Source: Serpentinimonas raichei (lineage in GTDB: Bacteria > Pseudomonadota > Gammaproteobacteria > Burkholderiales > Burkholderiaceae_C). From it: a DNA stretch of 64,000 bases. The stretch spans positions 719,699 to 783,698 of the forward strand of contig NZ_AP014568.1 of assembly GCF_000828895.1 (NCBI RefSeq), in the 5' to 3' direction. The position numbers were made by a program, and so were the translations under genes. Shown in pieces: positions 1 to 64,000 of the stretch. The first letter of the stretch is position 1. Every line of letters starts with the position of its first letter. Below the pieces are notes generated by a model, which ran no database searches, was not told the DNA's origin, and saw only the letters and a list, made by a program, of their open reading frames with translations.

Positions 1-489
1 GCGGCGGGGGCGCTCAAGGGCCGCATCATTGGCATCGACCTGCTGCCCATGGAGCCCATCGAGGGGGTGCAGTTCATTCAGGGCGATTTTGGCGACGCGC
101 AGCTGCTGGCGCAGTTGCAGCAGGCGCTGGCCCAGCCGATGCCCGCCGTGGGTGGCGCCGAGTCGGCTGAGGCTGCGCCCACCCGCGCAGCTGAAGCCGC
201 GCTGCGCCCGGTCGATCTGGTGCTGTCCGACATGGCGCCCAACCTGTCGGGCATCGAGGGGGTGGATGCGGCGCGCATCACGCACCTGGTGGAGTTGGCG
301 CTCGATTTTGCCCGCAGCCAACTCAAGCCCGAGGGGGCGCTGGTGGCCAAGGTCTTTCATGGCAGCGGCTACCAGGAGCAGGTGCAGGCGTTTCGGGCTG
401 CGTTTAGGCAGGTCAAGGCGATCAAGCCCAAGGCCTCGCGCGACAAATCTTCTGAAACCTTTTTGATCGGCCTCGGTCTGAAAGCATGA
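1..489 (+). CDS. rlmE: 23S rRNA (uridine 2552) 2'-O-methyltransferase RlmE, 5' end cut by window edge
   Basis: The reading frame is open from base 1, so the gene starts before the window; 162 residues are visible. RlmE (FtsJ/RrmJ) methylates the ribose of U2552 in the A loop of 23S rRNA using SAM. Three catalytic elements are visible: Asp in SDMAPNLSG, Lys in VAKVFHG, and the closing Glu in [12 protein letters not shown]. Between the SAM-binding half and SDMAPN lies an Ala/Glu-rich insert of about 20 residues ([18 protein letters not shown]) that E. coli RlmE lacks. ftsH follows 130 bp downstream on the same strand, the usual neighbour. Identity is clear; only the N-terminus is missing. Confidence 0.93.
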
Positions 490-619
490 GTGGCGCATCG
501 TTGTCGTTTTCTATCCTCTTCATGCAGATGGATTTGTGCACCCGAAAGCGGGGCACGGCCTTGAAAGACCTAAAATGGCCCCGCATGTGGGGCGCACATA
601 TTTCTAGCAGGAGTTTGCC

Positions 620-2536
<1,917 letters not shown>

Positions 2537-2547
2537 ATAGCGGCGCA

Positions 2548-3444
2548 GTGGTGGTGGGGGCAGCAGGCGCAGCCGCAACGGGTGGCGCGCCAGCCATCTG
2601 GCAGACCAGCCGCTTTGCGCTCTCGCTGGAGCGCCCGCTGGTGATGGGGATACTCAACCTCACACCCGATTCCTTCTCCGACGGCGGCCAGTACCTGCGG
2701 CCCGAGGCCGCCTTGCGCCAAGCCGAGCGCCTGCTGGCCGAAGGGGCCGATGTGCTCGATCTGGGGGCCGAGTCCACCCGGCCCGGTGCCACCCCGCTGC
2801 CGCTGGCCGACGAATTGCAGCGCCTGCTGCCGCTGCTGCGCGAGTTGCAGCGCTGGCAGGTGCCGCTTTCGATCGACACCTACAAGCCCGAGGCGATGCA
2901 AGCCTGCCTCGACTTGGGGGCCGACATCATCAACGACGTCTGGGCGCTGCGCCACCCGGCACAGCACGGCCCCAGCGCTGAGGCGGTGCTGGCGCAGCAC
3001 CCCAACTGCGGCGTGTGCCTGATGCACATGCACCGCGAACCGCAAACTATGCAGAGCGCACCCATGAGTGGCGACGTGCTGCCTCAGGTGCGCGACTTTT
3101 TGCTGGGGCGCGCCCAAGCGCTGCAAGCGCGCGGGGTGGCGCGCGCGCGGATCGTGCTCGACCCCGGCATCGGCTTTGGCAAAACGGTGGCGCAAAACTT
3201 TGCCTTGCTGGCGCGCCAGCGCGAGCTGCTGGCGCTGGGCTACCCGCTGCTGCTGGGGTGGTCGCGCAAATCGTCGCTGGGCGCGGTCACGGGCTGTGAG
3301 CAAGCAGCCGAGCGCCTGCCCGCCAGCGTGGCCGCTGCGCTGCTGGCGCTCGAGCGCGGGGCCAGCGTTCTGCGCGTCCACGATGTGGCACCCACGGTGC
3401 AGGCGCTCAAGGTGTGGCAGGCGATGCGCCAGCAGGCTGGATAA
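2548..3444 (+). CDS. folP: Dihydropteroate synthase
   Basis: Condenses 4-aminobenzoate with 6-hydroxymethyl-dihydropterin diphosphate in folate synthesis; cytoplasmic TIM barrel. The family signature [14 protein letters not shown] is near the N-terminus, followed by [31 protein letters not shown] and the C-terminal block DPGIGFGKT...GWSRKSSLG. No ATG precedes the first conserved motif. The start must be GTG at 2548 or 2551, directly after the ftsH stop; both give about 298 residues with a short Ala/Gly-rich leader. It sits between ftsH and glmM, the normal betaproteobacterial order, in a tight operon. Confidence 0.96.
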
Positions 3445-3479
3445 TCCGTGCTTTTGCAAGCTTGGGAGCAGCCCGTTTT

Positions 3480-4811
3480 ATGAGCAGACAATACTTTGGC
3501 ACCGACGGCATCCGCGGCACGGTTGGCCAGCCGCCCATCACCCCCGACTTCGTGTTGCGCCTGGCCCATGCGGTTGGGCGCGTGCTCAAGCGCAGCCAGT
3601 CGCACCCCAAGGTGCTGATCGGCAAAGACACGCGCATCTCGGGCTATATGCTGGAGTCGGCGCTGGAGTCGGGCTTTAACTCGGCCGGGGTCGATGTGGT
3701 GTTGCTGGGTCCGCTGCCCACGCCGGCGGTGGCCTACCTGACGCGGGCCCAGCGCGCCAGCCTCGGGGTGGTGATCTCGGCCAGCCACAACCCCTTTGCC
3801 GACAACGGCATCAAGTTTTTCAGCGCCCAGGGGGCCAAGTTGAGCGACGAGTGGGAGCTGGACGTCGAAGCCGCGCTGCGCCAGGAGCCGCAGTGGGCCC
3901 CGTCGGCGCAACTGGGCAAAACGCGGCGCCTGGATGACGCCGCCGGGCGCTACATCGAGTTTTGCAAAAGCACCTTTGGCACCGAGTTGAGCTTGAGCGG
4001 GCTCAAAATCGTCGTCGATGCGGCGCATGGGGCGGCCTACCACATTGCGCCCAAGGTGTTCCACGAGCTCGGGGCCGAGGTGATCGAGATCGGCTGCCAA
4101 CCCGACGGCTACAACATCAACCACGAGGTGGGGGCCACGCACCCGCAGGCGCTGGTGGCGGCGGTGGGCCAGCACCGCGCCGACCTCGGCATCGCCCTCG
4201 ATGGCGACGCCGACCGCCTGCTGCTGGTCGATGCCAAGGGCCGGCTCTACAACGGCGACGAGTTGCTGTATCTGCTGGCCGACGACCGGCTCGGGCGCGA
4301 CGAGGTGGTGCCCGGTGTGGTCGGCACGCTGATGACCAATATGGCGGTTGAGCTGGCCTTGCAGGCCAAAGGGGTGCCGCTGCGGCGCGCCCAGGTGGGC
4401 GACCGCTACGTGCTCGAAGAGCTGCAACGCCAGCGCTGGCCGCTGGGCGGCGAGGGCTCGGGCCATTTGCTGATTCTCGATAAACAGACCACCGGCGACG
4501 GCATCGTGGCCGCCCTGCAAGTGCTGCAGGTGTGTGTGCGCAGCGGCCAGTCGCTGGCGCAGTTGCTGCAAGGGCTGACATTGTTTCCGCAAACCCTGCT
4601 CAATGTGCGGCTGCAAGCGGGGCAGGATTGGAAAACCCACGCCGCGCTGGCGCGCACCCTGGAGCAGGCCGAGGCCGCGTTGCAGGGCCAAGGGCGGGTG
4701 CTGATCCGCGCCAGCGGCACCGAGCCGCTGCTGCGCGTGATGGTGGAGGCGCGCGAGACCGCGCTGGCGCAGAGTTGGGCCGAGCGGCTGGTGGCCAGCC
4801 TGAGCGAGTAG
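3480..4811 (+). CDS. glmM: Phosphoglucosamine mutase
   Basis: Interconverts glucosamine-6-phosphate and glucosamine-1-phosphate, supplying UDP-GlcNAc for peptidoglycan and lipid A. The ATG at 3480 gives the canonical N-terminus [13 protein letters not shown]; an in-frame upstream start at 3414 would add 22 residues of folP-overlapping sequence without homology and was not used. The phosphoserine loop is [17 protein letters not shown], the metal-binding loop [10 protein letters not shown], the sugar-specificity region GGEGSGHLL and the phosphate-binding loop [12 protein letters not shown]. Length 443 is typical. It lies 35 bp after folP and probably belongs to the same transcript. Confidence 0.97.
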
Positions 4812-4940
4812 CGCGCTGGCGCCTGATCGAACGGGCGTGCAAAGCTTGGTACTCGGGTTTACGCGTAGTTGTCACATTTTCATGTGCGCGCCGTTCCATA
4901 ATCGAACGATATGATTTTCAGGGAATCGAAGCGCAGACAC

Positions 4941-7016
4941 ATGAGTACCTCCACCCCGACCCCCAAACACGGATTTCTCGACCGCGACCAAAGCATTCTG
5001 GCCTTCAATGAGCGCGTGCTGGACTGGGCCCGTCGCCCTGCCGTGCCCTTGCTGGAGCGGCTGCGCTACCTGACCATCGTGTCATCCAATCTGGACGAGT
5101 TTTTCGAGGTGCGTTTTGCGCCGCAACTGGCGGCCTTTGTGAGCAACGAGCAGCGCGGGGCCATCACCGCACAGACCTTCCGCGAGGTCGCGGCCAAAGT
5201 CCATGCTTTGGTCGATCTGCAATACATGATTCTCAACGAGGAGCTGCTGCCCATACTCGAAAAGCGCGGCATCAAAATCGTCGCGCACAGCGAGCGCACC
5301 CCAGCCCAGCGGCGCTGGGTCAAGGAATACTTCGCCACCGAGGTGCAGCCGCTGCTGCTACCGATCGGGCTCGACCCCTCGCACCCCTTTCCGCAGGTGG
5401 CCAACAAGTCGCTCAACTTCATCGTGCGCTTGGCCGGTCGCGATGCCTTTGGGCGCGAAAACGAAGTGGCCATCGTCAAAGTTCCGCGCTCGCTGCCGCG
5501 TTACTTGCGCATGCCGGGTGCGCGCAACAGCAAGAACGCCTGCTTCATTTCGATTTCGAGCCTGATCCGCTCGCACCTGGGCGATTTGTTTCCGGGCCGC
5601 AGCGTGACCGAGTTTTCGCAGTTTCGCGTCACGCGCCACTCCGATCTGGCGGTCGATGAAGAAGAGGTGAAAAACCTGCGCACGGCGATGCGCCTGGGCC
5701 TGACGCGGCGCCACTACGGCCAGGCGCTGCGGCTCGAGGTCTCGGCCGGGTGCTCCGAATTTTTGTCCGATTTTTTGCAGCTGCAGTTCAACCTACCGCC
5801 CGAGTGCCTGTTCCGGGTCTCTGGGCCAGTCAATCTGGTGCGCATGACGCAACTGATCGATCTGCTTGAATTGCCCGCCTTGCGCTTCGAGCCCTATCTG
5901 CCCGGTTGGCCGTCGCAACTGGTGCCGGGGCAGTCCTTCTTCGAGCGCCTCAAAAAAGGCGATGTGCTGATCCACCAGCCCTACGAGAGCTTCGACGCCG
6001 TGCTGGCCTTCTTGCGCGAGGCGGTGGAAGACCCGCAGGTGCTGGCGATCAAGCAAACCATTTACCGCACCGGCAGCAAGGGCGAGATGGCCGACTTGTT
6101 GCGCGAGGCGGTGCGCCGCGGCAAGGAAGTCACGGCGGTGGTCGAGCTCAAGGCGCGCTTCGACGAAGAGGCCAACATCAACCACGCCGAGCGGCTGGAG
6201 TCGGTCGGGGCGCAGGTGGTGTATGGCATCGTCGGGCTCAAAACCCACGCCAAGATGCTGCTCATCACGCGCCGCGAAGAAGGGCGGCTGGTGCGCTACG
6301 CCCACCTCTCGACCGGCAACTACAACCCAGGCACCGCCAAGCTCTACACCGATTTCAGCTACCTCACGGCCGATGAAGCGCTCACCAGCGACCTCGATCA
6401 GGTGTTTTTGCACTTGGCCAGCCAGAGCCGCCTGCCCCGGCTACACAAAGTGCTGGCAGCCCCGTTTTACCTGCACAAGGGCATGCTCGAGCGCATCGAG
6501 GCCTGCGTCGCAGCGGCCAAACTGGGGCAAGAGGCGCGCATCATCCTCAAGACCAACGCCCTCACCGACGAGCCGCTGGCGCGTGCGCTGGCGCACGCCT
6601 CGCAGGCCGGGGTGCAGATCGACGCCATCGTGCGCGGGGCCTGCATTCTGCCGGCTGGGGTACCGGGCTACACCGAGAACGTGCGCATCCGCTCGGTCAT
6701 TGGGCGCTTGCTGGAGCACTCGCGGGTGTTTTACTTTCGCTATGGCGAGCAAGAAGAGCTGTGGCTGTCCAGCGCCGACTGGATGAACCGCAACATGCTG
6801 CGCCGCATCGAGTTGGCGTGGCCCGTAACCGACCCGGCGCTGCGCCAGCGCGTGATGGAAGAGGGCATCCACCAGTACCTGCACGACAGCCGCGATGCCT
6901 GGCTGCTAGAACCCGATGGAAGCTACTCGCGCGCCGGGGTGCATCAGGGGCGCGGCCGCAACCCGCTGCATTCGGCCCAAACGGCCCTCATGTCCCGTCA
7001 CGGGAGCAAAGGATAA
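4941..7016 (+). CDS. ppk1: Polyphosphate kinase 1
   Basis: Makes long-chain inorganic polyphosphate reversibly from ATP at the inner membrane. The ATG at 4941 gives 691 residues starting MSTSTPTPKHGFLDRDQSIL; a start at 4911 would add ten residues. The N-domain block FLDRDQSILAFNERVLDWA, the head domain and the two phospholipase-D-like catalytic domains are all present. KTHAKMLLITR and the following RYAHLSTGNYNP carry the active-site histidines of the family, and ARFDEEANINHAERLE is also conserved. sixA begins 2 bp after the stop, and ppx is convergent beyond it, giving a compact polyphosphate locus. The 129-bp upstream gap holds TTGTCAC at 4869 but no full Pho box that I can recognise. Confidence 0.97.
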   Translation: MSTSTPTPKHGFLDRDQSILAFNERVLDWARRPAVPLLERLRYLTIVSSNLDEFFEVRFAPQLAAFVSNEQRGAITAQTFREVAAKVHALVDLQYMILNEELLPILEKRGIKIVAHSERTPAQRRWVKEYFATEVQPLLLPIGLDPSHPFPQVANKSLNFIVRLAGRDAFGRENEVAIVKVPRSLPRYLRMPGARNSKNACFISISSLIRSHLGDLFPGRSVTEFSQFRVTRHSDLAVDEEEVKNLRTAMRLGLTRRHYGQALRLEVSAGCSEFLSDFLQLQFNLPPECLFRVSGPVNLVRMTQLIDLLELPALRFEPYLPGWPSQLVPGQSFFERLKKGDVLIHQPYESFDAVLAFLREAVEDPQVLAIKQTIYRTGSKGEMADLLREAVRRGKEVTAVVELKARFDEEANINHAERLESVGAQVVYGIVGLKTHAKMLLITRREEGRLVRYAHLSTGNYNPGTAKLYTDFSYLTADEALTSDLDQVFLHLASQSRLPRLHKVLAAPFYLHKGMLERIEACVAAAKLGQEARIILKTNALTDEPLARALAHASQAGVQIDAIVRGACILPAGVPGYTENVRIRSVIGRLLEHSRVFYFRYGEQEELWLSSADWMNRNMLRRIELAWPVTDPALRQRVMEEGIHQYLHDSRDAWLLEPDGSYSRAGVHQGRGRNPLHSAQTALMSRHGSKG

Positions 7017-7018
7017 GC

Positions 7019-7492
7019 ATGGACTTGATACTCTGGCGCCACGCCGAAGCTGAAGACCTGGAGGAAACCGAGGAGTTGTGCGGGGCCGACCTGTCGCGCC
7101 GCCTCACGCCCAAGGGCGAGCGCCAGGCGCTGCGCATGGCGGCCTGGCTGGATCGGCAACTACCCGAAGGGGTGCGTGTTTTTTGCAGCCCGGCGGTGCG
7201 CACCGAACAAACCGTGATCGCGTTGGGGCGCAAATACAAGGCGCGCGAGGAACTGCGCCCCGATGGCAGCGTCGATGAGCTGCTGCAACTGGTGCAATGG
7301 CCCGAAGCGCGCCAACCCGCCTTGATCGTCGGGCACCAGCCCACGCTGGGCCGCACGGTGGCGCGTCTGCTCGATTGGCGCGAAGAAGACTGCTCGATCC
7401 GCAAGGGTGCGGTGTGGTGGTTGCGCCAGCGCGAGCGCGATGGCCAACTGCAAACCGTCATCGTGACGGTGCAGACGCCAGAGCTGCTTTGA
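7019..7492 (+). CDS. sixA: SixA-type phosphohistidine phosphatase
   Basis: Histidine phosphatase superfamily member of 157 residues. In E. coli SixA removes phosphate from histidine phosphotransfer proteins such as NPr or ArcB. The catalytic RHA motif is at residues 7-9 (His8 nucleophile) and the second histidine is in GHQPTLG (His106). ATG at 7019 lies 2 bp after the ppk1 stop, so translation is likely coupled. Its place between ppk1 and ppx suggests a role linked to phosphate or polyphosphate physiology, but no substrate can be read from the sequence. The stop codon abuts the stop of convergent ppx with no base between. Confidence 0.92.
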   Translation: MDLILWRHAEAEDLEETEELCGADLSRRLTPKGERQALRMAAWLDRQLPEGVRVFCSPAVRTEQTVIALGRKYKAREELRPDGSVDELLQLVQWPEARQPALIVGHQPTLGRTVARLLDWREEDCSIRKGAVWWLRQRERDGQLQTVIVTVQTPELL

Positions 7493-8977
7493 TCAGCGCA
7501 GGTCCAGCTCCAACGCCCAGTGCGTTTTCTGCCACATCAGGGCCTCTTCTTCCAGCAACCAAGCCGATTGCGGGTGCAGCTTCGCCCAGCCCGGCACCGC
7601 GCTGAATTTGAAGCAGCCCGCCTTGTAGCCCAGCCGCAAAGCGGCGGTGTCGGGGTCGGTGCGGGCGTGGCAGAGCAACACCGCCAGCCGCAGGCACATC
7701 AGTTGCTTGGCAAACAGCTCTTCTTGCAGTTCGGCCTCGAGCTTGCGCAGCTTGCCGCGTTGGCCCAGCACCAAGCGGCTCATGCGGTGCAACTCGGGCA
7801 TCGAAAAGCCCGGCGCATCCACATGGTCGAGGATGTAGGCCCCGTGGCGGTAGGCGCCGCTGTGCGAAATGTGGGTGCCGATCTCGTGCAGGCGCGCCGC
7901 CCAGTCGAGCTTGCGCGAGTAGCGGCCGTTGAGCGGGTCTTCGTCGGCCACTTGCGCAAACAGCCGCACCGCCAGCGCCGCCACGCGTTTGGCCTGCGCC
8001 TGGTCGGTGGCGTAGCGCTCACCCAGCCAGCGCACCGTGCGCTCGCGGATGTCGGTCTGGCCGCTCTCGCGGTCGATCAGGTCGAACAGCGCACCCTGGC
8101 GCAGCGCGCCGTAGGAACGATGCAGCGTCTGCAGGTCGAACAACTCAAACAGCGCGTGCAGCACGCTCAAGCCGCCACACAGCACCGGGCGGCGGTCGTC
8201 GCGCAAGCCCTCCAGTCGCAACTCGTTGACGTTGCCAGCGCGCAGCAGGCGCTCGCTGAGCCAATCCAGCCCGGCGCGGCTGATGACATCGGACTCGAAG
8301 CCGTTGAGGGCCAACATTTCGCACACCGCCCCGGCGCTGCCCGAGGAGCCGTAAGCCACTTGCCATTCGGCGGCGGGAAAGGTCTCCAGCGCTTCGTCCA
8401 GCACCGCCTTGGCGGCGATGACGGCGGTGCGCAGCATGGGTGCGGTGTACTGGCCGCGCGCAAAGTAGCGCTGCGTCCACGAAACTGAACCCAGCCGGTA
8501 GGATTCCATGCGCAAGGGCTCGTGGCCTTGGCCAAGGATGATCTCGGTTGAGCGCCCGCCGATGTCGATCACCAGTCGGCACTCGTCCGACTGCGGCAGC
8601 AGGTGCGAGGCCCCTTGGTAGATCAGGCGCGCCTCTTCGTGGCCCGAGATCACATCGATGGGAAAACCCAGCACCGCCTGTGCCTTGCGCAAAAAATCGT
8701 CGCGGTTGCGCGCTTCGCGCAGGGTCTGGGTGGCCACGGCGCGCACCTGGGTTTTCTTGAAGCCCTGCAAGCGTTCACCAAAACGCGCCAGGCATTCCCA
8801 GCCGCGCTCCATCGCCGTTGGGCTCAGGTTTTTGTACTCATCGAGCCCGGTCCCCAGTCGCACCGGCTCCTTGAGGTACTCGACCCGTTCCACGTGGCCC
8901 GAGTGGTAGCGACCGATCTCCAGCCTAAAGCTGTTTGAGCCCATGTCCACCGACGCCAAAAGAGTTCCGTTGTCCAT
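7493..8977 (-). CDS. ppx: Exopolyphosphatase (Ppx/GppA family)
   Basis: Releases phosphate processively from polyphosphate ends, or hydrolyses pppGpp; family members do either. At 494 residues it is close to E. coli Ppx and GppA. The actin-like ATPase fold is shown by SVDMGSNSFRLEIG near the N-terminus, the second phosphate loop VIDIGGRSTEIILG and AYGSSGSAGAV. The C-terminal half has an HD-like helical domain (LHEIGTHISHSGAYRHGAYIL). It is convergent with ppk1-sixA, so synthesis and breakdown of polyphosphate are encoded side by side but transcribed apart. Ppx versus GppA specificity is not separable by eye; context favours Ppx. Confidence 0.93.
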   Translation of the reverse strand: MDNGTLLASVDMGSNSFRLEIGRYHSGHVERVEYLKEPVRLGTGLDEYKNLSPTAMERGWECLARFGERLQGFKKTQVRAVATQTLREARNRDDFLRKAQAVLGFPIDVISGHEEARLIYQGASHLLPQSDECRLVIDIGGRSTEIILGQGHEPLRMESYRLGSVSWTQRYFARGQYTAPMLRTAVIAAKAVLDEALETFPAAEWQVAYGSSGSAGAVCEMLALNGFESDVISRAGLDWLSERLLRAGNVNELRLEGLRDDRRPVLCGGLSVLHALFELFDLQTLHRSYGALRQGALFDLIDRESGQTDIRERTVRWLGERYATDQAQAKRVAALAVRLFAQVADEDPLNGRYSRKLDWAARLHEIGTHISHSGAYRHGAYILDHVDAPGFSMPELHRMSRLVLGQRGKLRKLEAELQEELFAKQLMCLRLAVLLCHARTDPDTAALRLGYKAGCFKFSAVPGWAKLHPQSAWLLEEEALMWQKTHWALELDLR

Positions 8978-9100
8978 AATGGTATTTACCTATTCGGGGC
9001 AAGCATACCACCGGCTGGGCGGACCCTTGTGTCTTGGGTGCTGCGTCTATCCGTTGCGCGTGCTGTAATTGGACTTGATAGATCTTCACGCTTTGCTTCT

Positions 9101-10150
9101 ATGTCTGGTCCTGCTTACCCGTCCACCGCCGCCTCGTCGCGCGCACCCGACTGGCGCGCCTGCGTGGCCCCGATGCTGGACTGGAGCGACCGGCACTGCC
9201 GCTTCCTGCACCGCCTGCTCACCCGGCGCGCCCGCCTCTACACCGAGATGGTCACCACCGGCGCCTTGCTGCATGGCGACGTGCGCCGCCATTTGGTCTT
9301 CGATGCTGCCGAGCACCCGCTGGCCTTGCAACTGGGCGGCAGCGAGCCGGCCGAACTGGCCCAGTGCGCGCGCCTGGGGCAGCAGTGGGGCTACGACGAA
9401 ATCAACCTCAACTGCGGTTGCCCGAGCCCGCGGGTGCAGCGCGGCGCCTTTGGGGCTTGCCTGATGGCCGAGCCGCAGCGCGTCGCCGATTGCGTGCGCG
9501 CCATGCGGGCGGCGGTGGACATCCCGGTCACGGTCAAGCACCGCATCGGTCTCGACCAAGAGCAAAGCTACGGCTTTGTGCGCGATTTCGTGGGCACCGT
9601 GGCCGAAGCGGGTTGCACGGTTTTCATCGTGCATGCGCGCAGCGCCTGGCTGCAGGGCCTGAGCCCCAAAGAAAACCGCGCGCTGCCGCCGCTGCGCTAC
9701 GAGGTGGTGCAGCAGCTCAAGCGCGATTTTCCGGCTCTCACGCTGGTGCTCAACGGCGGCTTGCAGACCGCGCAGCAGATGGCCGAGCAGTTGCAACACC
9801 TCGATGGCGTGATGATTGGGCGCAGCGCCTACCACCAGCCTTGGGATTTGAGCCGCTGGGATGAAATCTTTTACGCCGCCGCGCCCTTCGATTCAAACCG
9901 CGACGCGGTGGAAGCAGCCATGGTGGACTATATGGAGCGCGAAGCCTTGCAGGAAGGCACGCACTGGTACGCGGTGGCGCGGCATCTGCTGGGCCTGCGC
10001 CACGGCCAGAGCGGGGCCCGGCGCTGGCGCCAGGTCTGGAGCGACCACCGGCTCAAAGACCTGCCGCCACGCCACGTCTGGCGTTTGGCCCAGCAAGCCT
10101 TGCAGCCCACCCACGCCCCCACAGCATCGCAGCCGTGCCTTGCGATCTAA
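9101..10150 (+). CDS. dusA: tRNA-dihydrouridine(20/20a) synthase DusA
   Basis: FMN-dependent TIM-barrel reductase that makes dihydrouridine in the tRNA D loop. The DusA subtype is indicated by APMLDWSDRHCRFLHRLL and YTEMVTTGALLHGD near the N-terminus. It also has the family block EINLNCGCPSPRVQ with the catalytic cysteine, VKHRIGLD, FIVHARSAW and the FMN-phosphate site NGG...GVMIGRSAYHQPW. ATG at 9101 was chosen because homology begins shortly after (residue about 20); an upstream in-frame start at 9029 would add 24 unrelated residues. It gives 349 residues. It is divergent from ppx, with 123 bp between the starts. Confidence 0.94.
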   Translation: MSGPAYPSTAASSRAPDWRACVAPMLDWSDRHCRFLHRLLTRRARLYTEMVTTGALLHGDVRRHLVFDAAEHPLALQLGGSEPAELAQCARLGQQWGYDEINLNCGCPSPRVQRGAFGACLMAEPQRVADCVRAMRAAVDIPVTVKHRIGLDQEQSYGFVRDFVGTVAEAGCTVFIVHARSAWLQGLSPKENRALPPLRYEVVQQLKRDFPALTLVLNGGLQTAQQMAEQLQHLDGVMIGRSAYHQPWDLSRWDEIFYAAAPFDSNRDAVEAAMVDYMEREALQEGTHWYAVARHLLGLRHGQSGARRWRQVWSDHRLKDLPPRHVWRLAQQALQPTHAPTASQPCLAI

Positions 10151-10188
10151 GCCATGAGCAGCGCCACCTACCCCGACGTCTCCTTTTT

Positions 10189-11751
10189 TCAATCGTGTGA
10201 GGGGTAGCCGGTGATGGTGCGGATCTCGCGGTATAGAGGCTGTAGACGATCGTACATGCGACAGTACACGCGCTGGTAGAGCTGCTCGTAGGTGTGGGCG
10301 TGTTCGGGCGCGGGGGCAAAGGTCTGGCCAATGCGCGTCATGGTGCGCACGGCGGTGGCGAAGTCGGGGTGCAGCCCCAGGCCTACGCTGGCCAAGATGG
10401 CCGCACCCAAGCCGCTGGTCTCATACAGGTGCGGTCTCTCACAGGGCAGGTTGAAGATGTCGGCGGTGATCTGCATGGCCGCATCGCTCTGTGAGCCGCC
10501 GCCTGAGACGCGCACGCGTTCAATGCGTTGGCCACCGCGTTTTTCGATGCGCTCCTTGGCTTCGCGCAGCGCGTAGGCCAAGCCTTCAAGGATGGCGCGG
10601 TACAGGTGGGCTCTGGTGTGTATATCGCCAAAGCCGATCACGGCGCCCTTGGCCTCGGGGCCCGGCACCTTGATGCCAGGGTTCCAAAATGGCTGCAGCA
10701 TCAGGCCCTGCGCACCGGGTGGCACGGCGTTGACCAATTCATCAAACAGGCTCTCGGGGGAAACGCCGCGCTCTTGCGCAAGCAGTTGCTCGTGCTGGCC
10801 GAATTGTTCCTTGAACCAGCTCACCATCCAAAAACCCCGCGTGATTTGCACTTCGGTGTTGTAGTGCCCCGGCACGGCCGCTTGGTAGGGCGGGATGAAG
10901 GGTGTGGCCTCCAAATAGCGCCGCATGGTGATGTTGATGGTGGCGGCCGTGCCGTAGGAGAGGCAGGCGATCTCGGGCGTGAGGCAGCCCGCGCCGATCA
11001 CCTCGCAGGCCTTGTCGGCCGCACCCGCCACCACGGGCAGGCCGAAGGGGATGCCGGTCGCGCTCGCGGCCTGCGGGGTGACTTGGCCGATGACGGTGCC
11101 CGCATCCACCAGCTCGGGCAGCATGCTTGGGCGGATGGGCAGGGCGTGCCACTTCCAGTCGTACGACGGCGCCCAGCGGCCTTTTTTGTAGTCGAACGGT
11201 ACATAGCCTACTTGCGAGGCCACCGAATCAACAAAACGCCCCGTGAGCTGGTGGTTCAGGTAGCCCGAGAGCAGCAGAAATTTGTCGGTGCGTGCCCAAA
11301 GATCTGGCTGGTGCTGCACGATCCAGTTCGCCTCGGCCTCGCGCTGGAAGTGGCGCACGGTGTCGCGCATGCCGATGGCGGCGAAGGCTGCCTCCCACCA
11401 CCATGGCAGGCGCGGGGCGTGCTGAGCGCGGCGCTGGTCGAGCCAGATCATTGAGGGACGCAGTGGCTGTCCATCGGTACCGAGCGACACGGTGGTGCCG
11501 CGCTGTGTGGTGACCACGACCCCGGCGATGGAATTTTTCGGCACGGCGGTGTTGGCCCACAGGCGCTGGCAGGCCTGGCACAGGGTTTGCCAGAAGGCTT
11601 CGGGGTCGTTCTCCATCCAGCCGGGCTCGGGAGAACGGTAGGTGGTGATGGCCACTTGCGCCTTGTCCACCAAGTTGCCGTGCAGATCCAGCAGCAGGGC
11701 GCGCACGCTCTGCGTGCCGTTGTCGATGACCAGCAGGTAGGGTTTGGTCAT
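10189..11751 (-). CDS. FGGY-family carbohydrate/polyol kinase, substrate unknown
   Basis: A 520-residue FGGY kinase, cytoplasmic, expected to phosphorylate a sugar or polyol with ATP. The N-terminal domain begins MTKPYLLVIDNGTQSVRALL (phosphate-1 loop) with PGWMENDPEAFW, typical of glycerol/xylulose kinase relatives. The presumed catalytic Asp lies in VAGAADKACEVIGAG, and the C-terminal FGGY-like signature is VSGGGSQSDAAMQITADI. The start is ATG at 11751 behind a strong GAGGAGG. It is the third gene of a minus-strand set with the GlpD-like and AGPS-like genes. The GlpD neighbour makes glycerol or a related polyol attractive, but no GlpF is adjacent and the protein is not a plain GlpK. Confidence 0.85.
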   Translation of the reverse strand: MTKPYLLVIDNGTQSVRALLLDLHGNLVDKAQVAITTYRSPEPGWMENDPEAFWQTLCQACQRLWANTAVPKNSIAGVVVTTQRGTTVSLGTDGQPLRPSMIWLDQRRAQHAPRLPWWWEAAFAAIGMRDTVRHFQREAEANWIVQHQPDLWARTDKFLLLSGYLNHQLTGRFVDSVASQVGYVPFDYKKGRWAPSYDWKWHALPIRPSMLPELVDAGTVIGQVTPQAASATGIPFGLPVVAGAADKACEVIGAGCLTPEIACLSYGTAATINITMRRYLEATPFIPPYQAAVPGHYNTEVQITRGFWMVSWFKEQFGQHEQLLAQERGVSPESLFDELVNAVPPGAQGLMLQPFWNPGIKVPGPEAKGAVIGFGDIHTRAHLYRAILEGLAYALREAKERIEKRGGQRIERVRVSGGGSQSDAAMQITADIFNLPCERPHLYETSGLGAAILASVGLGLHPDFATAVRTMTRIGQTFAPAPEHAHTYEQLYQRVYCRMYDRLQPLYREIRTITGYPSHD

Positions 11752-11763
11752 GGGGCCTCCTCG

Positions 11764-11812
11764 ATTTTTGTAGCTGCGGGCGCTTGACGGATGAGCGTTT
11801 GCGGCTATTTTT
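11764..11812. repeat. Hairpin-forming intergenic repeat of the type common in Comamonadaceae
   Basis: Nearly the whole gap between the GlpD-like and kinase genes is a nested inverted repeat. Outer arms are TAGCTGC (11771-11777) and GCGGCTA (11801-11807). Inner arms are CGCT (11781-11784) and AGCG (11794-11797). The hairpin is followed on the plus strand by seven T. I recall similar hairpin elements recurring between genes in Comamonadaceae. It looks like a dispersed repeat rather than a terminator of the flanking minus-strand genes, because the T run is on the plus strand. A partial match (TAGCTGCGGGC) recurs at 15041-15051. Confidence 0.55.
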
Positions 11813-13402
11813 TTATTCAAATTCTGGCAGCATGGTGCCCGGCAGCTGGTAGTGCGCGGTGATGAGAGCGCGGTAGCGGACGGTTTCCTCTTGCCAGCGC
11901 GCATCGCTCCAAGCCAAGTCCGGTGCGCAGAGCCGCCGGATGCGTGGCAGCAGCGCCAGCGCGCCGTGGGGCAGCAAAATGCCCAGCCGCGTTCGGCGCA
12001 GCAGCAGGTCGTCCAAGTGCTCCACGGCCTCGTAGCGGGCGGCCACGGCCAGCTCCAGCCACAAGGTGGAGGTGCCGGGGATGCCATGCAGGTTTTCTTG
12101 GTGAGCATCGGCGCACAGGGACGCGGCCAAGCTGCCGTAGCGCCCCTGCAGGCGCTGGCGCACACTTGCACACCAACGCGGGTTCAATGGGCTGGCTGGG
12201 GTGAACACGGGCGCATCGGTGCGCGTGAACGGTTTTCCCACGTGCGGCGCGGCCAAGGCCAGTGCATCCTGCGCCATGAGGCGGAAGGTGGTGAGCTTGC
12301 CGCCGGTCAGCGTGACAAGGCCAGACTCGTCGCGCACCACATGGTCGCGCGAGGCTTTGGAGGCATCTTTTTGACCGCCGTCGATGACTGGGCGCACGCC
12401 GGCGTAGCAGGCGCTGACGTCCGCCGGGGTAAGGCGGGCACCCGGAAACTGGTCGTTCACGGCCTCGATCAGATAGATCACCTCTGCCGGTGTGATGCTG
12501 GCCTCGGTGTCGAGTGACTCATCGTGGTCCAGGTCGGTGGTGCCGATCAGCGTGGCACCCTCCCAGCAGTAGAGGAAAACCGGGCGGCCATCGCGTGGGT
12601 GCATGAGGCTGATGCTCTGCGCCACCGGCAGGCGCCAGAACGGCACGAGGAGGTGGCTGCCGCGCAGCGGGCGCAGGATGGGCCTGCTGCCCAACCCGGC
12701 GCGTAGCCGGTCGGCCCAGGCGCCGGTGGCGTTGACCACAGAGCGGGCCCGCACCACATGGCTGCGCCCGCCCAGCGCATCCTGCAGGTCGAGGCCGGTG
12801 ATGCGGCCGCCCTCCAGCCGCAAGGCGCGTGCGGCCAGGTAGTTGAGGGTGGTGGCACCCAGCAGCCGCGCCTCTTGCAGCACCCGCAGTACCAGCCGGG
12901 CGTCGTCGGTTTTGGCGTCTTGAAACACCAGCGCTCCGCGCAGTCCAGGAGGCGCCAAGCCGGGCGCCAACGCCTGTGTGGTGGCGAGGTCGGCATGAAA
13001 ATGGCTGCGCTGTCCGGCCATGAGGTCGTACACCGACAGCCCGGTCTGCATCAGCCAGCGCCCAGGCTTGCGGTCGGGGCAATCGGCAAATAAAAAGCTT
13101 TGCAGCTCCACCAAGCCCGGGGCTTCCTGTAGCAGGCGCTCGCGTTCGCGCACTGAATGCAGCGTGGTTTTGAGGTCACCTTCTTTCAGGTAGCGCAGTC
13201 CACCATGCACCAATTTGGACGAACGGCTGGACGCGCCCCAAGCGAAGTCGCGCTGCTCCACCAGCAGCACGCTCCAGCCCCTTCGTGCCGCCTGCTGCGC
13301 CACGCCCGCGCCGGTGATGCCGCCGCCAATGACGACGATATCCCACTCTTGGGCTTCGATCTGCGCCAATGCCTCGGCGCGCGGGAGCATCAGTCCGCCC
13401 AT
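11813..13402 (-). CDS. GlpD-like FAD-dependent glycerol-3-phosphate dehydrogenase/oxidase
   Basis: Membrane-associated flavoprotein that would oxidise glycerol-3-phosphate, or a related polyol phosphate, to the ketone and pass electrons to quinone. The Rossmann FAD site is DIVVIGGGITGAG near the N-terminus, followed by DFAWGASSRSSKLVHGGLRYL, the GlpD family signature. GTTDLD and TLTGGKLTTFR are further family blocks; a C-terminal capping domain brings it to about 529 residues. The start is ambiguous: ATG 13402 has AGGA nine bases upstream, while ATG 13390 forms a TGATG junction with the upstream oxidase gene. Either way it overlaps that gene, so coupled translation is likely. Confidence 0.87.
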   Translation of the reverse strand: MGGLMLPRAEALAQIEAQEWDIVVIGGGITGAGVAQQAARRGWSVLLVEQRDFAWGASSRSSKLVHGGLRYLKEGDLKTTLHSVRERERLLQEAPGLVELQSFLFADCPDRKPGRWLMQTGLSVYDLMAGQRSHFHADLATTQALAPGLAPPGLRGALVFQDAKTDDARLVLRVLQEARLLGATTLNYLAARALRLEGGRITGLDLQDALGGRSHVVRARSVVNATGAWADRLRAGLGSRPILRPLRGSHLLVPFWRLPVAQSISLMHPRDGRPVFLYCWEGATLIGTTDLDHDESLDTEASITPAEVIYLIEAVNDQFPGARLTPADVSACYAGVRPVIDGGQKDASKASRDHVVRDESGLVTLTGGKLTTFRLMAQDALALAAPHVGKPFTRTDAPVFTPASPLNPRWCASVRQRLQGRYGSLAASLCADAHQENLHGIPGTSTLWLELAVAARYEAVEHLDDLLLRRTRLGILLPHGALALLPRIRRLCAPDLAWSDARWQEETVRYRALITAHYQLPGTMLPEFE

Positions 13403-15006
13403 GGCCCACCGTCCTGCAGCAGCTTGCCGGGGTTCATGATCCCGTGCGGGTCGAAATGGCGGCACAGCCCGGCCAGTGTCGCCATGCCCAGCGGGCCTTT
13501 CTCGTCGACCAGGTGTGTGGCGTGGTCGCGCCCCACGCCGTGCTGGTGGCTCACGGTGCCGCCGTGCGCGGCAATCTGCTCGGCGACGGCGCGTTTGAGC
13601 GTCTGCCAGCGCTCGAAATTGGGCGCGAAGCCGCCGGGTGCGGTGGGCCAGACGTACTGCGAATAGATGCTGCTGCCCTGCGGGTATACGTGCGAAAGGT
13701 GGGTAAAGGCATGCACCGGCGTCCCAAAGCGAGCGAACGCCTCGCGCCCTGCCTGCTCCATGGCGTGCATCAAGGACTTCACTTGGGGCCAATCCACCGC
13801 CGTCTCGATGGTGTCGACGCTGTAGCCTTGGTCCCACAGCGTGTTGCGCAGGTAGGGTCCCTTGAACCGATTGACCGCCCACTTGCTCCCCATGGCTGGG
13901 CCGATGTAGACCGCGCCGTGGCGGCGCAGCTCTCGCCGGGCCTCGCCCAGTGCATGGCGCGCGGTGGCCGAGTCGGCGGTCACGCCCAGCATCAACAGGC
14001 ATTTGTTTGCACCGCAGCCGCGCCAAGCCAAGTAGCGCTGCAGCAGCCCGATCAGGCGCTCGTGGCCAGCCAGCGTGAGGTTGGTTTCGGTCTCGATGCG
14101 GTTGGACAATCGCAGCATCGACAGTGGCAGCCGCCGCTGCGCCAGTGCGCGCACGGCGGCCTCGGCGCTGTCCCAGTCTGGTAGGAAAAGGGCGTGGAAA
14201 CTTTCGTGCTCGGGCAGGGGCGAGATGCGCACCGTGACCTCGGTCAGGATACCGAAGCGCCCCTCGGAACCCAACACGATTTCGCGCAGATCTGGGCCGG
14301 CGCTGGCAGCGGGCAGGGTGGGAAGCACCAGCGGGCCCACGGGCGTCTCCATGCGTCCGCCCGCGAAGAGCTGCTCGATGCGCCCATAGCGCAGCGACTG
14401 CTGGCCGCTGGAGCGCGTGACCACCCAGCCGCCCACAGTGGAATATTCAAACGACTGCGGAAAATGACCCAACGTGTAGCCTTGGGCGCGCAGTTGGGCT
14501 TCTACTTGCTGCCCTGGAGTGCCTGCGCCGAAAGTGGCGAGCAGGCTGGTCTTGTCCAGGTGCAACAGGCGGTTCATGCGTGTCAGGTTGACCGAGAGGA
14601 TGGGCCGCTCGCTCAGGGGACAGTCGAGGTGTCCCGACACGCTGGTGCCGCCGGCGAACGGGATCACAATCCAGCGCTGTGAGTGCGCCAAGTCCAGGAG
14701 CGTGCGCACCTGCTCGCCCGATTCCGGGAACGCCACACCATCGGGCACCGGGGGAAGCTGGCCGAAGCGCTTGCGGATCCAGTCGGCGTAGCTCTCGCCC
14801 AGCCCCACGGCTAGGCGCGAAGAGGCATCGTGCTGGATCAGCGGGTGCTCCAGCAGGCGCGAAGCCGGAATGCGCGGCAGCAGGTCTTCGCGCTTGGCGT
14901 CCTGCCCTGGTTGGCCTGGTCCGAGGCGCTGGGCCAGCATGGCACGTGCACCTTCGCCCAGGTTCATCGAGGTGGATTCGTCGCCCCAGCCGTTCCATCG
15001 CCGCAT
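13390..15006 (-). CDS. FAD-linked oxidase of the alkyldihydroxyacetonephosphate synthase (AGPS) type
   Basis: The 538-residue protein resembles AGPS, the enzyme that swaps the acyl chain of acyl-DHAP for a fatty alcohol in ether-lipid synthesis. Visible: the N-terminal block RRWNGWGDES, the PCMH FAD-binding motif IPFAGGTSVSGH, the FAD-contact region GSEGRFGILTEV, and the C-terminal loop GGTVSHQHGVGRDH. The loop corresponds to the His-rich active-site loop of AGPS, with His-Gln-His instead of His-His-His. ATG 15006 is preceded by CAGGAG at a good distance; upstream in-frame starts lie inside the divergent araC gene. It is the first gene of the minus-strand set. True substrate unknown. Confidence 0.82.
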   Translation of the reverse strand: MRRWNGWGDESTSMNLGEGARAMLAQRLGPGQPGQDAKREDLLPRIPASRLLEHPLIQHDASSRLAVGLGESYADWIRKRFGQLPPVPDGVAFPESGEQVRTLLDLAHSQRWIVIPFAGGTSVSGHLDCPLSERPILSVNLTRMNRLLHLDKTSLLATFGAGTPGQQVEAQLRAQGYTLGHFPQSFEYSTVGGWVVTRSSGQQSLRYGRIEQLFAGGRMETPVGPLVLPTLPAASAGPDLREIVLGSEGRFGILTEVTVRISPLPEHESFHALFLPDWDSAEAAVRALAQRRLPLSMLRLSNRIETETNLTLAGHERLIGLLQRYLAWRGCGANKCLLMLGVTADSATARHALGEARRELRRHGAVYIGPAMGSKWAVNRFKGPYLRNTLWDQGYSVDTIETAVDWPQVKSLMHAMEQAGREAFARFGTPVHAFTHLSHVYPQGSSIYSQYVWPTAPGGFAPNFERWQTLKRAVAEQIAAHGGTVSHQHGVGRDHATHLVDEKGPLGMATLAGLCRHFDPHGIMNPGKLLQDGGPWAD

Positions 15007-15071
15007 GACTGGATACTCCTGAATGGTTTTCAGGCTACTATAGCTGCGGGCTTCCGATTTGCCATTCCGAA
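15007..15071. promoter_or_regulatory. Divergent promoter region between AGPS-like operon and araC-type gene
   Basis: This 65-bp gap must carry both start regions. For the minus-strand operon a -10-like TATAGT (complement of 15036-15041) lies 17 bp from a weak -35-like ATGGCA (complement of 15059-15064). A perfect inverted repeat CCTGAA-N5-TTCAGG spans 15018-15034, overlapping the expected transcription start. It is a reasonable operator candidate for the adjacent AraC-type protein or another repressor. Assignments are by eye and weak. Confidence 0.4.
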
Positions 15072-16154
15072 ATGCCGCCAACTGATTGTTCCAACACGCC
15101 AAACACGCCACCGCCCCGTGTCGTGGCGCCCTACGCGCGCACACTGTGGGATACGGCGTGCGCCGAAGGCATGACACAGGCTGCGCTGGAGCAGGCACTG
15201 GGCCAAGAAGCTCCGGGTGAGGCGGACGTGCCTGTGTCCGCCTATTTGTCGCTGCTGCAGCAGGCTCTGGCCCACGCGGGGCCGGGCTTCGCCTGGCGCC
15301 TTGGGCAGAGTGTCAAGCCCACTACCTACGGCGTCAACGGCATCCTGCTGCTAGCCTGCCACACGTTGGGCGAGGCGCTGGACCAGGTGCTGCGTTTCGA
15401 GTCGCTGGTGCATGACTTGGGGCGATCCACCCTCACGTGGCAGGGCGACACGGTGGAATATGTCTGGTGCAACGGCTGGGGTAGCCATCCGGCGGCGGAT
15501 GCGCTGGTCGAGTCGGTGTTTTCCGGCATCCATGCCTGCGCTCAGTGGCTCGTTGGGAAGCCGATTGCGGGTGTTGCGTTGGAGTTTTCGCACCGTCAAG
15601 ACGATGCCACGGCGCAGGCTATCTCTCAGGCCAGCGGGGCGCGCGTTCGTTGGGGCGGTGCGTTGCATCGAGCCAACTTCCCTGCGGCACTGCTGAGCCT
15701 GCAGATTCCTCAGGCCAATAAAACGCTGCTGCCGCTCCTGCAACGGCATGCCGACGAGCTGTTGCAGGCACGCCACCCACGCGAGGGCGGTATCGTGGCG
15801 CAGGTGCGCCAAAGCATCTCTGGTCGGCTGGGGCGAGGCGCTGTGAAGCTGGCCGATGTGGCGGATGACTTGCACCTATCCACGCGCACCCTGCAGCGCC
15901 GCTTGGCCGAGACCGGCATGACCTACCAGGCACTGATCGATGCCACGAGGCACGAGCTGGCCTGTCACTACCTAGCCACTTCGGCCATGCCGATTGCCGA
16001 GGTGGGCTACCTGCTGGGGTACCACGAGTCAGCGGCCTTCCACCATGCCTTCAAGCAGTGGCAGGGGCAGGGGCCGGGCCAATACCGGGCCGGATGCGCC
16101 GAGCTTCGGACGGCACATTACCCTGCACGTCCCAATGGCTGGTCTGCATCTTGA
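15072..16154 (+). CDS. AraC-family transcriptional regulator with N-terminal Arabinose_bd-type (OruR-like) domain
   Basis: A 360-residue regulator. Residues about 20-210 form the long sensor domain found in OruR/ArgR-like AraC proteins (SVKPTTYGVNGILLLACHTLGEALDQ is near its start). The last 100 residues carry the double helix-turn-helix: KLADVADDLHLSTRTLQRRL and PIAEVGYLLGYHESAAFHHAF, ending FKQWQGQGPGQYR. It is divergent from the AGPS-like/GlpD-like/kinase genes, 65 bp away, the usual position of a local activator. The inducer is unknown; a metabolite of that pathway is the obvious guess. Confidence 0.88.
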   Translation: MPPTDCSNTPNTPPPRVVAPYARTLWDTACAEGMTQAALEQALGQEAPGEADVPVSAYLSLLQQALAHAGPGFAWRLGQSVKPTTYGVNGILLLACHTLGEALDQVLRFESLVHDLGRSTLTWQGDTVEYVWCNGWGSHPAADALVESVFSGIHACAQWLVGKPIAGVALEFSHRQDDATAQAISQASGARVRWGGALHRANFPAALLSLQIPQANKTLLPLLQRHADELLQARHPREGGIVAQVRQSISGRLGRGAVKLADVADDLHLSTRTLQRRLAETGMTYQALIDATRHELACHYLATSAMPIAEVGYLLGYHESAAFHHAFKQWQGQGPGQYRAGCAELRTAHYPARPNGWSAS

Positions 16155-16286
16155 CCCGACCCGGCGGTACCAACATCTGCTCGGTGTGGGGGTAATCGGT
16201 GCAAGGTGCAAATTTCAGGGGTGCGTCATAGAATCAAGGGTTACCCCACATGGCAGCCGTCAATCCCCCAAGGCACCACCCCCCCC

Positions 16287-18743
16287 ATGACCGCCTACGT
16301 TGACGTCTCCTTTTTCCCGCGCCCGGCCAAGCCGCTGCCCAGTTTCAAACCCTACTGGGCCAAGCGCTTGGGCGTTGCGCCCTTTTTGCCCACCAGCCGC
16401 GCCGAGATGGAGCGCCTGGGCTGGGACAGTTGCGACGTGGTGCTGGTCACCGGCGACGCCTATGTCGATCACCCCAGCTTTGGCATGGCGGTGATCGGGC
16501 GCGTGCTGGAGGCGCAGGGCTTTCGCGTGGGCATCATCGCCCAGCCCGATTGGCACAGCGCCGAGCCCTTCAAGCTGCTGGGGCGGCCCAATCTGTTCTG
16601 GGGCGTGACCTCGGGCAATATGGATTCGATGATCAACCGCTACACGGCCGATCGCAAAATCCGCTCCGACGACGCCTACACCCCTGGCGACGTGGGCGGC
16701 AAGCGCCCGGACCGGGCCGCCATCGTTTACAGCCAGCGCTGCCGCGAAGCCTACAAGGATGTGCCGATCGTGCTCGGCGGCATCGAAGGCTCGCTGCGCC
16801 GCATCGCCCACTACGACTACTGGAGCGACCAGGTGCGGCGCTCGGTCGTGGTCGATGCCAAGTGCGACCTGCTGCTGTATGGCAACGCCGAGCGCGCCAT
16901 CGTCGAGATCGCGCACCGGCTGGCGCGGCGCGAGCCGGTGCAGCAGATCACCGACGTGCGCGGCACCGCCTTCGTGCGCCGCAGCAGCGCGCCGGACTGG
17001 ATCGAGCTCGATTCGACCGAAGTCGATCGCCCCGGCCGCGTGGAAGCGCACTTGAGCCCCTACCTGAGCACCAGCGAGCAGGCGCAGGCGCGCGGGGCGA
17101 GCTGTTCGAAAGAAGAAACATCCGTTCAGGCTGAGCCTGTCGAAGCCCTTGCGAGCCCTTCGATCCTTCGACAAGCTCAGGATAGGCCAAGCTCAGGGCG
17201 AACGGTGCAGGTGCAGGTCGAAGCTCCTGCCCCCGTTCGGGCTGAGCCTGTCGAAGCCCTAGCGAGCCCTTCGATCCTTCGACAAGCTCAGGACGGGCCA
17301 AGCTCAGGGCGAACGGTAAATTGGGAGGTCAAACCCATCACCCTCCACCCCCCGCTGGCCCAGCGCACCAAGGCCGCCGCACCGGCACGCGAGCGCACCG
17401 TGATCCGCCTGCCCAGCTACGAGCAGGTGCGCGCCGACCCGGTGCTGTACGCCCACGCCAGCCGCGTGCTGCACCTGGAAACCAACCCCGGCAACGCGCG
17501 CGCGCTGGTGCAGGCGCACGGCAGCGGCGCCACGGCGCGCGAGGTCTGGATCAACCCGCCGCCCATCCCCTTGAGCAGCGCCGAAATGGACTGGGTGTTC
17601 GACCTGCCCTATGCGCGCAGCCCGCACCCGAGCTACGCCGACGAACACGGCCGCCACGACGGGACTACCAAAATCCCGGCCTGGGAGATGATCCGCTTCA
17701 GCGTCAACATCATGCGCGGCTGCTTTGGCGGTTGCAGCTTTTGCTCCATCACCGAGCACGAAGGCCGCATCATCCAGAGCCGCTCCGAAGACTCGATCGT
17801 GCGCGAAGTCGAGCAAATCCGCGACCAGGTGGCGGGCTTTACCGGCGTCATCAGCGACCTCGGCGGCCCCACCGCCAATATGTACCGTCTCGGCTGCAAG
17901 AGCCCCGAGATCGAGGCCGCCTGCCGCAAACCGAGCTGCGTCTATCCCGGCATCTGCTCCAACCTGCACACCGATCACCGGCCGCTGATCTCGATCTACC
18001 GGCGCACGCGCGCGCTGCCGGGCATCAAAAAGGTGCTGATCGGCTCCGGCCTGCGCTACGACCTGGCGGTGCAAAGCCCGGAGTACGTGCAGGAGCTGGT
18101 GCAGCACCACGTGGGCGGCTACCTCAAGATCGCGCCCGAGCACACCGAGGGCGGGCCGCTGTCGAAAATGATGAAGCCCGGCATCGGCAGCTACGAGCGC
18201 TTCAAAAAGCTGTTCGAGCAGTACAGCGCCGAGGCCGGCAAGAAGCAGTACCTGATCCCGTACTTCATCGCCGCGCATCCCGGCACCAGCGACGCCGACA
18301 TGATGCAGCTCGCGCTCTGGCTCAAGCGCAACGGCTTTCGCGCCGACCAGGTGCAGACCTTCTACCCCAGCCCCATGGCCAGCGCCACCGCCATGTACCA
18401 CAGCGGGCTCAACCCGCTCAAGGGCATCCACCGTGACGCCCGCGCCGAGCGCGTGGATGTCGTCAAGGGCGACCGGCGCCGGCGCCTGCACAAAGCCTTT
18501 TTGCGCTACCACGACCCGGCCAACTGGCCGCTGCTGCGCGAGGCGCTCAAAGCCATGGGCCGCGCCGACCTGATCGGCAACGGGCGCCAGCACCTGATTC
18601 CCAGCTTCCAACCCAGCAGCAGCCCCAGCGGCTACCAGAGCCCACGGCGCAGCAACAGCACGCCGGTGCGCCCCGGCACGCTGCTGACGCAGCACACCGG
18701 GCTGCCGCCACGGGCCGGGGTGGCGGGCAAGAAAAAACGCTGA
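16287..18743 (+). CDS. YgiQ-family radical SAM protein with in-frame repeat insertion
   Basis: An 818-residue YgiQ/UPF0313-type radical SAM protein, larger than E. coli YgiQ (about 740). The N-terminal cobalamin-binding-like region runs from [10 protein letters not shown] through [13 protein letters not shown]. The radical SAM cluster is [17 protein letters not shown] (CX3CX2C), followed by [15 protein letters not shown] and the C-terminal extension [16 protein letters not shown] region. Function in the cell is unknown. ATG 16287 ([12 protein letters not shown]) is preferred over 16206. Between the two domains, residues about 279-344, two copies of an 84-bp palindromic repeat are translated in the same frame ([18 protein letters not shown] in both) without breaking the ORF. 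Confidence 0.88.
17122..17205 (+). repeat. 84-bp palindromic dispersed repeat, copy 1, inside the ygiQ-like gene
   Basis: Begins CCGTTCAGGCTGAGC and ends GCTCAGGGCGAACGG, so the ends are near-complementary. Inside, CTGAGCCTGTCGAAG (17131-17145) pairs with CTTCGACAAGCTCAG (17166-17180) with one mismatch. The core TTCGACA-GCTCAG is a motif I associate with highly abundant dispersed repeats in Comamonadaceae and relatives. The element is read as [20 protein letters not shown] in the host protein. Confidence 0.85.
17233..17316 (+). repeat. 84-bp palindromic dispersed repeat, copy 2, inside the ygiQ-like gene
   Basis: Second copy, offset exactly 111 bp (37 codons) from the first, so both are read in the same frame. 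It differs from copy 1 at only a handful of positions, for example GGACGGGCC against GGATAGGCC. A 27-bp spacer separates the copies. The tandem arrangement suggests duplication or repeated insertion at the same permissive linker. Confidence 0.85.
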
Positions 18744-18822
18744 TCGGGGTGCGACGGGGCGCAACCAGTGTGGGCTGCAGGGCCCGCGCGTGGTAGCGGG
18801 CGGGCGTATCTGGCCCGGCGCA

Positions 18823-21669
18823 TCAGGCCGGGGTTTTGGGTTGCGCCAAGGCCGTGTGCGCCGCAGCGCCGCGGCCTTTGCCACCACGCCACAGCCGCAG
18901 CCCCAGCTTGCGCGCCTCTTCCAGCACCAGCACGCTGGCGGCTACGGCCGTGGCCAGCAGCCAGTCGTGCAGACTCAGGTCGGTGGTGTTGAAGAAAGCC
19001 TGCAGCGGCCCCCAGTGCACCACCAGGATCTGCAACGGGATCACCACCCCCAGCGACATCCACAGCCAGCGGTTGGTGAACAGTTGCCGGTTGAAGGCCG
19101 TGCCATGTTCGTTGCGGGCATTGAAGAGGTTGAAGAACTGGAACAGCACGAAAGTGGTCCAGGCCAGCGTGAGCGCATAGGTCTCGCCCTTGGGCTGGGC
19201 GTACCAGAACAGCGCCAGTGTGCCGACCGTCATGCAGAAACCATAAAAAAACAGTTGTGCAATGCGGCTGCCGCTCAAAATGCGCGCATCGGGGCGGCGC
19301 GGCGGCTCGTCCATGACGCCGGTGCGCGGCGGCTCCACCCCCAGGCTCAGGGCGGGCGGCCCGTCCATGATGATGTTGACCCACAAAATCTGCACCGCCG
19401 TAAAGGGTGTGGGCAGTCCCAGCAGGCTGGCGCCCAGCACGGTCTGCATGGCCCCGATGTTGGTCGAGACCTGAAAACGCACGAATTTGACGATGTTGTC
19501 GTAAATGGCGCGGCCCTCGCGCACCGCGCGCACGATGGTGGCGAAGTTGTCGTCGGTGAGCACCATCACCGCGGCTTCTTTGGTGACTTCGGTGCCGGTG
19601 ATGCCCATTGCCACGCCGATGTCGGCGTGTTTCAGCGCCGGGGCGTCGTTGACGCCGTCGCCGGTCATGGCGGTGACGTGGCCGTCGGCCTTGAGCGCTT
19701 GCACGATGCGCACCTTGTGTTCGGGCGCCACGCGGGCAAACACGGCGATGCGGTCGATGCGCGCCGCCAGCGCTTCCACGCTGAGCGCATCGAGCTCGCG
19801 CCCCTCGATCACCTCGCCGTGCAGGCCGAGCTCGCGCGCGATCGCCGCCGCCGTGATGCGGTGGTCGCCGGTGATCATCTTGACCTGGATGCCGGCGTGC
19901 TGGCACTGCGCAATGGCCTCGCGCGCCTCCGGGCGCGGCGGGTCGATCAGGCCCACCAGGCCGACCAGCGTCAGCTCCTGGGCGTGCTGCATCAGCTCGC
20001 CGGCGGGGTCGAAGTCGCGCGCTGGCAGGGTTTTGGTGGCCACCGCCAGCACCCGCATGGCCTGGCTGGCCAGGCGCTCGTTCTCGGTCTGCCAGAAAGC
20101 CGCATCGAGCGCGGCTTCGCCCTCGCCCTCACCCACGTCACTGAGCTGGCGGCTGGCGCGCGTGAGCAGCACATCGGGCGCGCCCTTGACATACATGCGC
20201 ACCCACTCGCCGTCGTGGTGGAAGGTGGCTTGGAATTTGTGCGCCGAATCGAAGGGGATTTCGGCAATGCGCGGGTTGTGCGCGGCCAGCGCTTCGGCAT
20301 CGACCCCGCCCTTGGCCGCCAAGGCCAGCAGCGCGCCCTCGGTCGGGTCGCCGATCAGGCGGCCGTCGCGGATGCGGCTGTCGTTGGCCAGCGCCGCCGG
20401 GTGCAGCAGGGGCAGGAAGTCGGGCAGGGCGGCACGGTCGGCGGCATCGGCGGCAGCGATCAGGCCCGCTGCGGTGTAGCCTTCGCCCGAGACGGTGAAG
20501 CGGCGCTGCCTGAAAACCAGACTGCGCGCGCTCATCTGGTTTAGGGTCAGGGTGCCGGTCTTGTCGGAGCAGATCACGGTGGTGCAGCCCAGGGTTTCGA
20601 CCGCCGTCATGCGCTTGACGATGGCGCGGTGCTGCGCCATTGCGAACATGCCCAGCGCCAGCGTGACGGTGAGCACGGCCGGCAGGCCGTCGGGGGTGGC
20701 GGCCACGGCCAGCGCCAGCGAGGTCAGCAGCAGGTTGGCCAGTTCATCGCCGCGCCACATGCCGAGGGTAAAAATCACCGTCACCACGATGGCGGCGATC
20801 AGCACCAGCTTGCGCGCCAGCCCATCGATCTGCTTTTGCAGCGGGGTGGCACCGGTTTCGGCCTTGGCCAGCATGTCGGCCAGGCGGCCCATCTCGGTGC
20901 CCATGCCGGTGCCGGTGACGAGCAGCTCGGCACGCCCGCGCGTGACGCCGGTGTTCATGAATGCCATGTTGAGGCGGTCGCCCAGCGGGGCCGCCAGCGG
21001 CGCCACGAAGGCCGCGTCTTTGCCCACGGTGTGCGACTCGCCGGTGAGGGCCGCTTCGTCGATCTCCACATTGTGCGCCGCCAGCAGACGGCCGTCGGCC
21101 GGAACCCGGTCCCCGGCTTCGAGCAGCACCACGTCGCCGGGAACGAGGGTGCTGGCTTCGATTTCTTCTACGCGACCGCTGCGGCGCACACGCGCTAGGG
21201 GGGCCAGCATTTTTTTCAAGGCCGCAAGCGTTTTCTCGGCCCGGTACTCCTGCCAAAAGCCCAGCACGGCGTTGAAGCACACCACCACCAGGATCACGGT
21301 CACGCTCTTGAAGTCGCCGATGAAGGCGGCCAGCACCGCGGCGACCAGCAAGATGATGATCAGCATGCTCTTGAATTGATCGAGCAAACCGCGCCAGAGC
21401 GGGCGCGGTGGCGGTTCGGCGAGCTTATTGGCGCCGTGCTGCTGCAGGCGCTGCGCGGCCTCTAGTGGGCTCAGGCCCGGCGCGGACTCGACGCCGAGCT
21501 GCAGCGCACAGGCTGGCGCGCTCAGGGTGTGCCATGGCGGGCTGCTGGAAGTGGCAGCAGGGGCCGCGGGGGTGGCCTCAGGCGCTGCGGCCGAATTTGG
21601 GGCCGGATTGGGGTCAAGGCGAGGCGGGGCGGTCATGGTGTGGGCTTTCGCGTTTGGGTGCCCAGCCAT
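18823..21669 (-). CDS. PMR1/SPCA-like P-type cation-transporting ATPase (P2A)
   Basis: A 948-residue cation pump of the inner membrane, probably exporting Ca2+ or Mn2+. Motifs in order: actuator LTGES, TM4 ATPDGLPAV (about residues 321-329), phosphorylation site CSDKTGTLTLNQM, nucleotide-domain KGAPDVLL, TGDHRITAAAIARELG, MTGDGVNDAPALKHADIG, and TM6 NIIMDGPPALSLG with the ion-binding Asn/Asp pair of PMR1. TM4 normally reads PEGLP in Ca2+ pumps; here Glu is Asp. An Ala/Pro-rich N-terminal tail of about 45 residues precedes the cation-ATPase N domain. The start at 21669 is uncertain; ATG 21636 is equally possible. It is convergent with the ygiQ-like gene. Confidence 0.88.
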   Translation of the reverse strand: MAGHPNAKAHTMTAPPRLDPNPAPNSAAAPEATPAAPAATSSSPPWHTLSAPACALQLGVESAPGLSPLEAAQRLQQHGANKLAEPPPRPLWRGLLDQFKSMLIIILLVAAVLAAFIGDFKSVTVILVVVCFNAVLGFWQEYRAEKTLAALKKMLAPLARVRRSGRVEEIEASTLVPGDVVLLEAGDRVPADGRLLAAHNVEIDEAALTGESHTVGKDAAFVAPLAAPLGDRLNMAFMNTGVTRGRAELLVTGTGMGTEMGRLADMLAKAETGATPLQKQIDGLARKLVLIAAIVVTVIFTLGMWRGDELANLLLTSLALAVAATPDGLPAVLTVTLALGMFAMAQHRAIVKRMTAVETLGCTTVICSDKTGTLTLNQMSARSLVFRQRRFTVSGEGYTAAGLIAAADAADRAALPDFLPLLHPAALANDSRIRDGRLIGDPTEGALLALAAKGGVDAEALAAHNPRIAEIPFDSAHKFQATFHHDGEWVRMYVKGAPDVLLTRASRQLSDVGEGEGEAALDAAFWQTENERLASQAMRVLAVATKTLPARDFDPAGELMQHAQELTLVGLVGLIDPPRPEAREAIAQCQHAGIQVKMITGDHRITAAAIARELGLHGEVIEGRELDALSVEALAARIDRIAVFARVAPEHKVRIVQALKADGHVTAMTGDGVNDAPALKHADIGVAMGITGTEVTKEAAVMVLTDDNFATIVRAVREGRAIYDNIVKFVRFQVSTNIGAMQTVLGASLLGLPTPFTAVQILWVNIIMDGPPALSLGVEPPRTGVMDEPPRRPDARILSGSRIAQLFFYGFCMTVGTLALFWYAQPKGETYALTLAWTTFVLFQFFNLFNARNEHGTAFNRQLFTNRWLWMSLGVVIPLQILVVHWGPLQAFFNTTDLSLHDWLLATAVAASVLVLEEARKLGLRLWRGGKGRGAAAHTALAQPKTPA

Positions 21670-21725
21670 GATACGCCTGCCATTTGGCAGAAACGAGTTA
21701 GAAGCCGCGTTGCCAGTGCCCCAAA

Positions 21726-21744
21726 CCTCAGCTTGGGGCTGAGG
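21726..21744 (-). terminator. Short hairpin downstream of the SDR gene, possible terminator
   Basis: CCTCAGC (21726-21732) and GCTGAGG (21738-21744) form a 7-bp stem with a 5-nt loop, 27 bp past the SDR stop on the minus strand. On that strand it is followed only by TTTGGGG, a poor T run, so termination is uncertain. Confidence 0.35.
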
Positions 21745-21770
21745 GTTCGTTCGTAAATTTTCGACTTGGC

Positions 21771-22514
21771 TTAAACCGTCATGCCGCCGCAGACTTCAAG
21801 CACCGCGCCATTGACGTAGCTGGCCTCGTCGCTGGCCAAGAAGGCATAGACGTTGGCGATTTCCAGCGGCTGCGCCAGCCGCTTGAGCGGCACCCGGCTT
21901 TCCATCTCTTTGAGCACTTTGTCGGGGATGGTGCGCAGGATCGGGGTATCCACAAAGCCCGGCGCCACGGCGTTGACGCGCACGCCTTTGGGGCCGAGTT
22001 CGCGGCTCCAGGTTTTGGTGAAGCCGATCACGCCAAACTTGCTGGCGGCGTAGTTGGTCTGGCCAAAGTTGCCGTAAATCCCCACCACACTGGAGGCGTT
22101 GAGGATCACGCCTGCGCCTTGCGCCACCATGGCATCGGCCACCGCCTGGCTGCAATGGAAGACGCCACGCAAATTCACGTCGAGCACGCGATCGAACTGC
22201 TCCAAGCTCATTTTTTGCAGCCGGGCGTCTTGGGTGATGCCGGCGTTGTTGACCAGCACGTCGATGCGGCCGTATTGCTGCAACACCTCGGCCACCAGCG
22301 CATCGACCTGGGGGCGTTGCGTCACGTCGAGCACCCGCCCGAGCGCCTGTGCACCCAGGGCCTGGCACTGAGCCACCACCTCGTCGATGGCGCTCTGGCG
22401 CAGGTCGCAGACCACCACGGTGGCCCCTTCGGCGGCGAATTTGAGGGCGGTGGCGGCCCCGATGCCTTGGGCGGCACCGGTGATGAGGCAGATTTTGTTT
22501 TGTAGGCGTTTCAT
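21771..22514 (-). CDS. Short-chain dehydrogenase/reductase, FabG-like 3-oxoacyl reductase
   Basis: Classical SDR of 247 residues, expected to be NADPH-dependent. The cofactor motif is TGAAQGIG near residues 12-19, then NNAG, and the catalytic Ser-Tyr-Lys in [10 protein letters not shown] and [19 protein letters not shown] and a C-terminal GAVLEVCGG complete the FabG pattern. No other fatty-acid synthesis genes adjoin it, so it may serve as a general 3-oxoacyl reductase or in polyhydroxyalkanoate metabolism (phaR lies 3 kb away) rather than as the housekeeping fabG. It lies between cydB and the cation ATPase on the same strand. Confidence 0.85.
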
Positions 22515-22611
22515 GGGCGGTATGGGTAGAAGGGTGAAGCCAAGCGCACAAAGCTAGCACAGCCGCCTTGCGCCAAGCTGATGGCTTGCCACCCCCGCTA
22601 CCCTGCCGGCC

Positions 22612-23634
22612 TCAGGTGTAATCCGCTATCTGTGCCTTGCCCCCAAACACCCGGTACACAAACAGCGACGAAGCGATGATGATCGGCAGCATCACGCAGG
22701 CGCCGAGGAAAATTAGCCAGAGGGCTTCGGGCGAGGCCGCCGCTTGCCACAGCGTCATTTGATCGATCACCAAATACGGGAACAGGCTGTAGGCCAAGCC
22801 GTAAAACGCCAGCAGGAAAATGCCCACTGTGGCCGCAAAGGGCACCGCAGTGCCGTACTCGTTGCCTTGCTGCAACCGGGTTGGCAGCCGCTCTAGGCTG
22901 CGCCAGATGAGGTAAAACAGCAGCAGCGTCATGAGCGGAATCGGGGCCAGCAGCACCACCCAAGGCAGGCTAAACCACTTGTCGAAAATGCGTTCGGAGG
23001 CAAAGGGCGTGGCCAGCGACACCGCCGCAACGCCCAGCGCGGTCCACCACAGGCTGGCCTTGGCCCAGCGCAACGCCTGTTGCTGCAGCGCGCCGCTGGT
23101 CTTGAAGATCAGCCAGCCGGCCCCGAGCAAGCAGTAGCCCGCCACCAGGCACACGGCAATCAGGCTGGCAAAGGCAAAGGCGGCCCAGCCGCTGGCAAAA
23201 CCCAGCACCATCGATCCCAGCATATGGCCTTGGGCCAGCGTGGCAATCAGCGAACCAGCCCAGAAAGCCTGGTTCCAACCCGCCTTGTGTTCGGGTGCGG
23301 CCTTGGAGCGAAATTTGAACGCCACGCCGCGCAGGCACAGGCCGAACAGCATCAGCGCCACCGGCAGGTACAACGCGGTCAGGACCACCCCGTGCGCCAG
23401 CGGGAACGCAACCATCAGCAGGCCCACCCCAAGCACCAACCAGGTTTCGTTGGCGTCCCAAAAGGGGCCGATGGAGGCAATCATCACGTCTTTGTCCGGA
23501 TCGGTGGCGCGGCGCAGCAAGATGCCCACGCCAAGGTCGTAACCGTCCAGAATCACGTAGGCCAGCATGCTCAGGCCGAGCAGCAGGTAGAAGGCCAGCG
23601 GCAACCAGCCGGCTGGCGTCATCAGGTCGGGCAT
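22612..23634 (-). CDS. cydB: Cytochrome bd-type (CIO-like) quinol oxidase subunit II
   Basis: A 340-residue integral membrane protein with about eight or nine predicted helices. It partners CydA in the terminal oxidase that reduces O2 with quinol. Family landmarks: AYVILDGYDLGVGIL near the N-terminus, GPFWDANETWLVLG and the C-terminal FLGACVMLPIIIASSLFVYRVF. ATG 23634 follows the cydA stop by one base with AAAGGTG as ribosome binding site; a GTG at 23643 overlapping cydA is an alternative. It is the last gene of gbsR-cydA-cydB. No small cydX-like ORF is evident in the 97 bp after it. Confidence 0.93.
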   Translation of the reverse strand: MPDLMTPAGWLPLAFYLLLGLSMLAYVILDGYDLGVGILLRRATDPDKDVMIASIGPFWDANETWLVLGVGLLMVAFPLAHGVVLTALYLPVALMLFGLCLRGVAFKFRSKAAPEHKAGWNQAFWAGSLIATLAQGHMLGSMVLGFASGWAAFAFASLIAVCLVAGYCLLGAGWLIFKTSGALQQQALRWAKASLWWTALGVAAVSLATPFASERIFDKWFSLPWVVLLAPIPLMTLLLFYLIWRSLERLPTRLQQGNEYGTAVPFAATVGIFLLAFYGLAYSLFPYLVIDQMTLWQAAASPEALWLIFLGACVMLPIIIASSLFVYRVFGGKAQIADYT

Positions 23635-23635
23635 G

Positions 23636-25030
23636 TCAAACACCTTTGGGCTCCAATGCAGTTACGGGCAGGGTCGGGCTGGGTGGCTCGGGAGCCTTCG
23701 GCTTGGGCTCCAGCAATTCAGCCGGGCCGGCCTTTTTGGCCAAGCGGAACAACACCGCGATGTAAGCCGTCAGCAGCACGGCATAGAGCAGCAAGTAACC
23801 GGTCAGCGTCATGGCGATCTGCGGGCCGGGCACCGGGCCAGCCGCGTCGGCCACCAGCTGCAAGCCCTGCACCATCCAAGGCTGGCGCCCGATTTCGGTG
23901 GTGTACCAGCCGGCCAGCACCGCCACCCAGCCCGAAAAAGTCATCAGAAACAGCACGCGCGCCAACAGCACCGAGGGCTCACTGCCTTGGCGGCGCAAGC
24001 GCCACGCGGCCCAAAAGCCCACCACCAGCATCGCCACGCCGATGCCCACCATCACCCTAAAGGTCCAAAACACCACCGCCACGGGCGGGTGCTTGCCCTC
24101 GAATTCGTTCAAGCCCTTGAGCTCGCCGTCCGGGTCGTGGGTGAGAATAATGGAGGCCAGCTTGGGGATTTCGATGGCAAAGTGGGTGGTGCGCGCTTCT
24201 TCGTCAGGAAAGCCAAACAGCACCAGCGGCACCCCGCGATCGGTTTCCCAGATGGCCTCGATGGCGGCGATTTTGGCCGGCTGGTATTTGAGTGTGTTCA
24301 GGCCGTGCAGGTCGCCAATGAAGATTTGCAAAGGAATAAGCAGCGCACCCATGAAGGCCCCCGTGCGCAGGGTGGCCAGCACCGCCGCGCTGCGGTCGCC
24401 GCGCAGCCAGCGCCACGCCGACAGACCGGCAATCAAGAAGGCCACGGTCAGGAACGAGGCCACCATCATGTGCGAAAAGCGGTAGGGGAAGGAGGGGTTG
24501 AAGATGATCGCCCACCAGTCGGTGGCGTGCGCCACGCCGTCGCGCATCTCAAAGCCGGCCGGGGTGTGCATCCACGAGCTCAGCACCAAAATCCAGAACG
24601 CTGACAGGGTGGTGGCCAGCGCCACCATCAGGGTCGAGAGGGTGTGCACCCGGTTGCTGACGCGGTTGAAGCCAAACAACATCACGCCAACGAAGATGGC
24701 CTCGATGAAAAAGGCCGTCAGCACCTCGTAGGCCAGCAGCGGGCCAGCGATGTTGCCAAAGGTGTTCATGAAGCCCGGCCAGTTGGTGCCGAACTGAAAG
24801 CTCATGATGATGCCGCTCACCACCCCGAGCGAAAAACTGAGCGCGAACACTTTCACCCACAAGGCGTAGGCGTCCATCCATTTCATATCCGCCGTGCGGT
24901 GGTAGCGCCACTTGAAGAACAGCAGCACCCACGCCAAGCCGATGGTGATGGTGGGAAACAGGATGTGAAAGCTGATGTTGGCGGCAAACTGGATGCGCGC
25001 TAGCAGCAGCGGGTCGAGGAAATCAAGCAT
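23636..25030 (-). CDS. cydA: Cytochrome bd-type (CIO-like) quinol oxidase subunit I
   Basis: Heme-binding subunit of the bd oxidase, 464 residues. It begins MLDFLDPLLLARIQFAANIS, where the His of the low-spin-heme region follows (FHILFPTITIG). SGIIMSFQFGTNWPGF, GFNRVSNRVHTLST and WYTTEIGRQPW are present. The quinol-binding Q loop is short, as in cyanide-insensitive oxidases, rather than the long E. coli form. ATG 25030 has GGAGG five bases upstream and overlaps the gbsR-type gene by 8 bp, so the regulator and oxidase are translationally coupled. The C-terminus is Pro/Glu rich. Confidence 0.94.
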   Translation of the reverse strand: MLDFLDPLLLARIQFAANISFHILFPTITIGLAWVLLFFKWRYHRTADMKWMDAYALWVKVFALSFSLGVVSGIIMSFQFGTNWPGFMNTFGNIAGPLLAYEVLTAFFIEAIFVGVMLFGFNRVSNRVHTLSTLMVALATTLSAFWILVLSSWMHTPAGFEMRDGVAHATDWWAIIFNPSFPYRFSHMMVASFLTVAFLIAGLSAWRWLRGDRSAAVLATLRTGAFMGALLIPLQIFIGDLHGLNTLKYQPAKIAAIEAIWETDRGVPLVLFGFPDEEARTTHFAIEIPKLASIILTHDPDGELKGLNEFEGKHPPVAVVFWTFRVMVGIGVAMLVVGFWAAWRLRRQGSEPSVLLARVLFLMTFSGWVAVLAGWYTTEIGRQPWMVQGLQLVADAAGPVPGPQIAMTLTGYLLLYAVLLTAYIAVLFRLAKKAGPAELLEPKPKAPEPPSPTLPVTALEPKGV

Positions 25031-25571
25031 TTTTGCCTCCAATGAAACGGTCTCTGGCATCAAGCAGCTTGCCCACTTTGCGGCCAAGCTTCATCAATTC
25101 GACCACGCGCTCGCGGTCCATTTCTCGCACCTCCTCGAACCAGCTCGTGGCTAGTTCAATCAGATCGTGCATTTCGCGCATGCGCTCTTGGGCATGTTTG
25201 TCCACCGGGTCGACCACCGGCTCCAGCAGCGCATCGCGCAACATCGACAAGGTGGGGTCCACCTCGCGCTTGCGCCGCTGCTCGGCCAAGGTCTGAAAGA
25301 TCGCCCACACGTCTTCGGGGGCTGAAAAATACTCGCGCCGGTCACCCGGCAGGTGTTGCAAGCGCACCAAGCCCCAGCTTTGCAGCTCTTTCAGGCCCAT
25401 GCTCACGTTGGAGCGCGAAAATCCCAGTGCGTCGGCGATGTCTTCGGCGTTGAGGGGTTGCGGCGACACAAACAACAGGGCATACATCTGCCCCACGGTG
25501 CGGTTGATGCCCCAGCGGCTGCCCATTTCGCCAAAGTGCAGCACGAAGCGTTGGACCAAAGGTGTATTCAT
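25023..25571 (-). CDS. GbsR/MarR-family transcriptional repressor
   Basis: A 182-residue winged-helix regulator of the GbsR branch of MarR proteins. Helix-turn-helix about residues 38-75: LNAEDIADALGFSRSNVSMG followed by the wing LQHLPGDRREYFSAP. A coiled C-terminal half (residues 90-175) is typical for dimerisation. It is the first gene of the operon with cydA and cydB and overlaps cydA. Its position and the palindrome over its own promoter suggest it autoregulates and represses the oxidase. GbsR proteins often sense small metabolites; the ligand here is unknown. Confidence 0.88.
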   Translation of the reverse strand: MNTPLVQRFVLHFGEMGSRWGINRTVGQMYALLFVSPQPLNAEDIADALGFSRSNVSMGLKELQSWGLVRLQHLPGDRREYFSAPEDVWAIFQTLAEQRRKREVDPTLSMLRDALLEPVVDPVDKHAQERMREMHDLIELATSWFEEVREMDRERVVELMKLGRKVGKLLDARDRFIGGKNA

Positions 25572-25582
25572 GGTTTGCTGTT

Positions 25583-25602
25583 ATTTCAGAAATTTGTGAA
25601 AT
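25583..25602. promoter_or_regulatory. 20-bp near-perfect palindrome, probable operator of the gbsR-cydAB operon
   Basis: ATTTCAGAAA and TTTGTGAAAT are reverse complements at nine of ten positions. The site lies 12 bp upstream of the regulator's ATG and directly downstream of, and touching, its likely -10 element. That is where a repressor would block transcription. Confidence 0.6.
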
Positions 25603-25628
25603 TGTAGGTTTTGTTGATTAACCTCAAA
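25601..25628 (-). promoter_or_regulatory. Likely promoter of gbsR-cydA-cydB
   Basis: On the minus strand TACAAT (25601-25606) is a good -10. TTGAGG (25622-25627, 15-bp spacer) or TTTGAG (25623-25628, 16-bp spacer) is a plausible -35. The region is AT rich compared with its surroundings and overlaps the palindrome at 25583-25602. Confidence 0.5.
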
Positions 25629-25747
25629 CTTGACCAGTGCTTAGGGTGATGAGGGCGAGCCGCTCAGACCCCTTGGCTGCAACCCCGGCTGCTCTGCCTC
25701 TACAATCGGAGGCGGCTCACACAAGCCGCTTGGGCTGTGTGGGTTGC

Positions 25748-26320
25748 ATGCCCACTTCCCTTGTGTCAGGCCGTTATCGCCTTCCCACCGCCCAGAAAGC
25801 CCGCACCGTGCAAGACCCCCAGGCTTTAGAAGCGCCCGCGCCCGGCCATTCGCTGCGCGTGATCAAAAAGTACCCCAACCGCCGCCTCTACGACACCGAA
25901 ACCTCGGCCTACATCACGCTGGCCGAAGTCAAGGAGCTGGTGATGCGGGTGCAGCCCTTCGTGGTGCGCGACGCCAAGAGCGGCGAAGACCTCACGCGCA
26001 GCATCCTGCTGCAAATCATTTTGGAAGAAGAAAGCGCCGGCGTGCCGCTGTTTTCCGAGAAGCTGCTGGCCAACCTGATCCGCTTCTACGGCCACTCGAT
26101 GCAGGCCAATATGGGCCACTACCTGGAAAAAAACCTGCAAATCTTCATGGATGTGCAGCAAAAAATGGCCGACCAGGCCAAAGACCTCACGCCCGAGCTG
26201 TGGCAGCAGTTCGTCAAAGCGCAGGCCCCGCTGATGCTGGGCAACTACTACAGCCAGTCGCAGCACGCGCTGGCGCAGATGCAAGAGCAGATGCTGGCCG
26301 CCTTCGGGCTCAAGCGCTGA
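25748..26320 (+). CDS. phaR: Polyhydroxyalkanoate synthesis repressor PhaR
   Basis: DNA-binding repressor of phasin and PHA genes that senses PHA granules. The conserved N-terminal PHB/PHA accumulation domain starts VIKKYPNRRLYDTETSAYITL and continues VRDAKSGEDLTRSILLQII. The second domain contains FSEKLLANLIRFYGHSMQ, and the C-terminus is Gln rich. The start is uncertain: ATG 25748 is used here, GTG 25808 is possible. A -10-like TACAAT at 25701-25706 argues against the earlier in-frame GTG 25637 and ATG 25649. With ATG 25748 the protein has 190 residues. No PHA synthase gene lies in the window. Confidence 0.9.
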   Translation: MPTSLVSGRYRLPTAQKARTVQDPQALEAPAPGHSLRVIKKYPNRRLYDTETSAYITLAEVKELVMRVQPFVVRDAKSGEDLTRSILLQIILEEESAGVPLFSEKLLANLIRFYGHSMQANMGHYLEKNLQIFMDVQQKMADQAKDLTPELWQQFVKAQAPLMLGNYYSQSQHALAQMQEQMLAAFGLKR

Positions 26321-26378
26321 TTGCCTTCCTGCAACCCCGGTTCGCTGTGCCCCACAGCGAAGCTGAGACAATCGGGGC

Positions 26379-27812
26379 ATGAGTGCAACCCTTGATCCTT
26401 TGGCCCCAGCGGCCTCACACGCGCCCCGGCCCGCGCCCAAAGTGGGCTTCGTCAGCTTGGGCTGCCCCAAGGCTCTGACCGACTCCGAGCTTATCCTGAC
26501 CCGGCTGCACGCCGAGGGTTATCAAACCAGCAAGAGCTACCAGGGGGCCGATCTGGTGATCGTCAACACCTGCGGCTTCATCGACGAGGCGGTGCAAGAA
26601 AGCCTTGACGCCATTGGCGAGGCGCTGGCCGCCAACGGCCGGGTGCTGGTCACCGGCTGCCTGGGCGCGCGCCAAGGTGAGGACGGGGCCAACCTGGTGC
26701 GCCAGATGCACCCCTCGGTGCTGGCCGTGACCGGGCCGCACGCCACCGAGGAAGTGATGCAGGCGGTGCACCAGCACCTGCCACCGCCGCCGCACGACCC
26801 GTTCCTCGATTTGCTGCCCGCGCGTCCCTCACAGGTGATCGAGGGCGTGGGCGTCAAGCTCACGCCGCGCCACTACGCCTACCTAAAAATCAGCGAAGGC
26901 TGCAACCACCGCTGCACCTTTTGCATCATCCCCTCGCTGCGCGGCGACTTGGTGAGCCGCCCGGTGGGCGAGGTGCTGACCGAGGCGCGCAAGCTGTTCG
27001 AGGCCGGGGTCAAGGAGCTGCTGGTGGTGAGCCAAGACACCTCGGCCTACGGCGTCGATGTGCAGTACCGCACCGGCTTTTGGGATGGCCGGCCGATCAA
27101 GAGCAAGCTGTTTGACCTCGTGCGTGCGCTGGGCGAGCTGGCGCGCCCGCACGGGGCCTGGGTGCGGCTGCACTACGTCTATCCCTACCCGCACGTGGAC
27201 GAAATCCTCCCGCTGATGGCCGATGGGCTGGTGCTGCCCTACCTCGACGTGCCGCTGCAACACAGCCACCCGGATGTGCTCAAGCGCATGAAGCGCCCGG
27301 CCAGCGGCGAGCGCAACCTTGAGCGCATCCAGCGCTGGCGCGAGCTCTGCCCGGAACTGGTGCTGCGCAGCACCTTCATCGCCGGTTTCCCGGGCGAGAG
27401 CGAGGCCGAGTTCGAGCACCTGCTGGACTTCGTGGCGCAGGCGCAGATCGACCGCGCCGGCTGCTTTGCCTACTCGCCGGTGCAAGGGGCGGCCGCCAAC
27501 GCGCTGCCTAGTGCACTGCCCGATGCGCTGCGCCACGAGCGCCGGGCGCGCTTCATGGCCGTCGCCGAGGGCGTGGCGGTGGCGCGCTTGCAGCGCCGCG
27601 TGGGGGCCACCATGCAGGTGCTGGTGGACCAGGCGCACAGCCTGGGCAAAAAGGGCGGGGTGGGGCGCAGCTACGCCGACGCGCCCGAGATCGATGGCTT
27701 GGTGCGCCTGTTACCGACCCAAAAAGCCAGCCAGAGCTACCGGGTGGGCGAGTTTGTGCGCGCGCGCATCGTGGCCGCCGAGGGGCACGACCTGGTGGGT
27801 TTGCCGCTTTGA
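26379..27812 (+). CDS. rimO: Ribosomal protein S12 methylthiotransferase RimO
   Basis: Radical SAM enzyme that methylthiolates the conserved Asp of ribosomal protein S12. The N-terminal UPF0004 domain has three cluster cysteines ([28 protein letters not shown]). The radical SAM motif is [17 protein letters not shown] (CX3CX2C), and the C-terminal TRAM domain runs about residues 410-477. The 477-residue length is slightly over the E. coli enzyme (441), the excess lying in the N-terminal Ala/Pro leader and loops. A GACAAT sequence just upstream (26367-26372) resembles a -10 only seven bases from ATG, so the leader may be very short. Confidence 0.96.
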
Positions 27813-27837
27813 GGGGCTGGCGGCGACAAGCAGGCAA

Positions 27838-27880
27838 GAAAAAAGCCTGCGCATTGAATGTGGTTCAATGTGCAGGCTCT
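27838..27880. terminator. Bidirectional intrinsic terminator between rimO and tRNA-Leu
   Basis: AGCCTGCgCATTGAA (27844-27858) pairs with TTCAATGtGCAGGCT (27864-27878) around a TGTGG loop, a 15-bp stem with one mismatch. The A-rich stretch at 27839-27844 gives a good T run on the minus strand, so it best serves the tRNA transcript. On the plus strand it ends rimO with a weaker CTTTGCC tail. Confidence 0.8.
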
Positions 27881-27890
27881 TTGCCTTGTG

Positions 27891-27975
<85 letters not shown>

Positions 27976-27991
27976 TTTCAGATAAGCCGCT

Positions 27992-28019
27992 AGTATAGCA
28001 TGACCCAAACGAGTGAAAA
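27992..28019 (-). promoter_or_regulatory. Likely promoter of tRNA-Leu
   Basis: On the minus strand TATACT (27992-27997) is a good -10, with TTTTCA (28014-28019) as -35 at a 16-bp spacing. It overlaps the start region of the divergent rnr gene. Confidence 0.55.
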
Positions 28020-30355
28020 AACGAGTGAAAGAAAAAATCCAAAACCCAATGCTGACCGAATTTGACGGCGTGGTGCATGGCCACCGCGACGGCCACGGCT
28101 TCGTGCAGCGCGACGACGGCCAGCCCGACCTCTACCTTTCGCCCAATGAGATGCGCGCCGTGCTGCACCGCGACCGCGTCAAGGCGCGCATCATTGGGCA
28201 CGACCGACGCGGCCGGCCCGAGGGGCGCGTGACCGAAATCATCGAGCGCTCCAGTGCACCCCTGATCGGCCGCCTGCTGCACGAAGGCGGGATCTGGCTG
28301 CTGGCGCCGGAAGACAAACGCTATGGCCAAGACGTGCTGATCCCCAAGGGGGCCACCGGGGCGGCGCAAGCGGGGCAGGTGGTGGTGGTCGAGCTGACCG
28401 AGCCGCCGGCCTTGTTTGGGCAGCCGGTCGGGCGCGTCAAAGAGGTGCTGGGCGAGATCGACGACCCCGGCATGGAAATCGAGATCGCGGTGCGCAAGTA
28501 CGACGTGCCCTACCAGTTCAGCGAGGCCGCTTTGGCGCAGGCGCGCGCTTTGCCAGAGCATGTGCGCGCCACCGACCGCAAAGGCCGCATCGACCTGACC
28601 GACATCCCGCTGGTGACAATCGACGGCGAGGACGCGCGCGACTTCGACGACGCGGTGTATTGCGAGCCAGCCCGCGTCGGGCGCAGCAAGGGCTGGCGGC
28701 TGCTGGTGGCGATAGCCGATGTCAGCCACTACGTAGAAAACGGCAACGCCCTCGACGCCGACGCCTACGAGCGCGCCACCTCGGTCTATTTTCCGCGCCG
28801 CGTGATCCCGATGCTGCCGGAAAAGCTCTCCAACGGCTTGTGCTCGCTCAACCCGCAGGTCGAGCGCCTGTGCCTGGTGTGCGACATGCTCATCAACGCG
28901 AAGGGCGAGGTGCACGCCTACCAGTTCTACCCGGCCGTGATGTTCAGCCACGCCCGCCTGACCTACACCGAAGTGGCGGCGATCTTGCAAAACACCCGTG
29001 GCCCGCAAGCGCAGCAGCGTGCCGCCTTGGTGCCGCATTTGCTGCACCTGCACGAGGCTTACCGGGCGCTGTTGGGTGCGCGCCAGCGCCGTGGCGCGGT
29101 GGACTTCGAGACCGTCGAGACGCAGATCGTTTGCGACGAAGTCGGGCGCATCGAGAAAATCATCCCCCGTGTGCGCACCGAGGCGCACAAGCTGATCGAA
29201 GAAACCATGCTGGCGGCCAATGTGTGCGCGGCCGAATTCATCGCCCAGGGCAAGCAGTGGGGGCTGTACCGGGTGCACGAGGGCCCGACGCCCGAGAAGG
29301 TTGAAGCCCTGCGCCAGTACCTGAAAGCGCTGGGCGTGATGCAAAGCCTGCCGGAGCAGCCACAGCCCAAAGATTTTCAGCAGCTCGCCGCCGCCACCCA
29401 AGAGCGCCCGGACGCGGCACAAATCCACCAGATGCTGCTGCGCTCGATGCAGCAGGCCATCTACACCCCGCACAACAGCGGCCACTTCGGGCTGGCATTC
29501 GAGGCCTACACCCACTTTACCAGCCCGATCCGGCGCTACCCCGATCTGCTGGTGCACCGCCTCATCAAAGCCATTTTGGCCGAGCGCCGCTACCACTTGC
29601 CGACCCTGCCCACGCCGGGCGAGGCGCAGGCCAAGTTGTCCAAGCGCTTGGCGGGCAAGGGTGCGGCCGCAGACAGTGGCGCTGCGCCCCAAGCGCGCAG
29701 CGCAGAGGCCTTGGGCTGGCAGGCGGCGGGCCTGCATTGCAGCGCCAACGAGCGCCGCGCCGACGAGGCCAGCCGCGACGTAGAGGCCTGGCTCAAGTGC
29801 AAATACATGCGCGAACACCTGGGCGAGGAGTTCGGCGGCGTGATCAGCGCCGTCACCAGCTTTGGCCTGTTCGTGACGCTGGAAAACCTGTATGTCGAAG
29901 GGCTGGTGCACATCACCGAGCTCGGCGGCGAGTACTTCCGCTACGAAGAGGCGCGCCAGGAGCTGCGCGGCGAGCGCACTGGCATCCGCTACGCCTTGGG
30001 TTCGCGCTTGCAGGTGCAGGTGAGCCGGGTCGATTTGGACGGGCGCCGGATCGACTTCCGGCTCGTCACCGGCGACGAGCCGGCGCGGCGCCTACCGCGT
30101 GAGTCGCGTGAGCCCCGCGAACGCGGCGTCGGCAAAGCGGCCAGCCCGGGTCAGGAGCCAGGGGATGCAGCCGCTGCCGGAGTTGCGGACCCAGCCCCGC
30201 GCAAAGCCAAACGGACGCGCGCTGCGGCCACGCCTGAGGCACAATATTCGCCTAAGCGCACCCGCAAGGCGGTGCGCGAGGTGCCCCGGGCAGCTGGTAC
30301 ACCGGCGGCGTCGGCCACACGGGGTGCAGGCAAGATGAAAAAGGGCAAACGATGA
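28013..30355 (+). CDS. rnr: Ribonuclease R
   Basis: Processive 3'-5' exoribonuclease that degrades structured RNA and takes part in rRNA and tmRNA-linked decay. The 780-residue protein shows the cold-shock domains (GVVHGHRDGHGFV near the N-terminus), the RNB catalytic block TIDGEDARDFDDAVYC with clustered Asp residues, SNGLCSLNPQVERL, HFTSPIRRYPDLLVHR, and an S1 domain (GEEFGGVISAVTSFGLFV). The C-terminus is a long Lys/Arg/Pro-rich tail ending KMKKGKR. The start is uncertain: GTG 28013, GTG 28025 or ATG 28049 are possible and none has a clear ribosome binding site. An insert rich in Ala/Gly precedes the S1 domain. Confidence 0.95.
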   Translation: MKKRVKEKIQNPMLTEFDGVVHGHRDGHGFVQRDDGQPDLYLSPNEMRAVLHRDRVKARIIGHDRRGRPEGRVTEIIERSSAPLIGRLLHEGGIWLLAPEDKRYGQDVLIPKGATGAAQAGQVVVVELTEPPALFGQPVGRVKEVLGEIDDPGMEIEIAVRKYDVPYQFSEAALAQARALPEHVRATDRKGRIDLTDIPLVTIDGEDARDFDDAVYCEPARVGRSKGWRLLVAIADVSHYVENGNALDADAYERATSVYFPRRVIPMLPEKLSNGLCSLNPQVERLCLVCDMLINAKGEVHAYQFYPAVMFSHARLTYTEVAAILQNTRGPQAQQRAALVPHLLHLHEAYRALLGARQRRGAVDFETVETQIVCDEVGRIEKIIPRVRTEAHKLIEETMLAANVCAAEFIAQGKQWGLYRVHEGPTPEKVEALRQYLKALGVMQSLPEQPQPKDFQQLAAATQERPDAAQIHQMLLRSMQQAIYTPHNSGHFGLAFEAYTHFTSPIRRYPDLLVHRLIKAILAERRYHLPTLPTPGEAQAKLSKRLAGKGAAADSGAAPQARSAEALGWQAAGLHCSANERRADEASRDVEAWLKCKYMREHLGEEFGGVISAVTSFGLFVTLENLYVEGLVHITELGGEYFRYEEARQELRGERTGIRYALGSRLQVQVSRVDLDGRRIDFRLVTGDEPARRLPRESREPRERGVGKAASPGQEPGDAAAAGVADPAPRKAKRTRAAATPEAQYSPKRTRKAVREVPRAAGTPAASATRGAGKMKKGKR

Positions 30356-30445
30356 AAATCAGACCCCCGCACGCGCTGTGCTCGCGGCCCCCGCGCAGCC
30401 TGCAAGGCTATCAGTGGTTGCGGGCCCTCGTGCCCCACTGAAAAT

Positions 30446-30994
30446 ATGTCTGCCCTCCTTTTTTTGCTTAACACGCTGTTTTTTTTCTTGGTCGGGGCGG
30501 CCCTGCTGCGCGCTTGGATGAACACGCGGCGCATGCGCATGGTGCAGCAGCCGGGCCCGTTCGTGATGGCGGTCACCAACTGGATCGTGCAGCCGCTGCG
30601 CAAATCGCTGCCACAGACTTGGGTGCAATCGCAGTTTGACGTGGCCAGCTTCATCGCGGCCTGTCTGCTGGCGCTGGCCTATTCAGCGGCTTGGCACACC
30701 CTGTTCGGAGCCGGCCTGATCGGCTCGACGGGGACGAGCCCGTTGTTTAGCGTGCCCTTTGTGGCGCTCAACTTTATGCTGCGCACCGTATTGCAGGGCC
30801 TGATGGTGCTGGCGCTGGTGTATGTGGTGCTGTCCTGGGTCCAGCCCCAGGCGCCGGTTCAGTACACACTGGGGCAGTTGCTGCAGCCCTTGTTGGCACC
30901 CATCCGGCGCGTGCTGCCCACGCTGGGCGGGGTGGATTTGTCGGTGCTGCTGCTGATCGTGCTGCTGCAAGTGGCCTTGATCTTGATCGGTTGA
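30446..30994 (+). CDS. YggT family integral membrane protein
   Basis: A 182-residue hydrophobic protein with four predicted membrane segments in two YggT repeats: LLFLLNTLFFFLVGAALLRA, then ASFIAACLLALAYSAAW, a middle pair around LRTVLQGLMVLALVYVVLSWV and a C-terminal VLLLIVLLQVALILIG. The family motif around RRVLPTLGGVDLSVLLL is intact. The molecular role is unknown; homologues are linked to osmotic stress and cell envelope functions. It follows rnr by 90 bp and is convergent with the NAD(P)HX repair gene 17 bp away. Confidence 0.85.
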   Translation: MSALLFLLNTLFFFLVGAALLRAWMNTRRMRMVQQPGPFVMAVTNWIVQPLRKSLPQTWVQSQFDVASFIAACLLALAYSAAWHTLFGAGLIGSTGTSPLFSVPFVALNFMLRTVLQGLMVLALVYVVLSWVQPQAPVQYTLGQLLQPLLAPIRRVLPTLGGVDLSVLLLIVLLQVALILIG

Positions 30995-31011
30995 GCGCGC
31001 TTCAGCCGGGT

Positions 31012-32628
31012 TTAGAGGCAGTTGAGCAGCTCGCTGGCGCACAACAGCGGCTGCTCGGACGGCCAGCGGTCGGCGCAGCGGCCGTGGCGGTGCACCGCAG
31101 CGGCTGCGGCCTGCGCAGTCGCCTCTAGGCCGGCTTCGGCTGTGGCCAGCAGGGCTCCGATCAGTCCGGCCAACACATCGCCGGTGCCGGCGCTGGCCAG
31201 CAGCGCGTTGCCGCTGGGGTTGATGCTCGGCACCCAGCCGGGCGCGGCCACCACGGTTCCAGAGCCCTTGAGCGCCACCACGCAGCGGCTGCGTTCGGCC
31301 AATTGCTGCGCGGCACCCAGCCGGTCGGCCTGCACCTGCGCCACGCTGCAACCGAGCAGGCGCGCCGCTTCCAGCGGGTGCGGCGTGAGCACCGTTTGCC
31401 AGCCCCGATCGAGCCGGGCCATGAGCTGGGCCTGCAGCGCGGCGTCGGCGGCCAGGGCGTTGAGGGCGTCGGCGTCGAGCACCAAGCGCGGGCAGGTGGC
31501 CAGCACATCGGCCAGCAGCGCCGCCACCGCCGTGCCGCCGCCGCAGCCGCACACCGTCACGCTCTGCGCCGCAATCGGGTCGTGCAACAGCGCGGCCGCC
31601 GGGCGCAGCATCAGCTCGGGTTGCAACGGGTCGAAAACGGGGGCTGCTGCCGTGCCCGCTGCCGGTTCCAGCAGGCCCAGATAGACCCGCCCAGCCCCGC
31701 CGCGCAGGGCCGCACGAGCGGCCAGTACGGCGGCGCCGGTCATGCCGGTGCCCTGCGGGCCCGGTTGCTGGCCGCCGATCACGATCACGCTGCCGTGCGT
31801 GCCCTTGTGGGGGCTGTGCTGGCGCTGGCGCAACAGGCTGGGGCTGGGGACGGGGCCCATGCCATGGGGTGTTTCGGGCCCATGCAGCCAGGCGCTGGGC
31901 CCGGGTGCGGCCAAGCCCAGTTGGCTCCAGCCCAAGTCGTCGAACCAGATCTGGCCACTGGCTTGGCGGCCGTGGTGCGTGAACAGGCCCGGCTTGAGCG
32001 TGAGCAGGCTCAGGGTGTGGCGCAAGGGGCTGGCCGTGGGCGCGGCGCGGGCGTGCCAGTTGCCATGGTCGGCACACAAGCCGCTGGGCAGATCGACGCA
32101 CAGCAGCGGGCAGGGCAGGCTTTGCAGGCGCTCGATCCAATCCAACGCCGGGCCGCGCACGGCCTGCGCCAGCCCGAGTCCAAACAGCGCGTCGATGGCC
32201 AGGTCGGGCGCATCGGGCCCATCGGCTGGCGCTTCGGCCCAGTGCAGGCCGGCTTGTTGCGCCAGCGCCCATGCGTGGCGCGCGTCATCGGGCAGGCGCT
32301 GCGCATCGCCCAGCCAGGTCACGCAGACCTGGCCGCCCAGCGGCTGCAAACGTTGCTGCCACGCCACGGCGGCGAGTAGGCCGTCGCTGCCATTGTTGCC
32401 GCCACCACACACCACCCAAACCCGGCGCGCGTGCGGGGCCAGCGCGGCGCTCAAGCGGAATACGGCAGCCCCGGCGCGCTGCATCAGGGTGTGAGCGGGC
32501 AGGTGTTGGCGCCCCAATTCGTGCTGCGCCCGTTGCTCGATGGCGCGGCTGCTCTGGCTGCCGTAGAGCGGCAAGGCGCGGGGCAAATCGGGCAGTGAGA
32601 GGCGTTGCGGATGGGCGGGCAGGTTCAT
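31012..32628 (-). CDS. nnr: Bifunctional NAD(P)H-hydrate epimerase/dehydratase
   Basis: Repairs hydrated NAD(P)H. The N-terminal YjeF_N epimerase domain (about residues 25-230) has VVCGGGNNGSDGLLAA, DALFGLGLA and VDLPSGLCADHG. The C-terminal YjeF_C/NnrD dehydratase domain (about 265-530) has GTHGSVIVIGG, VLDADALNAL, LTPHPLEAARLLG, LKGSGTVVA and the ATP/ADP-binding NPSGNALLASAGTGDVLAG. The fused 538-residue form is as in E. coli (515). ATG 32628 lies only five bases from the -35 of the divergent rpsB promoter. The cell-repair role is independent of its neighbours. Confidence 0.94.
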   Translation of the reverse strand: MNLPAHPQRLSLPDLPRALPLYGSQSSRAIEQRAQHELGRQHLPAHTLMQRAGAAVFRLSAALAPHARRVWVVCGGGNNGSDGLLAAVAWQQRLQPLGGQVCVTWLGDAQRLPDDARHAWALAQQAGLHWAEAPADGPDAPDLAIDALFGLGLAQAVRGPALDWIERLQSLPCPLLCVDLPSGLCADHGNWHARAAPTASPLRHTLSLLTLKPGLFTHHGRQASGQIWFDDLGWSQLGLAAPGPSAWLHGPETPHGMGPVPSPSLLRQRQHSPHKGTHGSVIVIGGQQPGPQGTGMTGAAVLAARAALRGGAGRVYLGLLEPAAGTAAAPVFDPLQPELMLRPAAALLHDPIAAQSVTVCGCGGGTAVAALLADVLATCPRLVLDADALNALAADAALQAQLMARLDRGWQTVLTPHPLEAARLLGCSVAQVQADRLGAAQQLAERSRCVVALKGSGTVVAAPGWVPSINPSGNALLASAGTGDVLAGLIGALLATAEAGLEATAQAAAAAVHRHGRCADRWPSEQPLLCASELLNCL

Positions 32629-32632
32629 GGGC

Positions 32633-32662
32633 TTGTTGCCGCCACGGCGGCCGTGCTAGAAT
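32633..32662 (+). promoter_or_regulatory. Promoter of rpsB
   Basis: TTGTTG (32633-32638) and TAGAAT (32657-32662) are separated by 18 bp. Transcription from about 32669 would give a leader of nearly 190 nt before rpsB. S2 autogenous control through the rpsB leader is known in Proteobacteria, so the long leader is probably regulatory. Confidence 0.6.
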
Positions 32663-32856
32663 ACTAGAGTTTTGCCGTTGTCGTGCTTTGGGTGGCCTTT
32701 GGGTTGCTTGGGATTGTGGGGCGGTAAAACAAACGCAATTGCAATCGCAAACAGGCCCAATCGGGTGTTGCGTCCATTTTTCACTGGCAGGGTGCCGGTG
32801 CCGGGTGGCCGCGATGCGGGCCTGATTTAAGACCAAACCTGAAAGGTAACACAATC

Positions 32857-33606
32857 ATGACCATTTCCATGCGCGAAATGCTGGAAGCCGGTGTCCATTT
32901 TGGCCACCAAACCCGCTTCTGGAACCCCAAGATGGCCCCTTACATCTTCGGCCATCGCAACAAAATCCACATCATCAACCTGGACAAGACGCTGCCTCTG
33001 TTCGAGGAAGCGGCCAAGTTTGTGCGCCAAACCACCGCCCGCGGCGGCAACGTGCTGATGGTGGGCACCAAGCGCCAAGCGCGCGACATCGTGGCCCTCG
33101 AGGCGCAGCGCGCCGGTGTGCCCTTCGTCGAGCAGCGCTGGCTCGGCGGCATGTTGACCAACTTCAAAACGGTCAAGACCTCGATCAAGCGCCTCAAAGA
33201 GATGCTGGCGCAAAAAGAAGCCGGGCTCGATCACATGTCGAAAAAAGAGCAGCTCACCTTTGGTCGTCAGATCGAGAAGCTGCAAAACGACATCGGCGGC
33301 ATTCAAGACATGAACGCGCTGCCGGACGCGATTTTCGTCATCGACGTGGGTTACCACAAAATCGCCGTGGCCGAAGCGCAAAAACTCGGCATCCCGCTGA
33401 TCGCCGTGGTTGACACCAACCACTCGCCAATCGGCATCGACTACGTCATCCCTGGCAACGACGACTCGGCCAAGGCCGTGGCCTTGTATGCGCGCGGCAT
33501 CGCCGACGCCATCATCGAAGGCCGGGCCAACGCCGTCAGCAACGTGGTGCAAGCGGTGCAGGCGAGCAATGGCGACGAGTTCGTCGAGGTCAAAGAAGAA
33601 GCCTGA
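32857..33606 (+). CDS. rpsB: 30S ribosomal protein S2
   Basis: Small-subunit protein that binds the 16S rRNA head-body junction with S1. The 249-residue protein begins [24 protein letters not shown], the universal S2 signature, with [26 protein letters not shown] and [12 protein letters not shown] following. The ribosome binding site GAAAGGTAAC precedes ATG. It is the first gene of the rpsB-tsf-pyrH-frr chain. A strong attenuator-like terminator follows the stop. Confidence 0.99.
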
Positions 33607-33624
33607 GCCTTCGCTACGCCAGCT

Positions 33625-33654
33625 ACAAAAGGGGCGGTTGCGCCCCTTTTTTGT
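33625..33654 (+). terminator. Intrinsic terminator between rpsB and tsf
   Basis: AAAAGGGGCG (33627-33636) pairs with CGCCCCTTTT (33641-33650) around GTTG, and the T run continues to 33652. This is a full-strength Rho-independent hairpin. Because tsf follows on the same strand, it probably works as a partial terminator that adjusts the S2 to EF-Ts ratio. Confidence 0.85.
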
Positions 33655-33716
33655 AAGCAATTTTTCATATTGATAACGCAAGCTCGGGCCTTTGAGCCCG
33701 CAACGGAGTACACACA

Positions 33717-34637
33717 ATGGCTGCAATCACCGCAAGCATGGTCGCCCAACTGCGCGCCAAGACCGACGCGCCGATGATGGAGTGCAAAAAAGCCCTCACC
33801 GAGGCCGATGGCAATATGGACAAGGCCGAGGAGCTGCTGCGCGTCAAGCTCGGCAACAAGGCCGGCAAGGCCGCCAGCCGCATCACCGCCGAAGGCGTGG
33901 TGGTGGCCAGCCTGGGTGGCCACACCGGGGCGCTGCTGGAAGTCAACTGCGAGACCGATTTCGTCTCCAAAAACGAGCTGTTCCTGAGCTTTTGCAACCA
34001 GGTGGCCAACCTGATCGCGCAAAACAACCCGGCCGATGTGGCCGCCGTGGGCGCGCTGCCCCTGAGCTTGGAAGGCTTTGGCCCCACAGTCGAAGACGTG
34101 CGCAAGGGCCTGATCGGCAAGATCGGCGAGAACATGACGCTGCGCCGCTTCAAGCGCTACAGCGGCGGCGGCCAGTTGGCGGCCTATCTGCACGGGGTGC
34201 GCATTGGGGTGATGGTGGAGTTCGAGGGCGACGCCACAGCCGCCAAAGACGCCGCCATGCACATCGCTGCCATGAAGCCGGTCTCGCTCACCGCCGCCGA
34301 GGTGCCGGCCGAGCTGATCGAGAAAGAGCGCGCCGTGGCCGCTGGCAAGGCCGAAGAAGACCGCAAGCTGGCCGAAGCCGCCGGCAAGCCGGCCCAGCCG
34401 GCCGAGATCGTGGCCAAGCGCATCGAGGGTGGGGTGCAAAAATACCTCAAAGAGGTGTCGCTGTTCAACCAAGCGTTCGTCAAAAACGACAAGCTCACGG
34501 TCGAGCAAATGCTCAAGGCCGCGGGCACCACGGTGAAGGGCTTTACGCTGTACGTGGTGGGCGAGGGGATCGAGAAAAAGCAAGACGACTTCGCCGCCGA
34601 GGTGGCGGCGCAAGTGGCAGCAGCCCAAGCGGGCTGA
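33717..34637 (+). CDS. tsf: Translation elongation factor Ts
   Basis: Nucleotide exchange factor for EF-Tu. The 306-residue protein has the N-terminal UBA-like domain [20 protein letters not shown] and the signature [18 protein letters not shown]. It also has the core block [14 protein letters not shown] with the TDFV motif that contacts EF-Tu, and the C-terminal coiled coil. ACGGAGT lies about eight bases before ATG. It follows rpsB as in nearly all bacteria. Confidence 0.99.
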
Positions 34638-34700
34638 TCCCTATCTGGCCTGCGGGCGTGCCAGCGGTCTAGGCCGCACAGCCTACTGCGCCACATATTT

Positions 34701-34732
34701 CAACGGCCAACCTTGCAAAAGGGTGGCCGTTG
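34701..34732 (+). terminator. Strong hairpin after tsf, probable weak terminator
   Basis: CAACGGCCAACCTT (34701-34714) and AAGGGTGGCCGTTG (34719-34732) pair over 14 bp with one mismatch around a GCAA loop. No T run follows, so it may be a processing or pause hairpin instead of a full terminator. Confidence 0.5.
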
Positions 34733-34783
34733 TCGCGCTGCAGCCTCTAAAATCGTTCGACCTCATTGCCCCCGAAAGCCTTT

Positions 34784-35494
34784 ATGCCAGTCCATCAGCG
34801 CATCCTGCTCAAGCTCTCTGGTGAAGCCCTGATGGGCGACGATGCCTTTGGCATCAACCGCGCCACCATCGACCGCATCGTGGCCGAGGTGGCCGAGGTG
34901 GTGCAGCTCGGGGTGCAGGTGGCGGTGGTGATCGGCGGCGGCAACATCTTTCGTGGTGTGGCTGGCGGTGCGGCAGGCATGGAGCGCGCCACGGCCGACT
35001 ACATGGGCATGCTGGCCACTGTGATGAACGCGCTGGCGCTGGGCGACGCCATGAACCGCCAAGGCCTCAAGGCGCGCGTGATGTCGGCCATCAACATCGA
35101 CCAAGTGGTTGAGCCCTATGTGCGCCCCAAGGCCTTGCAGTACCTGGAAGAGGGCAAGGTGGTGGTGTTTGCGGCCGGCACCGGCAACCCCTTTTTCACC
35201 ACCGACACCGCCGCCGCGCTGCGCGGGGCCGAGATCGGGGCCGAGATCGTGCTCAAGGCCACCAAGGTCGATGGGGTTTACAGCGCCGACCCGAAAAAAG
35301 ACCCGCACGCCGTGCGCTACCAAAGCATCAGCTTCGACGAAGCCATGGCGCGCCAGTTGCAGGTGATGGACGCCACCGCCTTTGCCCTGTGCCGCGACCA
35401 AGAGCTGCCGGTGCGGGTGTTTTCGATCTTCAAGCCCGGGGCGCTGCGCCGGGTGGTGCAAGGCGAAGACGAAGGCACGCTGGTGCACGTCTGA
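34784..35494 (+). CDS. pyrH: UMP kinase
   Basis: Phosphorylates UMP to UDP in pyrimidine synthesis; hexameric and GTP-activated, UTP-inhibited in Proteobacteria. The ATG at 34784 gives [20 protein letters not shown], matching family N-termini; TTG 34766 would add six residues. GGGNIFRG, the UMP-binding region [35 protein letters not shown] and [18 protein letters not shown] are present. Length 236. It stands in the usual place between tsf and frr, and supplies the UMP-derived pool also drawn on by carAB further down the window. Confidence 0.98.
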
Positions 35495-35551
35495 GCCGGT
35501 GTATGCTATCCGGTTAGCCCCAATGTTGCTGCCTACCAACGATTGACGACC

Positions 35552-36112
35552 ATGCAGATTTCCGACATCAAGAAAAACGCCGACCTCAAAATGCACGCCT
35601 CGCTGGAGGCGCTCAAGAGCAACCTGGGCAAAGTGCGCACCGGGCGCGCCAACCCGGCCTTGCTCGACACCGTGCACGTGGACTACTACGGGGCCATGTT
35701 GCCGCTGTCGCAAGTGGCCAACCTGAGCCTGCTCGATGCGCGCACCATCGGCGTGGCGCCGTGGGAAAAGGGCATGGGGGCCAAGATCGAAAAAGCCATC
35801 CGCGAGTCCGACCTCGGGCTCAACCCGGCTTCGCAGGGCGACCTGATCCGGGTGCCGATCCCGGCCATGAACGAGGAGCGGCGCAAAGAGCTCACCAAGG
35901 TCGTCAAAGGCGAGGGGGAACAGGCCAAGATTGCCATCCGCAACCTGCGCCGCGACGCCAACGAACAGCTCAAGAAACTGGTCAAAGACAAACTCGCCTC
36001 TGAGGACGATGAGCGCCGCGCCCAAGAAGAGGTGCAAAAACTGACCGACAAAATGATCGCCGAGGTGGACAAGCTCGTGGCCACCAAAGAACAAGAGCTG
36101 ATGGCGTTTTGA
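35552..36112 (+). CDS. frr: Ribosome recycling factor
   Basis: Splits post-termination ribosomes together with EF-G. At 186 residues it is the standard length. [20 protein letters not shown] opens the three-helix domain; [15 protein letters not shown] and [21 protein letters not shown] are signature blocks. ATG 35552 is preferred over TTG 35543, which adds only three residues. The stop overlaps the region immediately before uppS. Confidence 0.98.
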
Positions 36113-36126
36113 AGCCCCCGCAACCC

Positions 36127-36882
36127 ATGACTCTCCCTGTGCGCAAGGCGGGCGTACCGCACCATCTGGCCGTGGTGATGGACGGCAACGGCCGCTGGGC
36201 CAAGCAACGCTATTTGCCGCGTCTGGCTGGGCACCGCCAGGGGCTGGAAAAATTGCGCGAGCTGGTGCGCTGGTGTAGCGAAACCGGGGTGCAGGTGCTC
36301 ACGGTGTTTACCTTTTCATCCGAAAACTGGAGCCGGCCGGCCGACGAGGTGAGTGGCCTGATGGGGCTGCTGGGGCGGGCGCTGGAGCGCGAAGTGGCCG
36401 AGCTCGAGCGCGCCGGGGTGCGGCTGCATTTCCCGGGCGATCGTCAGGCCCTGAGCCCCGAGCTGCAGCAGCGGCTGGTGCAAGCCGAGCAGCAAACGGC
36501 AGGCAATCGCCGCTTGGTGCTCAATGTCTGCTTCAACTACGGTGGCCGTTGGGACGTGGTGCAGGCGGCGCAGCAGTTGGCGGCGCGCGGCGAGCCGATC
36601 ACCGAGGCGGCGCTGAGTGGGGCCATGGCGCTGGCCCACGTGGGCGACCCCGACTTGCTCATCCGCACCGGCGGTGAGCAGCGCCTGAGCAATTTCCTGC
36701 TCTGGCAGAGCGCCTATTCCGAGTTGTATTTTTCCGAGGCGCTGTGGCCGGCTTTCGAGCGCCAAGAGTTCGACCAGGCGCTGGCCGCTTTTGCGCGGCG
36801 CGAGCGGCGCTTCGGCCTGATTTCAGAGCAGATGGCGGAGCAGCGTTCGGAACCGGTGCAGCCCTTGCGGGCTGTGGCCTGA
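36127..36882 (+). CDS. uppS: Undecaprenyl diphosphate synthase (cis-prenyltransferase)
   Basis: Makes C55 undecaprenyl diphosphate, the lipid carrier precursor for peptidoglycan and O-antigen. The catalytic block HLAVVMDGNGRWAKQR contains the essential Asp, followed by GHRQGLEKL, FTFSSENWSRP, NYGGRWDVVQA and the C-terminal DLLIRTGGEQRLSNFLLWQSAY. ATG 36127 gives 251 residues. A TTG at 36109 overlapping the frr stop is possible but has no ribosome binding site. It lies between frr and cdsA as in other Proteobacteria. Confidence 0.97.
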   Translation: MTLPVRKAGVPHHLAVVMDGNGRWAKQRYLPRLAGHRQGLEKLRELVRWCSETGVQVLTVFTFSSENWSRPADEVSGLMGLLGRALEREVAELERAGVRLHFPGDRQALSPELQQRLVQAEQQTAGNRRLVLNVCFNYGGRWDVVQAAQQLAARGEPITEAALSGAMALAHVGDPDLLIRTGGEQRLSNFLLWQSAYSELYFSEALWPAFERQEFDQALAAFARRERRFGLISEQMAEQRSEPVQPLRAVA

Positions 36883-36891
36883 TCGGCCCCC

Positions 36892-37719
36892 ATGTTGTGG
36901 CAGCGTGTGCTCACGGCGCTGGGGCTGTTGGGGCTGTTGCTGGCTTCGCTCTGGCACTCGTCTGAATGGCCGTTTGGCCTGCTCTCGCTGCTGCTGGTGT
37001 GCATTGCAGCGTGGGAATGGGCGCGTCTGAGTGGCCTGTCACGCGGGCCCGCCGTGGTGGCCGCGCTTGGGCTTGGTTTGGTTTTGTTGGGCTCGTGGGG
37101 GTTGGTGGGCGTAGGCCAAACCAGCCGCTGGTTTTGGCTGCTGGCTGCTGTGGCCTGCGCCTTGCTGCTGCCGCTGTTGCTGCAGCGGGGGGTGCAGGGC
37201 TGGCGCCGGCTTGCCACCGGGCCGCGGGTGGGGCTGGGTCTGCTGCTGCTGGGGCAGGCGTGGTGGGCCTTGTTGCATGCCAAGGCCATCGGCTTGGGCA
37301 TGCTGCTGAGCATTTTGTTGCTGGTCTGGGCAGCCGACATCGCGGCCTACTTTGGCGGCAAACGCTTCGGGCGGCGCAAACTGGCGCCCACCATCAGCCC
37401 TGGCAAAACCTGGGAAGGGGTGTGGAGCGGTGCGCTGGCGGTGCTGCTGCTGAGTGTGCTGTGGATCACAGTGTGGCCTCCCCACTGGGGCCCCAACCTG
37501 TACTCCGAACTCTGGCAACTGGGGCCATGGTTGGCCTTGGCCGCGTTGTTGCTGTTGCTGGCCTTGAGCGTGATGGGCGATTTGTTCGAATCGATGGTCA
37601 AGCGCAGCGCTGGCCGCAAGGACTCCAGTCGCATTTTGCCCGGTCATGGTGGGCTGATGGATCGTTTTGATGCGCTGTTGCCGGTGTTGCCCTTGGCGCT
37701 TTGGATCGTGACTGCCTAA
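36892..37719 (+). CDS. cdsA: Phosphatidate cytidylyltransferase
   Basis: Integral membrane enzyme converting phosphatidic acid and CTP to CDP-diacylglycerol. The 275-residue protein has about seven hydrophobic segments, rich in Leu and Trp. The family signature is complete near the C-terminus: SMVKRSAGRKDSSRILPGHGGLMDRFD. AADIAAYFGGKRFGRRKLAPTISPGKTWEG is the preceding conserved loop. It starts 9 bp after uppS and is followed by dxr after 21 bp, so the isoprenoid and phospholipid genes form one unit. Confidence 0.96.
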   Translation: MLWQRVLTALGLLGLLLASLWHSSEWPFGLLSLLLVCIAAWEWARLSGLSRGPAVVAALGLGLVLLGSWGLVGVGQTSRWFWLLAAVACALLLPLLLQRGVQGWRRLATGPRVGLGLLLLGQAWWALLHAKAIGLGMLLSILLLVWAADIAAYFGGKRFGRRKLAPTISPGKTWEGVWSGALAVLLLSVLWITVWPPHWGPNLYSELWQLGPWLALAALLLLLALSVMGDLFESMVKRSAGRKDSSRILPGHGGLMDRFDALLPVLPLALWIVTA

Positions 37720-37740
37720 GGCGCTCCGCACACCCTCAAT

Positions 37741-38916
37741 ATGCAAACGCTGACCGTGCTCGGATCGACCGGATCGATTGGAACCCAGACCTTGGATGTG
37801 GTGGCGCGCCACCCGCAGCGCTACCGCGTCTTTGCGCTCACGGCCCAAGAGCGGGTGGAGGAATTGGCGCAGCAGTGCCAGCGTTTTCAACCGCGCTACG
37901 CGGTCATCGCGCAGGCCCACGCAGACGCCTTGCGCCAGGCCTTGCAGGCACGCGGTGTCGGCGGCACCGAGGTGCTGGGCGGCCCCCAGGCCTTGTGCGA
38001 GGTGGCGGCGGCGCCCGAGGTCGATGCCGTGATGGCCGCCATCGTCGGCGCCGCCGGTTTGGCGCCCTGTGTGGCGGCAGCGCGCAGCGGCAAAAAGCTG
38101 CTGCTGGCCAACAAAGAGGCGCTGGTGCTGGGGGGCGAGTGGTTCATGCAGGCGGTGCGCGCCGGCGGCGCCACTTTGCTGCCGATCGACAGCGAGCACT
38201 CGGCGCTGTTTCAGTGCCTGCCCGAGTCGCCCTTGGTGTGGGCGCAGCGGGTCGAAAAAATCATCCTCACGGCCTCGGGTGGGCCGTTTCGCCAGCGCGA
38301 CCCGGCCAGCTTGGCCAGCGTCACGCCGGAGCAGGCGTGCGCGCACCCGAACTGGGTCATGGGGCAAAAAATTTCGGTCGATTCGGCCACCATGATGAAC
38401 AAGGCGCTCGAAGTCATCGAAGCGCATTATCTGTTTGGGCTGGCACCCGAGCAAATCGAGGTGGTGATTCATCCGCAGAGCGTGATCCACTCCATGGTGC
38501 AGATGCGCGACCGCTCGGTGCTGGCGCAACTGGGCACACCCGATATGCGGGTGCCGATCGCCTACGGCCTGAGCTGGCCCGAGCGCATCGAGTCCGGGGC
38601 CGAGGCGCTGGACTTTGCCCGCATGGGGGCGCTGAGCTTTGAGGCGCCTACGCGCGAGCGCTTTCCGGCCCTGTTTTTGGCTTGGGAGGCGCTGGCTGGG
38701 CCGGTTGGCAGCACGGCGGTGCTCAATGCCGCCAACGAAGTGGCGGTGCAGGCTTTTTTGCAGCGCCGCTTGCGCTTTGACCGCATCCACGCCGTGAACG
38801 CGGGAACGCTGCAAGCCTTGTCGCCCTCCAAGCCCAACGGGCTCGAGGATTTGCTGGCGCTGGATGCGCAGGCGCGCGCGCTGGCGCAGGCGCAGTTACA
38901 GCGCTGGAAAGATTGA
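37741..38916 (+). CDS. dxr: 1-deoxy-D-xylulose 5-phosphate reductoisomerase
   Basis: Second step of the MEP isoprenoid pathway, NADPH- and metal-dependent; target of fosmidomycin. The 391-residue protein begins MQTLTVLGSTGSIGTQTLDV with the nucleotide fold. LLANKEALVLGG, DSEHSAL, TASGGPFR, NKALEVIEAHYLF and HPQSVIHSMVQ carry the substrate and metal residues. In Betaproteobacteria dxr is normally followed at once by rseP. Here an unrelated ABC-export gene set begins 8 bp after the stop, and the dxr stop codon overlaps that gene's ribosome binding site. Confidence 0.98.
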   Translation: MQTLTVLGSTGSIGTQTLDVVARHPQRYRVFALTAQERVEELAQQCQRFQPRYAVIAQAHADALRQALQARGVGGTEVLGGPQALCEVAAAPEVDAVMAAIVGAAGLAPCVAAARSGKKLLLANKEALVLGGEWFMQAVRAGGATLLPIDSEHSALFQCLPESPLVWAQRVEKIILTASGGPFRQRDPASLASVTPEQACAHPNWVMGQKISVDSATMMNKALEVIEAHYLFGLAPEQIEVVIHPQSVIHSMVQMRDRSVLAQLGTPDMRVPIAYGLSWPERIESGAEALDFARMGALSFEAPTRERFPALFLAWEALAGPVGSTAVLNAANEVAVQAFLQRRLRFDRIHAVNAGTLQALSPSKPNGLEDLLALDAQARALAQAQLQRWKD

Positions 38917-38924
38917 GGCCGACA

Positions 38925-40079
38925 GTGAAACGAAGCAAGCTGCTCGTCCCGGTGCTGGTCGCCGGTCTGGTGCTGGTGCTCGCGGCGGGTGCCGCGTACT
39001 GGCGCTTCGGGCACGCCGTGGCGGTGCCGATGGTCGAGGCTGTGCAGGGTAGCGTGGCCCAGCGCGTCGTCGGCCCCGGCACCCTGCAGGCGCGTGTGCC
39101 TGTGACGCTGGCCGCGCGCATCACGTCCACGGTGCAGCAGGTCAATGTGGACATCGGCGACAGCGTCCAGCGCGGTCAAGCGCTCGTGCTGCTCGACGAC
39201 CGCGACCTGGTTGCCAAGCGCAGCGTGGTCGGCGGCCAGCAGGTGGCCTTGTCGCGCAACGTCGATGCGGCCAAGGCGGGCATCGCCAAGGCGCAGGCCG
39301 AGCTCGATCTGGCGCGCAGCAGGCAGCAGCGCGACGTCGAGTTGCTGCGCACCGGTTTCGTTGCGCAGGCCGCGCTCGACGGCTCCAACGCCGCGTTGCG
39401 CGCCGCGCAGGCCAACCTGGACAGCGCGCGCGCCACCCACGCCGCGCGCGCGGCCGACGCGAGCGCGCTGCAGCACGAAGCCCGCCATGCCGACACCGTG
39501 CTGTCGTTCACCCGCATCGCGGCGCCGATGGATGGCGTCATCATCGCGCGCCAGGCCGAGGTCGGTACCACGGTCGTTCCGGGCAGCACGCTGCTGCGCA
39601 TGGTCGATCCGGCCACGCTGTGGGTGGCGATGAGCGTGGACGAGTCGGTGCTCGCCCGCGTGCAGGTCGGCCAGGCGGCGAGCATCCGCCTGCGCAGCGG
39701 CGAGTTGCTGCCGGGCAAGGTCGCGCGCATCACCCACCAGTCCGACGCCGCCACGCGCGAGCTCGAAGTCAACATCGCTTTCGACAAGCCGCCGGCACGC
39801 TTCGCGATCGACCAGGAGGCCCAGGTCTCGGTTGACACCGGGGCGGTGGCGGGCATCGCGGTGCCGCTGACGGCGCTGACGCGCGACCGCGAGGGCCGCC
39901 TAGGTGTGCTGGTCGTGGTGGACGCGCGCGCCGAGTTCCGGCCCGTGCAGACCGGTGCCGCCGATGGGCACCAGGCCCTGGTCACGCAGGGGCTGGCGGC
40001 CGGCGAGCGCGTCGTCGCCGCGGCCGAAGGCGTGAGGGCCGGCATGCGCGTGCGCGCGCAAACCGCGGCCGGCCGCTGA
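38925..40079 (+). CDS. HlyD/RND-type periplasmic adaptor (membrane fusion protein) of an ABC exporter
   Basis: A 384-residue adaptor linking the inner-membrane ABC unit to the periplasm. One N-terminal membrane anchor (about residues 6-25) is followed by a lipoyl/biotinyl-like half (ITSTVQQVNVDIGDSVQRGQ), an Ala-rich coiled-coil hairpin (residues about 90-180), the second lipoyl half FTRIAAPMDGVIIARQAEVG and beta-barrel domains. GTG 38925 has GAGG six bases upstream, formed partly by the dxr stop; a TTG at 38913 overlaps dxr. It is the first gene of the inserted module and would be co-transcribed with dxr. Codon choice (nearly all AAG, GAG, CAG) differs from dxr. Confidence 0.87.
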   Translation: MKRSKLLVPVLVAGLVLVLAAGAAYWRFGHAVAVPMVEAVQGSVAQRVVGPGTLQARVPVTLAARITSTVQQVNVDIGDSVQRGQALVLLDDRDLVAKRSVVGGQQVALSRNVDAAKAGIAKAQAELDLARSRQQRDVELLRTGFVAQAALDGSNAALRAAQANLDSARATHAARAADASALQHEARHADTVLSFTRIAAPMDGVIIARQAEVGTTVVPGSTLLRMVDPATLWVAMSVDESVLARVQVGQAASIRLRSGELLPGKVARITHQSDAATRELEVNIAFDKPPARFAIDQEAQVSVDTGAVAGIAVPLTALTRDREGRLGVLVVVDARAEFRPVQTGAADGHQALVTQGLAAGERVVAAAEGVRAGMRVRAQTAAGR

Positions 40080-40113
40080 GCACCGGGCCCGGGCGCGACG
40101 CAGGAAGCAATCG

Positions 40114-41307
40114 ATGGACCTCGCCCTCAAGGACATCCGCCGCCACATTGGCAAGTTCATCGCCACCATCTTCGGCGTGGCGATGCTGCTGGCCATCGTG
40201 CTGGTGATGAACGGCATCTACCGGGGCAACATCGCCGACGGCGTCTGGCTGATCGACCACACGGCCGCCGAGCTGTGGGTCGTCGAGCGCGGGCGCGGCG
40301 GGCCCTTCAACGAGAGCTCGCGCATTCCGCTGGACAGCCGCCAGAGCGTGGCCGCGACGCCGGGCGTGGCCAAGGCCAGCCCGCTGGTGATCTACTCGGC
40401 GCAGCGCGTGATCGGGGCCCGGGAGCAGCAGTTCACGGTCATCGGCTACGACGTGTTCGGCGGCTTGGGCGGGCCCACGCGCATCGCGCGCGGGCGCGGC
40501 ATCGAGGCGCCGCACTACGAGGTGGTGGTTGACAGCAAGCTCGGCCTCGACCTCGGCGACAAGCTGACCCTAGGCAGCCACGACTACACGGTGGTCGGTA
40601 TCACACAGGGCGCGGTCGATTCCGGCGGCAACCCGCTGCTGTACCTGTCGCTGCCCGATGCGCAGCAGGTGCAGTTCCAGCAGGACAACCGGGCCCTGGT
40701 TGCGGCGCGCGCGGCCAACCTGCAACGCCTGGAACGCGCGGGCTACTCGTCCGAGCAGGCCGTGCGCCTGTTGCCGCTGCTCTCGACCTCGGGCGACACC
40801 ATCAACGCGGTGCTGGTGCAGCTCGCACCCGGTGCCGACGGTGCGCGGGTCGCGCAGCACATGCGCGACTGGCTGTACTTCAACGTTTACACCACCGAAG
40901 AGCAGCGCAATCTGATGCTCGAAGGCCGGCTCGCCCGCATGTCGGCGGTGCTTGGGCTGTTTCGCACGCTGCTGCTGATCGTCTCGATCGTCATCATCGC
41001 GCTCATCATCTACGTGCTGACGATCGAGAAGATCCGCTCCATCGCCACGCTCAAGCTGATCGGCGCGTCCAACTGGGTCATCGTGCGCCTGATCATGGAG
41101 CAGTCGATGGCGCTGACGCTGGCCAGCTTCGCTGTCGCTTACGGCCTGCGCGAGCTGATCGCGCCCGGCTTCCCGCGCAGCCTGGCTTTCCTGGCCCAGG
41201 ATACCGCCATCACCTTCGGCGTGATGCTGGTCGGCGGCGTGCTGGCCAGCGCGATGGCGATCTGGCATGCGCTGCGCACGCCGCCGCAGATGGCGCTCGG
41301 GGGCTGA
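40114..41307 (+). CDS. FtsX/MacB-type ABC transporter permease
   Basis: A 397-residue permease with one N-terminal helix (FIATIFGVAMLLAIVLVMNG), a large periplasmic MacB-like domain (residues about 45-260) and three C-terminal helices, the last block being AITFGVMLVGGVLASAMAIW. The LIVSIVIIALIIYVLTIEKIRSIATLKLIGA region is the typical FtsX coupling segment. AGGAAG precedes ATG. It lies 34 bp after the adaptor and 2 bp before the ATPase, giving a DevBCA-like adaptor-permease-ATPase set. Substrate unknown. Confidence 0.88.
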   Translation: MDLALKDIRRHIGKFIATIFGVAMLLAIVLVMNGIYRGNIADGVWLIDHTAAELWVVERGRGGPFNESSRIPLDSRQSVAATPGVAKASPLVIYSAQRVIGAREQQFTVIGYDVFGGLGGPTRIARGRGIEAPHYEVVVDSKLGLDLGDKLTLGSHDYTVVGITQGAVDSGGNPLLYLSLPDAQQVQFQQDNRALVAARAANLQRLERAGYSSEQAVRLLPLLSTSGDTINAVLVQLAPGADGARVAQHMRDWLYFNVYTTEEQRNLMLEGRLARMSAVLGLFRTLLLIVSIVIIALIIYVLTIEKIRSIATLKLIGASNWVIVRLIMEQSMALTLASFAVAYGLRELIAPGFPRSLAFLAQDTAITFGVMLVGGVLASAMAIWHALRTPPQMALGG

Positions 41308-41309
41308 CG

Positions 41310-42026
41310 GTGGTCGATGCCAAGAGATCGGTCGTCGAGGTCGAGGGCGTGTCCAAGACCTTCGGCAGTGGCGAGACAGCCGTGCAGGCGCTCAAGCCCT
41401 GTTCGTTCGCGGTCCAGGAGGGCGAGCTCGCGGCGCTGCTGGGCCCCAGCGGCTCGGGCAAGAGCACGCTGCTGCTGGCGATCAGCCTGATCCTGGAGCC
41501 GACCACCGGGCGCATCGTGGTGGGCGGGCAGGAGGTCTACAACAACGGCTGGACGGGGGTCGATGACCGTGCCTTCCGCCGCCGCCACATCGGCTTCATC
41601 TTCCAGCAGCACAACCTGATCCCGTTCCTGACCGCGATCGAAAACGTCGCCCTGATGATGCAGTTGAACGGCATCGGCCGGCGCGAGGCGACGCGGCGTG
41701 CGAAGGAACTGCTCGGCTACCTCGAGATCGCGCACCGCGCCGATGCGCTGCCGGCCAACCTCTCGGGCGGCGAGCAGCAGCGCGTGGCGATCGGGCGCGC
41801 GCTGGCCAACGAGCCGCCGCTGATCCTGGCCGACGAGCCCACTGCGGCACTCGACACCGAGCGCGGTACCAAGGTGATGGCGCTGCTGAAGAAGATCGCG
41901 CGCGAGCGCCGCTCGGCGGTGATCACCGTCACCCACGACCACCGCATGATCGAAGGCTTCGACAGCGTCTATCACCTCGACGACGGCGTGCTGGCGCGCA
42001 TGCCGCAGGCGGCGGCCGGGCACTGA
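41310..42026 (+). CDS. ABC transporter ATP-binding protein (LolD/MacB-like)
   Basis: A 238-residue ATPase energising the adjacent permease. Walker A GPSGSGKST at residues 45-53, Q loop FIFQQHNLIPFL, signature LSGGEQQRVAIGRAL from residue 151, Walker B LILADEPTAALD and the H-loop TVTHDHRM. It starts with GTG 41310 just after the permease stop, with the run GGGGGC upstream. It ends 4 bp before the stop of the convergent Crp/Fnr gene. Confidence 0.92.
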   Translation: MVDAKRSVVEVEGVSKTFGSGETAVQALKPCSFAVQEGELAALLGPSGSGKSTLLLAISLILEPTTGRIVVGGQEVYNNGWTGVDDRAFRRRHIGFIFQQHNLIPFLTAIENVALMMQLNGIGRREATRRAKELLGYLEIAHRADALPANLSGGEQQRVAIGRALANEPPLILADEPTAALDTERGTKVMALLKKIARERRSAVITVTHDHRMIEGFDSVYHLDDGVLARMPQAAAGH

Positions 42027-42030
42027 GTGC

Positions 42031-42648
42031 CTATTGCTGGGCAAACTCGAGCAGCGCCTTCGGCTCCACCACCGTCACCCGCCCACGCTCGAGCCGCACC
42101 CAGCCCCTTTGCTCGAAGTTGCCCAGCAGACGGCTGATGAACACGCGCACGCTGCCCAACTCATCAGCCAGGTTCTGGTGTGTGGCATTGACCACCGGGC
42201 CGCGCTGGATCAGCAGCCGCGCCAGCCGCGCGTCGAGCTTGCGGAATGCGACTTCCTCGACCAGCTCCATCACCTCGGCCAGCCGGGCGCCGTACATATC
42301 GAACACGAAGCGGCAAAACGGTGGGTGCCGCAGCATGAATACCTGGAACAAATCGGGCGGGATGCGCAGCAGCGTCACGTCGCTTTCGGCGACGCCTCGG
42401 GCCGCATAGTCGGTTTCGCCCAGCAGGCAGCCGCCCGACAGGATGCAGGCCTCGCCGGGGCTGACGCGGTAGAGCACGATTTCGCGGCCACTGCGCGAGG
42501 TCTTGGTCACGCGCACGCTGCCTTCGAGCACCAGCGGGAAGCCTTCGCACGGCATGTCCTGCTCGAACACCACGCTGCCCGCAGGGGCCCGGCGCAGCGG
42601 TGCCGCGGCCAGCAACTCGGCCAAGTGTGCCGCCGGCAGCTCGGCCAA
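42031..42648 (-). CDS. Crp/Fnr-family transcriptional regulator with paired cysteines
   Basis: About 205 residues. The cyclic-nucleotide-binding-like beta barrel is followed by the long dimer helix and a winged helix-turn-helix (THQNLADELGSVRVFISRLL). Cysteines at 34, 68, 74 and 112 include CILSGGC on the barrel; the first FNR-type iron-sulfur N-terminal cluster is absent. The start is a problem. Homology appears to begin upstream (LLERFPVLAEL), yet only TTG 42648 or rarer CTG codons are available between the preceding TAA and that point, so the N-terminus may start at CTG. It lies 48 bp downstream of the HMA gene on the same strand. Confidence 0.82.
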   Translation of the reverse strand: MAELPAAHLAELLAAAPLRRAPAGSVVFEQDMPCEGFPLVLEGSVRVTKTSRSGREIVLYRVSPGEACILSGGCLLGETDYAARGVAESDVTLLRIPPDLFQVFMLRHPPFCRFVFDMYGARLAEVMELVEEVAFRKLDARLARLLIQRGPVVNATHQNLADELGSVRVFISRLLGNFEQRGWVRLERGRVTVVEPKALLEFAQQ

Positions 42649-42696
42649 TACCGGAAAGCGCTCGAGCAGCAGAGCGCGCGGGAGGGAGTCGATGGC

Positions 42697-42984
42697 TTAG
42701 GCGCTCATCTTGCCGATGGCACAACTTACGTACGACTTGGCCACTGCGGCGGCTGAGCGCAGGCCCTCGACCGAACCCTTCTCGGGGTAGCCCAAGCGCG
42801 CGAGCTTGGCAGCAAACTCGCCGCGCAGTTCCGCCGCAGCCCCGATCTCGACGCTGTCGGTGGCAGGGTCCACGACAACCTGCGTCACCCGTGGATCGGC
42901 GCGCAGCGTTTTCTCGATGGTGCTGGCGCACCCGCCGCACTTGAGGTTTTCGACCTCGAAACGGATGCTGTTGTGGCTGTTCAT
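42697..42984 (-). CDS. Heavy-metal-associated (HMA) domain protein, CopZ-like
   Basis: A 95-residue cytoplasmic protein. The ferredoxin-like HMA fold has the metal site NLKCGGCASTIEKTL with Cys16 and Cys19, then VTQVVVDPATDSVEIG. The C-terminal third (VAKSYVSCAIGKMSA) holds one further cysteine and lies outside the domain. ATG 42984 is backed by AAGGAG six bases upstream; an in-frame start at 43062 would add 26 residues of non-homologous sequence running through a hairpin. It probably binds Cu(I), Hg(II) or a similar soft metal. It is divergent from the secreted DUF302 gene and upstream of the Crp/Fnr gene. Confidence 0.85.
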   Translation of the reverse strand: MNSHNSIRFEVENLKCGGCASTIEKTLRADPRVTQVVVDPATDSVEIGAAAELRGEFAAKLARLGYPEKGSVEGLRSAAAVAKSYVSCAIGKMSA

Positions 42985-43013
42985 GAGCGACTCCTTGAAC
43001 GAAAAGAGGATTA

Positions 43014-43027
43014 AATTGACGACAATT
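43014..43027. promoter_or_regulatory. Palindrome AATTG-N4-CAATT in the HMA/DUF302 divergent region
   Basis: AATTG (43014-43018) and CAATT (43023-43027) are perfect arms in an AT-rich patch, 30 bp upstream of the HMA start. It could be the site of the local Crp/Fnr regulator. The TTG and CAA arms are closer together than in the canonical FNR box (TTGAT-N4-ATCAA). Confidence 0.35.
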
Positions 43028-43044
43028 ATGCATGATTGGTTTGC

Positions 43045-43084
43045 TTGGCTGCGGTCTGCCACTTGGGTGGCAGACCGCAGCCAA
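43045..43084. repeat. Perfect 18-bp inverted repeat (hairpin) in the HMA/DUF302 divergent region
   Basis: TTGGCTGCGGTCTGCCAC (43045-43062) is the exact reverse complement of 43067-43084, separated by TTGG. No T run follows on either strand, so it is not an ordinary terminator. It lies in the leader of whichever gene is transcribed across it, or between the two divergent promoters. Confidence 0.8.
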
Positions 43085-43152
43085 CCCGGCGCCTATCATT
43101 CACCCCGAAGCACCATCAACACGCTTTACCCAAGCCACCAAAGGAAACGTCG

Positions 43153-43701
43153 ATGAACTCCCTGACCGCGCCCCGTTCGATCCGCAAGCCGCTGCTGCAC
43201 AGCGCCGCTTGGCTGCTGCTGGCCATCACCCTGTGGTTGTTCGCCGCGATGGCGAGCGCCCAAGCCCAGACCCAAGCGCCGGCCAGGGCGGCGATGCCTG
43301 CGCTGTTCTTGGAAGACACCAGTCCCAAGGCCTTGGTGCCCACGGTCGAGGCGTTCCGCGAGGCGGTCAGAGCCGCCGGCTGGAGCATACTCGACGTGAC
43401 CAACATGGCCGGCATCCTGTCCGAGCGCGGCTTCACGCTGCACCCGGTGCTGGTGTTCGACGCCTGCAGCGCCAGATACAGCGCTGACCTGCTGTCTAGG
43501 GACGAGACCCGATTCGTCGCGTCGATGATTCCCTGCCGCGTGGCGATCTACCAGACCAGCACCGGCAAGGTCGTGATTTCGCGCATGAACTCGGTCGCCA
43601 TGGCGGGCATGGTCGGCGGCCATGCCGGCACGGTCATCAGGAAGTCGGGCGAAGAGATGGAGCAGATCATCCAGGCCACGCTGAAGAAGCTCGGCTCGTA
43701 A
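43153..43701 (+). CDS. Secreted DUF302-domain protein
   Basis: A 182-residue exported protein. An N-terminal signal peptide (basic RSIRK, hydrophobic WLLLAITLWLFAAMASA) likely ends near AQA at residues 35-37. The mature part matches DUF302: FREAVRAAGWSIL, HPVLVFDAC, IPCRVAIYQTSTGKVVISRMN. Cys105 and Cys128 could form a disulfide or bind metal. AGGA lies seven bases before ATG 43153. Function of DUF302 is not established; it is found near redox, sulfur and metal genes. It is divergent from the HMA and Crp/Fnr genes and is the last gene of the island. Confidence 0.82.
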   Translation: MNSLTAPRSIRKPLLHSAAWLLLAITLWLFAAMASAQAQTQAPARAAMPALFLEDTSPKALVPTVEAFREAVRAAGWSILDVTNMAGILSERGFTLHPVLVFDACSARYSADLLSRDETRFVASMIPCRVAIYQTSTGKVVISRMNSVAMAGMVGGHAGTVIRKSGEEMEQIIQATLKKLGS

Positions 43702-44053
43702 ACAACCGCGTCGCGCGGCCGGTGCTAGGTGTGCAGGCGTGAAGCGCAGCCACGCGCATAGCCTATCGAACGGGCGCAGCCGCTGCCCCGCAGGCCATCG
43801 AGACGCTGCGCGCCGCGCTGGGCGCGCGCCTTGATCGGGCGGGTGTGCGCGCCGTCTTTGCGGTTCAGGCGTTGTTCCCGCTTGCATGCAGTGGCTTGTC
43901 GGCCTTGGATCGGCTTGCATCGCGTTTCAGGGCCAACGTTTTAGGAGCAAAATACAGGAGGATTTATACCAGTGCCCTCGAGCCTGCTCCCTACACCCCA
44001 GCCATGCACCCAGCCTCTGCCTTAACCCAAGCGCGCCCGCCCAGCGCCCCCCC
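43702..44053. other. 352-bp gap at the right end of the island, with a strong Shine-Dalgarno and mini-ORF
   Basis: I see no full gene here. An open plus-strand frame with no homology runs through much of it. Near the right end AGGAGG (43956-43961) precedes GTG 43972 by ten bases and could open a 17-codon ORF ending TAA at 44025, 28 bp before rseP. A weak -10-like CAAAAT (43948-43953) with TTTCAG 17 bp upstream could be a promoter restoring expression of rseP and the genes after it, which the island separated from dxr. Confidence 0.4.
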
Positions 44054-45415
44054 ATGCTGACCATTTTGGCCTTCCTCGTCGCCATCGGGCTGCTGATCGC
44101 GGTGCACGAGTACGGGCACTACCGCGTGGCGGTGGCTTGTGGCGTCAAGGTGTTGCGGTTTTCAGTGGGTTTTGGCAAGCCTTTGTGGAGTTGGCGCTCG
44201 CCACGCAGCGGCACCGAATACGTGGTCGGCATGCTGCCCTTGGGCGGCTACGTGCGCATGCTCGACGAACGCGAGGGCAGCGTGGCGGCCGCCGAGCGGC
44301 ACCTGGCCTTCAACACCCAGCGCTTGCGCGTGCGCACCGCCATCGTCGCCGCCGGCCCGGCGGCCAATCTGCTGCTGGCGGTGTTTTTGTACGCGCTGGT
44401 GTCGTGGATCGGGGTGCCGCAGCCGCAGCCGGTGCTGTCCACGCCCACGCCCGCCTCGCTGGCTGAACGCGCCGGGGTGCGCGGCGGCGAGTGGGTGGTG
44501 GCGCTGGCGCGGGTTGATCAACCGCCGCAAGCGATCGAATCGTTCAGCCAACTGCGCTGGGAACTCACACGCGCCGCGCTGGGGCAGCAGGATTTGCGCC
44601 TGTGGCTGGCCAGCGGCCCCGGCGAACCCGGGCGCGAGGTGCGGCTGGAGCTGTCGCAGGTCGATGTGCGCCACGTCGACGCCAGCTTGTTGCGCCAGAT
44701 CGGCATCGAGGCCCCGTGGTCGGCGCCGCTGCTGGGCCAGCTCACGCCCGAGGGGGCCGCCGCCACCGCCGGCCTGCTGGCGGCGGACCGGGTGCTGCGC
44801 GTCGATGGCCAGCCGGTGCGCGACGCGGCGCAACTGCGCCAGCTCATCCGCCTGTCGGCCGCCGACGGCCAGCCGCGCACGCAGCGCTGGCAAATCGAGC
44901 GCGACGCACGCCAGCTCGAGCTCGAGGTCACGCCGCGCCCCGAGCAGATCGAGGGGCTGTGGGTGGGCCGCATCGGGGCTTTCGTGGGTGCGGCGCCCGA
45001 GATGGCCGAGCGCTCGCTCGGGCCGCTGGAGGGGCTCTGGCAGGGCGTGGTGCGCACCTGGGAGGTCTCGCACCTGTCGCTGCAAATGATCGGCAAGATG
45101 CTGACGGGCCAGGCCTCGCTGCAAAACCTGAGCGGCCCGATCACCATCGCCGACTACGCCGGCCAGTCGGCGGCGCTGGGGTTCACCAGCTACCTGCTGT
45201 TTCTGGCGCTGATCAGCGTCAGCCTCGGCGTGCTCAACCTGCTGCCGCTGCCGGTGCTCGATGGCGGGCACCTGATGTATTATCTGTGGGAAGCCGTGAC
45301 CGGGCGACCGGTGCCCGACGCTTGGATGGATGGCTTGCAGCGCCTCGGCATCGTGCTGCTGCTGGGCATCATGTCGCTGGCCATTTTTAATGATATTGCC
45401 CGTTTGCTGGGCTGA
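44054..45415 (+). CDS. rseP: Site-2 protease RseP
   Basis: Inner-membrane zinc metalloprotease that cleaves RseA in the sigma-E envelope stress cascade. The first helix holds HEYGH (the HExxH site, residues about 20-24). GGYVRMLDERE, two PDZ domains (about residues 125-300, each with a GxxG-type loop), and the third catalytic motif LPVLDGGHL follow before the last helix. ATG 44054 gives 453 residues. It starts the run rseP-bamA-skp-lpxD, normally directly behind dxr. Confidence 0.95.
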   Translation: MLTILAFLVAIGLLIAVHEYGHYRVAVACGVKVLRFSVGFGKPLWSWRSPRSGTEYVVGMLPLGGYVRMLDEREGSVAAAERHLAFNTQRLRVRTAIVAAGPAANLLLAVFLYALVSWIGVPQPQPVLSTPTPASLAERAGVRGGEWVVALARVDQPPQAIESFSQLRWELTRAALGQQDLRLWLASGPGEPGREVRLELSQVDVRHVDASLLRQIGIEAPWSAPLLGQLTPEGAAATAGLLAADRVLRVDGQPVRDAAQLRQLIRLSAADGQPRTQRWQIERDARQLELEVTPRPEQIEGLWVGRIGAFVGAAPEMAERSLGPLEGLWQGVVRTWEVSHLSLQMIGKMLTGQASLQNLSGPITIADYAGQSAALGFTSYLLFLALISVSLGVLNLLPLPVLDGGHLMYYLWEAVTGRPVPDAWMDGLQRLGIVLLLGIMSLAIFNDIARLLG

Positions 45416-45426
45416 GAACGCTTTTC

Positions 45427-47742
45427 ATGATCAACAAGCATCCGCGCTTGCGCAGCCTCGCTTTGGGCGCACTGGTTTCTTTGGCGGTGGCGCTGCCGGC
45501 TTGGGCGACCAACCCCTTTACTTTGCGCGACATCCGGGTCGAGGGCCTGCAGCGCGTCGAGCCCGGCACGGTGTTTGCCTCGCTGCCGTTTCGGGTCGGC
45601 GACGCCTTCACCGAAGACCAAGGCAGCGCCGCCATTCGTGCCCTGTTCGGACTGGGCTTGTTCTCCGACGTGCGGCTGCAAGTCGAGGGCGAGGTGCTGG
45701 TGGTGATCGTCGAAGAACGCCCGACGGTGGCCGAGATCAGTTTCTCGGGCGTGCGCGAGTTCGACAACGAGGTGCTGCGCCGCGCCCTGCGCGACGTGGG
45801 CTTGGCCGAAGGCCGGCCCTTTGACCGCGCCTTGGCCGACCGCGCCGAACAAGAGCTCAAGCGCCAGTACCTGGCGCGCAGCATGTACGCCGCCACCGTC
45901 ACGGCCACCGTCACGCCTTTGGATCGCAACCGCATCAACCTCAATTTCCATGTGGTCGAAGGCGGCATCACGCGCATCAGCGAGCTGCGCATCGTCGGCA
46001 ACCAGGCTTTCAGTGAAGCCACGCTGCTGCGTTTGTTTGCGCTCGACACGGGCAACTGGCTGAGCTGGTACACGCGCTCGGACCGTTATTCGCGCGAGCG
46101 CCTCAACGCCGACCTCGAAACCCTGCGCTCGCACTACCTCACGCGCGGCTTCCTCGAGTTCACGATCGACTCGACCCAAGTCGCCATCACGCCCGACAAA
46201 GGCGAAATGGCCATCACCATCAACATCACCGAGGGCCAGCGCTTTGTGGTCTCCGGGGTGCGGCTGGAGGGCGATTATCTGGGCCGCGAAGAAGAGTTCA
46301 AATCCTTCGTGCGCATCCGCGTCGGTCAGGCCTACAACGCCGAAGAAGTGAGCGAGACCGTGCGCGCCTTTGGTGAGCACTTCGGGCGCTTTGGCTTTGC
46401 TTTTGCGCGCGTCGAGGCGGTGCCCGAAATCAACCGCGAAAACGCCCAAGTGGCGTTCGTGCTGCGCGCCGAACCCTCGCGCCGCGCCTTCGTGCGCCGC
46501 ATCGAGATCGAGGGCAACGAGCGCACCCGCGACGAAGTCATCCGGCGCGAGTTCCGTCAGTTCGAATCGGCTTGGTACGACGGCGACCGCATCCGCCTAT
46601 CGCGCGACCGCGTCGATCGGCTTGGTTTCTTTACCCAGGTCATGGTCGATACGCGCGAGGTGCCGGGGGCGCCCGATCAGGTCGATCTGGTGGTGTCGGT
46701 CGAGGAGCGCGCCACCGGCAGCCTGTCCATCGGAGCCGGTTACGGGCAGGCCGATGGGATCTCGTTCGTGGCCGGAATCAAGCAGGAAAACATTTTCGGC
46801 AGCGGCCACTCGCTCAGCCTGAACGTCAACACCAGCCGCTTCAACGAGCAGTTCATGCTCAGCACCACCAACCCGTACTTCACGCAGGATGGGGTTTCGC
46901 GCACCATCGACGTGTTCTATCGCACCAGCCGCCCGCTGTCGGAGCAGGCCGGTGACTACCGGCTCGTCACGCCCGGCGCCAGCATCCGCTTTGGGGTGCC
47001 TTTTACCGAGACCGACACGGTGTTCTTTGGCCTCGGCGTGGAGCAGACGCGCATCGAGCCCGGTGCCGGCTTGCCGCTGGCGTTTAAGCAGCACATGGAT
47101 GTGTTCGGGCCGTCCTCGATCTCGGTCCCCATCACTGTCGGCTGGGCGCGCGACGGCCGCGACAGCGCGCTGGTGCCCACCAGCGGGCGCCTGATGCGCC
47201 TCAATGGCGAGCTGGGTCTGTTTGGCGACACGCGCTACTGGCGCTTGAGCGGCCAGTTGCAGCAGTACATCCCGCTCACCAACCAGCTCACCTTGGCCTT
47301 CAACGCCGAGGTCGGCTGGGGCCGGGGTTTGGGCGACAAGCCCTTCCCGGTGTTCAAAAATTTCTTTGGCGGCGGCTTGGGTTCGGTGCGCGGTTTCGAG
47401 CAGGGCACTTTGGGCGGCACCAGCGGCATCGTCGGGCAGCCGGGCGCCTTGTCGTACATCGGCGGCTCGCGCATGGCGGTGCTCAACACCGAAATTTTGG
47501 CTCCTTTCCCGGGCGCGGGCAACGACCGCACGCTGCGCCTGTTTGGCTTCGTCGACATCGGCAACGTCTCGGACGATTTCAACCAGCAAAGCCGCTTCAG
47601 CGACTTTCGCGCTTCGGCCGGTGTGGGCATCAGTTGGCTCTCACCCGTCGGGCCGCTTAGAATCGCCTATGCGCGGCCGTTGCGCCAGTTCGCCAACGAC
47701 AAACCGCAAAGCGTTCAATTCCAGATTGGTACCACGTTCTGA
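45427..47742 (+). CDS. bamA: Outer membrane protein assembly factor BamA
   Basis: Essential insertase for outer-membrane beta-barrels. The 771-residue precursor has a signal peptide (LALGALVSLAVALPAWA, cleaved near residue 27). Five POTRA repeats (about 28-425) begin with FTLRDIRVEGLQRVEPGTVF. The C-terminal 16-stranded barrel has the loop-6 motif VRGFEQGTLGG, and the last strand ends in Phe (QFQIGTTF). The stop overlaps the skp start as TGATG, so the two are translationally coupled. Confidence 0.98.
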   Translation: MINKHPRLRSLALGALVSLAVALPAWATNPFTLRDIRVEGLQRVEPGTVFASLPFRVGDAFTEDQGSAAIRALFGLGLFSDVRLQVEGEVLVVIVEERPTVAEISFSGVREFDNEVLRRALRDVGLAEGRPFDRALADRAEQELKRQYLARSMYAATVTATVTPLDRNRINLNFHVVEGGITRISELRIVGNQAFSEATLLRLFALDTGNWLSWYTRSDRYSRERLNADLETLRSHYLTRGFLEFTIDSTQVAITPDKGEMAITINITEGQRFVVSGVRLEGDYLGREEEFKSFVRIRVGQAYNAEEVSETVRAFGEHFGRFGFAFARVEAVPEINRENAQVAFVLRAEPSRRAFVRRIEIEGNERTRDEVIRREFRQFESAWYDGDRIRLSRDRVDRLGFFTQVMVDTREVPGAPDQVDLVVSVEERATGSLSIGAGYGQADGISFVAGIKQENIFGSGHSLSLNVNTSRFNEQFMLSTTNPYFTQDGVSRTIDVFYRTSRPLSEQAGDYRLVTPGASIRFGVPFTETDTVFFGLGVEQTRIEPGAGLPLAFKQHMDVFGPSSISVPITVGWARDGRDSALVPTSGRLMRLNGELGLFGDTRYWRLSGQLQQYIPLTNQLTLAFNAEVGWGRGLGDKPFPVFKNFFGGGLGSVRGFEQGTLGGTSGIVGQPGALSYIGGSRMAVLNTEILAPFPGAGNDRTLRLFGFVDIGNVSDDFNQQSRFSDFRASAGVGISWLSPVGPLRIAYARPLRQFANDKPQSVQFQIGTTF

Positions 47743-48266
47743 TGAAATCTTTTACCCGCTACCTGTTTCGTACTACCTTGGCCGCTTTGCTGCTGGCCAC
47801 CGCCGCTTTTGCGGCCACGGCACAAGACTTCAAGATCGGTTTCGTCAACACCGACCGCGTGCTGCGCGAATCGGCCGCTGCTCAGGCCGCGCAAACCAAG
47901 CTGCAGCAAGAATTCTCGCGCCGCGAGCGCGAGGTCGATGCGCTGGGAACGCAGTTGCGCACCGCCTCCGAGGCGTTTCAGCGCGAAGCCCCCACCCTGT
48001 CTGAAGCCCAGCGCAGCACGCGCCAGCGCCAGATGGTGGAGCTCGAGCGCGACTTCCAGCGCCGCCGCCAAGCCTTCCAAGAAGACCTGAACCTGCGCCG
48101 CAACGAGGAGCTGCAGCAGGTGATCGAGCGCGCCAACCGCGTCATTCGCCAGATTGCCGAGGCCGAGCGCTTCGACCTGATCATCCAAGAGGCAGTCTAT
48201 ATCCACCCCCGGCATGACATCACCGACAAGGTGATCGCGGGCTTGAACAGCGCCCCGGCCCGCTGA
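47742..48266 (+). CDS. skp: Periplasmic chaperone Skp (OmpH)
   Basis: Trimeric holdase that carries unfolded outer-membrane proteins to BamA. Signal peptide [15 protein letters not shown], cleaved near residue 27, then [18 protein letters not shown], and long coiled-coil arms rich in Arg, Glu and Gln (about residues 50-130). The C-terminus returns to the body domain ([22 protein letters not shown]). Length 174 is a little above E. coli Skp (161). It overlaps bamA by one base. Confidence 0.95.
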
Positions 48267-48298
48267 GGGGCCAGCACCCGCCATCCGCACCCTCTCTG

Positions 48299-49339
48299 AT
48301 GCTCCGGCTCAGCGACATCCACGCCGCCTTGGGCGGCGTTTTGCATGGCGACGGCGCGTGCCCGATCTCCGGCTTGGCCTCGCTCGAGAGCGCCGGGCCC
48401 GATCGGCTCGCCTTTGTGGCGCAGACGCGCCACGCCGCCGCCATTGAAACCACGCAGGCGGCGGCGCTGATCGTGCCGCCCGAGCTGGTGCCACGGGCCA
48501 GCGCCCGCGGGCCCTGCATCGAGACGCCGGAGCCCCATGCCTACTTTGCCCGCCTGACGCAGTGGTGGCGCGCGCGCCTGCAAGCGGCGCAGCACGAGGC
48601 CGCCGATCCAGCCGAGCCCGCCATCCACCCCAGCGCCTGGGTGCACCCGAGTGCCGAACTCGGGGCCGGGGTGCGCTTGGGGGCCTTTGCCGTGGTCGAG
48701 GCCGGGGTGCAGATCGGCGCCAACAGCGAGATCGGGGCCCATTGCGTGATCGGGGCGCGGGTGCGCCTGGGCGCGCAGGCGCGGCTGGCGGCGCAGGTGG
48801 TGATCGGGCACGACTGCACGCTCGGGGCGCGCTGCATCATCCACAGCGGGGCGGTGATTGGGGCCGACGGCTTTGGCTTTGCGCCGCAGCAGGGGCAGTG
48901 GCTCAAGATCGAGCAGTTGGGCGCGGTGCGCATCGGCGACGACGTGGAAATCGGTGCCAACACCTGCATCGACCGCGGCACCCTCGACGACACCGTGCTC
49001 GAAGACGGAGTCAAGCTCGACAACCTGATCCAGATCGGCCACAACGTGCGCATCGGCGCGCACAGCGCCTTGGCCGGTTGCGTCGGGGTGGCGGGCAGCG
49101 CCCACATCGGCGCCCACTGCACCTTGGGCGGCGGGGCCGGGGTGCTCGGGCATTTGCGCTTGGCCGACCACGTGCACATCACGGCCGCCACGCTGGTGAC
49201 GCGCTCGATCCTCAAGCCGGGCCAGTACAGCGGCGCGTTCCCGATCGACGACAATGTGAACTGGGAAAAAAACGCCGCCACCCTGCGCCAGTTGTACGCG
49301 CTGCGGCAACGCCTCAGAGCCTTAGAAAAAAAATCCTGA
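48299..49339 (+). CDS. lpxD: UDP-3-O-(3-hydroxyacyl)glucosamine N-acyltransferase
   Basis: Third step of lipid A synthesis: adds the 2-N-linked hydroxyacyl chain. The 346-residue protein has an N-terminal uridine-binding domain (residues about 1-100). A left-handed beta-helix of hexapeptide repeats follows ([33 protein letters not shown]). The catalytic histidine lies in [12 protein letters not shown]. It ends in a short C-terminal helix. The stop overlaps fabZ by one base (TGATG). If the gnn genes act as predicted, its substrate would be a 2,3-diamino sugar nucleotide. Confidence 0.97.
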
Positions 49340-49797
49340 TGGACATCCACCAAATTCTGAAAAAACTGCCGCACCGCTACCCTTTTTTGCTGGTAGACCG
49401 GGTGCTGGAAATCGAAAAAGGCCAGTTCATTCGCGCGCTCAAAAACGTGAGCATGAACGAGCCCCAGTTCACCGGCCACTTTCCGCACCGGCCGGTGTTT
49501 CCGGGGGTGCTGATGCTCGAAGCTTTGGCGCAGACGGCGGCCCTACTCACCTTTGAGACCTTGGGGTTGGAGCTGGACGAAAACTCGGTCTATTACTTTG
49601 CCGGTGTCGATGGCGCGCGCTTCAAGCGCCCGGTGGAGCCGGGTGACCAGTTGCTCATGCACGTGACGCTGGTGCGCTCCAAGGCCGGCATCTTCAAATT
49701 CAAGGGCGTGGCCCGGGTCGGCGACGAGGTGGCCTGCGAGGCCGAACTGATGTGCACCATGCGCCGCATTCAGCAAAGCGAAGGCAGCACCGCATGA
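49339..49797 (+). CDS. fabZ: 3-hydroxyacyl-ACP dehydratase FabZ
   Basis: Dehydrates 3-hydroxyacyl-ACP in fatty-acid elongation and competes with LpxA/LpxD for hydroxyacyl-ACP. Hot-dog fold of 152 residues. [13 protein letters not shown], catalytic His47 in [12 protein letters not shown] and Glu61 in MLEALAQ are in place. It overlaps lpxD by one base and lpxA by four (ATGA), so fatty-acid and lipid A enzymes are coupled in one transcript. Confidence 0.98.
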
Positions 49798-50630
49798 GTT
49801 TGATCCACCCCACCGCGCTGGTGGACCCGGCGGCGCAACTGCATCCCTCGGTGGCGGTCGGGGCCTACAGCCTGATCGGCCCGCATGTGCAGATCGCCGA
49901 GGGCAGCACGGTTGGCAGCCACTGCGTGATCGAGGGCCACACCCGCATCGGCGCGCACAACGCCATCCACAGCTACGCCGCGCTGGGCGGGGCGCCGCAG
50001 GACAAAAAATACGCCGGCGAGCCAACCCGGCTCGAAATCGGTGACCGCAACGTGATCCGCGAGTTTTGCACCTTGCACCGGGGCACCGCCAACGGCCGCG
50101 GTGTGACCCGCGTCGGGCACGACAACATGCTGATGGCCTATGTGCACCTTGCGCACGACTGCCAAGTTGGCAGCCACACCGTGTTTGCCAACAACGCCCA
50201 ACTGGCCGGCCACGTGCAGGTGGGGGATTGGGTGATTTTGGGCGGATTTACCGTGGTGCGCCAGTTTTTGCGCCTGGGTGCGCACAGCTTCACCGCCATG
50301 TGCGCGCTGCTGTTTGCCGATTTGCCGCCGTTCGTGGTCTGCCAGGGGCAGCCGGCGGTGGCGCGCAACGTCAACGCCGAAGGGCTGCGCCGGCGCGGCT
50401 TTGGCCCGGCGCGCATCGCCGCCGTGCGCGCCATGTACAAAGCGTTGTACCGCGACAACCTCACGCTGCAAGCGGCGCAGCCGCGCATTGCCGCCTTGGC
50501 CAGCGCAGGCTCGGAGGCCGCGCCCGATGTGGCGCTGATGCTCGAATTCTTGGCCGGGGCCGGCAAGCCCGGCATCGTGCGCCGGCGCGCGCGCAGCGAT
50601 GCCGCCGATGGCGAAGGAGCGACTGCATGA
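49794..50630 (+). CDS. lpxA: UDP-N-acetylglucosamine (or GlcNAc3N) O/N-acyltransferase LpxA
   Basis: First step of lipid A synthesis; trimeric beta-helix of hexapeptide repeats, 278 residues. The catalytic His is His121 in VHLAHDC (E. coli His125), and His140 is kept. E. coli His160 is Arg156 here. The hydrocarbon-ruler residue (E. coli Gly173) is Met169, in GAHSFTAMC. In P. aeruginosa the same Met sets a C10 acyl preference, so 3-hydroxydecanoyl transfer is predicted. The next two genes are gnnA- and gnnB-like, so the acceptor may be UDP-GlcNAc3N, giving an amide in place of an ester. Confidence 0.96.
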
Positions 50631-50679
50631 AAACAATCTCTACGCCCGCCTGGCTCGCCGCCACACCAAGGAGCGAGTC

Positions 50680-51624
50680 ATGAAGCCCCTGCGCTGTGCC
50701 GTGATCGGCGTCGGCTACCTGGGCAAGTTCCACGCCCAGAAGTACGCCAAGCTGCCCGGCTGTGAATTGGTGGCCGTGGTCGACAGCCGGCTGGAGGTGG
50801 CGCAAGCCGTGGCCAAGCCGCTGGGCTGCCGCGCCGTGGCCGACTACCGCGAGCTGCTGGGCCAGGTCGATGCCGTGAGCGTGGTGGTGCCGACGCAGGC
50901 GCACCACGCCGTGACGCTGGACTTTCTGCGCGCCGGGGCCCACGTGTTGGTGGAAAAACCCATCGCCGTCACGCTGGAGCAGGCCGACGAGATGATCGAG
51001 CAAGCCGAGCGCAGCGGCCTGGTGCTGGCGGTCGGGCACCTGGAGCGCTTCAACCCGGTGGCGCTGGCGCTGGAGCCCTTGCTGGACCAACCGCGCTTCA
51101 TCGAGAGCACCCGGCTGGCCCCGTTCAAGCCGCGCGCCACCGATGTGAGCGTGCTGCTGGATTTGATGATCCACGACGTCGATCTGATTTTGTCCCTGGT
51201 GGATAGCGAGATCGTCAGCGTGGACAGCAGCGGCGCGCGCGTGCTCACCAACGACATCGACATTGCCAATGCGCGCATCCGCTTTGCCAACGGCTGCGTG
51301 GCCAATGTGACGGCCAGCCGCGTCAGCAACAAGAGCGAGCGCAAGATGCGCGTGTTCCAGCACCGCGCCTGCCATTCGCTCGATTTTGGCACCCGGCACC
51401 TGATCAGCTACCGCGCCACCGATGCCGACCCGCTGGCCGCCCCCGAAGACGCAATCGAGCGCCAGATGCAGATGTTTGGCGAAGCCGACGCACTGCTGAG
51501 CGAAATCACCGATTTCGTGGCCAGCGTGCGCGAAGGGCGTGCGCCCAAGGTCAGCGGTCGCGCCGGGCGGCGTGCGCTGGCGGCGGTGCAGCGCATCAGC
51601 GCCGCGACCGAGCTCATTTCCTGA
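50680..51624 (+). CDS. gnnA: GnnA-like UDP-GlcNAc 3-dehydrogenase (Gfo/Idh/MocA family)
   Basis: A 314-residue Gfo/Idh/MocA oxidoreductase. The Rossmann motif AVIGVGYLGKFHAQ is at residues 7-20, the EKP motif at 92-94 (VEKPIAV), GHLERFNP follows, and the C-terminal alpha/beta domain has LDLMIHDVDLILSLV. ATG 50680 has GGAG about six bases upstream; an earlier in-frame start at 50599 lies inside lpxA. In Acidithiobacillus ferrooxidans, GnnA oxidises C3 of UDP-GlcNAc and GnnB aminates it, and their genes lie between lpxA and lpxB as here. Position and gene pair support this role; family membership alone would not. Confidence 0.75.
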   Translation: MKPLRCAVIGVGYLGKFHAQKYAKLPGCELVAVVDSRLEVAQAVAKPLGCRAVADYRELLGQVDAVSVVVPTQAHHAVTLDFLRAGAHVLVEKPIAVTLEQADEMIEQAERSGLVLAVGHLERFNPVALALEPLLDQPRFIESTRLAPFKPRATDVSVLLDLMIHDVDLILSLVDSEIVSVDSSGARVLTNDIDIANARIRFANGCVANVTASRVSNKSERKMRVFQHRACHSLDFGTRHLISYRATDADPLAAPEDAIERQMQMFGEADALLSEITDFVASVREGRAPKVSGRAGRRALAAVQRISAATELIS

Positions 51625-51649
51625 ATTTTTGCTTCCCGAAAGACTTGCC

Positions 51650-52747
51650 ATGCGCATCCCGATGGTCGATCTGGCCACCCAGTACCGCGAACTCAAACCC
51701 CAGCTCGAACCGGCGCTGCTGGCCGCGCTGGAGGCGACCCAGTTCATCCTTGGCCCCAACGTGCAGGCCTTTGAGGCCGAAGCGGCGGCTTACTTGGGCG
51801 TCAAGCACGCCATCAGTTGCGCCAACGGCACCGACGCGCTGCACCTGGCGCTGCGCGCGCTCGGGCTGGGGCCGGGCGACGAGGTCATCACCACGCCGTT
51901 TACTTTCATCGCCACCGCCGAGGCCATAGCCTACGTGGGCGCCAAAACGGTGTTCGTCGATATCGACCCGCGCAGCTTCAACCTCGATGTGGAGCAGGTG
52001 GCGCGCGCCATCGGGCCGCGCACCAAGGCGCTGCTGCCGGTGCACCTGTTCGGCCAACCGGCCAATATGGCGCCGCTGCAGGCGCTGGCGCAGCAGCACG
52101 GCCTGCACCTGATCGAAGACTGCGCCCAGTCCTTCGGCGCCCGGGTGGCCGGGCGCATGACCGGCTCCATCGGCGATGTGTCGGCGTTCAGCTTTTTCCC
52201 GAGCAAAAACCTGGGCTGCTACGGCGACGGCGGCATGGTCACCACGCAGTCCGACGCGCTGGCCGAGACGCTGCGCATGCTGCGCAACCACGGCAGCAAG
52301 GTGCGCTACTACCACGACATCATCGGCTACAACAGCCGTCTCGATGAGCTGCAGGCGGTGGTGCTGCGCGCCAAGCTGCCGCGCATCGACCACTACAACC
52401 AGCAGCGGCGCCGGGTGGCGCAGCGCTACCAGGCCGGCTTGGCCGGTTTGCCGCTGCAAACCCCGTTCGAGGACGGCATCGGGCAGCACGTCTATCACCA
52501 ATACACCCTGCTGTGCGAGCGCCGCGACGCGCTGCAGCAGGCCCTGAGCGCGGCGCAAATCGCCAGCGCGATCTACTACCCGGTGCCGCTGCACCAGCAA
52601 AAGGTGTTTGCGGCCGAGGCGGCGGGGCAGTCGTTCCCGGTCACCGAATCGGTGGCGCGTTGCTGCCTCTCGCTGCCAATCTACCCCGAGCTGAGCGATG
52701 CGGCGATCGACGAAGTCTGCGCCGTGATTCGGCAGGCGCTGGCCTGA
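51650..52747 (+). CDS. gnnB: GnnB-like UDP-3-keto-GlcNAc aminotransferase (DegT/DnrJ/EryC1 family)
   Basis: A 365-residue PLP-dependent sugar aminotransferase. N-terminus MRIPMVDLATQYRELKPQLE, glycine-rich substrate loop CANGTDALHLALRALGLGPGD, PLP-contact region EDCAQSFGA and the Schiff-base lysine Lys186 in FSFFPSKNLGCYGDGG. ATG 51650 lies 25 bp after gnnA. Predicted to transfer an amino group to C3 of the keto sugar nucleotide, making UDP-GlcNAc3N for LpxA. Other DegT proteins act in capsule or O-antigen synthesis, but no such cluster is here. Confidence 0.75.
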   Translation: MRIPMVDLATQYRELKPQLEPALLAALEATQFILGPNVQAFEAEAAAYLGVKHAISCANGTDALHLALRALGLGPGDEVITTPFTFIATAEAIAYVGAKTVFVDIDPRSFNLDVEQVARAIGPRTKALLPVHLFGQPANMAPLQALAQQHGLHLIEDCAQSFGARVAGRMTGSIGDVSAFSFFPSKNLGCYGDGGMVTTQSDALAETLRMLRNHGSKVRYYHDIIGYNSRLDELQAVVLRAKLPRIDHYNQQRRRVAQRYQAGLAGLPLQTPFEDGIGQHVYHQYTLLCERRDALQQALSAAQIASAIYYPVPLHQQKVFAAEAAGQSFPVTESVARCCLSLPIYPELSDAAIDEVCAVIRQALA

Positions 52748-52764
52748 GCCGGCCCTTGGCTGCC

Positions 52765-53961
52765 GTGCCGACCGCGCCCGCGCCCACCCACCCAGCCAGT
52801 CTTGCGCCTGCGCCGCAGCCGGGCCCGGGCTTGCGCGTGGCCATGGTGGCGGCGGAGCGCTCCGGCGACCAGCTTGCCGCCTTGCTGCTGCACGGCATGC
52901 GCCAGCGCTGGAGCGGCTTGCAAGCCAGCGGCATCGGCGGGCCGCTGATGCAGGCGCAGGGCTTTGCGGCGCGCTGGAGCTGCGACGAACTCACCGTGCG
53001 CGGGCTGGTCGAGGGCGTGTGGGCGTATCGGCGCATCAGCGCCATCCGGCGCCAGTTGCTGGCCGATCTGCTGCACCAGCGCCCCGACGTGTACCTCGGC
53101 GTCGATGCCTCGGATTTCAACCTGCCGCTGGAGCGCCAGCTCAATCGCGCCGGCATCCCGGCGATCCAACTGGTCTGCCCCTCGATCTGGGCCTGGCGGC
53201 CCGGGCGCGTGCACGCCATCCGGCGCAGCGTGCGCCACGTGCTGTGCCTGTTCCCTTTTGAGCCCGTTTTGCTGGAGCGCCACGGCATCGAGGGCACCTT
53301 CGTGGGGCACCCAGTGGCCGACCTGATCGCGCTCGAACCCGACCAAGCCGCCGCCCGCCAGCGCCTCGGGCTGGCGCCAGACGACACCGTGGTGGCGCTG
53401 CTGCCGGGCAGCCGGGTGGCCGAGATCGCCGCGCTGGCGCTGCCGTTCTTGCACGCCGCGCGCCTGATGGCGCAGCAGCGCCCGCAGTTGCGCTTCGTGC
53501 TGCCCACGCACGAGGGCCTGCGCCCGGCCTTGCAGCAGGCGCTGCTTCAGACTGGCATGGAGGAACGGGTGCAACTGGTGCTGGGGCAAGCGCACACGGT
53601 GCAGGCGGCTTGCGACGTGGCGCTGGTGGCCAGCGGCACCGCCACGCTCGAAACCGCGCTGCACAAGCGCCCCATGGTGATCGCCTACCGCATGCAGTGG
53701 CTTTCGTATTGGGTCGCCAACCAGCAGCGGCGCACGCCCTGGATCGGGCTGCCCAATATTTTGTGCCAGCAAAGCCTGGTGCCCGAGCTGCTGCAAGACC
53801 AGGTGCAGCCCGAGGCGCTGGCGCGCGCCACGCTGGCCTGGCTCGACGACCCGGCAGCGGTGGCGCAGCTGCGCCAGCGCTTTACCGAGATGCACCTGCA
53901 ACTGCGGCAAGACATGCCCGCCCGAGCCAGCCATGCGATTGCGCAAATCCTTGCCGCGTGA
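52765..53961 (+). CDS. lpxB: Lipid A disaccharide synthase
   Basis: GT19 glycosyltransferase that joins UDP-2,3-diacylglucosamine to lipid X. The N-terminal sugar-nucleotide motif reads [11 protein letters not shown] where E. coli has [57 protein letters not shown] and [19 protein letters not shown] follow. The start is uncertain: GTG 52765 (398 residues) or TTG 52756, both directly after the gnnB stop and neither with a clear ribosome binding site. The 3' end overlaps rnhB by 29 bp. In this operon its substrates may be GlcN3N-based. Confidence 0.95.
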
Positions 53962-54565
53962 GGCCTACACGCTGGGCTGGAATCCGCCCGGTCTGGTGGC
54001 CGGTGTCGATGAAGCCGGGCGCGGCCCGCTGGCCGGGCCGGTGCTGGCCGCCGCCGTGATGCTGGACCCGCGCAAACCCATCGCGGGCTTGCGCGACTCG
54101 AAAAAGCTTAGCCCGAAGCGGCGCGAGCACTTGCACGAGCAGATTCTGGAGCACGCCCTGTGCTGCTCGGTCGCGCTGGCCAGCGTGGAAGAAATCGAGC
54201 GCCTCAACATCTTGCAGGCCACCTTGCTGGCGATGCAGCGCGCCGTGGCGGGTTTGCGGCTGCGCCCGACGCAGGTGCTGGTCGATGGCAACCGGCTGCC
54301 CGCGCTCGACCTGCCCGCGCAAGCCGTGGTGCAGGGCGACGACCGGGTGGCCGCCATCGCCGCCGCCTCCATCGTGGCCAAGGTGCAACGCGACCGCCTG
54401 TGCGACGCTTGGCACGCCCAGTACCCCGATTACGGCTTCGATCGGCACAAGGGCTACGGCACCGCCGCACACCTCGAGGCGCTGCAACGCTGCGGCCCCA
54501 CGCCCCTGCACCGGCGCGGCTTTGCCCCGGTGGCGGCCTTGCTGGCGCCAGCCAGTCCGCCATGA
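53933..54565 (+). CDS. rnhB: Ribonuclease HII
   Basis: Removes RNA from RNA-DNA hybrids and single ribonucleotides from DNA. The 210-residue protein contains the active-site Asp-Glu in [14 protein letters not shown], the [12 protein letters not shown] block, LVDGN with the next Asp, and [12 protein letters not shown] with the fourth carboxylate. ATG 53933 overlaps lpxB by 29 bp; the stop overlaps the next gene by four bases (ATGA). It stands at the usual place at the end of the lpx operon. Confidence 0.96.
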
Positions 54566-55332
54566 GCACCGAAACCATCCGCTCGCGCGACAACGCGCTG
54601 GTCAAGCAACTGCGCCGCCTAGGCCAAGACGGGGCTGCCGGCCGCGAACTGGGTCTGGTCTGGCTCGAAGGCGAGCACCTGTGCCGCGCCTTGCTGGCAC
54701 GCGGCCACCTGCCCGCGCTGCTCCTGCGCGCCGAATCGGCCCCGCACTGGGACCATGCCTGGGCCTTGCCACCCAGCGTGCGCCGGGTGGCACTGGCCGA
54801 CAGCCTGCTGGCCAGTGTGAGCAGCCTGGGCTCCAGCGCGCCGGTGGGCTTTTTGTGGCCCTTGCCCGCCGCCGTGGCACCCGAGCCGGGGCGACCCACT
54901 GTGCTGCTGGACCGCTTACAAGACCCGGGCAACGTCGGCTCCATCCTGCGCAGCGCCGCCGCCTTCGGGTTTGAGCAGGTGCTGGCGCTCAAGGGCACGG
55001 CGGCGCTGTGGGCGCCCAAGGTGCTGCGCGCCGGCATGGGGGCGCACTTTGCGCTGCGCCTCGTTGAAGCGGCCACCTTGGCCGATCTGCCGGCCTTGCA
55101 ACTGCCGCTGCTGGCCACCAGCTCGCACCAAGGGCAGTGGCTGCACCAGGCCGCGCTGCCCTGGCCTTGCGCCTGGCTGCTGGGCCACGAAGGGCAGGGC
55201 CTGAGCCCCGAGCTGCTGGCCGCTGCCAGCCAGCACCTGCGCATCGCCCAGCCCGGCGGCGAAGAGTCGCTCAACGTCGCCGCCGCCGCCGCCATCTGCT
55301 TGCATGCCAGTGCGGTGCAGCGGGGGGCTTGA
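54562..55332 (+). CDS. TrmH/SpoU-family RNA 2'-O-methyltransferase
   Basis: A 256-residue SPOUT methyltransferase. Motif 1 is [22 protein letters not shown], motif 2 [10 protein letters not shown] and motif 3 [17 protein letters not shown], the deep trefoil knot that binds SAM. The N-terminal substrate-binding domain has [14 protein letters not shown] and VWLEGEHL. The rRNA or tRNA target cannot be told from sequence. It is coupled to rnhB by an ATGA overlap. GGGGCT-TG-AGCCCC (55324-55337) spans its stop codon. Confidence 0.87.
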
Positions 55333-55341
55333 GCCCCACGC

Positions 55342-55347
55342 TATAAT
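55342..55347 (+). promoter_or_regulatory. -10 element of the probable carAB promoter
   Basis: A consensus TATAAT lies 127 bp before the carA start. No good -35 stands 16-18 bp upstream, where the sequence is a G run. The remaining leader (about 55354-55468) is GC rich and has no ORF that I can support; it may hold pyrimidine-responsive control. Confidence 0.4.
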
Positions 55348-55468
55348 TCCAAGGTTTACCCGAACCCCACGCACCCGGCGGCTCAAGGCTGCTCCATCCT
55401 CCGCCCTCGGCGCCTCAAGCGCGTGCTGGCGCGGCGGCTAAAGGGTGCGGATTGAACTGGAGAGTCCT

Positions 55469-56640
55469 GTGTTTCCCGTCCCCGCCCCAGCCCTGCTCGC
55501 GCTCGCCGACGGCACGGTCTTTCGCGGCACCGCCATCGGTGCCACTGGACTAACCGTTGGCGAGGTGGTGTTCAACACCGCCCTCACCGGCTACCAGGAA
55601 ATCCTCACCGACCCGAGCTACCGCCAGCAGCTCGTCACGCTCACCTATCCGCACATCGGCAACACCGGCGTCAACGCCGAAGACGTGGAGTCCGATGCCA
55701 TCCACGCCGCCGGCCTGATCATCAAAGACCTGCCGCTGCTGCACTCGAACTTTCGCGCCAGCGCCTCGCTCACGCAGTACCTGCAAGCGGCCGGCACGGT
55801 GGCGATTGCGGGCATCGACACCCGCGCCCTGACGCGCCGCCTGCGCCAGCACGGAGCGCAAAACGGCGCCATCCTCGCGCTGGCCGAGGGCCAGACCCTT
55901 TCGGACGCGCACGCGGCCCAGGCCCTGGCCGCCGCCCGCAGCGCGCCCAGCATGGCCGGGCAGGATCTGGCGCGGGTGGTGAGCACGGCGCAGCCCTACG
56001 AGTGGACGCAGACCGAATGGCAGCTCGCGCGCGCCGACGGCAGCCCCGGCTATGGCGAGCTGAGCGCGCCGCGCTTTCATGTGGTGGCCTACGACTTTGG
56101 CGTGAAGAAAAACATCCTGCGCATGCTGGCGCAACGCGGCTGCCGCGTGACCGTGGTGCCGGCCCAGACCCCGGCCGCCCAGGTGCTGGCGCTGCGCCCC
56201 GACGGCGTGTTTTTGTCCAACGGCCCCGGCGACCCGCAGCCTTGCGACTACGCCATCGCCGCCGCGCGCGAGCTCATCGACTCCGGCCTGCCCACTTTCG
56301 GCATCTGCCTCGGGCACCAGATCATGGCGCTGGCCAGCGGCGCACAAACCTACAAGATGCCGCACGGCCACCACGGCGCCAACCACCCGGTGCAGGAGCT
56401 GGCCAGTGGGCGCGTGGGCATCACCAGCCAGAACCACGGCTTTGCGGTGCAGCGCGAATCGCTGCCGGCGCATCTGCGCGTGACCCACATCAGCCTGTTC
56501 GACGGCACCGTGCAGGGGCTGGAGCGCACCGACCGCCCCGCCTTTTGCTTTCAGGGCCACCCCGAGGCCTCGCCCGGCCCGCACGACATCGCCAGCCTGT
56601 TTGACCGCTTCACGGCGCTGATGGCCCAGGAGAACACATA

Positions 56641-56641
<1 letters not shown>
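55469..56641 (+). CDS. carA: Carbamoyl-phosphate synthase small (glutaminase) subunit
   Basis: Hydrolyses glutamine and channels ammonia to CarB for carbamoyl phosphate (arginine and pyrimidine synthesis). GTG 55469 is chosen because GGAG sits six bases upstream; GTG 55445 would add eight residues. The N-terminal CPSase_sm_chain domain has [15 protein letters not shown] and [17 protein letters not shown]. The class I amidotransferase domain has the nucleophile Cys in [13 protein letters not shown] and the catalytic His-Glu in [11 protein letters not shown]. Length 390. The stop overlaps the carB start by one base. Confidence 0.97.
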
Positions 56642-59934
<3,293 letters not shown>

Positions 59935-59948
59935 TGAGGGGCAAGGCG

Positions 59949-59978
59949 TTGCCAAGTCGGGTGATCATGGGTTAGAAT
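59949..59978 (+). promoter_or_regulatory. Promoter of rpsO
   Basis: TTGCCA (59949-59954) and TAGAAT (59973-59978) are 18 bp apart. The resulting leader of about 120 nt contains a hairpin CTGCCC/GGGCAG (59987-60003). rpsO leaders mediate S15 autoregulation in several bacteria, so this leader may do the same. Confidence 0.6.
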
Positions 59979-60104
59979 GCGAAAGTCTGCCCTTGTTGGG
60001 CAGGTCAACACACGTCTGTTGCGGCAAGCTGCACCCCCAAAGCCTTGGCGCTGGGGCTGCATGCACCCTGCGGCAGGTCGCAAGTCACCCTAGAAAGTTG
60101 TTAC

Positions 60105-60371
60105 ATGATCGCTCAATCCGTTAAAGCCGAAGTCATTTCGGCCAACGCCCGCTCTGCCCACGACACGGGCAGCCCCGAAGTGCAGGTCGCCATCCTCACC
60201 GCTCGCATCAACGAGCTCACGCCGCACTTCAAAACCCACGCCAAAGACCACCACGGCCGCCGCGGTCTGCTCAAAATGGTGAGCCGTCGGCGCAAGCTGC
60301 TCGACTACCTTAAAGGCAAAGACTCCAGCCGCTACGTGGGTCTGATTCAGAAACTGGGTCTGCGCAAATAA
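60105..60371 (+). CDS. rpsO: 30S ribosomal protein S15
   Basis: Early-assembly protein of the small subunit that binds 16S rRNA helices 20-22. The 88 residues are the standard length. [21 protein letters not shown] and [21 protein letters not shown] match the family signature exactly. ATG 60105 is fixed by homology; the ribosome binding site is weak (AGAAAG), consistent with translational control. It is followed by a terminator and then pnp, the conserved gene order. Confidence 0.99.
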
Positions 60372-60433
60372 ACGGCGGCGCTTGCATTCCTGCTTGCGCC
60401 CCCACTTGCCCCAATTTTTCTGCTTTTGAACGT

Positions 60434-60475
60434 GCAAAACGCCTCGGTAGCCCTGCCGCCGCAGGCGTTTTTTGC
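60434..60475 (+). terminator. Intrinsic terminator after rpsO
   Basis: AAAACGCCT (60436-60444) pairs with AGGCGTTTT (60463-60471) and T continues to 60473. The 18-nt loop is GC rich and can pair internally. In E. coli pnp is partly transcribed by read-through from rpsO, so this is likely a partial terminator. Confidence 0.7.
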
Positions 60476-60618
60476 GCTTCATTTTCCTTTGCCCTTGCGT
60501 GCTCATTCAGAGCGAAGCTGTGTCATTCCAAAGCCGTCGCGCACCGCGGCGGCGCTGGAATGGCATCGTGTTCTGAAGGCTCGGCATGGGCTATCAACCC
60601 CCCACCTTAGGAACACCC

Positions 60619-62763
60619 ATGGGCCTGTTTAACAAAGTCAGCAAAAGCTTCCAATGGGGCCGCCACACGGTGCGCCTTGAAACCGGCGAGATCGCACGCC
60701 AATCCAGCGGCGCCGTGCTGCTCGATATGGACGGCACCGTGGTGCTGGCCACCGTGGTCGCCCGAACCGAGGCCAAGTCCGGGCAGGACTTTTTCCCCCT
60801 CACCGTCGATTACCTCGAAAAATCTTACGCTGCGGGCAAAATTCCGGGTAGCTTCTTCAAGCGCGAAGGCCGCCCAAGCGAGTTCGAGACCCTCACCAGC
60901 CGCCTGATCGACCGCCCGATCCGCCCGCTCTTTCCCGAAGGCTTCTTCAATGAAGTGCAGGTGGTGGTGCACACGCTCTCGCTCAACCCCGAGGTCGATG
61001 CCGACATCGCGGCCCTGATCGCCACCAGCGCCGCCTTGTCGATCAGCGGCATCCCCTTCAACGGCCCCATCGGCGCAGCCCGTGTCGGCTACGTCAACGG
61101 CCAGTACCTGCTCAACCCCGGCCAGACCGAGCGCGCCAACAGCCAGCTCGATCTGGTGGTGGCGGGCACCCAAGCTGCGGTGCTGATGGTCGAGAGCGAG
61201 GCCCAGCAACTGTCGGAAGAAGTGCTGCTCGGCGCTGTGGTCTTTGGCCATGAGCAAGGCAACATCGCCATTGCCGCCATCAACGAATTGGTGCGCGATG
61301 CCGGCAAGCCCGAATGGGACTGGCAGCCGCCGGCGCGCAACGAGCCGCTGATCGCGCGCGTCGAGGCGCTGGCCCGCGAAGCGCTGGTGGCGGCCTACCA
61401 GATCCGCAACAAACAGGCGCGCACCCAAGCCTGCCGCCAGGCCTACGCCGCCACCATGGCCGGGCTCAAGGCCGAGGGCGTCGAGTTCGACTCGGTCAAG
61501 GTCGAAGAGCTGCTGTTCAACATCGAAGCCGGCATCGTGCGCGGCCAGATTCTGGCCGGCGAGCCGCGCATCGACGGCCGCGACACGCGCACCGTGCGCC
61601 CGATCGAAATCCGCACCGGCGTTCTGCCACGCACCCACGGCTCGGCGCTGTTCACACGCGGCGAAACGCAAGCGCTGGTGATCGCCACCCTGGGCACCGA
61701 GCGCGATGCGCAGCGCGTCGATGCGCTGGCGGGCGATTTCGAAGACCGCTTCATGCTGCACTACAACATGCCGCCCTTTGCCACCGGCGAAACCGGCCGC
61801 GTCGGCAGCCCCAAGCGGCGTGAAATCGGCCACGGCCGGCTGGCCAAGCGCGCTCTGGTGGCTGCGCTGCCACCCAAAGACGAGTTCCCCTACACCCTGC
61901 GCGTGGTGAGTGAAATCACCGAATCCAACGGCTCCTCGTCCATGGCCTCGGTCTGCGGCGGCTGCCTGGCGCTGATGGATGCGGGCGTGCCCATGAAGGC
62001 GCACGTGGCCGGCATCGCCATGGGCCTGATCAAAGACGGCAACCGCTTTGCCGTGCTGACCGACATTCTGGGTGACGAAGACCACCTGGGCGATATGGAT
62101 TTCAAGGTCGCGGGCACCACCGGCGGCATCACGGCCTTGCAGATGGACATCAAAATCCAGGGCATCACCAAAGAAATCATGCAAGTGGCGCTGGCGCAGG
62201 CCAAAGAGGCGCGGCTGCACATCTTGGGCGAGATGCAGGCGGCGATGGGTTCAGCCAACACCGAAATCAGCGACTTCGCCCCGCGCCTCTACACCATGAA
62301 GATCAACCCGGAGAAAATCCGCGACGTGATCGGCAAGGGGGGTGCCACCATCCGTGCCCTGACCGAAGAAACCGGCACCCAGATCGACATCGCCGAAGAC
62401 GGCACCATCACCATCGCCAGCAACGAATCGGCCAAGGCCGAAGAGGCCAAGCGGCGCATCGAGGCCATCACGGCCGAAGTCGAAATCGGCAAGGTCTATG
62501 AAGGCGCGATCACCAAAATCCTCGATTTCGGTGCCTTGGTCAACCTGCTGCCAGGCAAAGACGGCCTGCTGCACATCAGCCAGATCGCGCACCAGCGCGT
62601 CGAAAAAGTCACCGACTTCCTCAAAGAGGGCCAAGTGGTCAAAGTCAAGGTGCTGGAAACCGACGAAAAAGGCCGCATCAAGCTGTCGATGAAGGCGCTG
62701 CTGGACCGCGACGAGGTGCAGTCGGCCCCGGCGCAGCAGCCGCAAGCGGCGCAAGATGACTGA
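60619..62763 (+). CDS. pnp: Polyribonucleotide nucleotidyltransferase (PNPase)
   Basis: Phosphorolytic 3'-5' exoribonuclease of the RNA degradosome. The 714-residue protein has two RNase PH domains ([14 protein letters not shown] and [17 protein letters not shown] openings), an alpha-helical linker, the KH domain ([19 protein letters not shown]) and the S1 domain ([20 protein letters not shown]). ATG 60619 has TTAGGAA about seven bases upstream; an in-frame ATG at 60586 would add 11 residues. The C-terminus is Gln/Ala rich. tpiA follows after 34 bp. Confidence 0.98.
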
Positions 62764-62797
62764 ACCCCGGCCGCTGCAAGGTATCTGAGAGTCCACC

Positions 62798-63559
<762 letters not shown>

Positions 63560-63578
63560 TTGTTGGAGTTTTGTTCCC

Positions 63579-63947
63579 ATGAGTAATATTTTGTTGACCC
63601 TTCTGCTGGCGGTGCAACTGCTGTCGGCGCTGGTGATGATCGGCCTGATTCTGGTGCAGCACGGCAAAGGGGCCGATGCCGGTGCCTCGCTCGGGGGCGG
63701 CAGTTCCGGTGCCGCCACCTTGTTTGGCGCCAGCGGGGGCTCCAACTTCATGTCGCGCAGCACCGCCATTTTGGCGACGGTGTTCCTGAGCTGCACCTTG
63801 GCCTTGGCCTATTTTGGTCAGGCACCCCAAGCTGGGGCTGGCACCGTGCTGGAAACGCTCCCCGTCGCCCCACCGACGCCGGCGGACCAGATTCCGGCTG
63901 CCCCGGTTGCTCCGCCTGCGGGTGTCGGTCAAATTCCCGCACAGTAA
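63579..63947 (+). CDS. secG: Preprotein translocase subunit SecG
   Basis: Small integral subunit of SecYEG. Two membrane helices: ILLTLLLAVQLLSALVMIGLI and, after the conserved loop VQHGKGADAGASLGGGSSGAATLFG, SRSTAILATVFLSCTLALAYF. The 122-residue length comes from a Pro/Ala-rich C-terminal tail. GGAG (63565-63568) lies ten bases before ATG 63579. A short hairpin CCCCG/CGGGG (63964-63979) follows the stop; the window ends before the next gene. Confidence 0.95.
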   Translation: MSNILLTLLLAVQLLSALVMIGLILVQHGKGADAGASLGGGSSGAATLFGASGGSNFMSRSTAILATVFLSCTLALAYFGQAPQAGAGTVLETLPVAPPTPADQIPAAPVAPPAGVGQIPAQ

Positions 63948-64000
63948 GGTTTTGTAAAGTTTGCCCCGGTTTTTCGGGGTAAAATCTGGGTCTGTTGAGC

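Follow-up and report, generated by a model that had tools for sequence, protein, structure and literature searches.

We report the gene content and history of a lipid A biosynthesis locus in Serpentinimonas raichei, based on a 64,000-nt window of its genome (NZ_AP014568.1, positions 719,699 to 783,698, forward strand) to which all coordinates refer. Open reading frames and profile matches give the order lpxD-fabZ-lpxA-gnnA-gnnB-lpxB, with every gene on the + strand. Specifically, lpxD (48299-49339) and fabZ (49339-49797) are followed by lpxA (49794-50630), encoding a 278-aa acyl-ACP--UDP-GlcNAc(3N) acyltransferase (NCBIfam PRK05289, 332 bits, cut-off 226), and the series ends with lpxB (52837-53961), encoding lipid-A-disaccharide synthase (NCBIfam TIGR00215, 290 bits, cut-off 190); the lpxB start is uncertain, since family homology runs from near 52837 and a longer open frame begins upstream. 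Between lpxA and lpxB lie two intact reading frames, gnnA (50680-51624; 314 aa), coding for a Gfo/Idh/MocA dehydrogenase with a predicted role in the 3-oxidation of UDP-GlcNAc, and gnnB (51650-52747; 365 aa), coding for a DegT/DnrJ/EryC1 aminotransferase with a predicted role in C3 transamination. A previous sequence-only reading had placed a dehydrogenase and an aminotransferase of these families here, and the reading frames and profiles confirm it. For gnnA an alternative ATG at 50599 gives a longer reading; the start at 50680, with AAGGAG 6 nt on its 5' side, was preferred because the Limnohabitans homologues align from its residue 1 or 4.

A scan of named contigs gave 24 closest loci (L005-L028), and 23 of them have the order lpxA-gnnA-gnnB-lpxB (the contig of L026 ends after gnnA, and that of L007 ends within lpxB); so do all three Serpentinimonas genomes of the family sample, and the arrangement is therefore not a matter of chance. 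Comparison with the third Serpentinimonas genome (G073) gave dN/dS values of 0.142 and 0.149 for the two genes gnnA and gnnB, which are thus under purifying selection.

GnnA has the Gfo/Idh/MocA fold with its NAD-binding domain (PF01408, 111 bits for the longer reading; PF22725 and PF02894 also above cut-off), and the EKP motif, which has a known role in Gfo/Idh/MocA enzymes, occupies residues 92-94 of the 314-aa reading. The best NCBIfam model, NF040723 (archaeal UDP-GlcNAc 3-dehydrogenase), scored 207 bits and hence below its cut-off of 450. The best solved relative is chain 7bvj (218 bits; the next solved chain reaches 80 bits), which we take to be the GnnA of Acidithiobacillus ferrooxidans. 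In a quick tree GnnA and 7bvj group together with a support of 97, so that the proposed affinity to known GnnA stood, with the contrast limited to two Gfo/Idh proteins of the same genome (L002 and L003) and no O-antigen Gfo/Idh enzyme in the tree. GnnB matches PF01041 with 430 bits and its PLP lysine is Lys186, within FPSKN; this residue and the EKP motif are both as the sequence-only reading had given them. Moreover, a quick tree puts GnnB in a clade of lpx-linked GnnBs (support 93; no biochemically characterised GnnB sequence among them) that excludes WbpE, DesV, 7b0d and also four further DegT proteins encoded in the same genome. Grouping with O-antigen enzymes, named in the sequence-only reading as an observation that would speak against its proposal, was thus not seen for GnnB against WbpE. 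The three genomes nearest to 7bvj (L297-L299) all have the order fabZ-lpxA-gnnA-gnnB. In all 26 loci L124-L149 GnnA-like genes lie near lpxA and lpxB with no gnnB in the 1.5 kb flanks, and because of these the position of GnnA by itself is no proof.

The GnnA/GnnB pair of A. ferrooxidans was reportedly described by Sweet et al. in 2004 (cited in PMC8036547 and PMC5644692), and the order there is presumably lpxA-gnnA-gnnB-lpxB. The two systems are alike in gene order, enzyme families and catalytic motifs; they differ in that the host is an alkaliphile and A. ferrooxidans an acidophile, and in that Serpentinimonas has a comamonad-type LpxA, with an Arg where E. coli has His144. GnnA is 43% and GnnB 54-57% identical to the counterparts in L297-L299. 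GnnA/GnnB are also known from rhizobia (PMC5644692) and from Campylobacter jejuni (van Mourik et al. 2010, cited by PMC8036547); according to these sources the pair has there, too, been shown or proposed to give lipid A with amide-linked chains.

Among 299 genomes of the family gnnA is present in seven: three of three Serpentinimonas, three of three Limnohabitans and one distant genome. The best identities to Limnohabitans-type loci (n=14) and to gnn-minus relatives (n=19), respectively, are 63.3 and 78.5 for BamA, 60.5 and 74.9 for Skp, 56.4 and 70.0 for LpxD, and 79.9 and 85.4 for FabZ; they are 75.0 and 69.0 for LpxA, 70.8 and 58.6 for LpxB, and 68.7 and 71.2 for RnhB. In AU tests (27 rows; groups chosen after the identities had been seen) a grouping of Serpentinimonas with Limnohabitans was rejected by BamA (p 1e-8) and LpxD (p 0.0015), while a grouping of Serpentinimonas with its near relatives g89 and g106 was rejected by LpxA (p 4e-8) and LpxB (p 6e-4); for LpxD the latter grouping gave p 0.148, and LpxD itself does not place these three alone together. 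LpxA and LpxB join Serpentinimonas with Limnohabitans. The phylogeny around the lpx operon is accordingly a mosaic, and since the upstream genes reject and lpxA and lpxB support the Limnohabitans grouping, lpxA-gnnA-gnnB-lpxB looks to have been exchanged as one block. Its left edge would lie near the end of fabZ, because the FabZ identity no longer favours Limnohabitans, and lpxD, which has no Limnohabitans affinity, lies outside it. In the 14 Limnohabitans-type loci, which carry the same block, identities are 75-81% for GnnA, 79-83% for GnnB, 72-75% for LpxA and 66-71% for LpxB, whereas in the upstream operon genes the two genera stay apart. Replacement of the whole operon was rejected, as bamA and lpxD do not follow Limnohabitans, and so was a gammaproteobacterial gnnAB donor of lpxA, as LpxA joins comamonad LpxAs (100/99), being sister to, not within, the sampled gnn-minus comamonad set (86/84).

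The genome has one LpxA (one match at E<=1e-40) and one LpxC. LpxA retains the catalytic His121 and the GlcNAc-pocket Asp70, both of which are invariant across the 108 distinct LpxA rows. Arg156 (codon 50259-50261, + strand) occupies the position of E. coli His144 and P. aeruginosa His140, a contact to the sugar 6-OH, and Arg is present there in 24/24 distinct LpxAs of this clade and 0/84 of the others examined. At the E. coli Tyr63 position there is His59 (codon 49968-49970, + strand), found in 36 of the 108 rows (23/24 in this clade, 13/84 elsewhere) and shared with the Leptospira interrogans LpxA 3hsq, presumably selective for UDP-GlcNAc3N. Several gnnA-adjacent LpxAs, not all, have this His. 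It was dropped as a marker that would hold for every GlcNAc3N-type LpxA: two of the three LpxAs nearest to 7bvj have Phe, the Geobacter loci L057 and L061 have Tyr, two loci with gnnA-gnnB-lpxB have Phe (L209, same class) and Tyr (L210, same phylum), and His is present in L198, where no gnnB was seen in the flanks of gnnA. Arg at the His144 position was likewise dropped as a general GnnAB marker, being restricted to this clade; for the sugar pocket of 3hsq the published pocket table (PMC7072397) lists His130 and Gly138 and no Arg. The clade-only pocket changes suggest that LpxA was re-tuned for a new substrate, and the Arg allows a well-defined hypothesis about how LpxA selects its substrate.

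The substrates, products and lipid A structure that we infer from these data are as follows. GnnA would oxidise the 3-OH of UDP-GlcNAc with NAD+, GnnB would convert the 3-keto sugar to UDP-GlcNAc3N by transamination with glutamate as donor, and the genome's single LpxA would N-acylate the 3-amino group; LpxC, LpxD, LpxH/I and LpxB would then give a lipid A with primary hydroxyacyl chains amide-linked also at 3 and 3', on a backbone that is GlcN3N in whole or in part. The four genes lpxA, gnnA, gnnB and lpxB would form one co-adapted module, common to Limnohabitans, that displaced the native lpxA-lpxB pair in a Serpentinimonas ancestor by homologous exchange, where we infer both a single event and its direction. 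UDP-GlcNAc3N synthesis, amide-linked lipid A and replacement of the native pair by the module together are very probably the correct explanation. The earlier proposal that the pair makes UDP-GlcNAc3N for lipid A thus gains support from the genes, their position and their family placement.

As a sub-case, LpxA may accept UDP-GlcNAc as well, giving a GlcN/GlcN3N mixture or a hybrid lipid A as in Capnocytophaga or Zunongwangia. Hybrid GlcN3N-GlcN backbones are found in nature (PMC9470727), that of Capnocytophaga canimorsus among them (PMC3342949), and strict LpxA selectivity has no established sequence marker; the history that lpxA and lpxB have in common with gnnA-gnnB and the clade-only pocket changes point the other way, and we consider a mixed product possible, if somewhat unlikely. 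Improbable, in our judgement, is that lpxA and lpxB group with Limnohabitans by convergence after gnnAB had entered each lineage separately, with no block exchange: parallel change is conceivable in two proteins that handle a changed substrate, and long branches can attract, but the Limnohabitans signal spans much of LpxB and LpxA, beyond the pocket sites, in quick trees the two genera are sisters for GnnA and GnnB as well, and dS between the window and L008, although close to saturation, is 0.87-1.05 in the block and so lower than the 1.22-1.23 of bamA and lpxD. Finally, homologues of these enzymes work on O-antigen sugars (WbpE, whose structure is solved and which is close to GnnB, scores 328 bits), but it is very improbable that gnnA-gnnB lie among the lpx genes by accident and supply UDP-GlcNAc3N, or an N-acetylated form of it, to O-antigen or some other glycan, given the lpx genes adjoining on both sides, the conserved order in the closest loci, the separation of GnnB from WbpE and the history shared with lpxA and lpxB, which ties gnnA-gnnB to lipid A.

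S. raichei is a spring bacterium with an optimum of pH 11, and Limnohabitans lives in near-neutral freshwater. An advantage of amide-linked chains in alkali is conjecture: the idea gains from the optimum of the host and is weakened because Limnohabitans has the same block and because one or more acyl-ester steps remain, a late acyltransferase for ester chains still being present in the genome. The sequence-only reading had also expected stability to deacylases; there is no visible target for it, as none of the three Serpentinimonas genomes has a match to the PagL or LpxR family, and deacylase resistance was rejected as the benefit. According to the 2021 description, Serpentinimonas has the highest optimum pH reported for any prokaryote, and C8 and C10 3-OH fatty acids are listed there as undetected when lipids extracted from its three type strains were saponified (PMC8513617). 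This fits weakly with amide-linked chains, which saponification would miss; the point is weak because lipid extraction would also leave LPS behind and because one compared genus, Malikia, likewise lacks both acids. The full proposition, a mobile module that moves between genera as one block and overwrites the resident lpxA-lpxB, with LpxA re-tuned by His144-to-Arg and amide-linked chains partly explaining life at pH 11, is one we regard as rather doubtful.

In the literature covered, partly available and including few subscription journals, no report of this finding was seen under Serpentinimonas lipid A or lipopolysaccharide, gnnA-gnnB lipid A, Limnohabitans lipid A, or diamino, amide-linked lipid A of alkaliphiles; Suzuki et al. 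reportedly published on these Serpentinimonas genomes in 2014. The enzymes themselves are of known type; new are the distribution within the family, the mosaic block history and the clade-only LpxA Arg. If the lipid A is amide-linked, this single locus would be a testable part of the answer to how an outer membrane of ester lipids withstands pH 11. Block exchange also suggests a route by which a lineage could switch to another lipid A backbone all at once, since the sugar-accepting enzyme travels with the sugar-making enzymes.

As a separate observation, positions 49693-56062 (6,370 bp) match S. barnesii H1 at every base, with flanking 1-kb bins at 92-97%. A recent spread of the block from one Serpentinimonas species to another was rejected, as identical stretches of at least 1 kb occur at two other places too (142,863 aligned positions sampled, mean identity 93.65%); the identity is an oddity that may reflect assembly cross-contamination.

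The lipid A operon, located on a single contig of 2,574,013 bp (the window covers positions 719,699-783,698), has the gene order rseP-bamA-skp-lpxD-fabZ-lpxA-gnnA-gnnB-lpxB-rnhB and then runs on to carAB; lpxD, fabZ, lpxA and lpxB were tested with profiles, and the remaining names are readings of the open reading frames. Re-reading confirmed the coordinates of lpxA (49794-50630), gnnA (50680-51624, forward strand), gnnB (51650-52747, forward strand) and lpxB (ending at 53961), as well as the GnnA EKP motif (residues 92-94) and the GnnB Lys186. A profile match identifies GnnA as a Gfo/Idh/MocA dehydrogenase; among solved structures it scores highest against 7bvj (218 bits; runner-up 80 bits), the A. 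ferrooxidans GnnA structure, reportedly that of Manissorn 2020. The order fabZ-lpxA-gnnA-gnnB is present in all three genomes whose proteins are nearest to 7bvj (57-68% identity). The sequence-only reading had GnnA/GnnB converting UDP-GlcNAc to UDP-GlcNAc3N, giving amide-linked 3-acyl chains on lipid A, and quick trees support this at the sequence level: GnnA grouped with 7bvj (support 97) against two other Gfo/Idh proteins of the same genome, the rows holding no O-antigen Gfo/Idh enzymes, and GnnB fell within the lpx-linked GnnBs (support 93; no characterised GnnB among the rows), apart from WbpE, DesV, 7b0d and the genome's four other strong DegT matches. The enzymes are of a known kind; new are the host, the apparent block exchange and the change in LpxA.

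GnnA was found in seven of 299 family genomes (E≤1e-40), i.e. in all three Serpentinimonas, in all three of genus g87, the loci of which are DNA-identical to Limnohabitans loci L008, L011 and L017, and as one distant protein (46% identity) in a different gene context. As judged by CarB sequence, the gnnA-less genera g89, g106, g39 and g137 (88-90% identity to Serpentinimonas) are nearer to Serpentinimonas than is Limnohabitans (86-87%). Beyond Limnohabitans, the next scan loci (L029-L084; by record titles mostly gammaproteobacterial, two Geobacter) have GnnA at 51-61% and GnnB, where found, at 54-67% identity. Moreover, at 26 of 26 loci from other proteobacteria (L124-L149) a GnnA-like gene lies near lpxA and lpxB, with gnnB absent within the 1.5 kb flanks.

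Best identities of the window's proteins to 14 Limnohabitans-type loci vs 19 relatives lacking gnnA-gnnB were 63.3 vs 78.5 for BamA, 60.5 vs 74.9 for Skp, 56.4 vs 70.0 for LpxD and 79.9 vs 85.4 for FabZ, then 75.0 vs 69.0 for LpxA and 70.8 vs 58.6 for LpxB, and finally 68.7 vs 71.2 for RnhB; the nearest relative switches near the fabZ/lpxA and lpxB/rnhB borders. AU tests were run on 27 rows (three Serpentinimonas, eight of the 14 Limnohabitans-type and 16 of the 19 relatives), with groups named after the identities had been seen. Serpentinimonas with Limnohabitans was rejected by BamA (p 1e-8) and LpxD (p 0.0015), and Serpentinimonas with g89 and g106 by LpxA (p 4e-8) and LpxB (p 6e-4); the LpxA and LpxB trees unite Serpentinimonas with Limnohabitans (support 100). 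A group of Serpentinimonas, g89 and g106 alone is not recovered by LpxD itself on the same rows, nor is it rejected (p 0.148). The simplest reading of these sequence data is that lpxA-gnnA-gnnB-lpxB would have been exchanged as one block, shared by Serpentinimonas and Limnohabitans. Since the window's LpxA is of the comamonad type in the tree, the lpxA and lpxB between which gnnA-gnnB first inserted must have been those of a comamonad. Limnohabitans lives in fresh water near neutral pH, and as it has the same block, alkaliphily need not explain the spread.

In the LpxA motif GG(F/Y)...HQF, His precedes QF in 24/24 relatives without gnnA-gnnB of one set (L098-L121), while the rows with gnnA-gnnB in that comparison read FTVVRQF. 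Among 108 distinct rows (full-length matches only; partial matches and L212-L296 excluded), 24 have Arg at this position and together make up the whole of the window's clade; the 84 others have His (83) or Thr (1). Two reports concern this residue: E. coli His144, proposed to bind substrate (PMC6408518), and P. aeruginosa His140, which bonds the GlcNAc 6-OH (PMC7072397). The catalytic His and the pocket Asp are retained. A second change, His59 at the E. coli Tyr63 position, occurs in 23 of these 24 clade rows and in 13 of the 84 others, and was dropped as a marker because its distribution is not consistent enough; Leptospira LpxA (3hsq) likewise has His there. At loci L060 and L082 a closely spaced pair of distinct LpxA genes lies near gnnA-gnnB-lpxB, with Tyr at this position in one and His in the other, perhaps one LpxA per sugar nucleotide.

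One LpxA (E≤1e-40) and one LpxC were found in the genome, together with one LpxL-type late acyltransferase, which scores under the NCBIfam cut-offs; a second member of the LpxL-type Pfam family has the NCBIfam name lysophospholipid acyltransferase family protein. Given the late acyltransferase, secondary ester chains are expected even if the primary chains are amide-linked, and phospholipids would remain esters too. According to PMC8513617, 3-OH fatty acids of chain length C8 and C10 went undetected in the three Serpentinimonas type strains, with some in two Hydrogenophaga species and Macromonas and none in Malikia, the analysis being lipid extraction and saponification. Such a procedure would miss amide-linked chains, and also LPS itself, so the 3-OH result is at most consistent with amide linkage. 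All three Serpentinimonas genomes (G000:C1:261546-261848 in that of the window; also G073 and G179) encode a protein of PF13444, the family of the ornithine-lipid N-acyltransferase OlsB, and a further amide lipid is possible.

S. barnesii H1 (L005) and the window share the same GnnA protein sequence in full. Over 6,370 bp (window 49693-56062) S. raichei A1 and S. barnesii H1 are base-for-base identical, the adjoining 1-kb bins being 92-97% identical, and the 143 kb sampled hold two further such places, A1 4188-18664 (one mismatch inside) and A1 126161-130236, the latter overlapping one DegT gene. Finally, directly upstream of rseP, a stretch of ~5 kb (window about 38921-44040) occurs in A1 alone of the three genomes, with >300-bp matches absent from S. 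barnesii H1 and Serpentinimonas genome G073, in both of which its flanks lie ≤100 bp apart.
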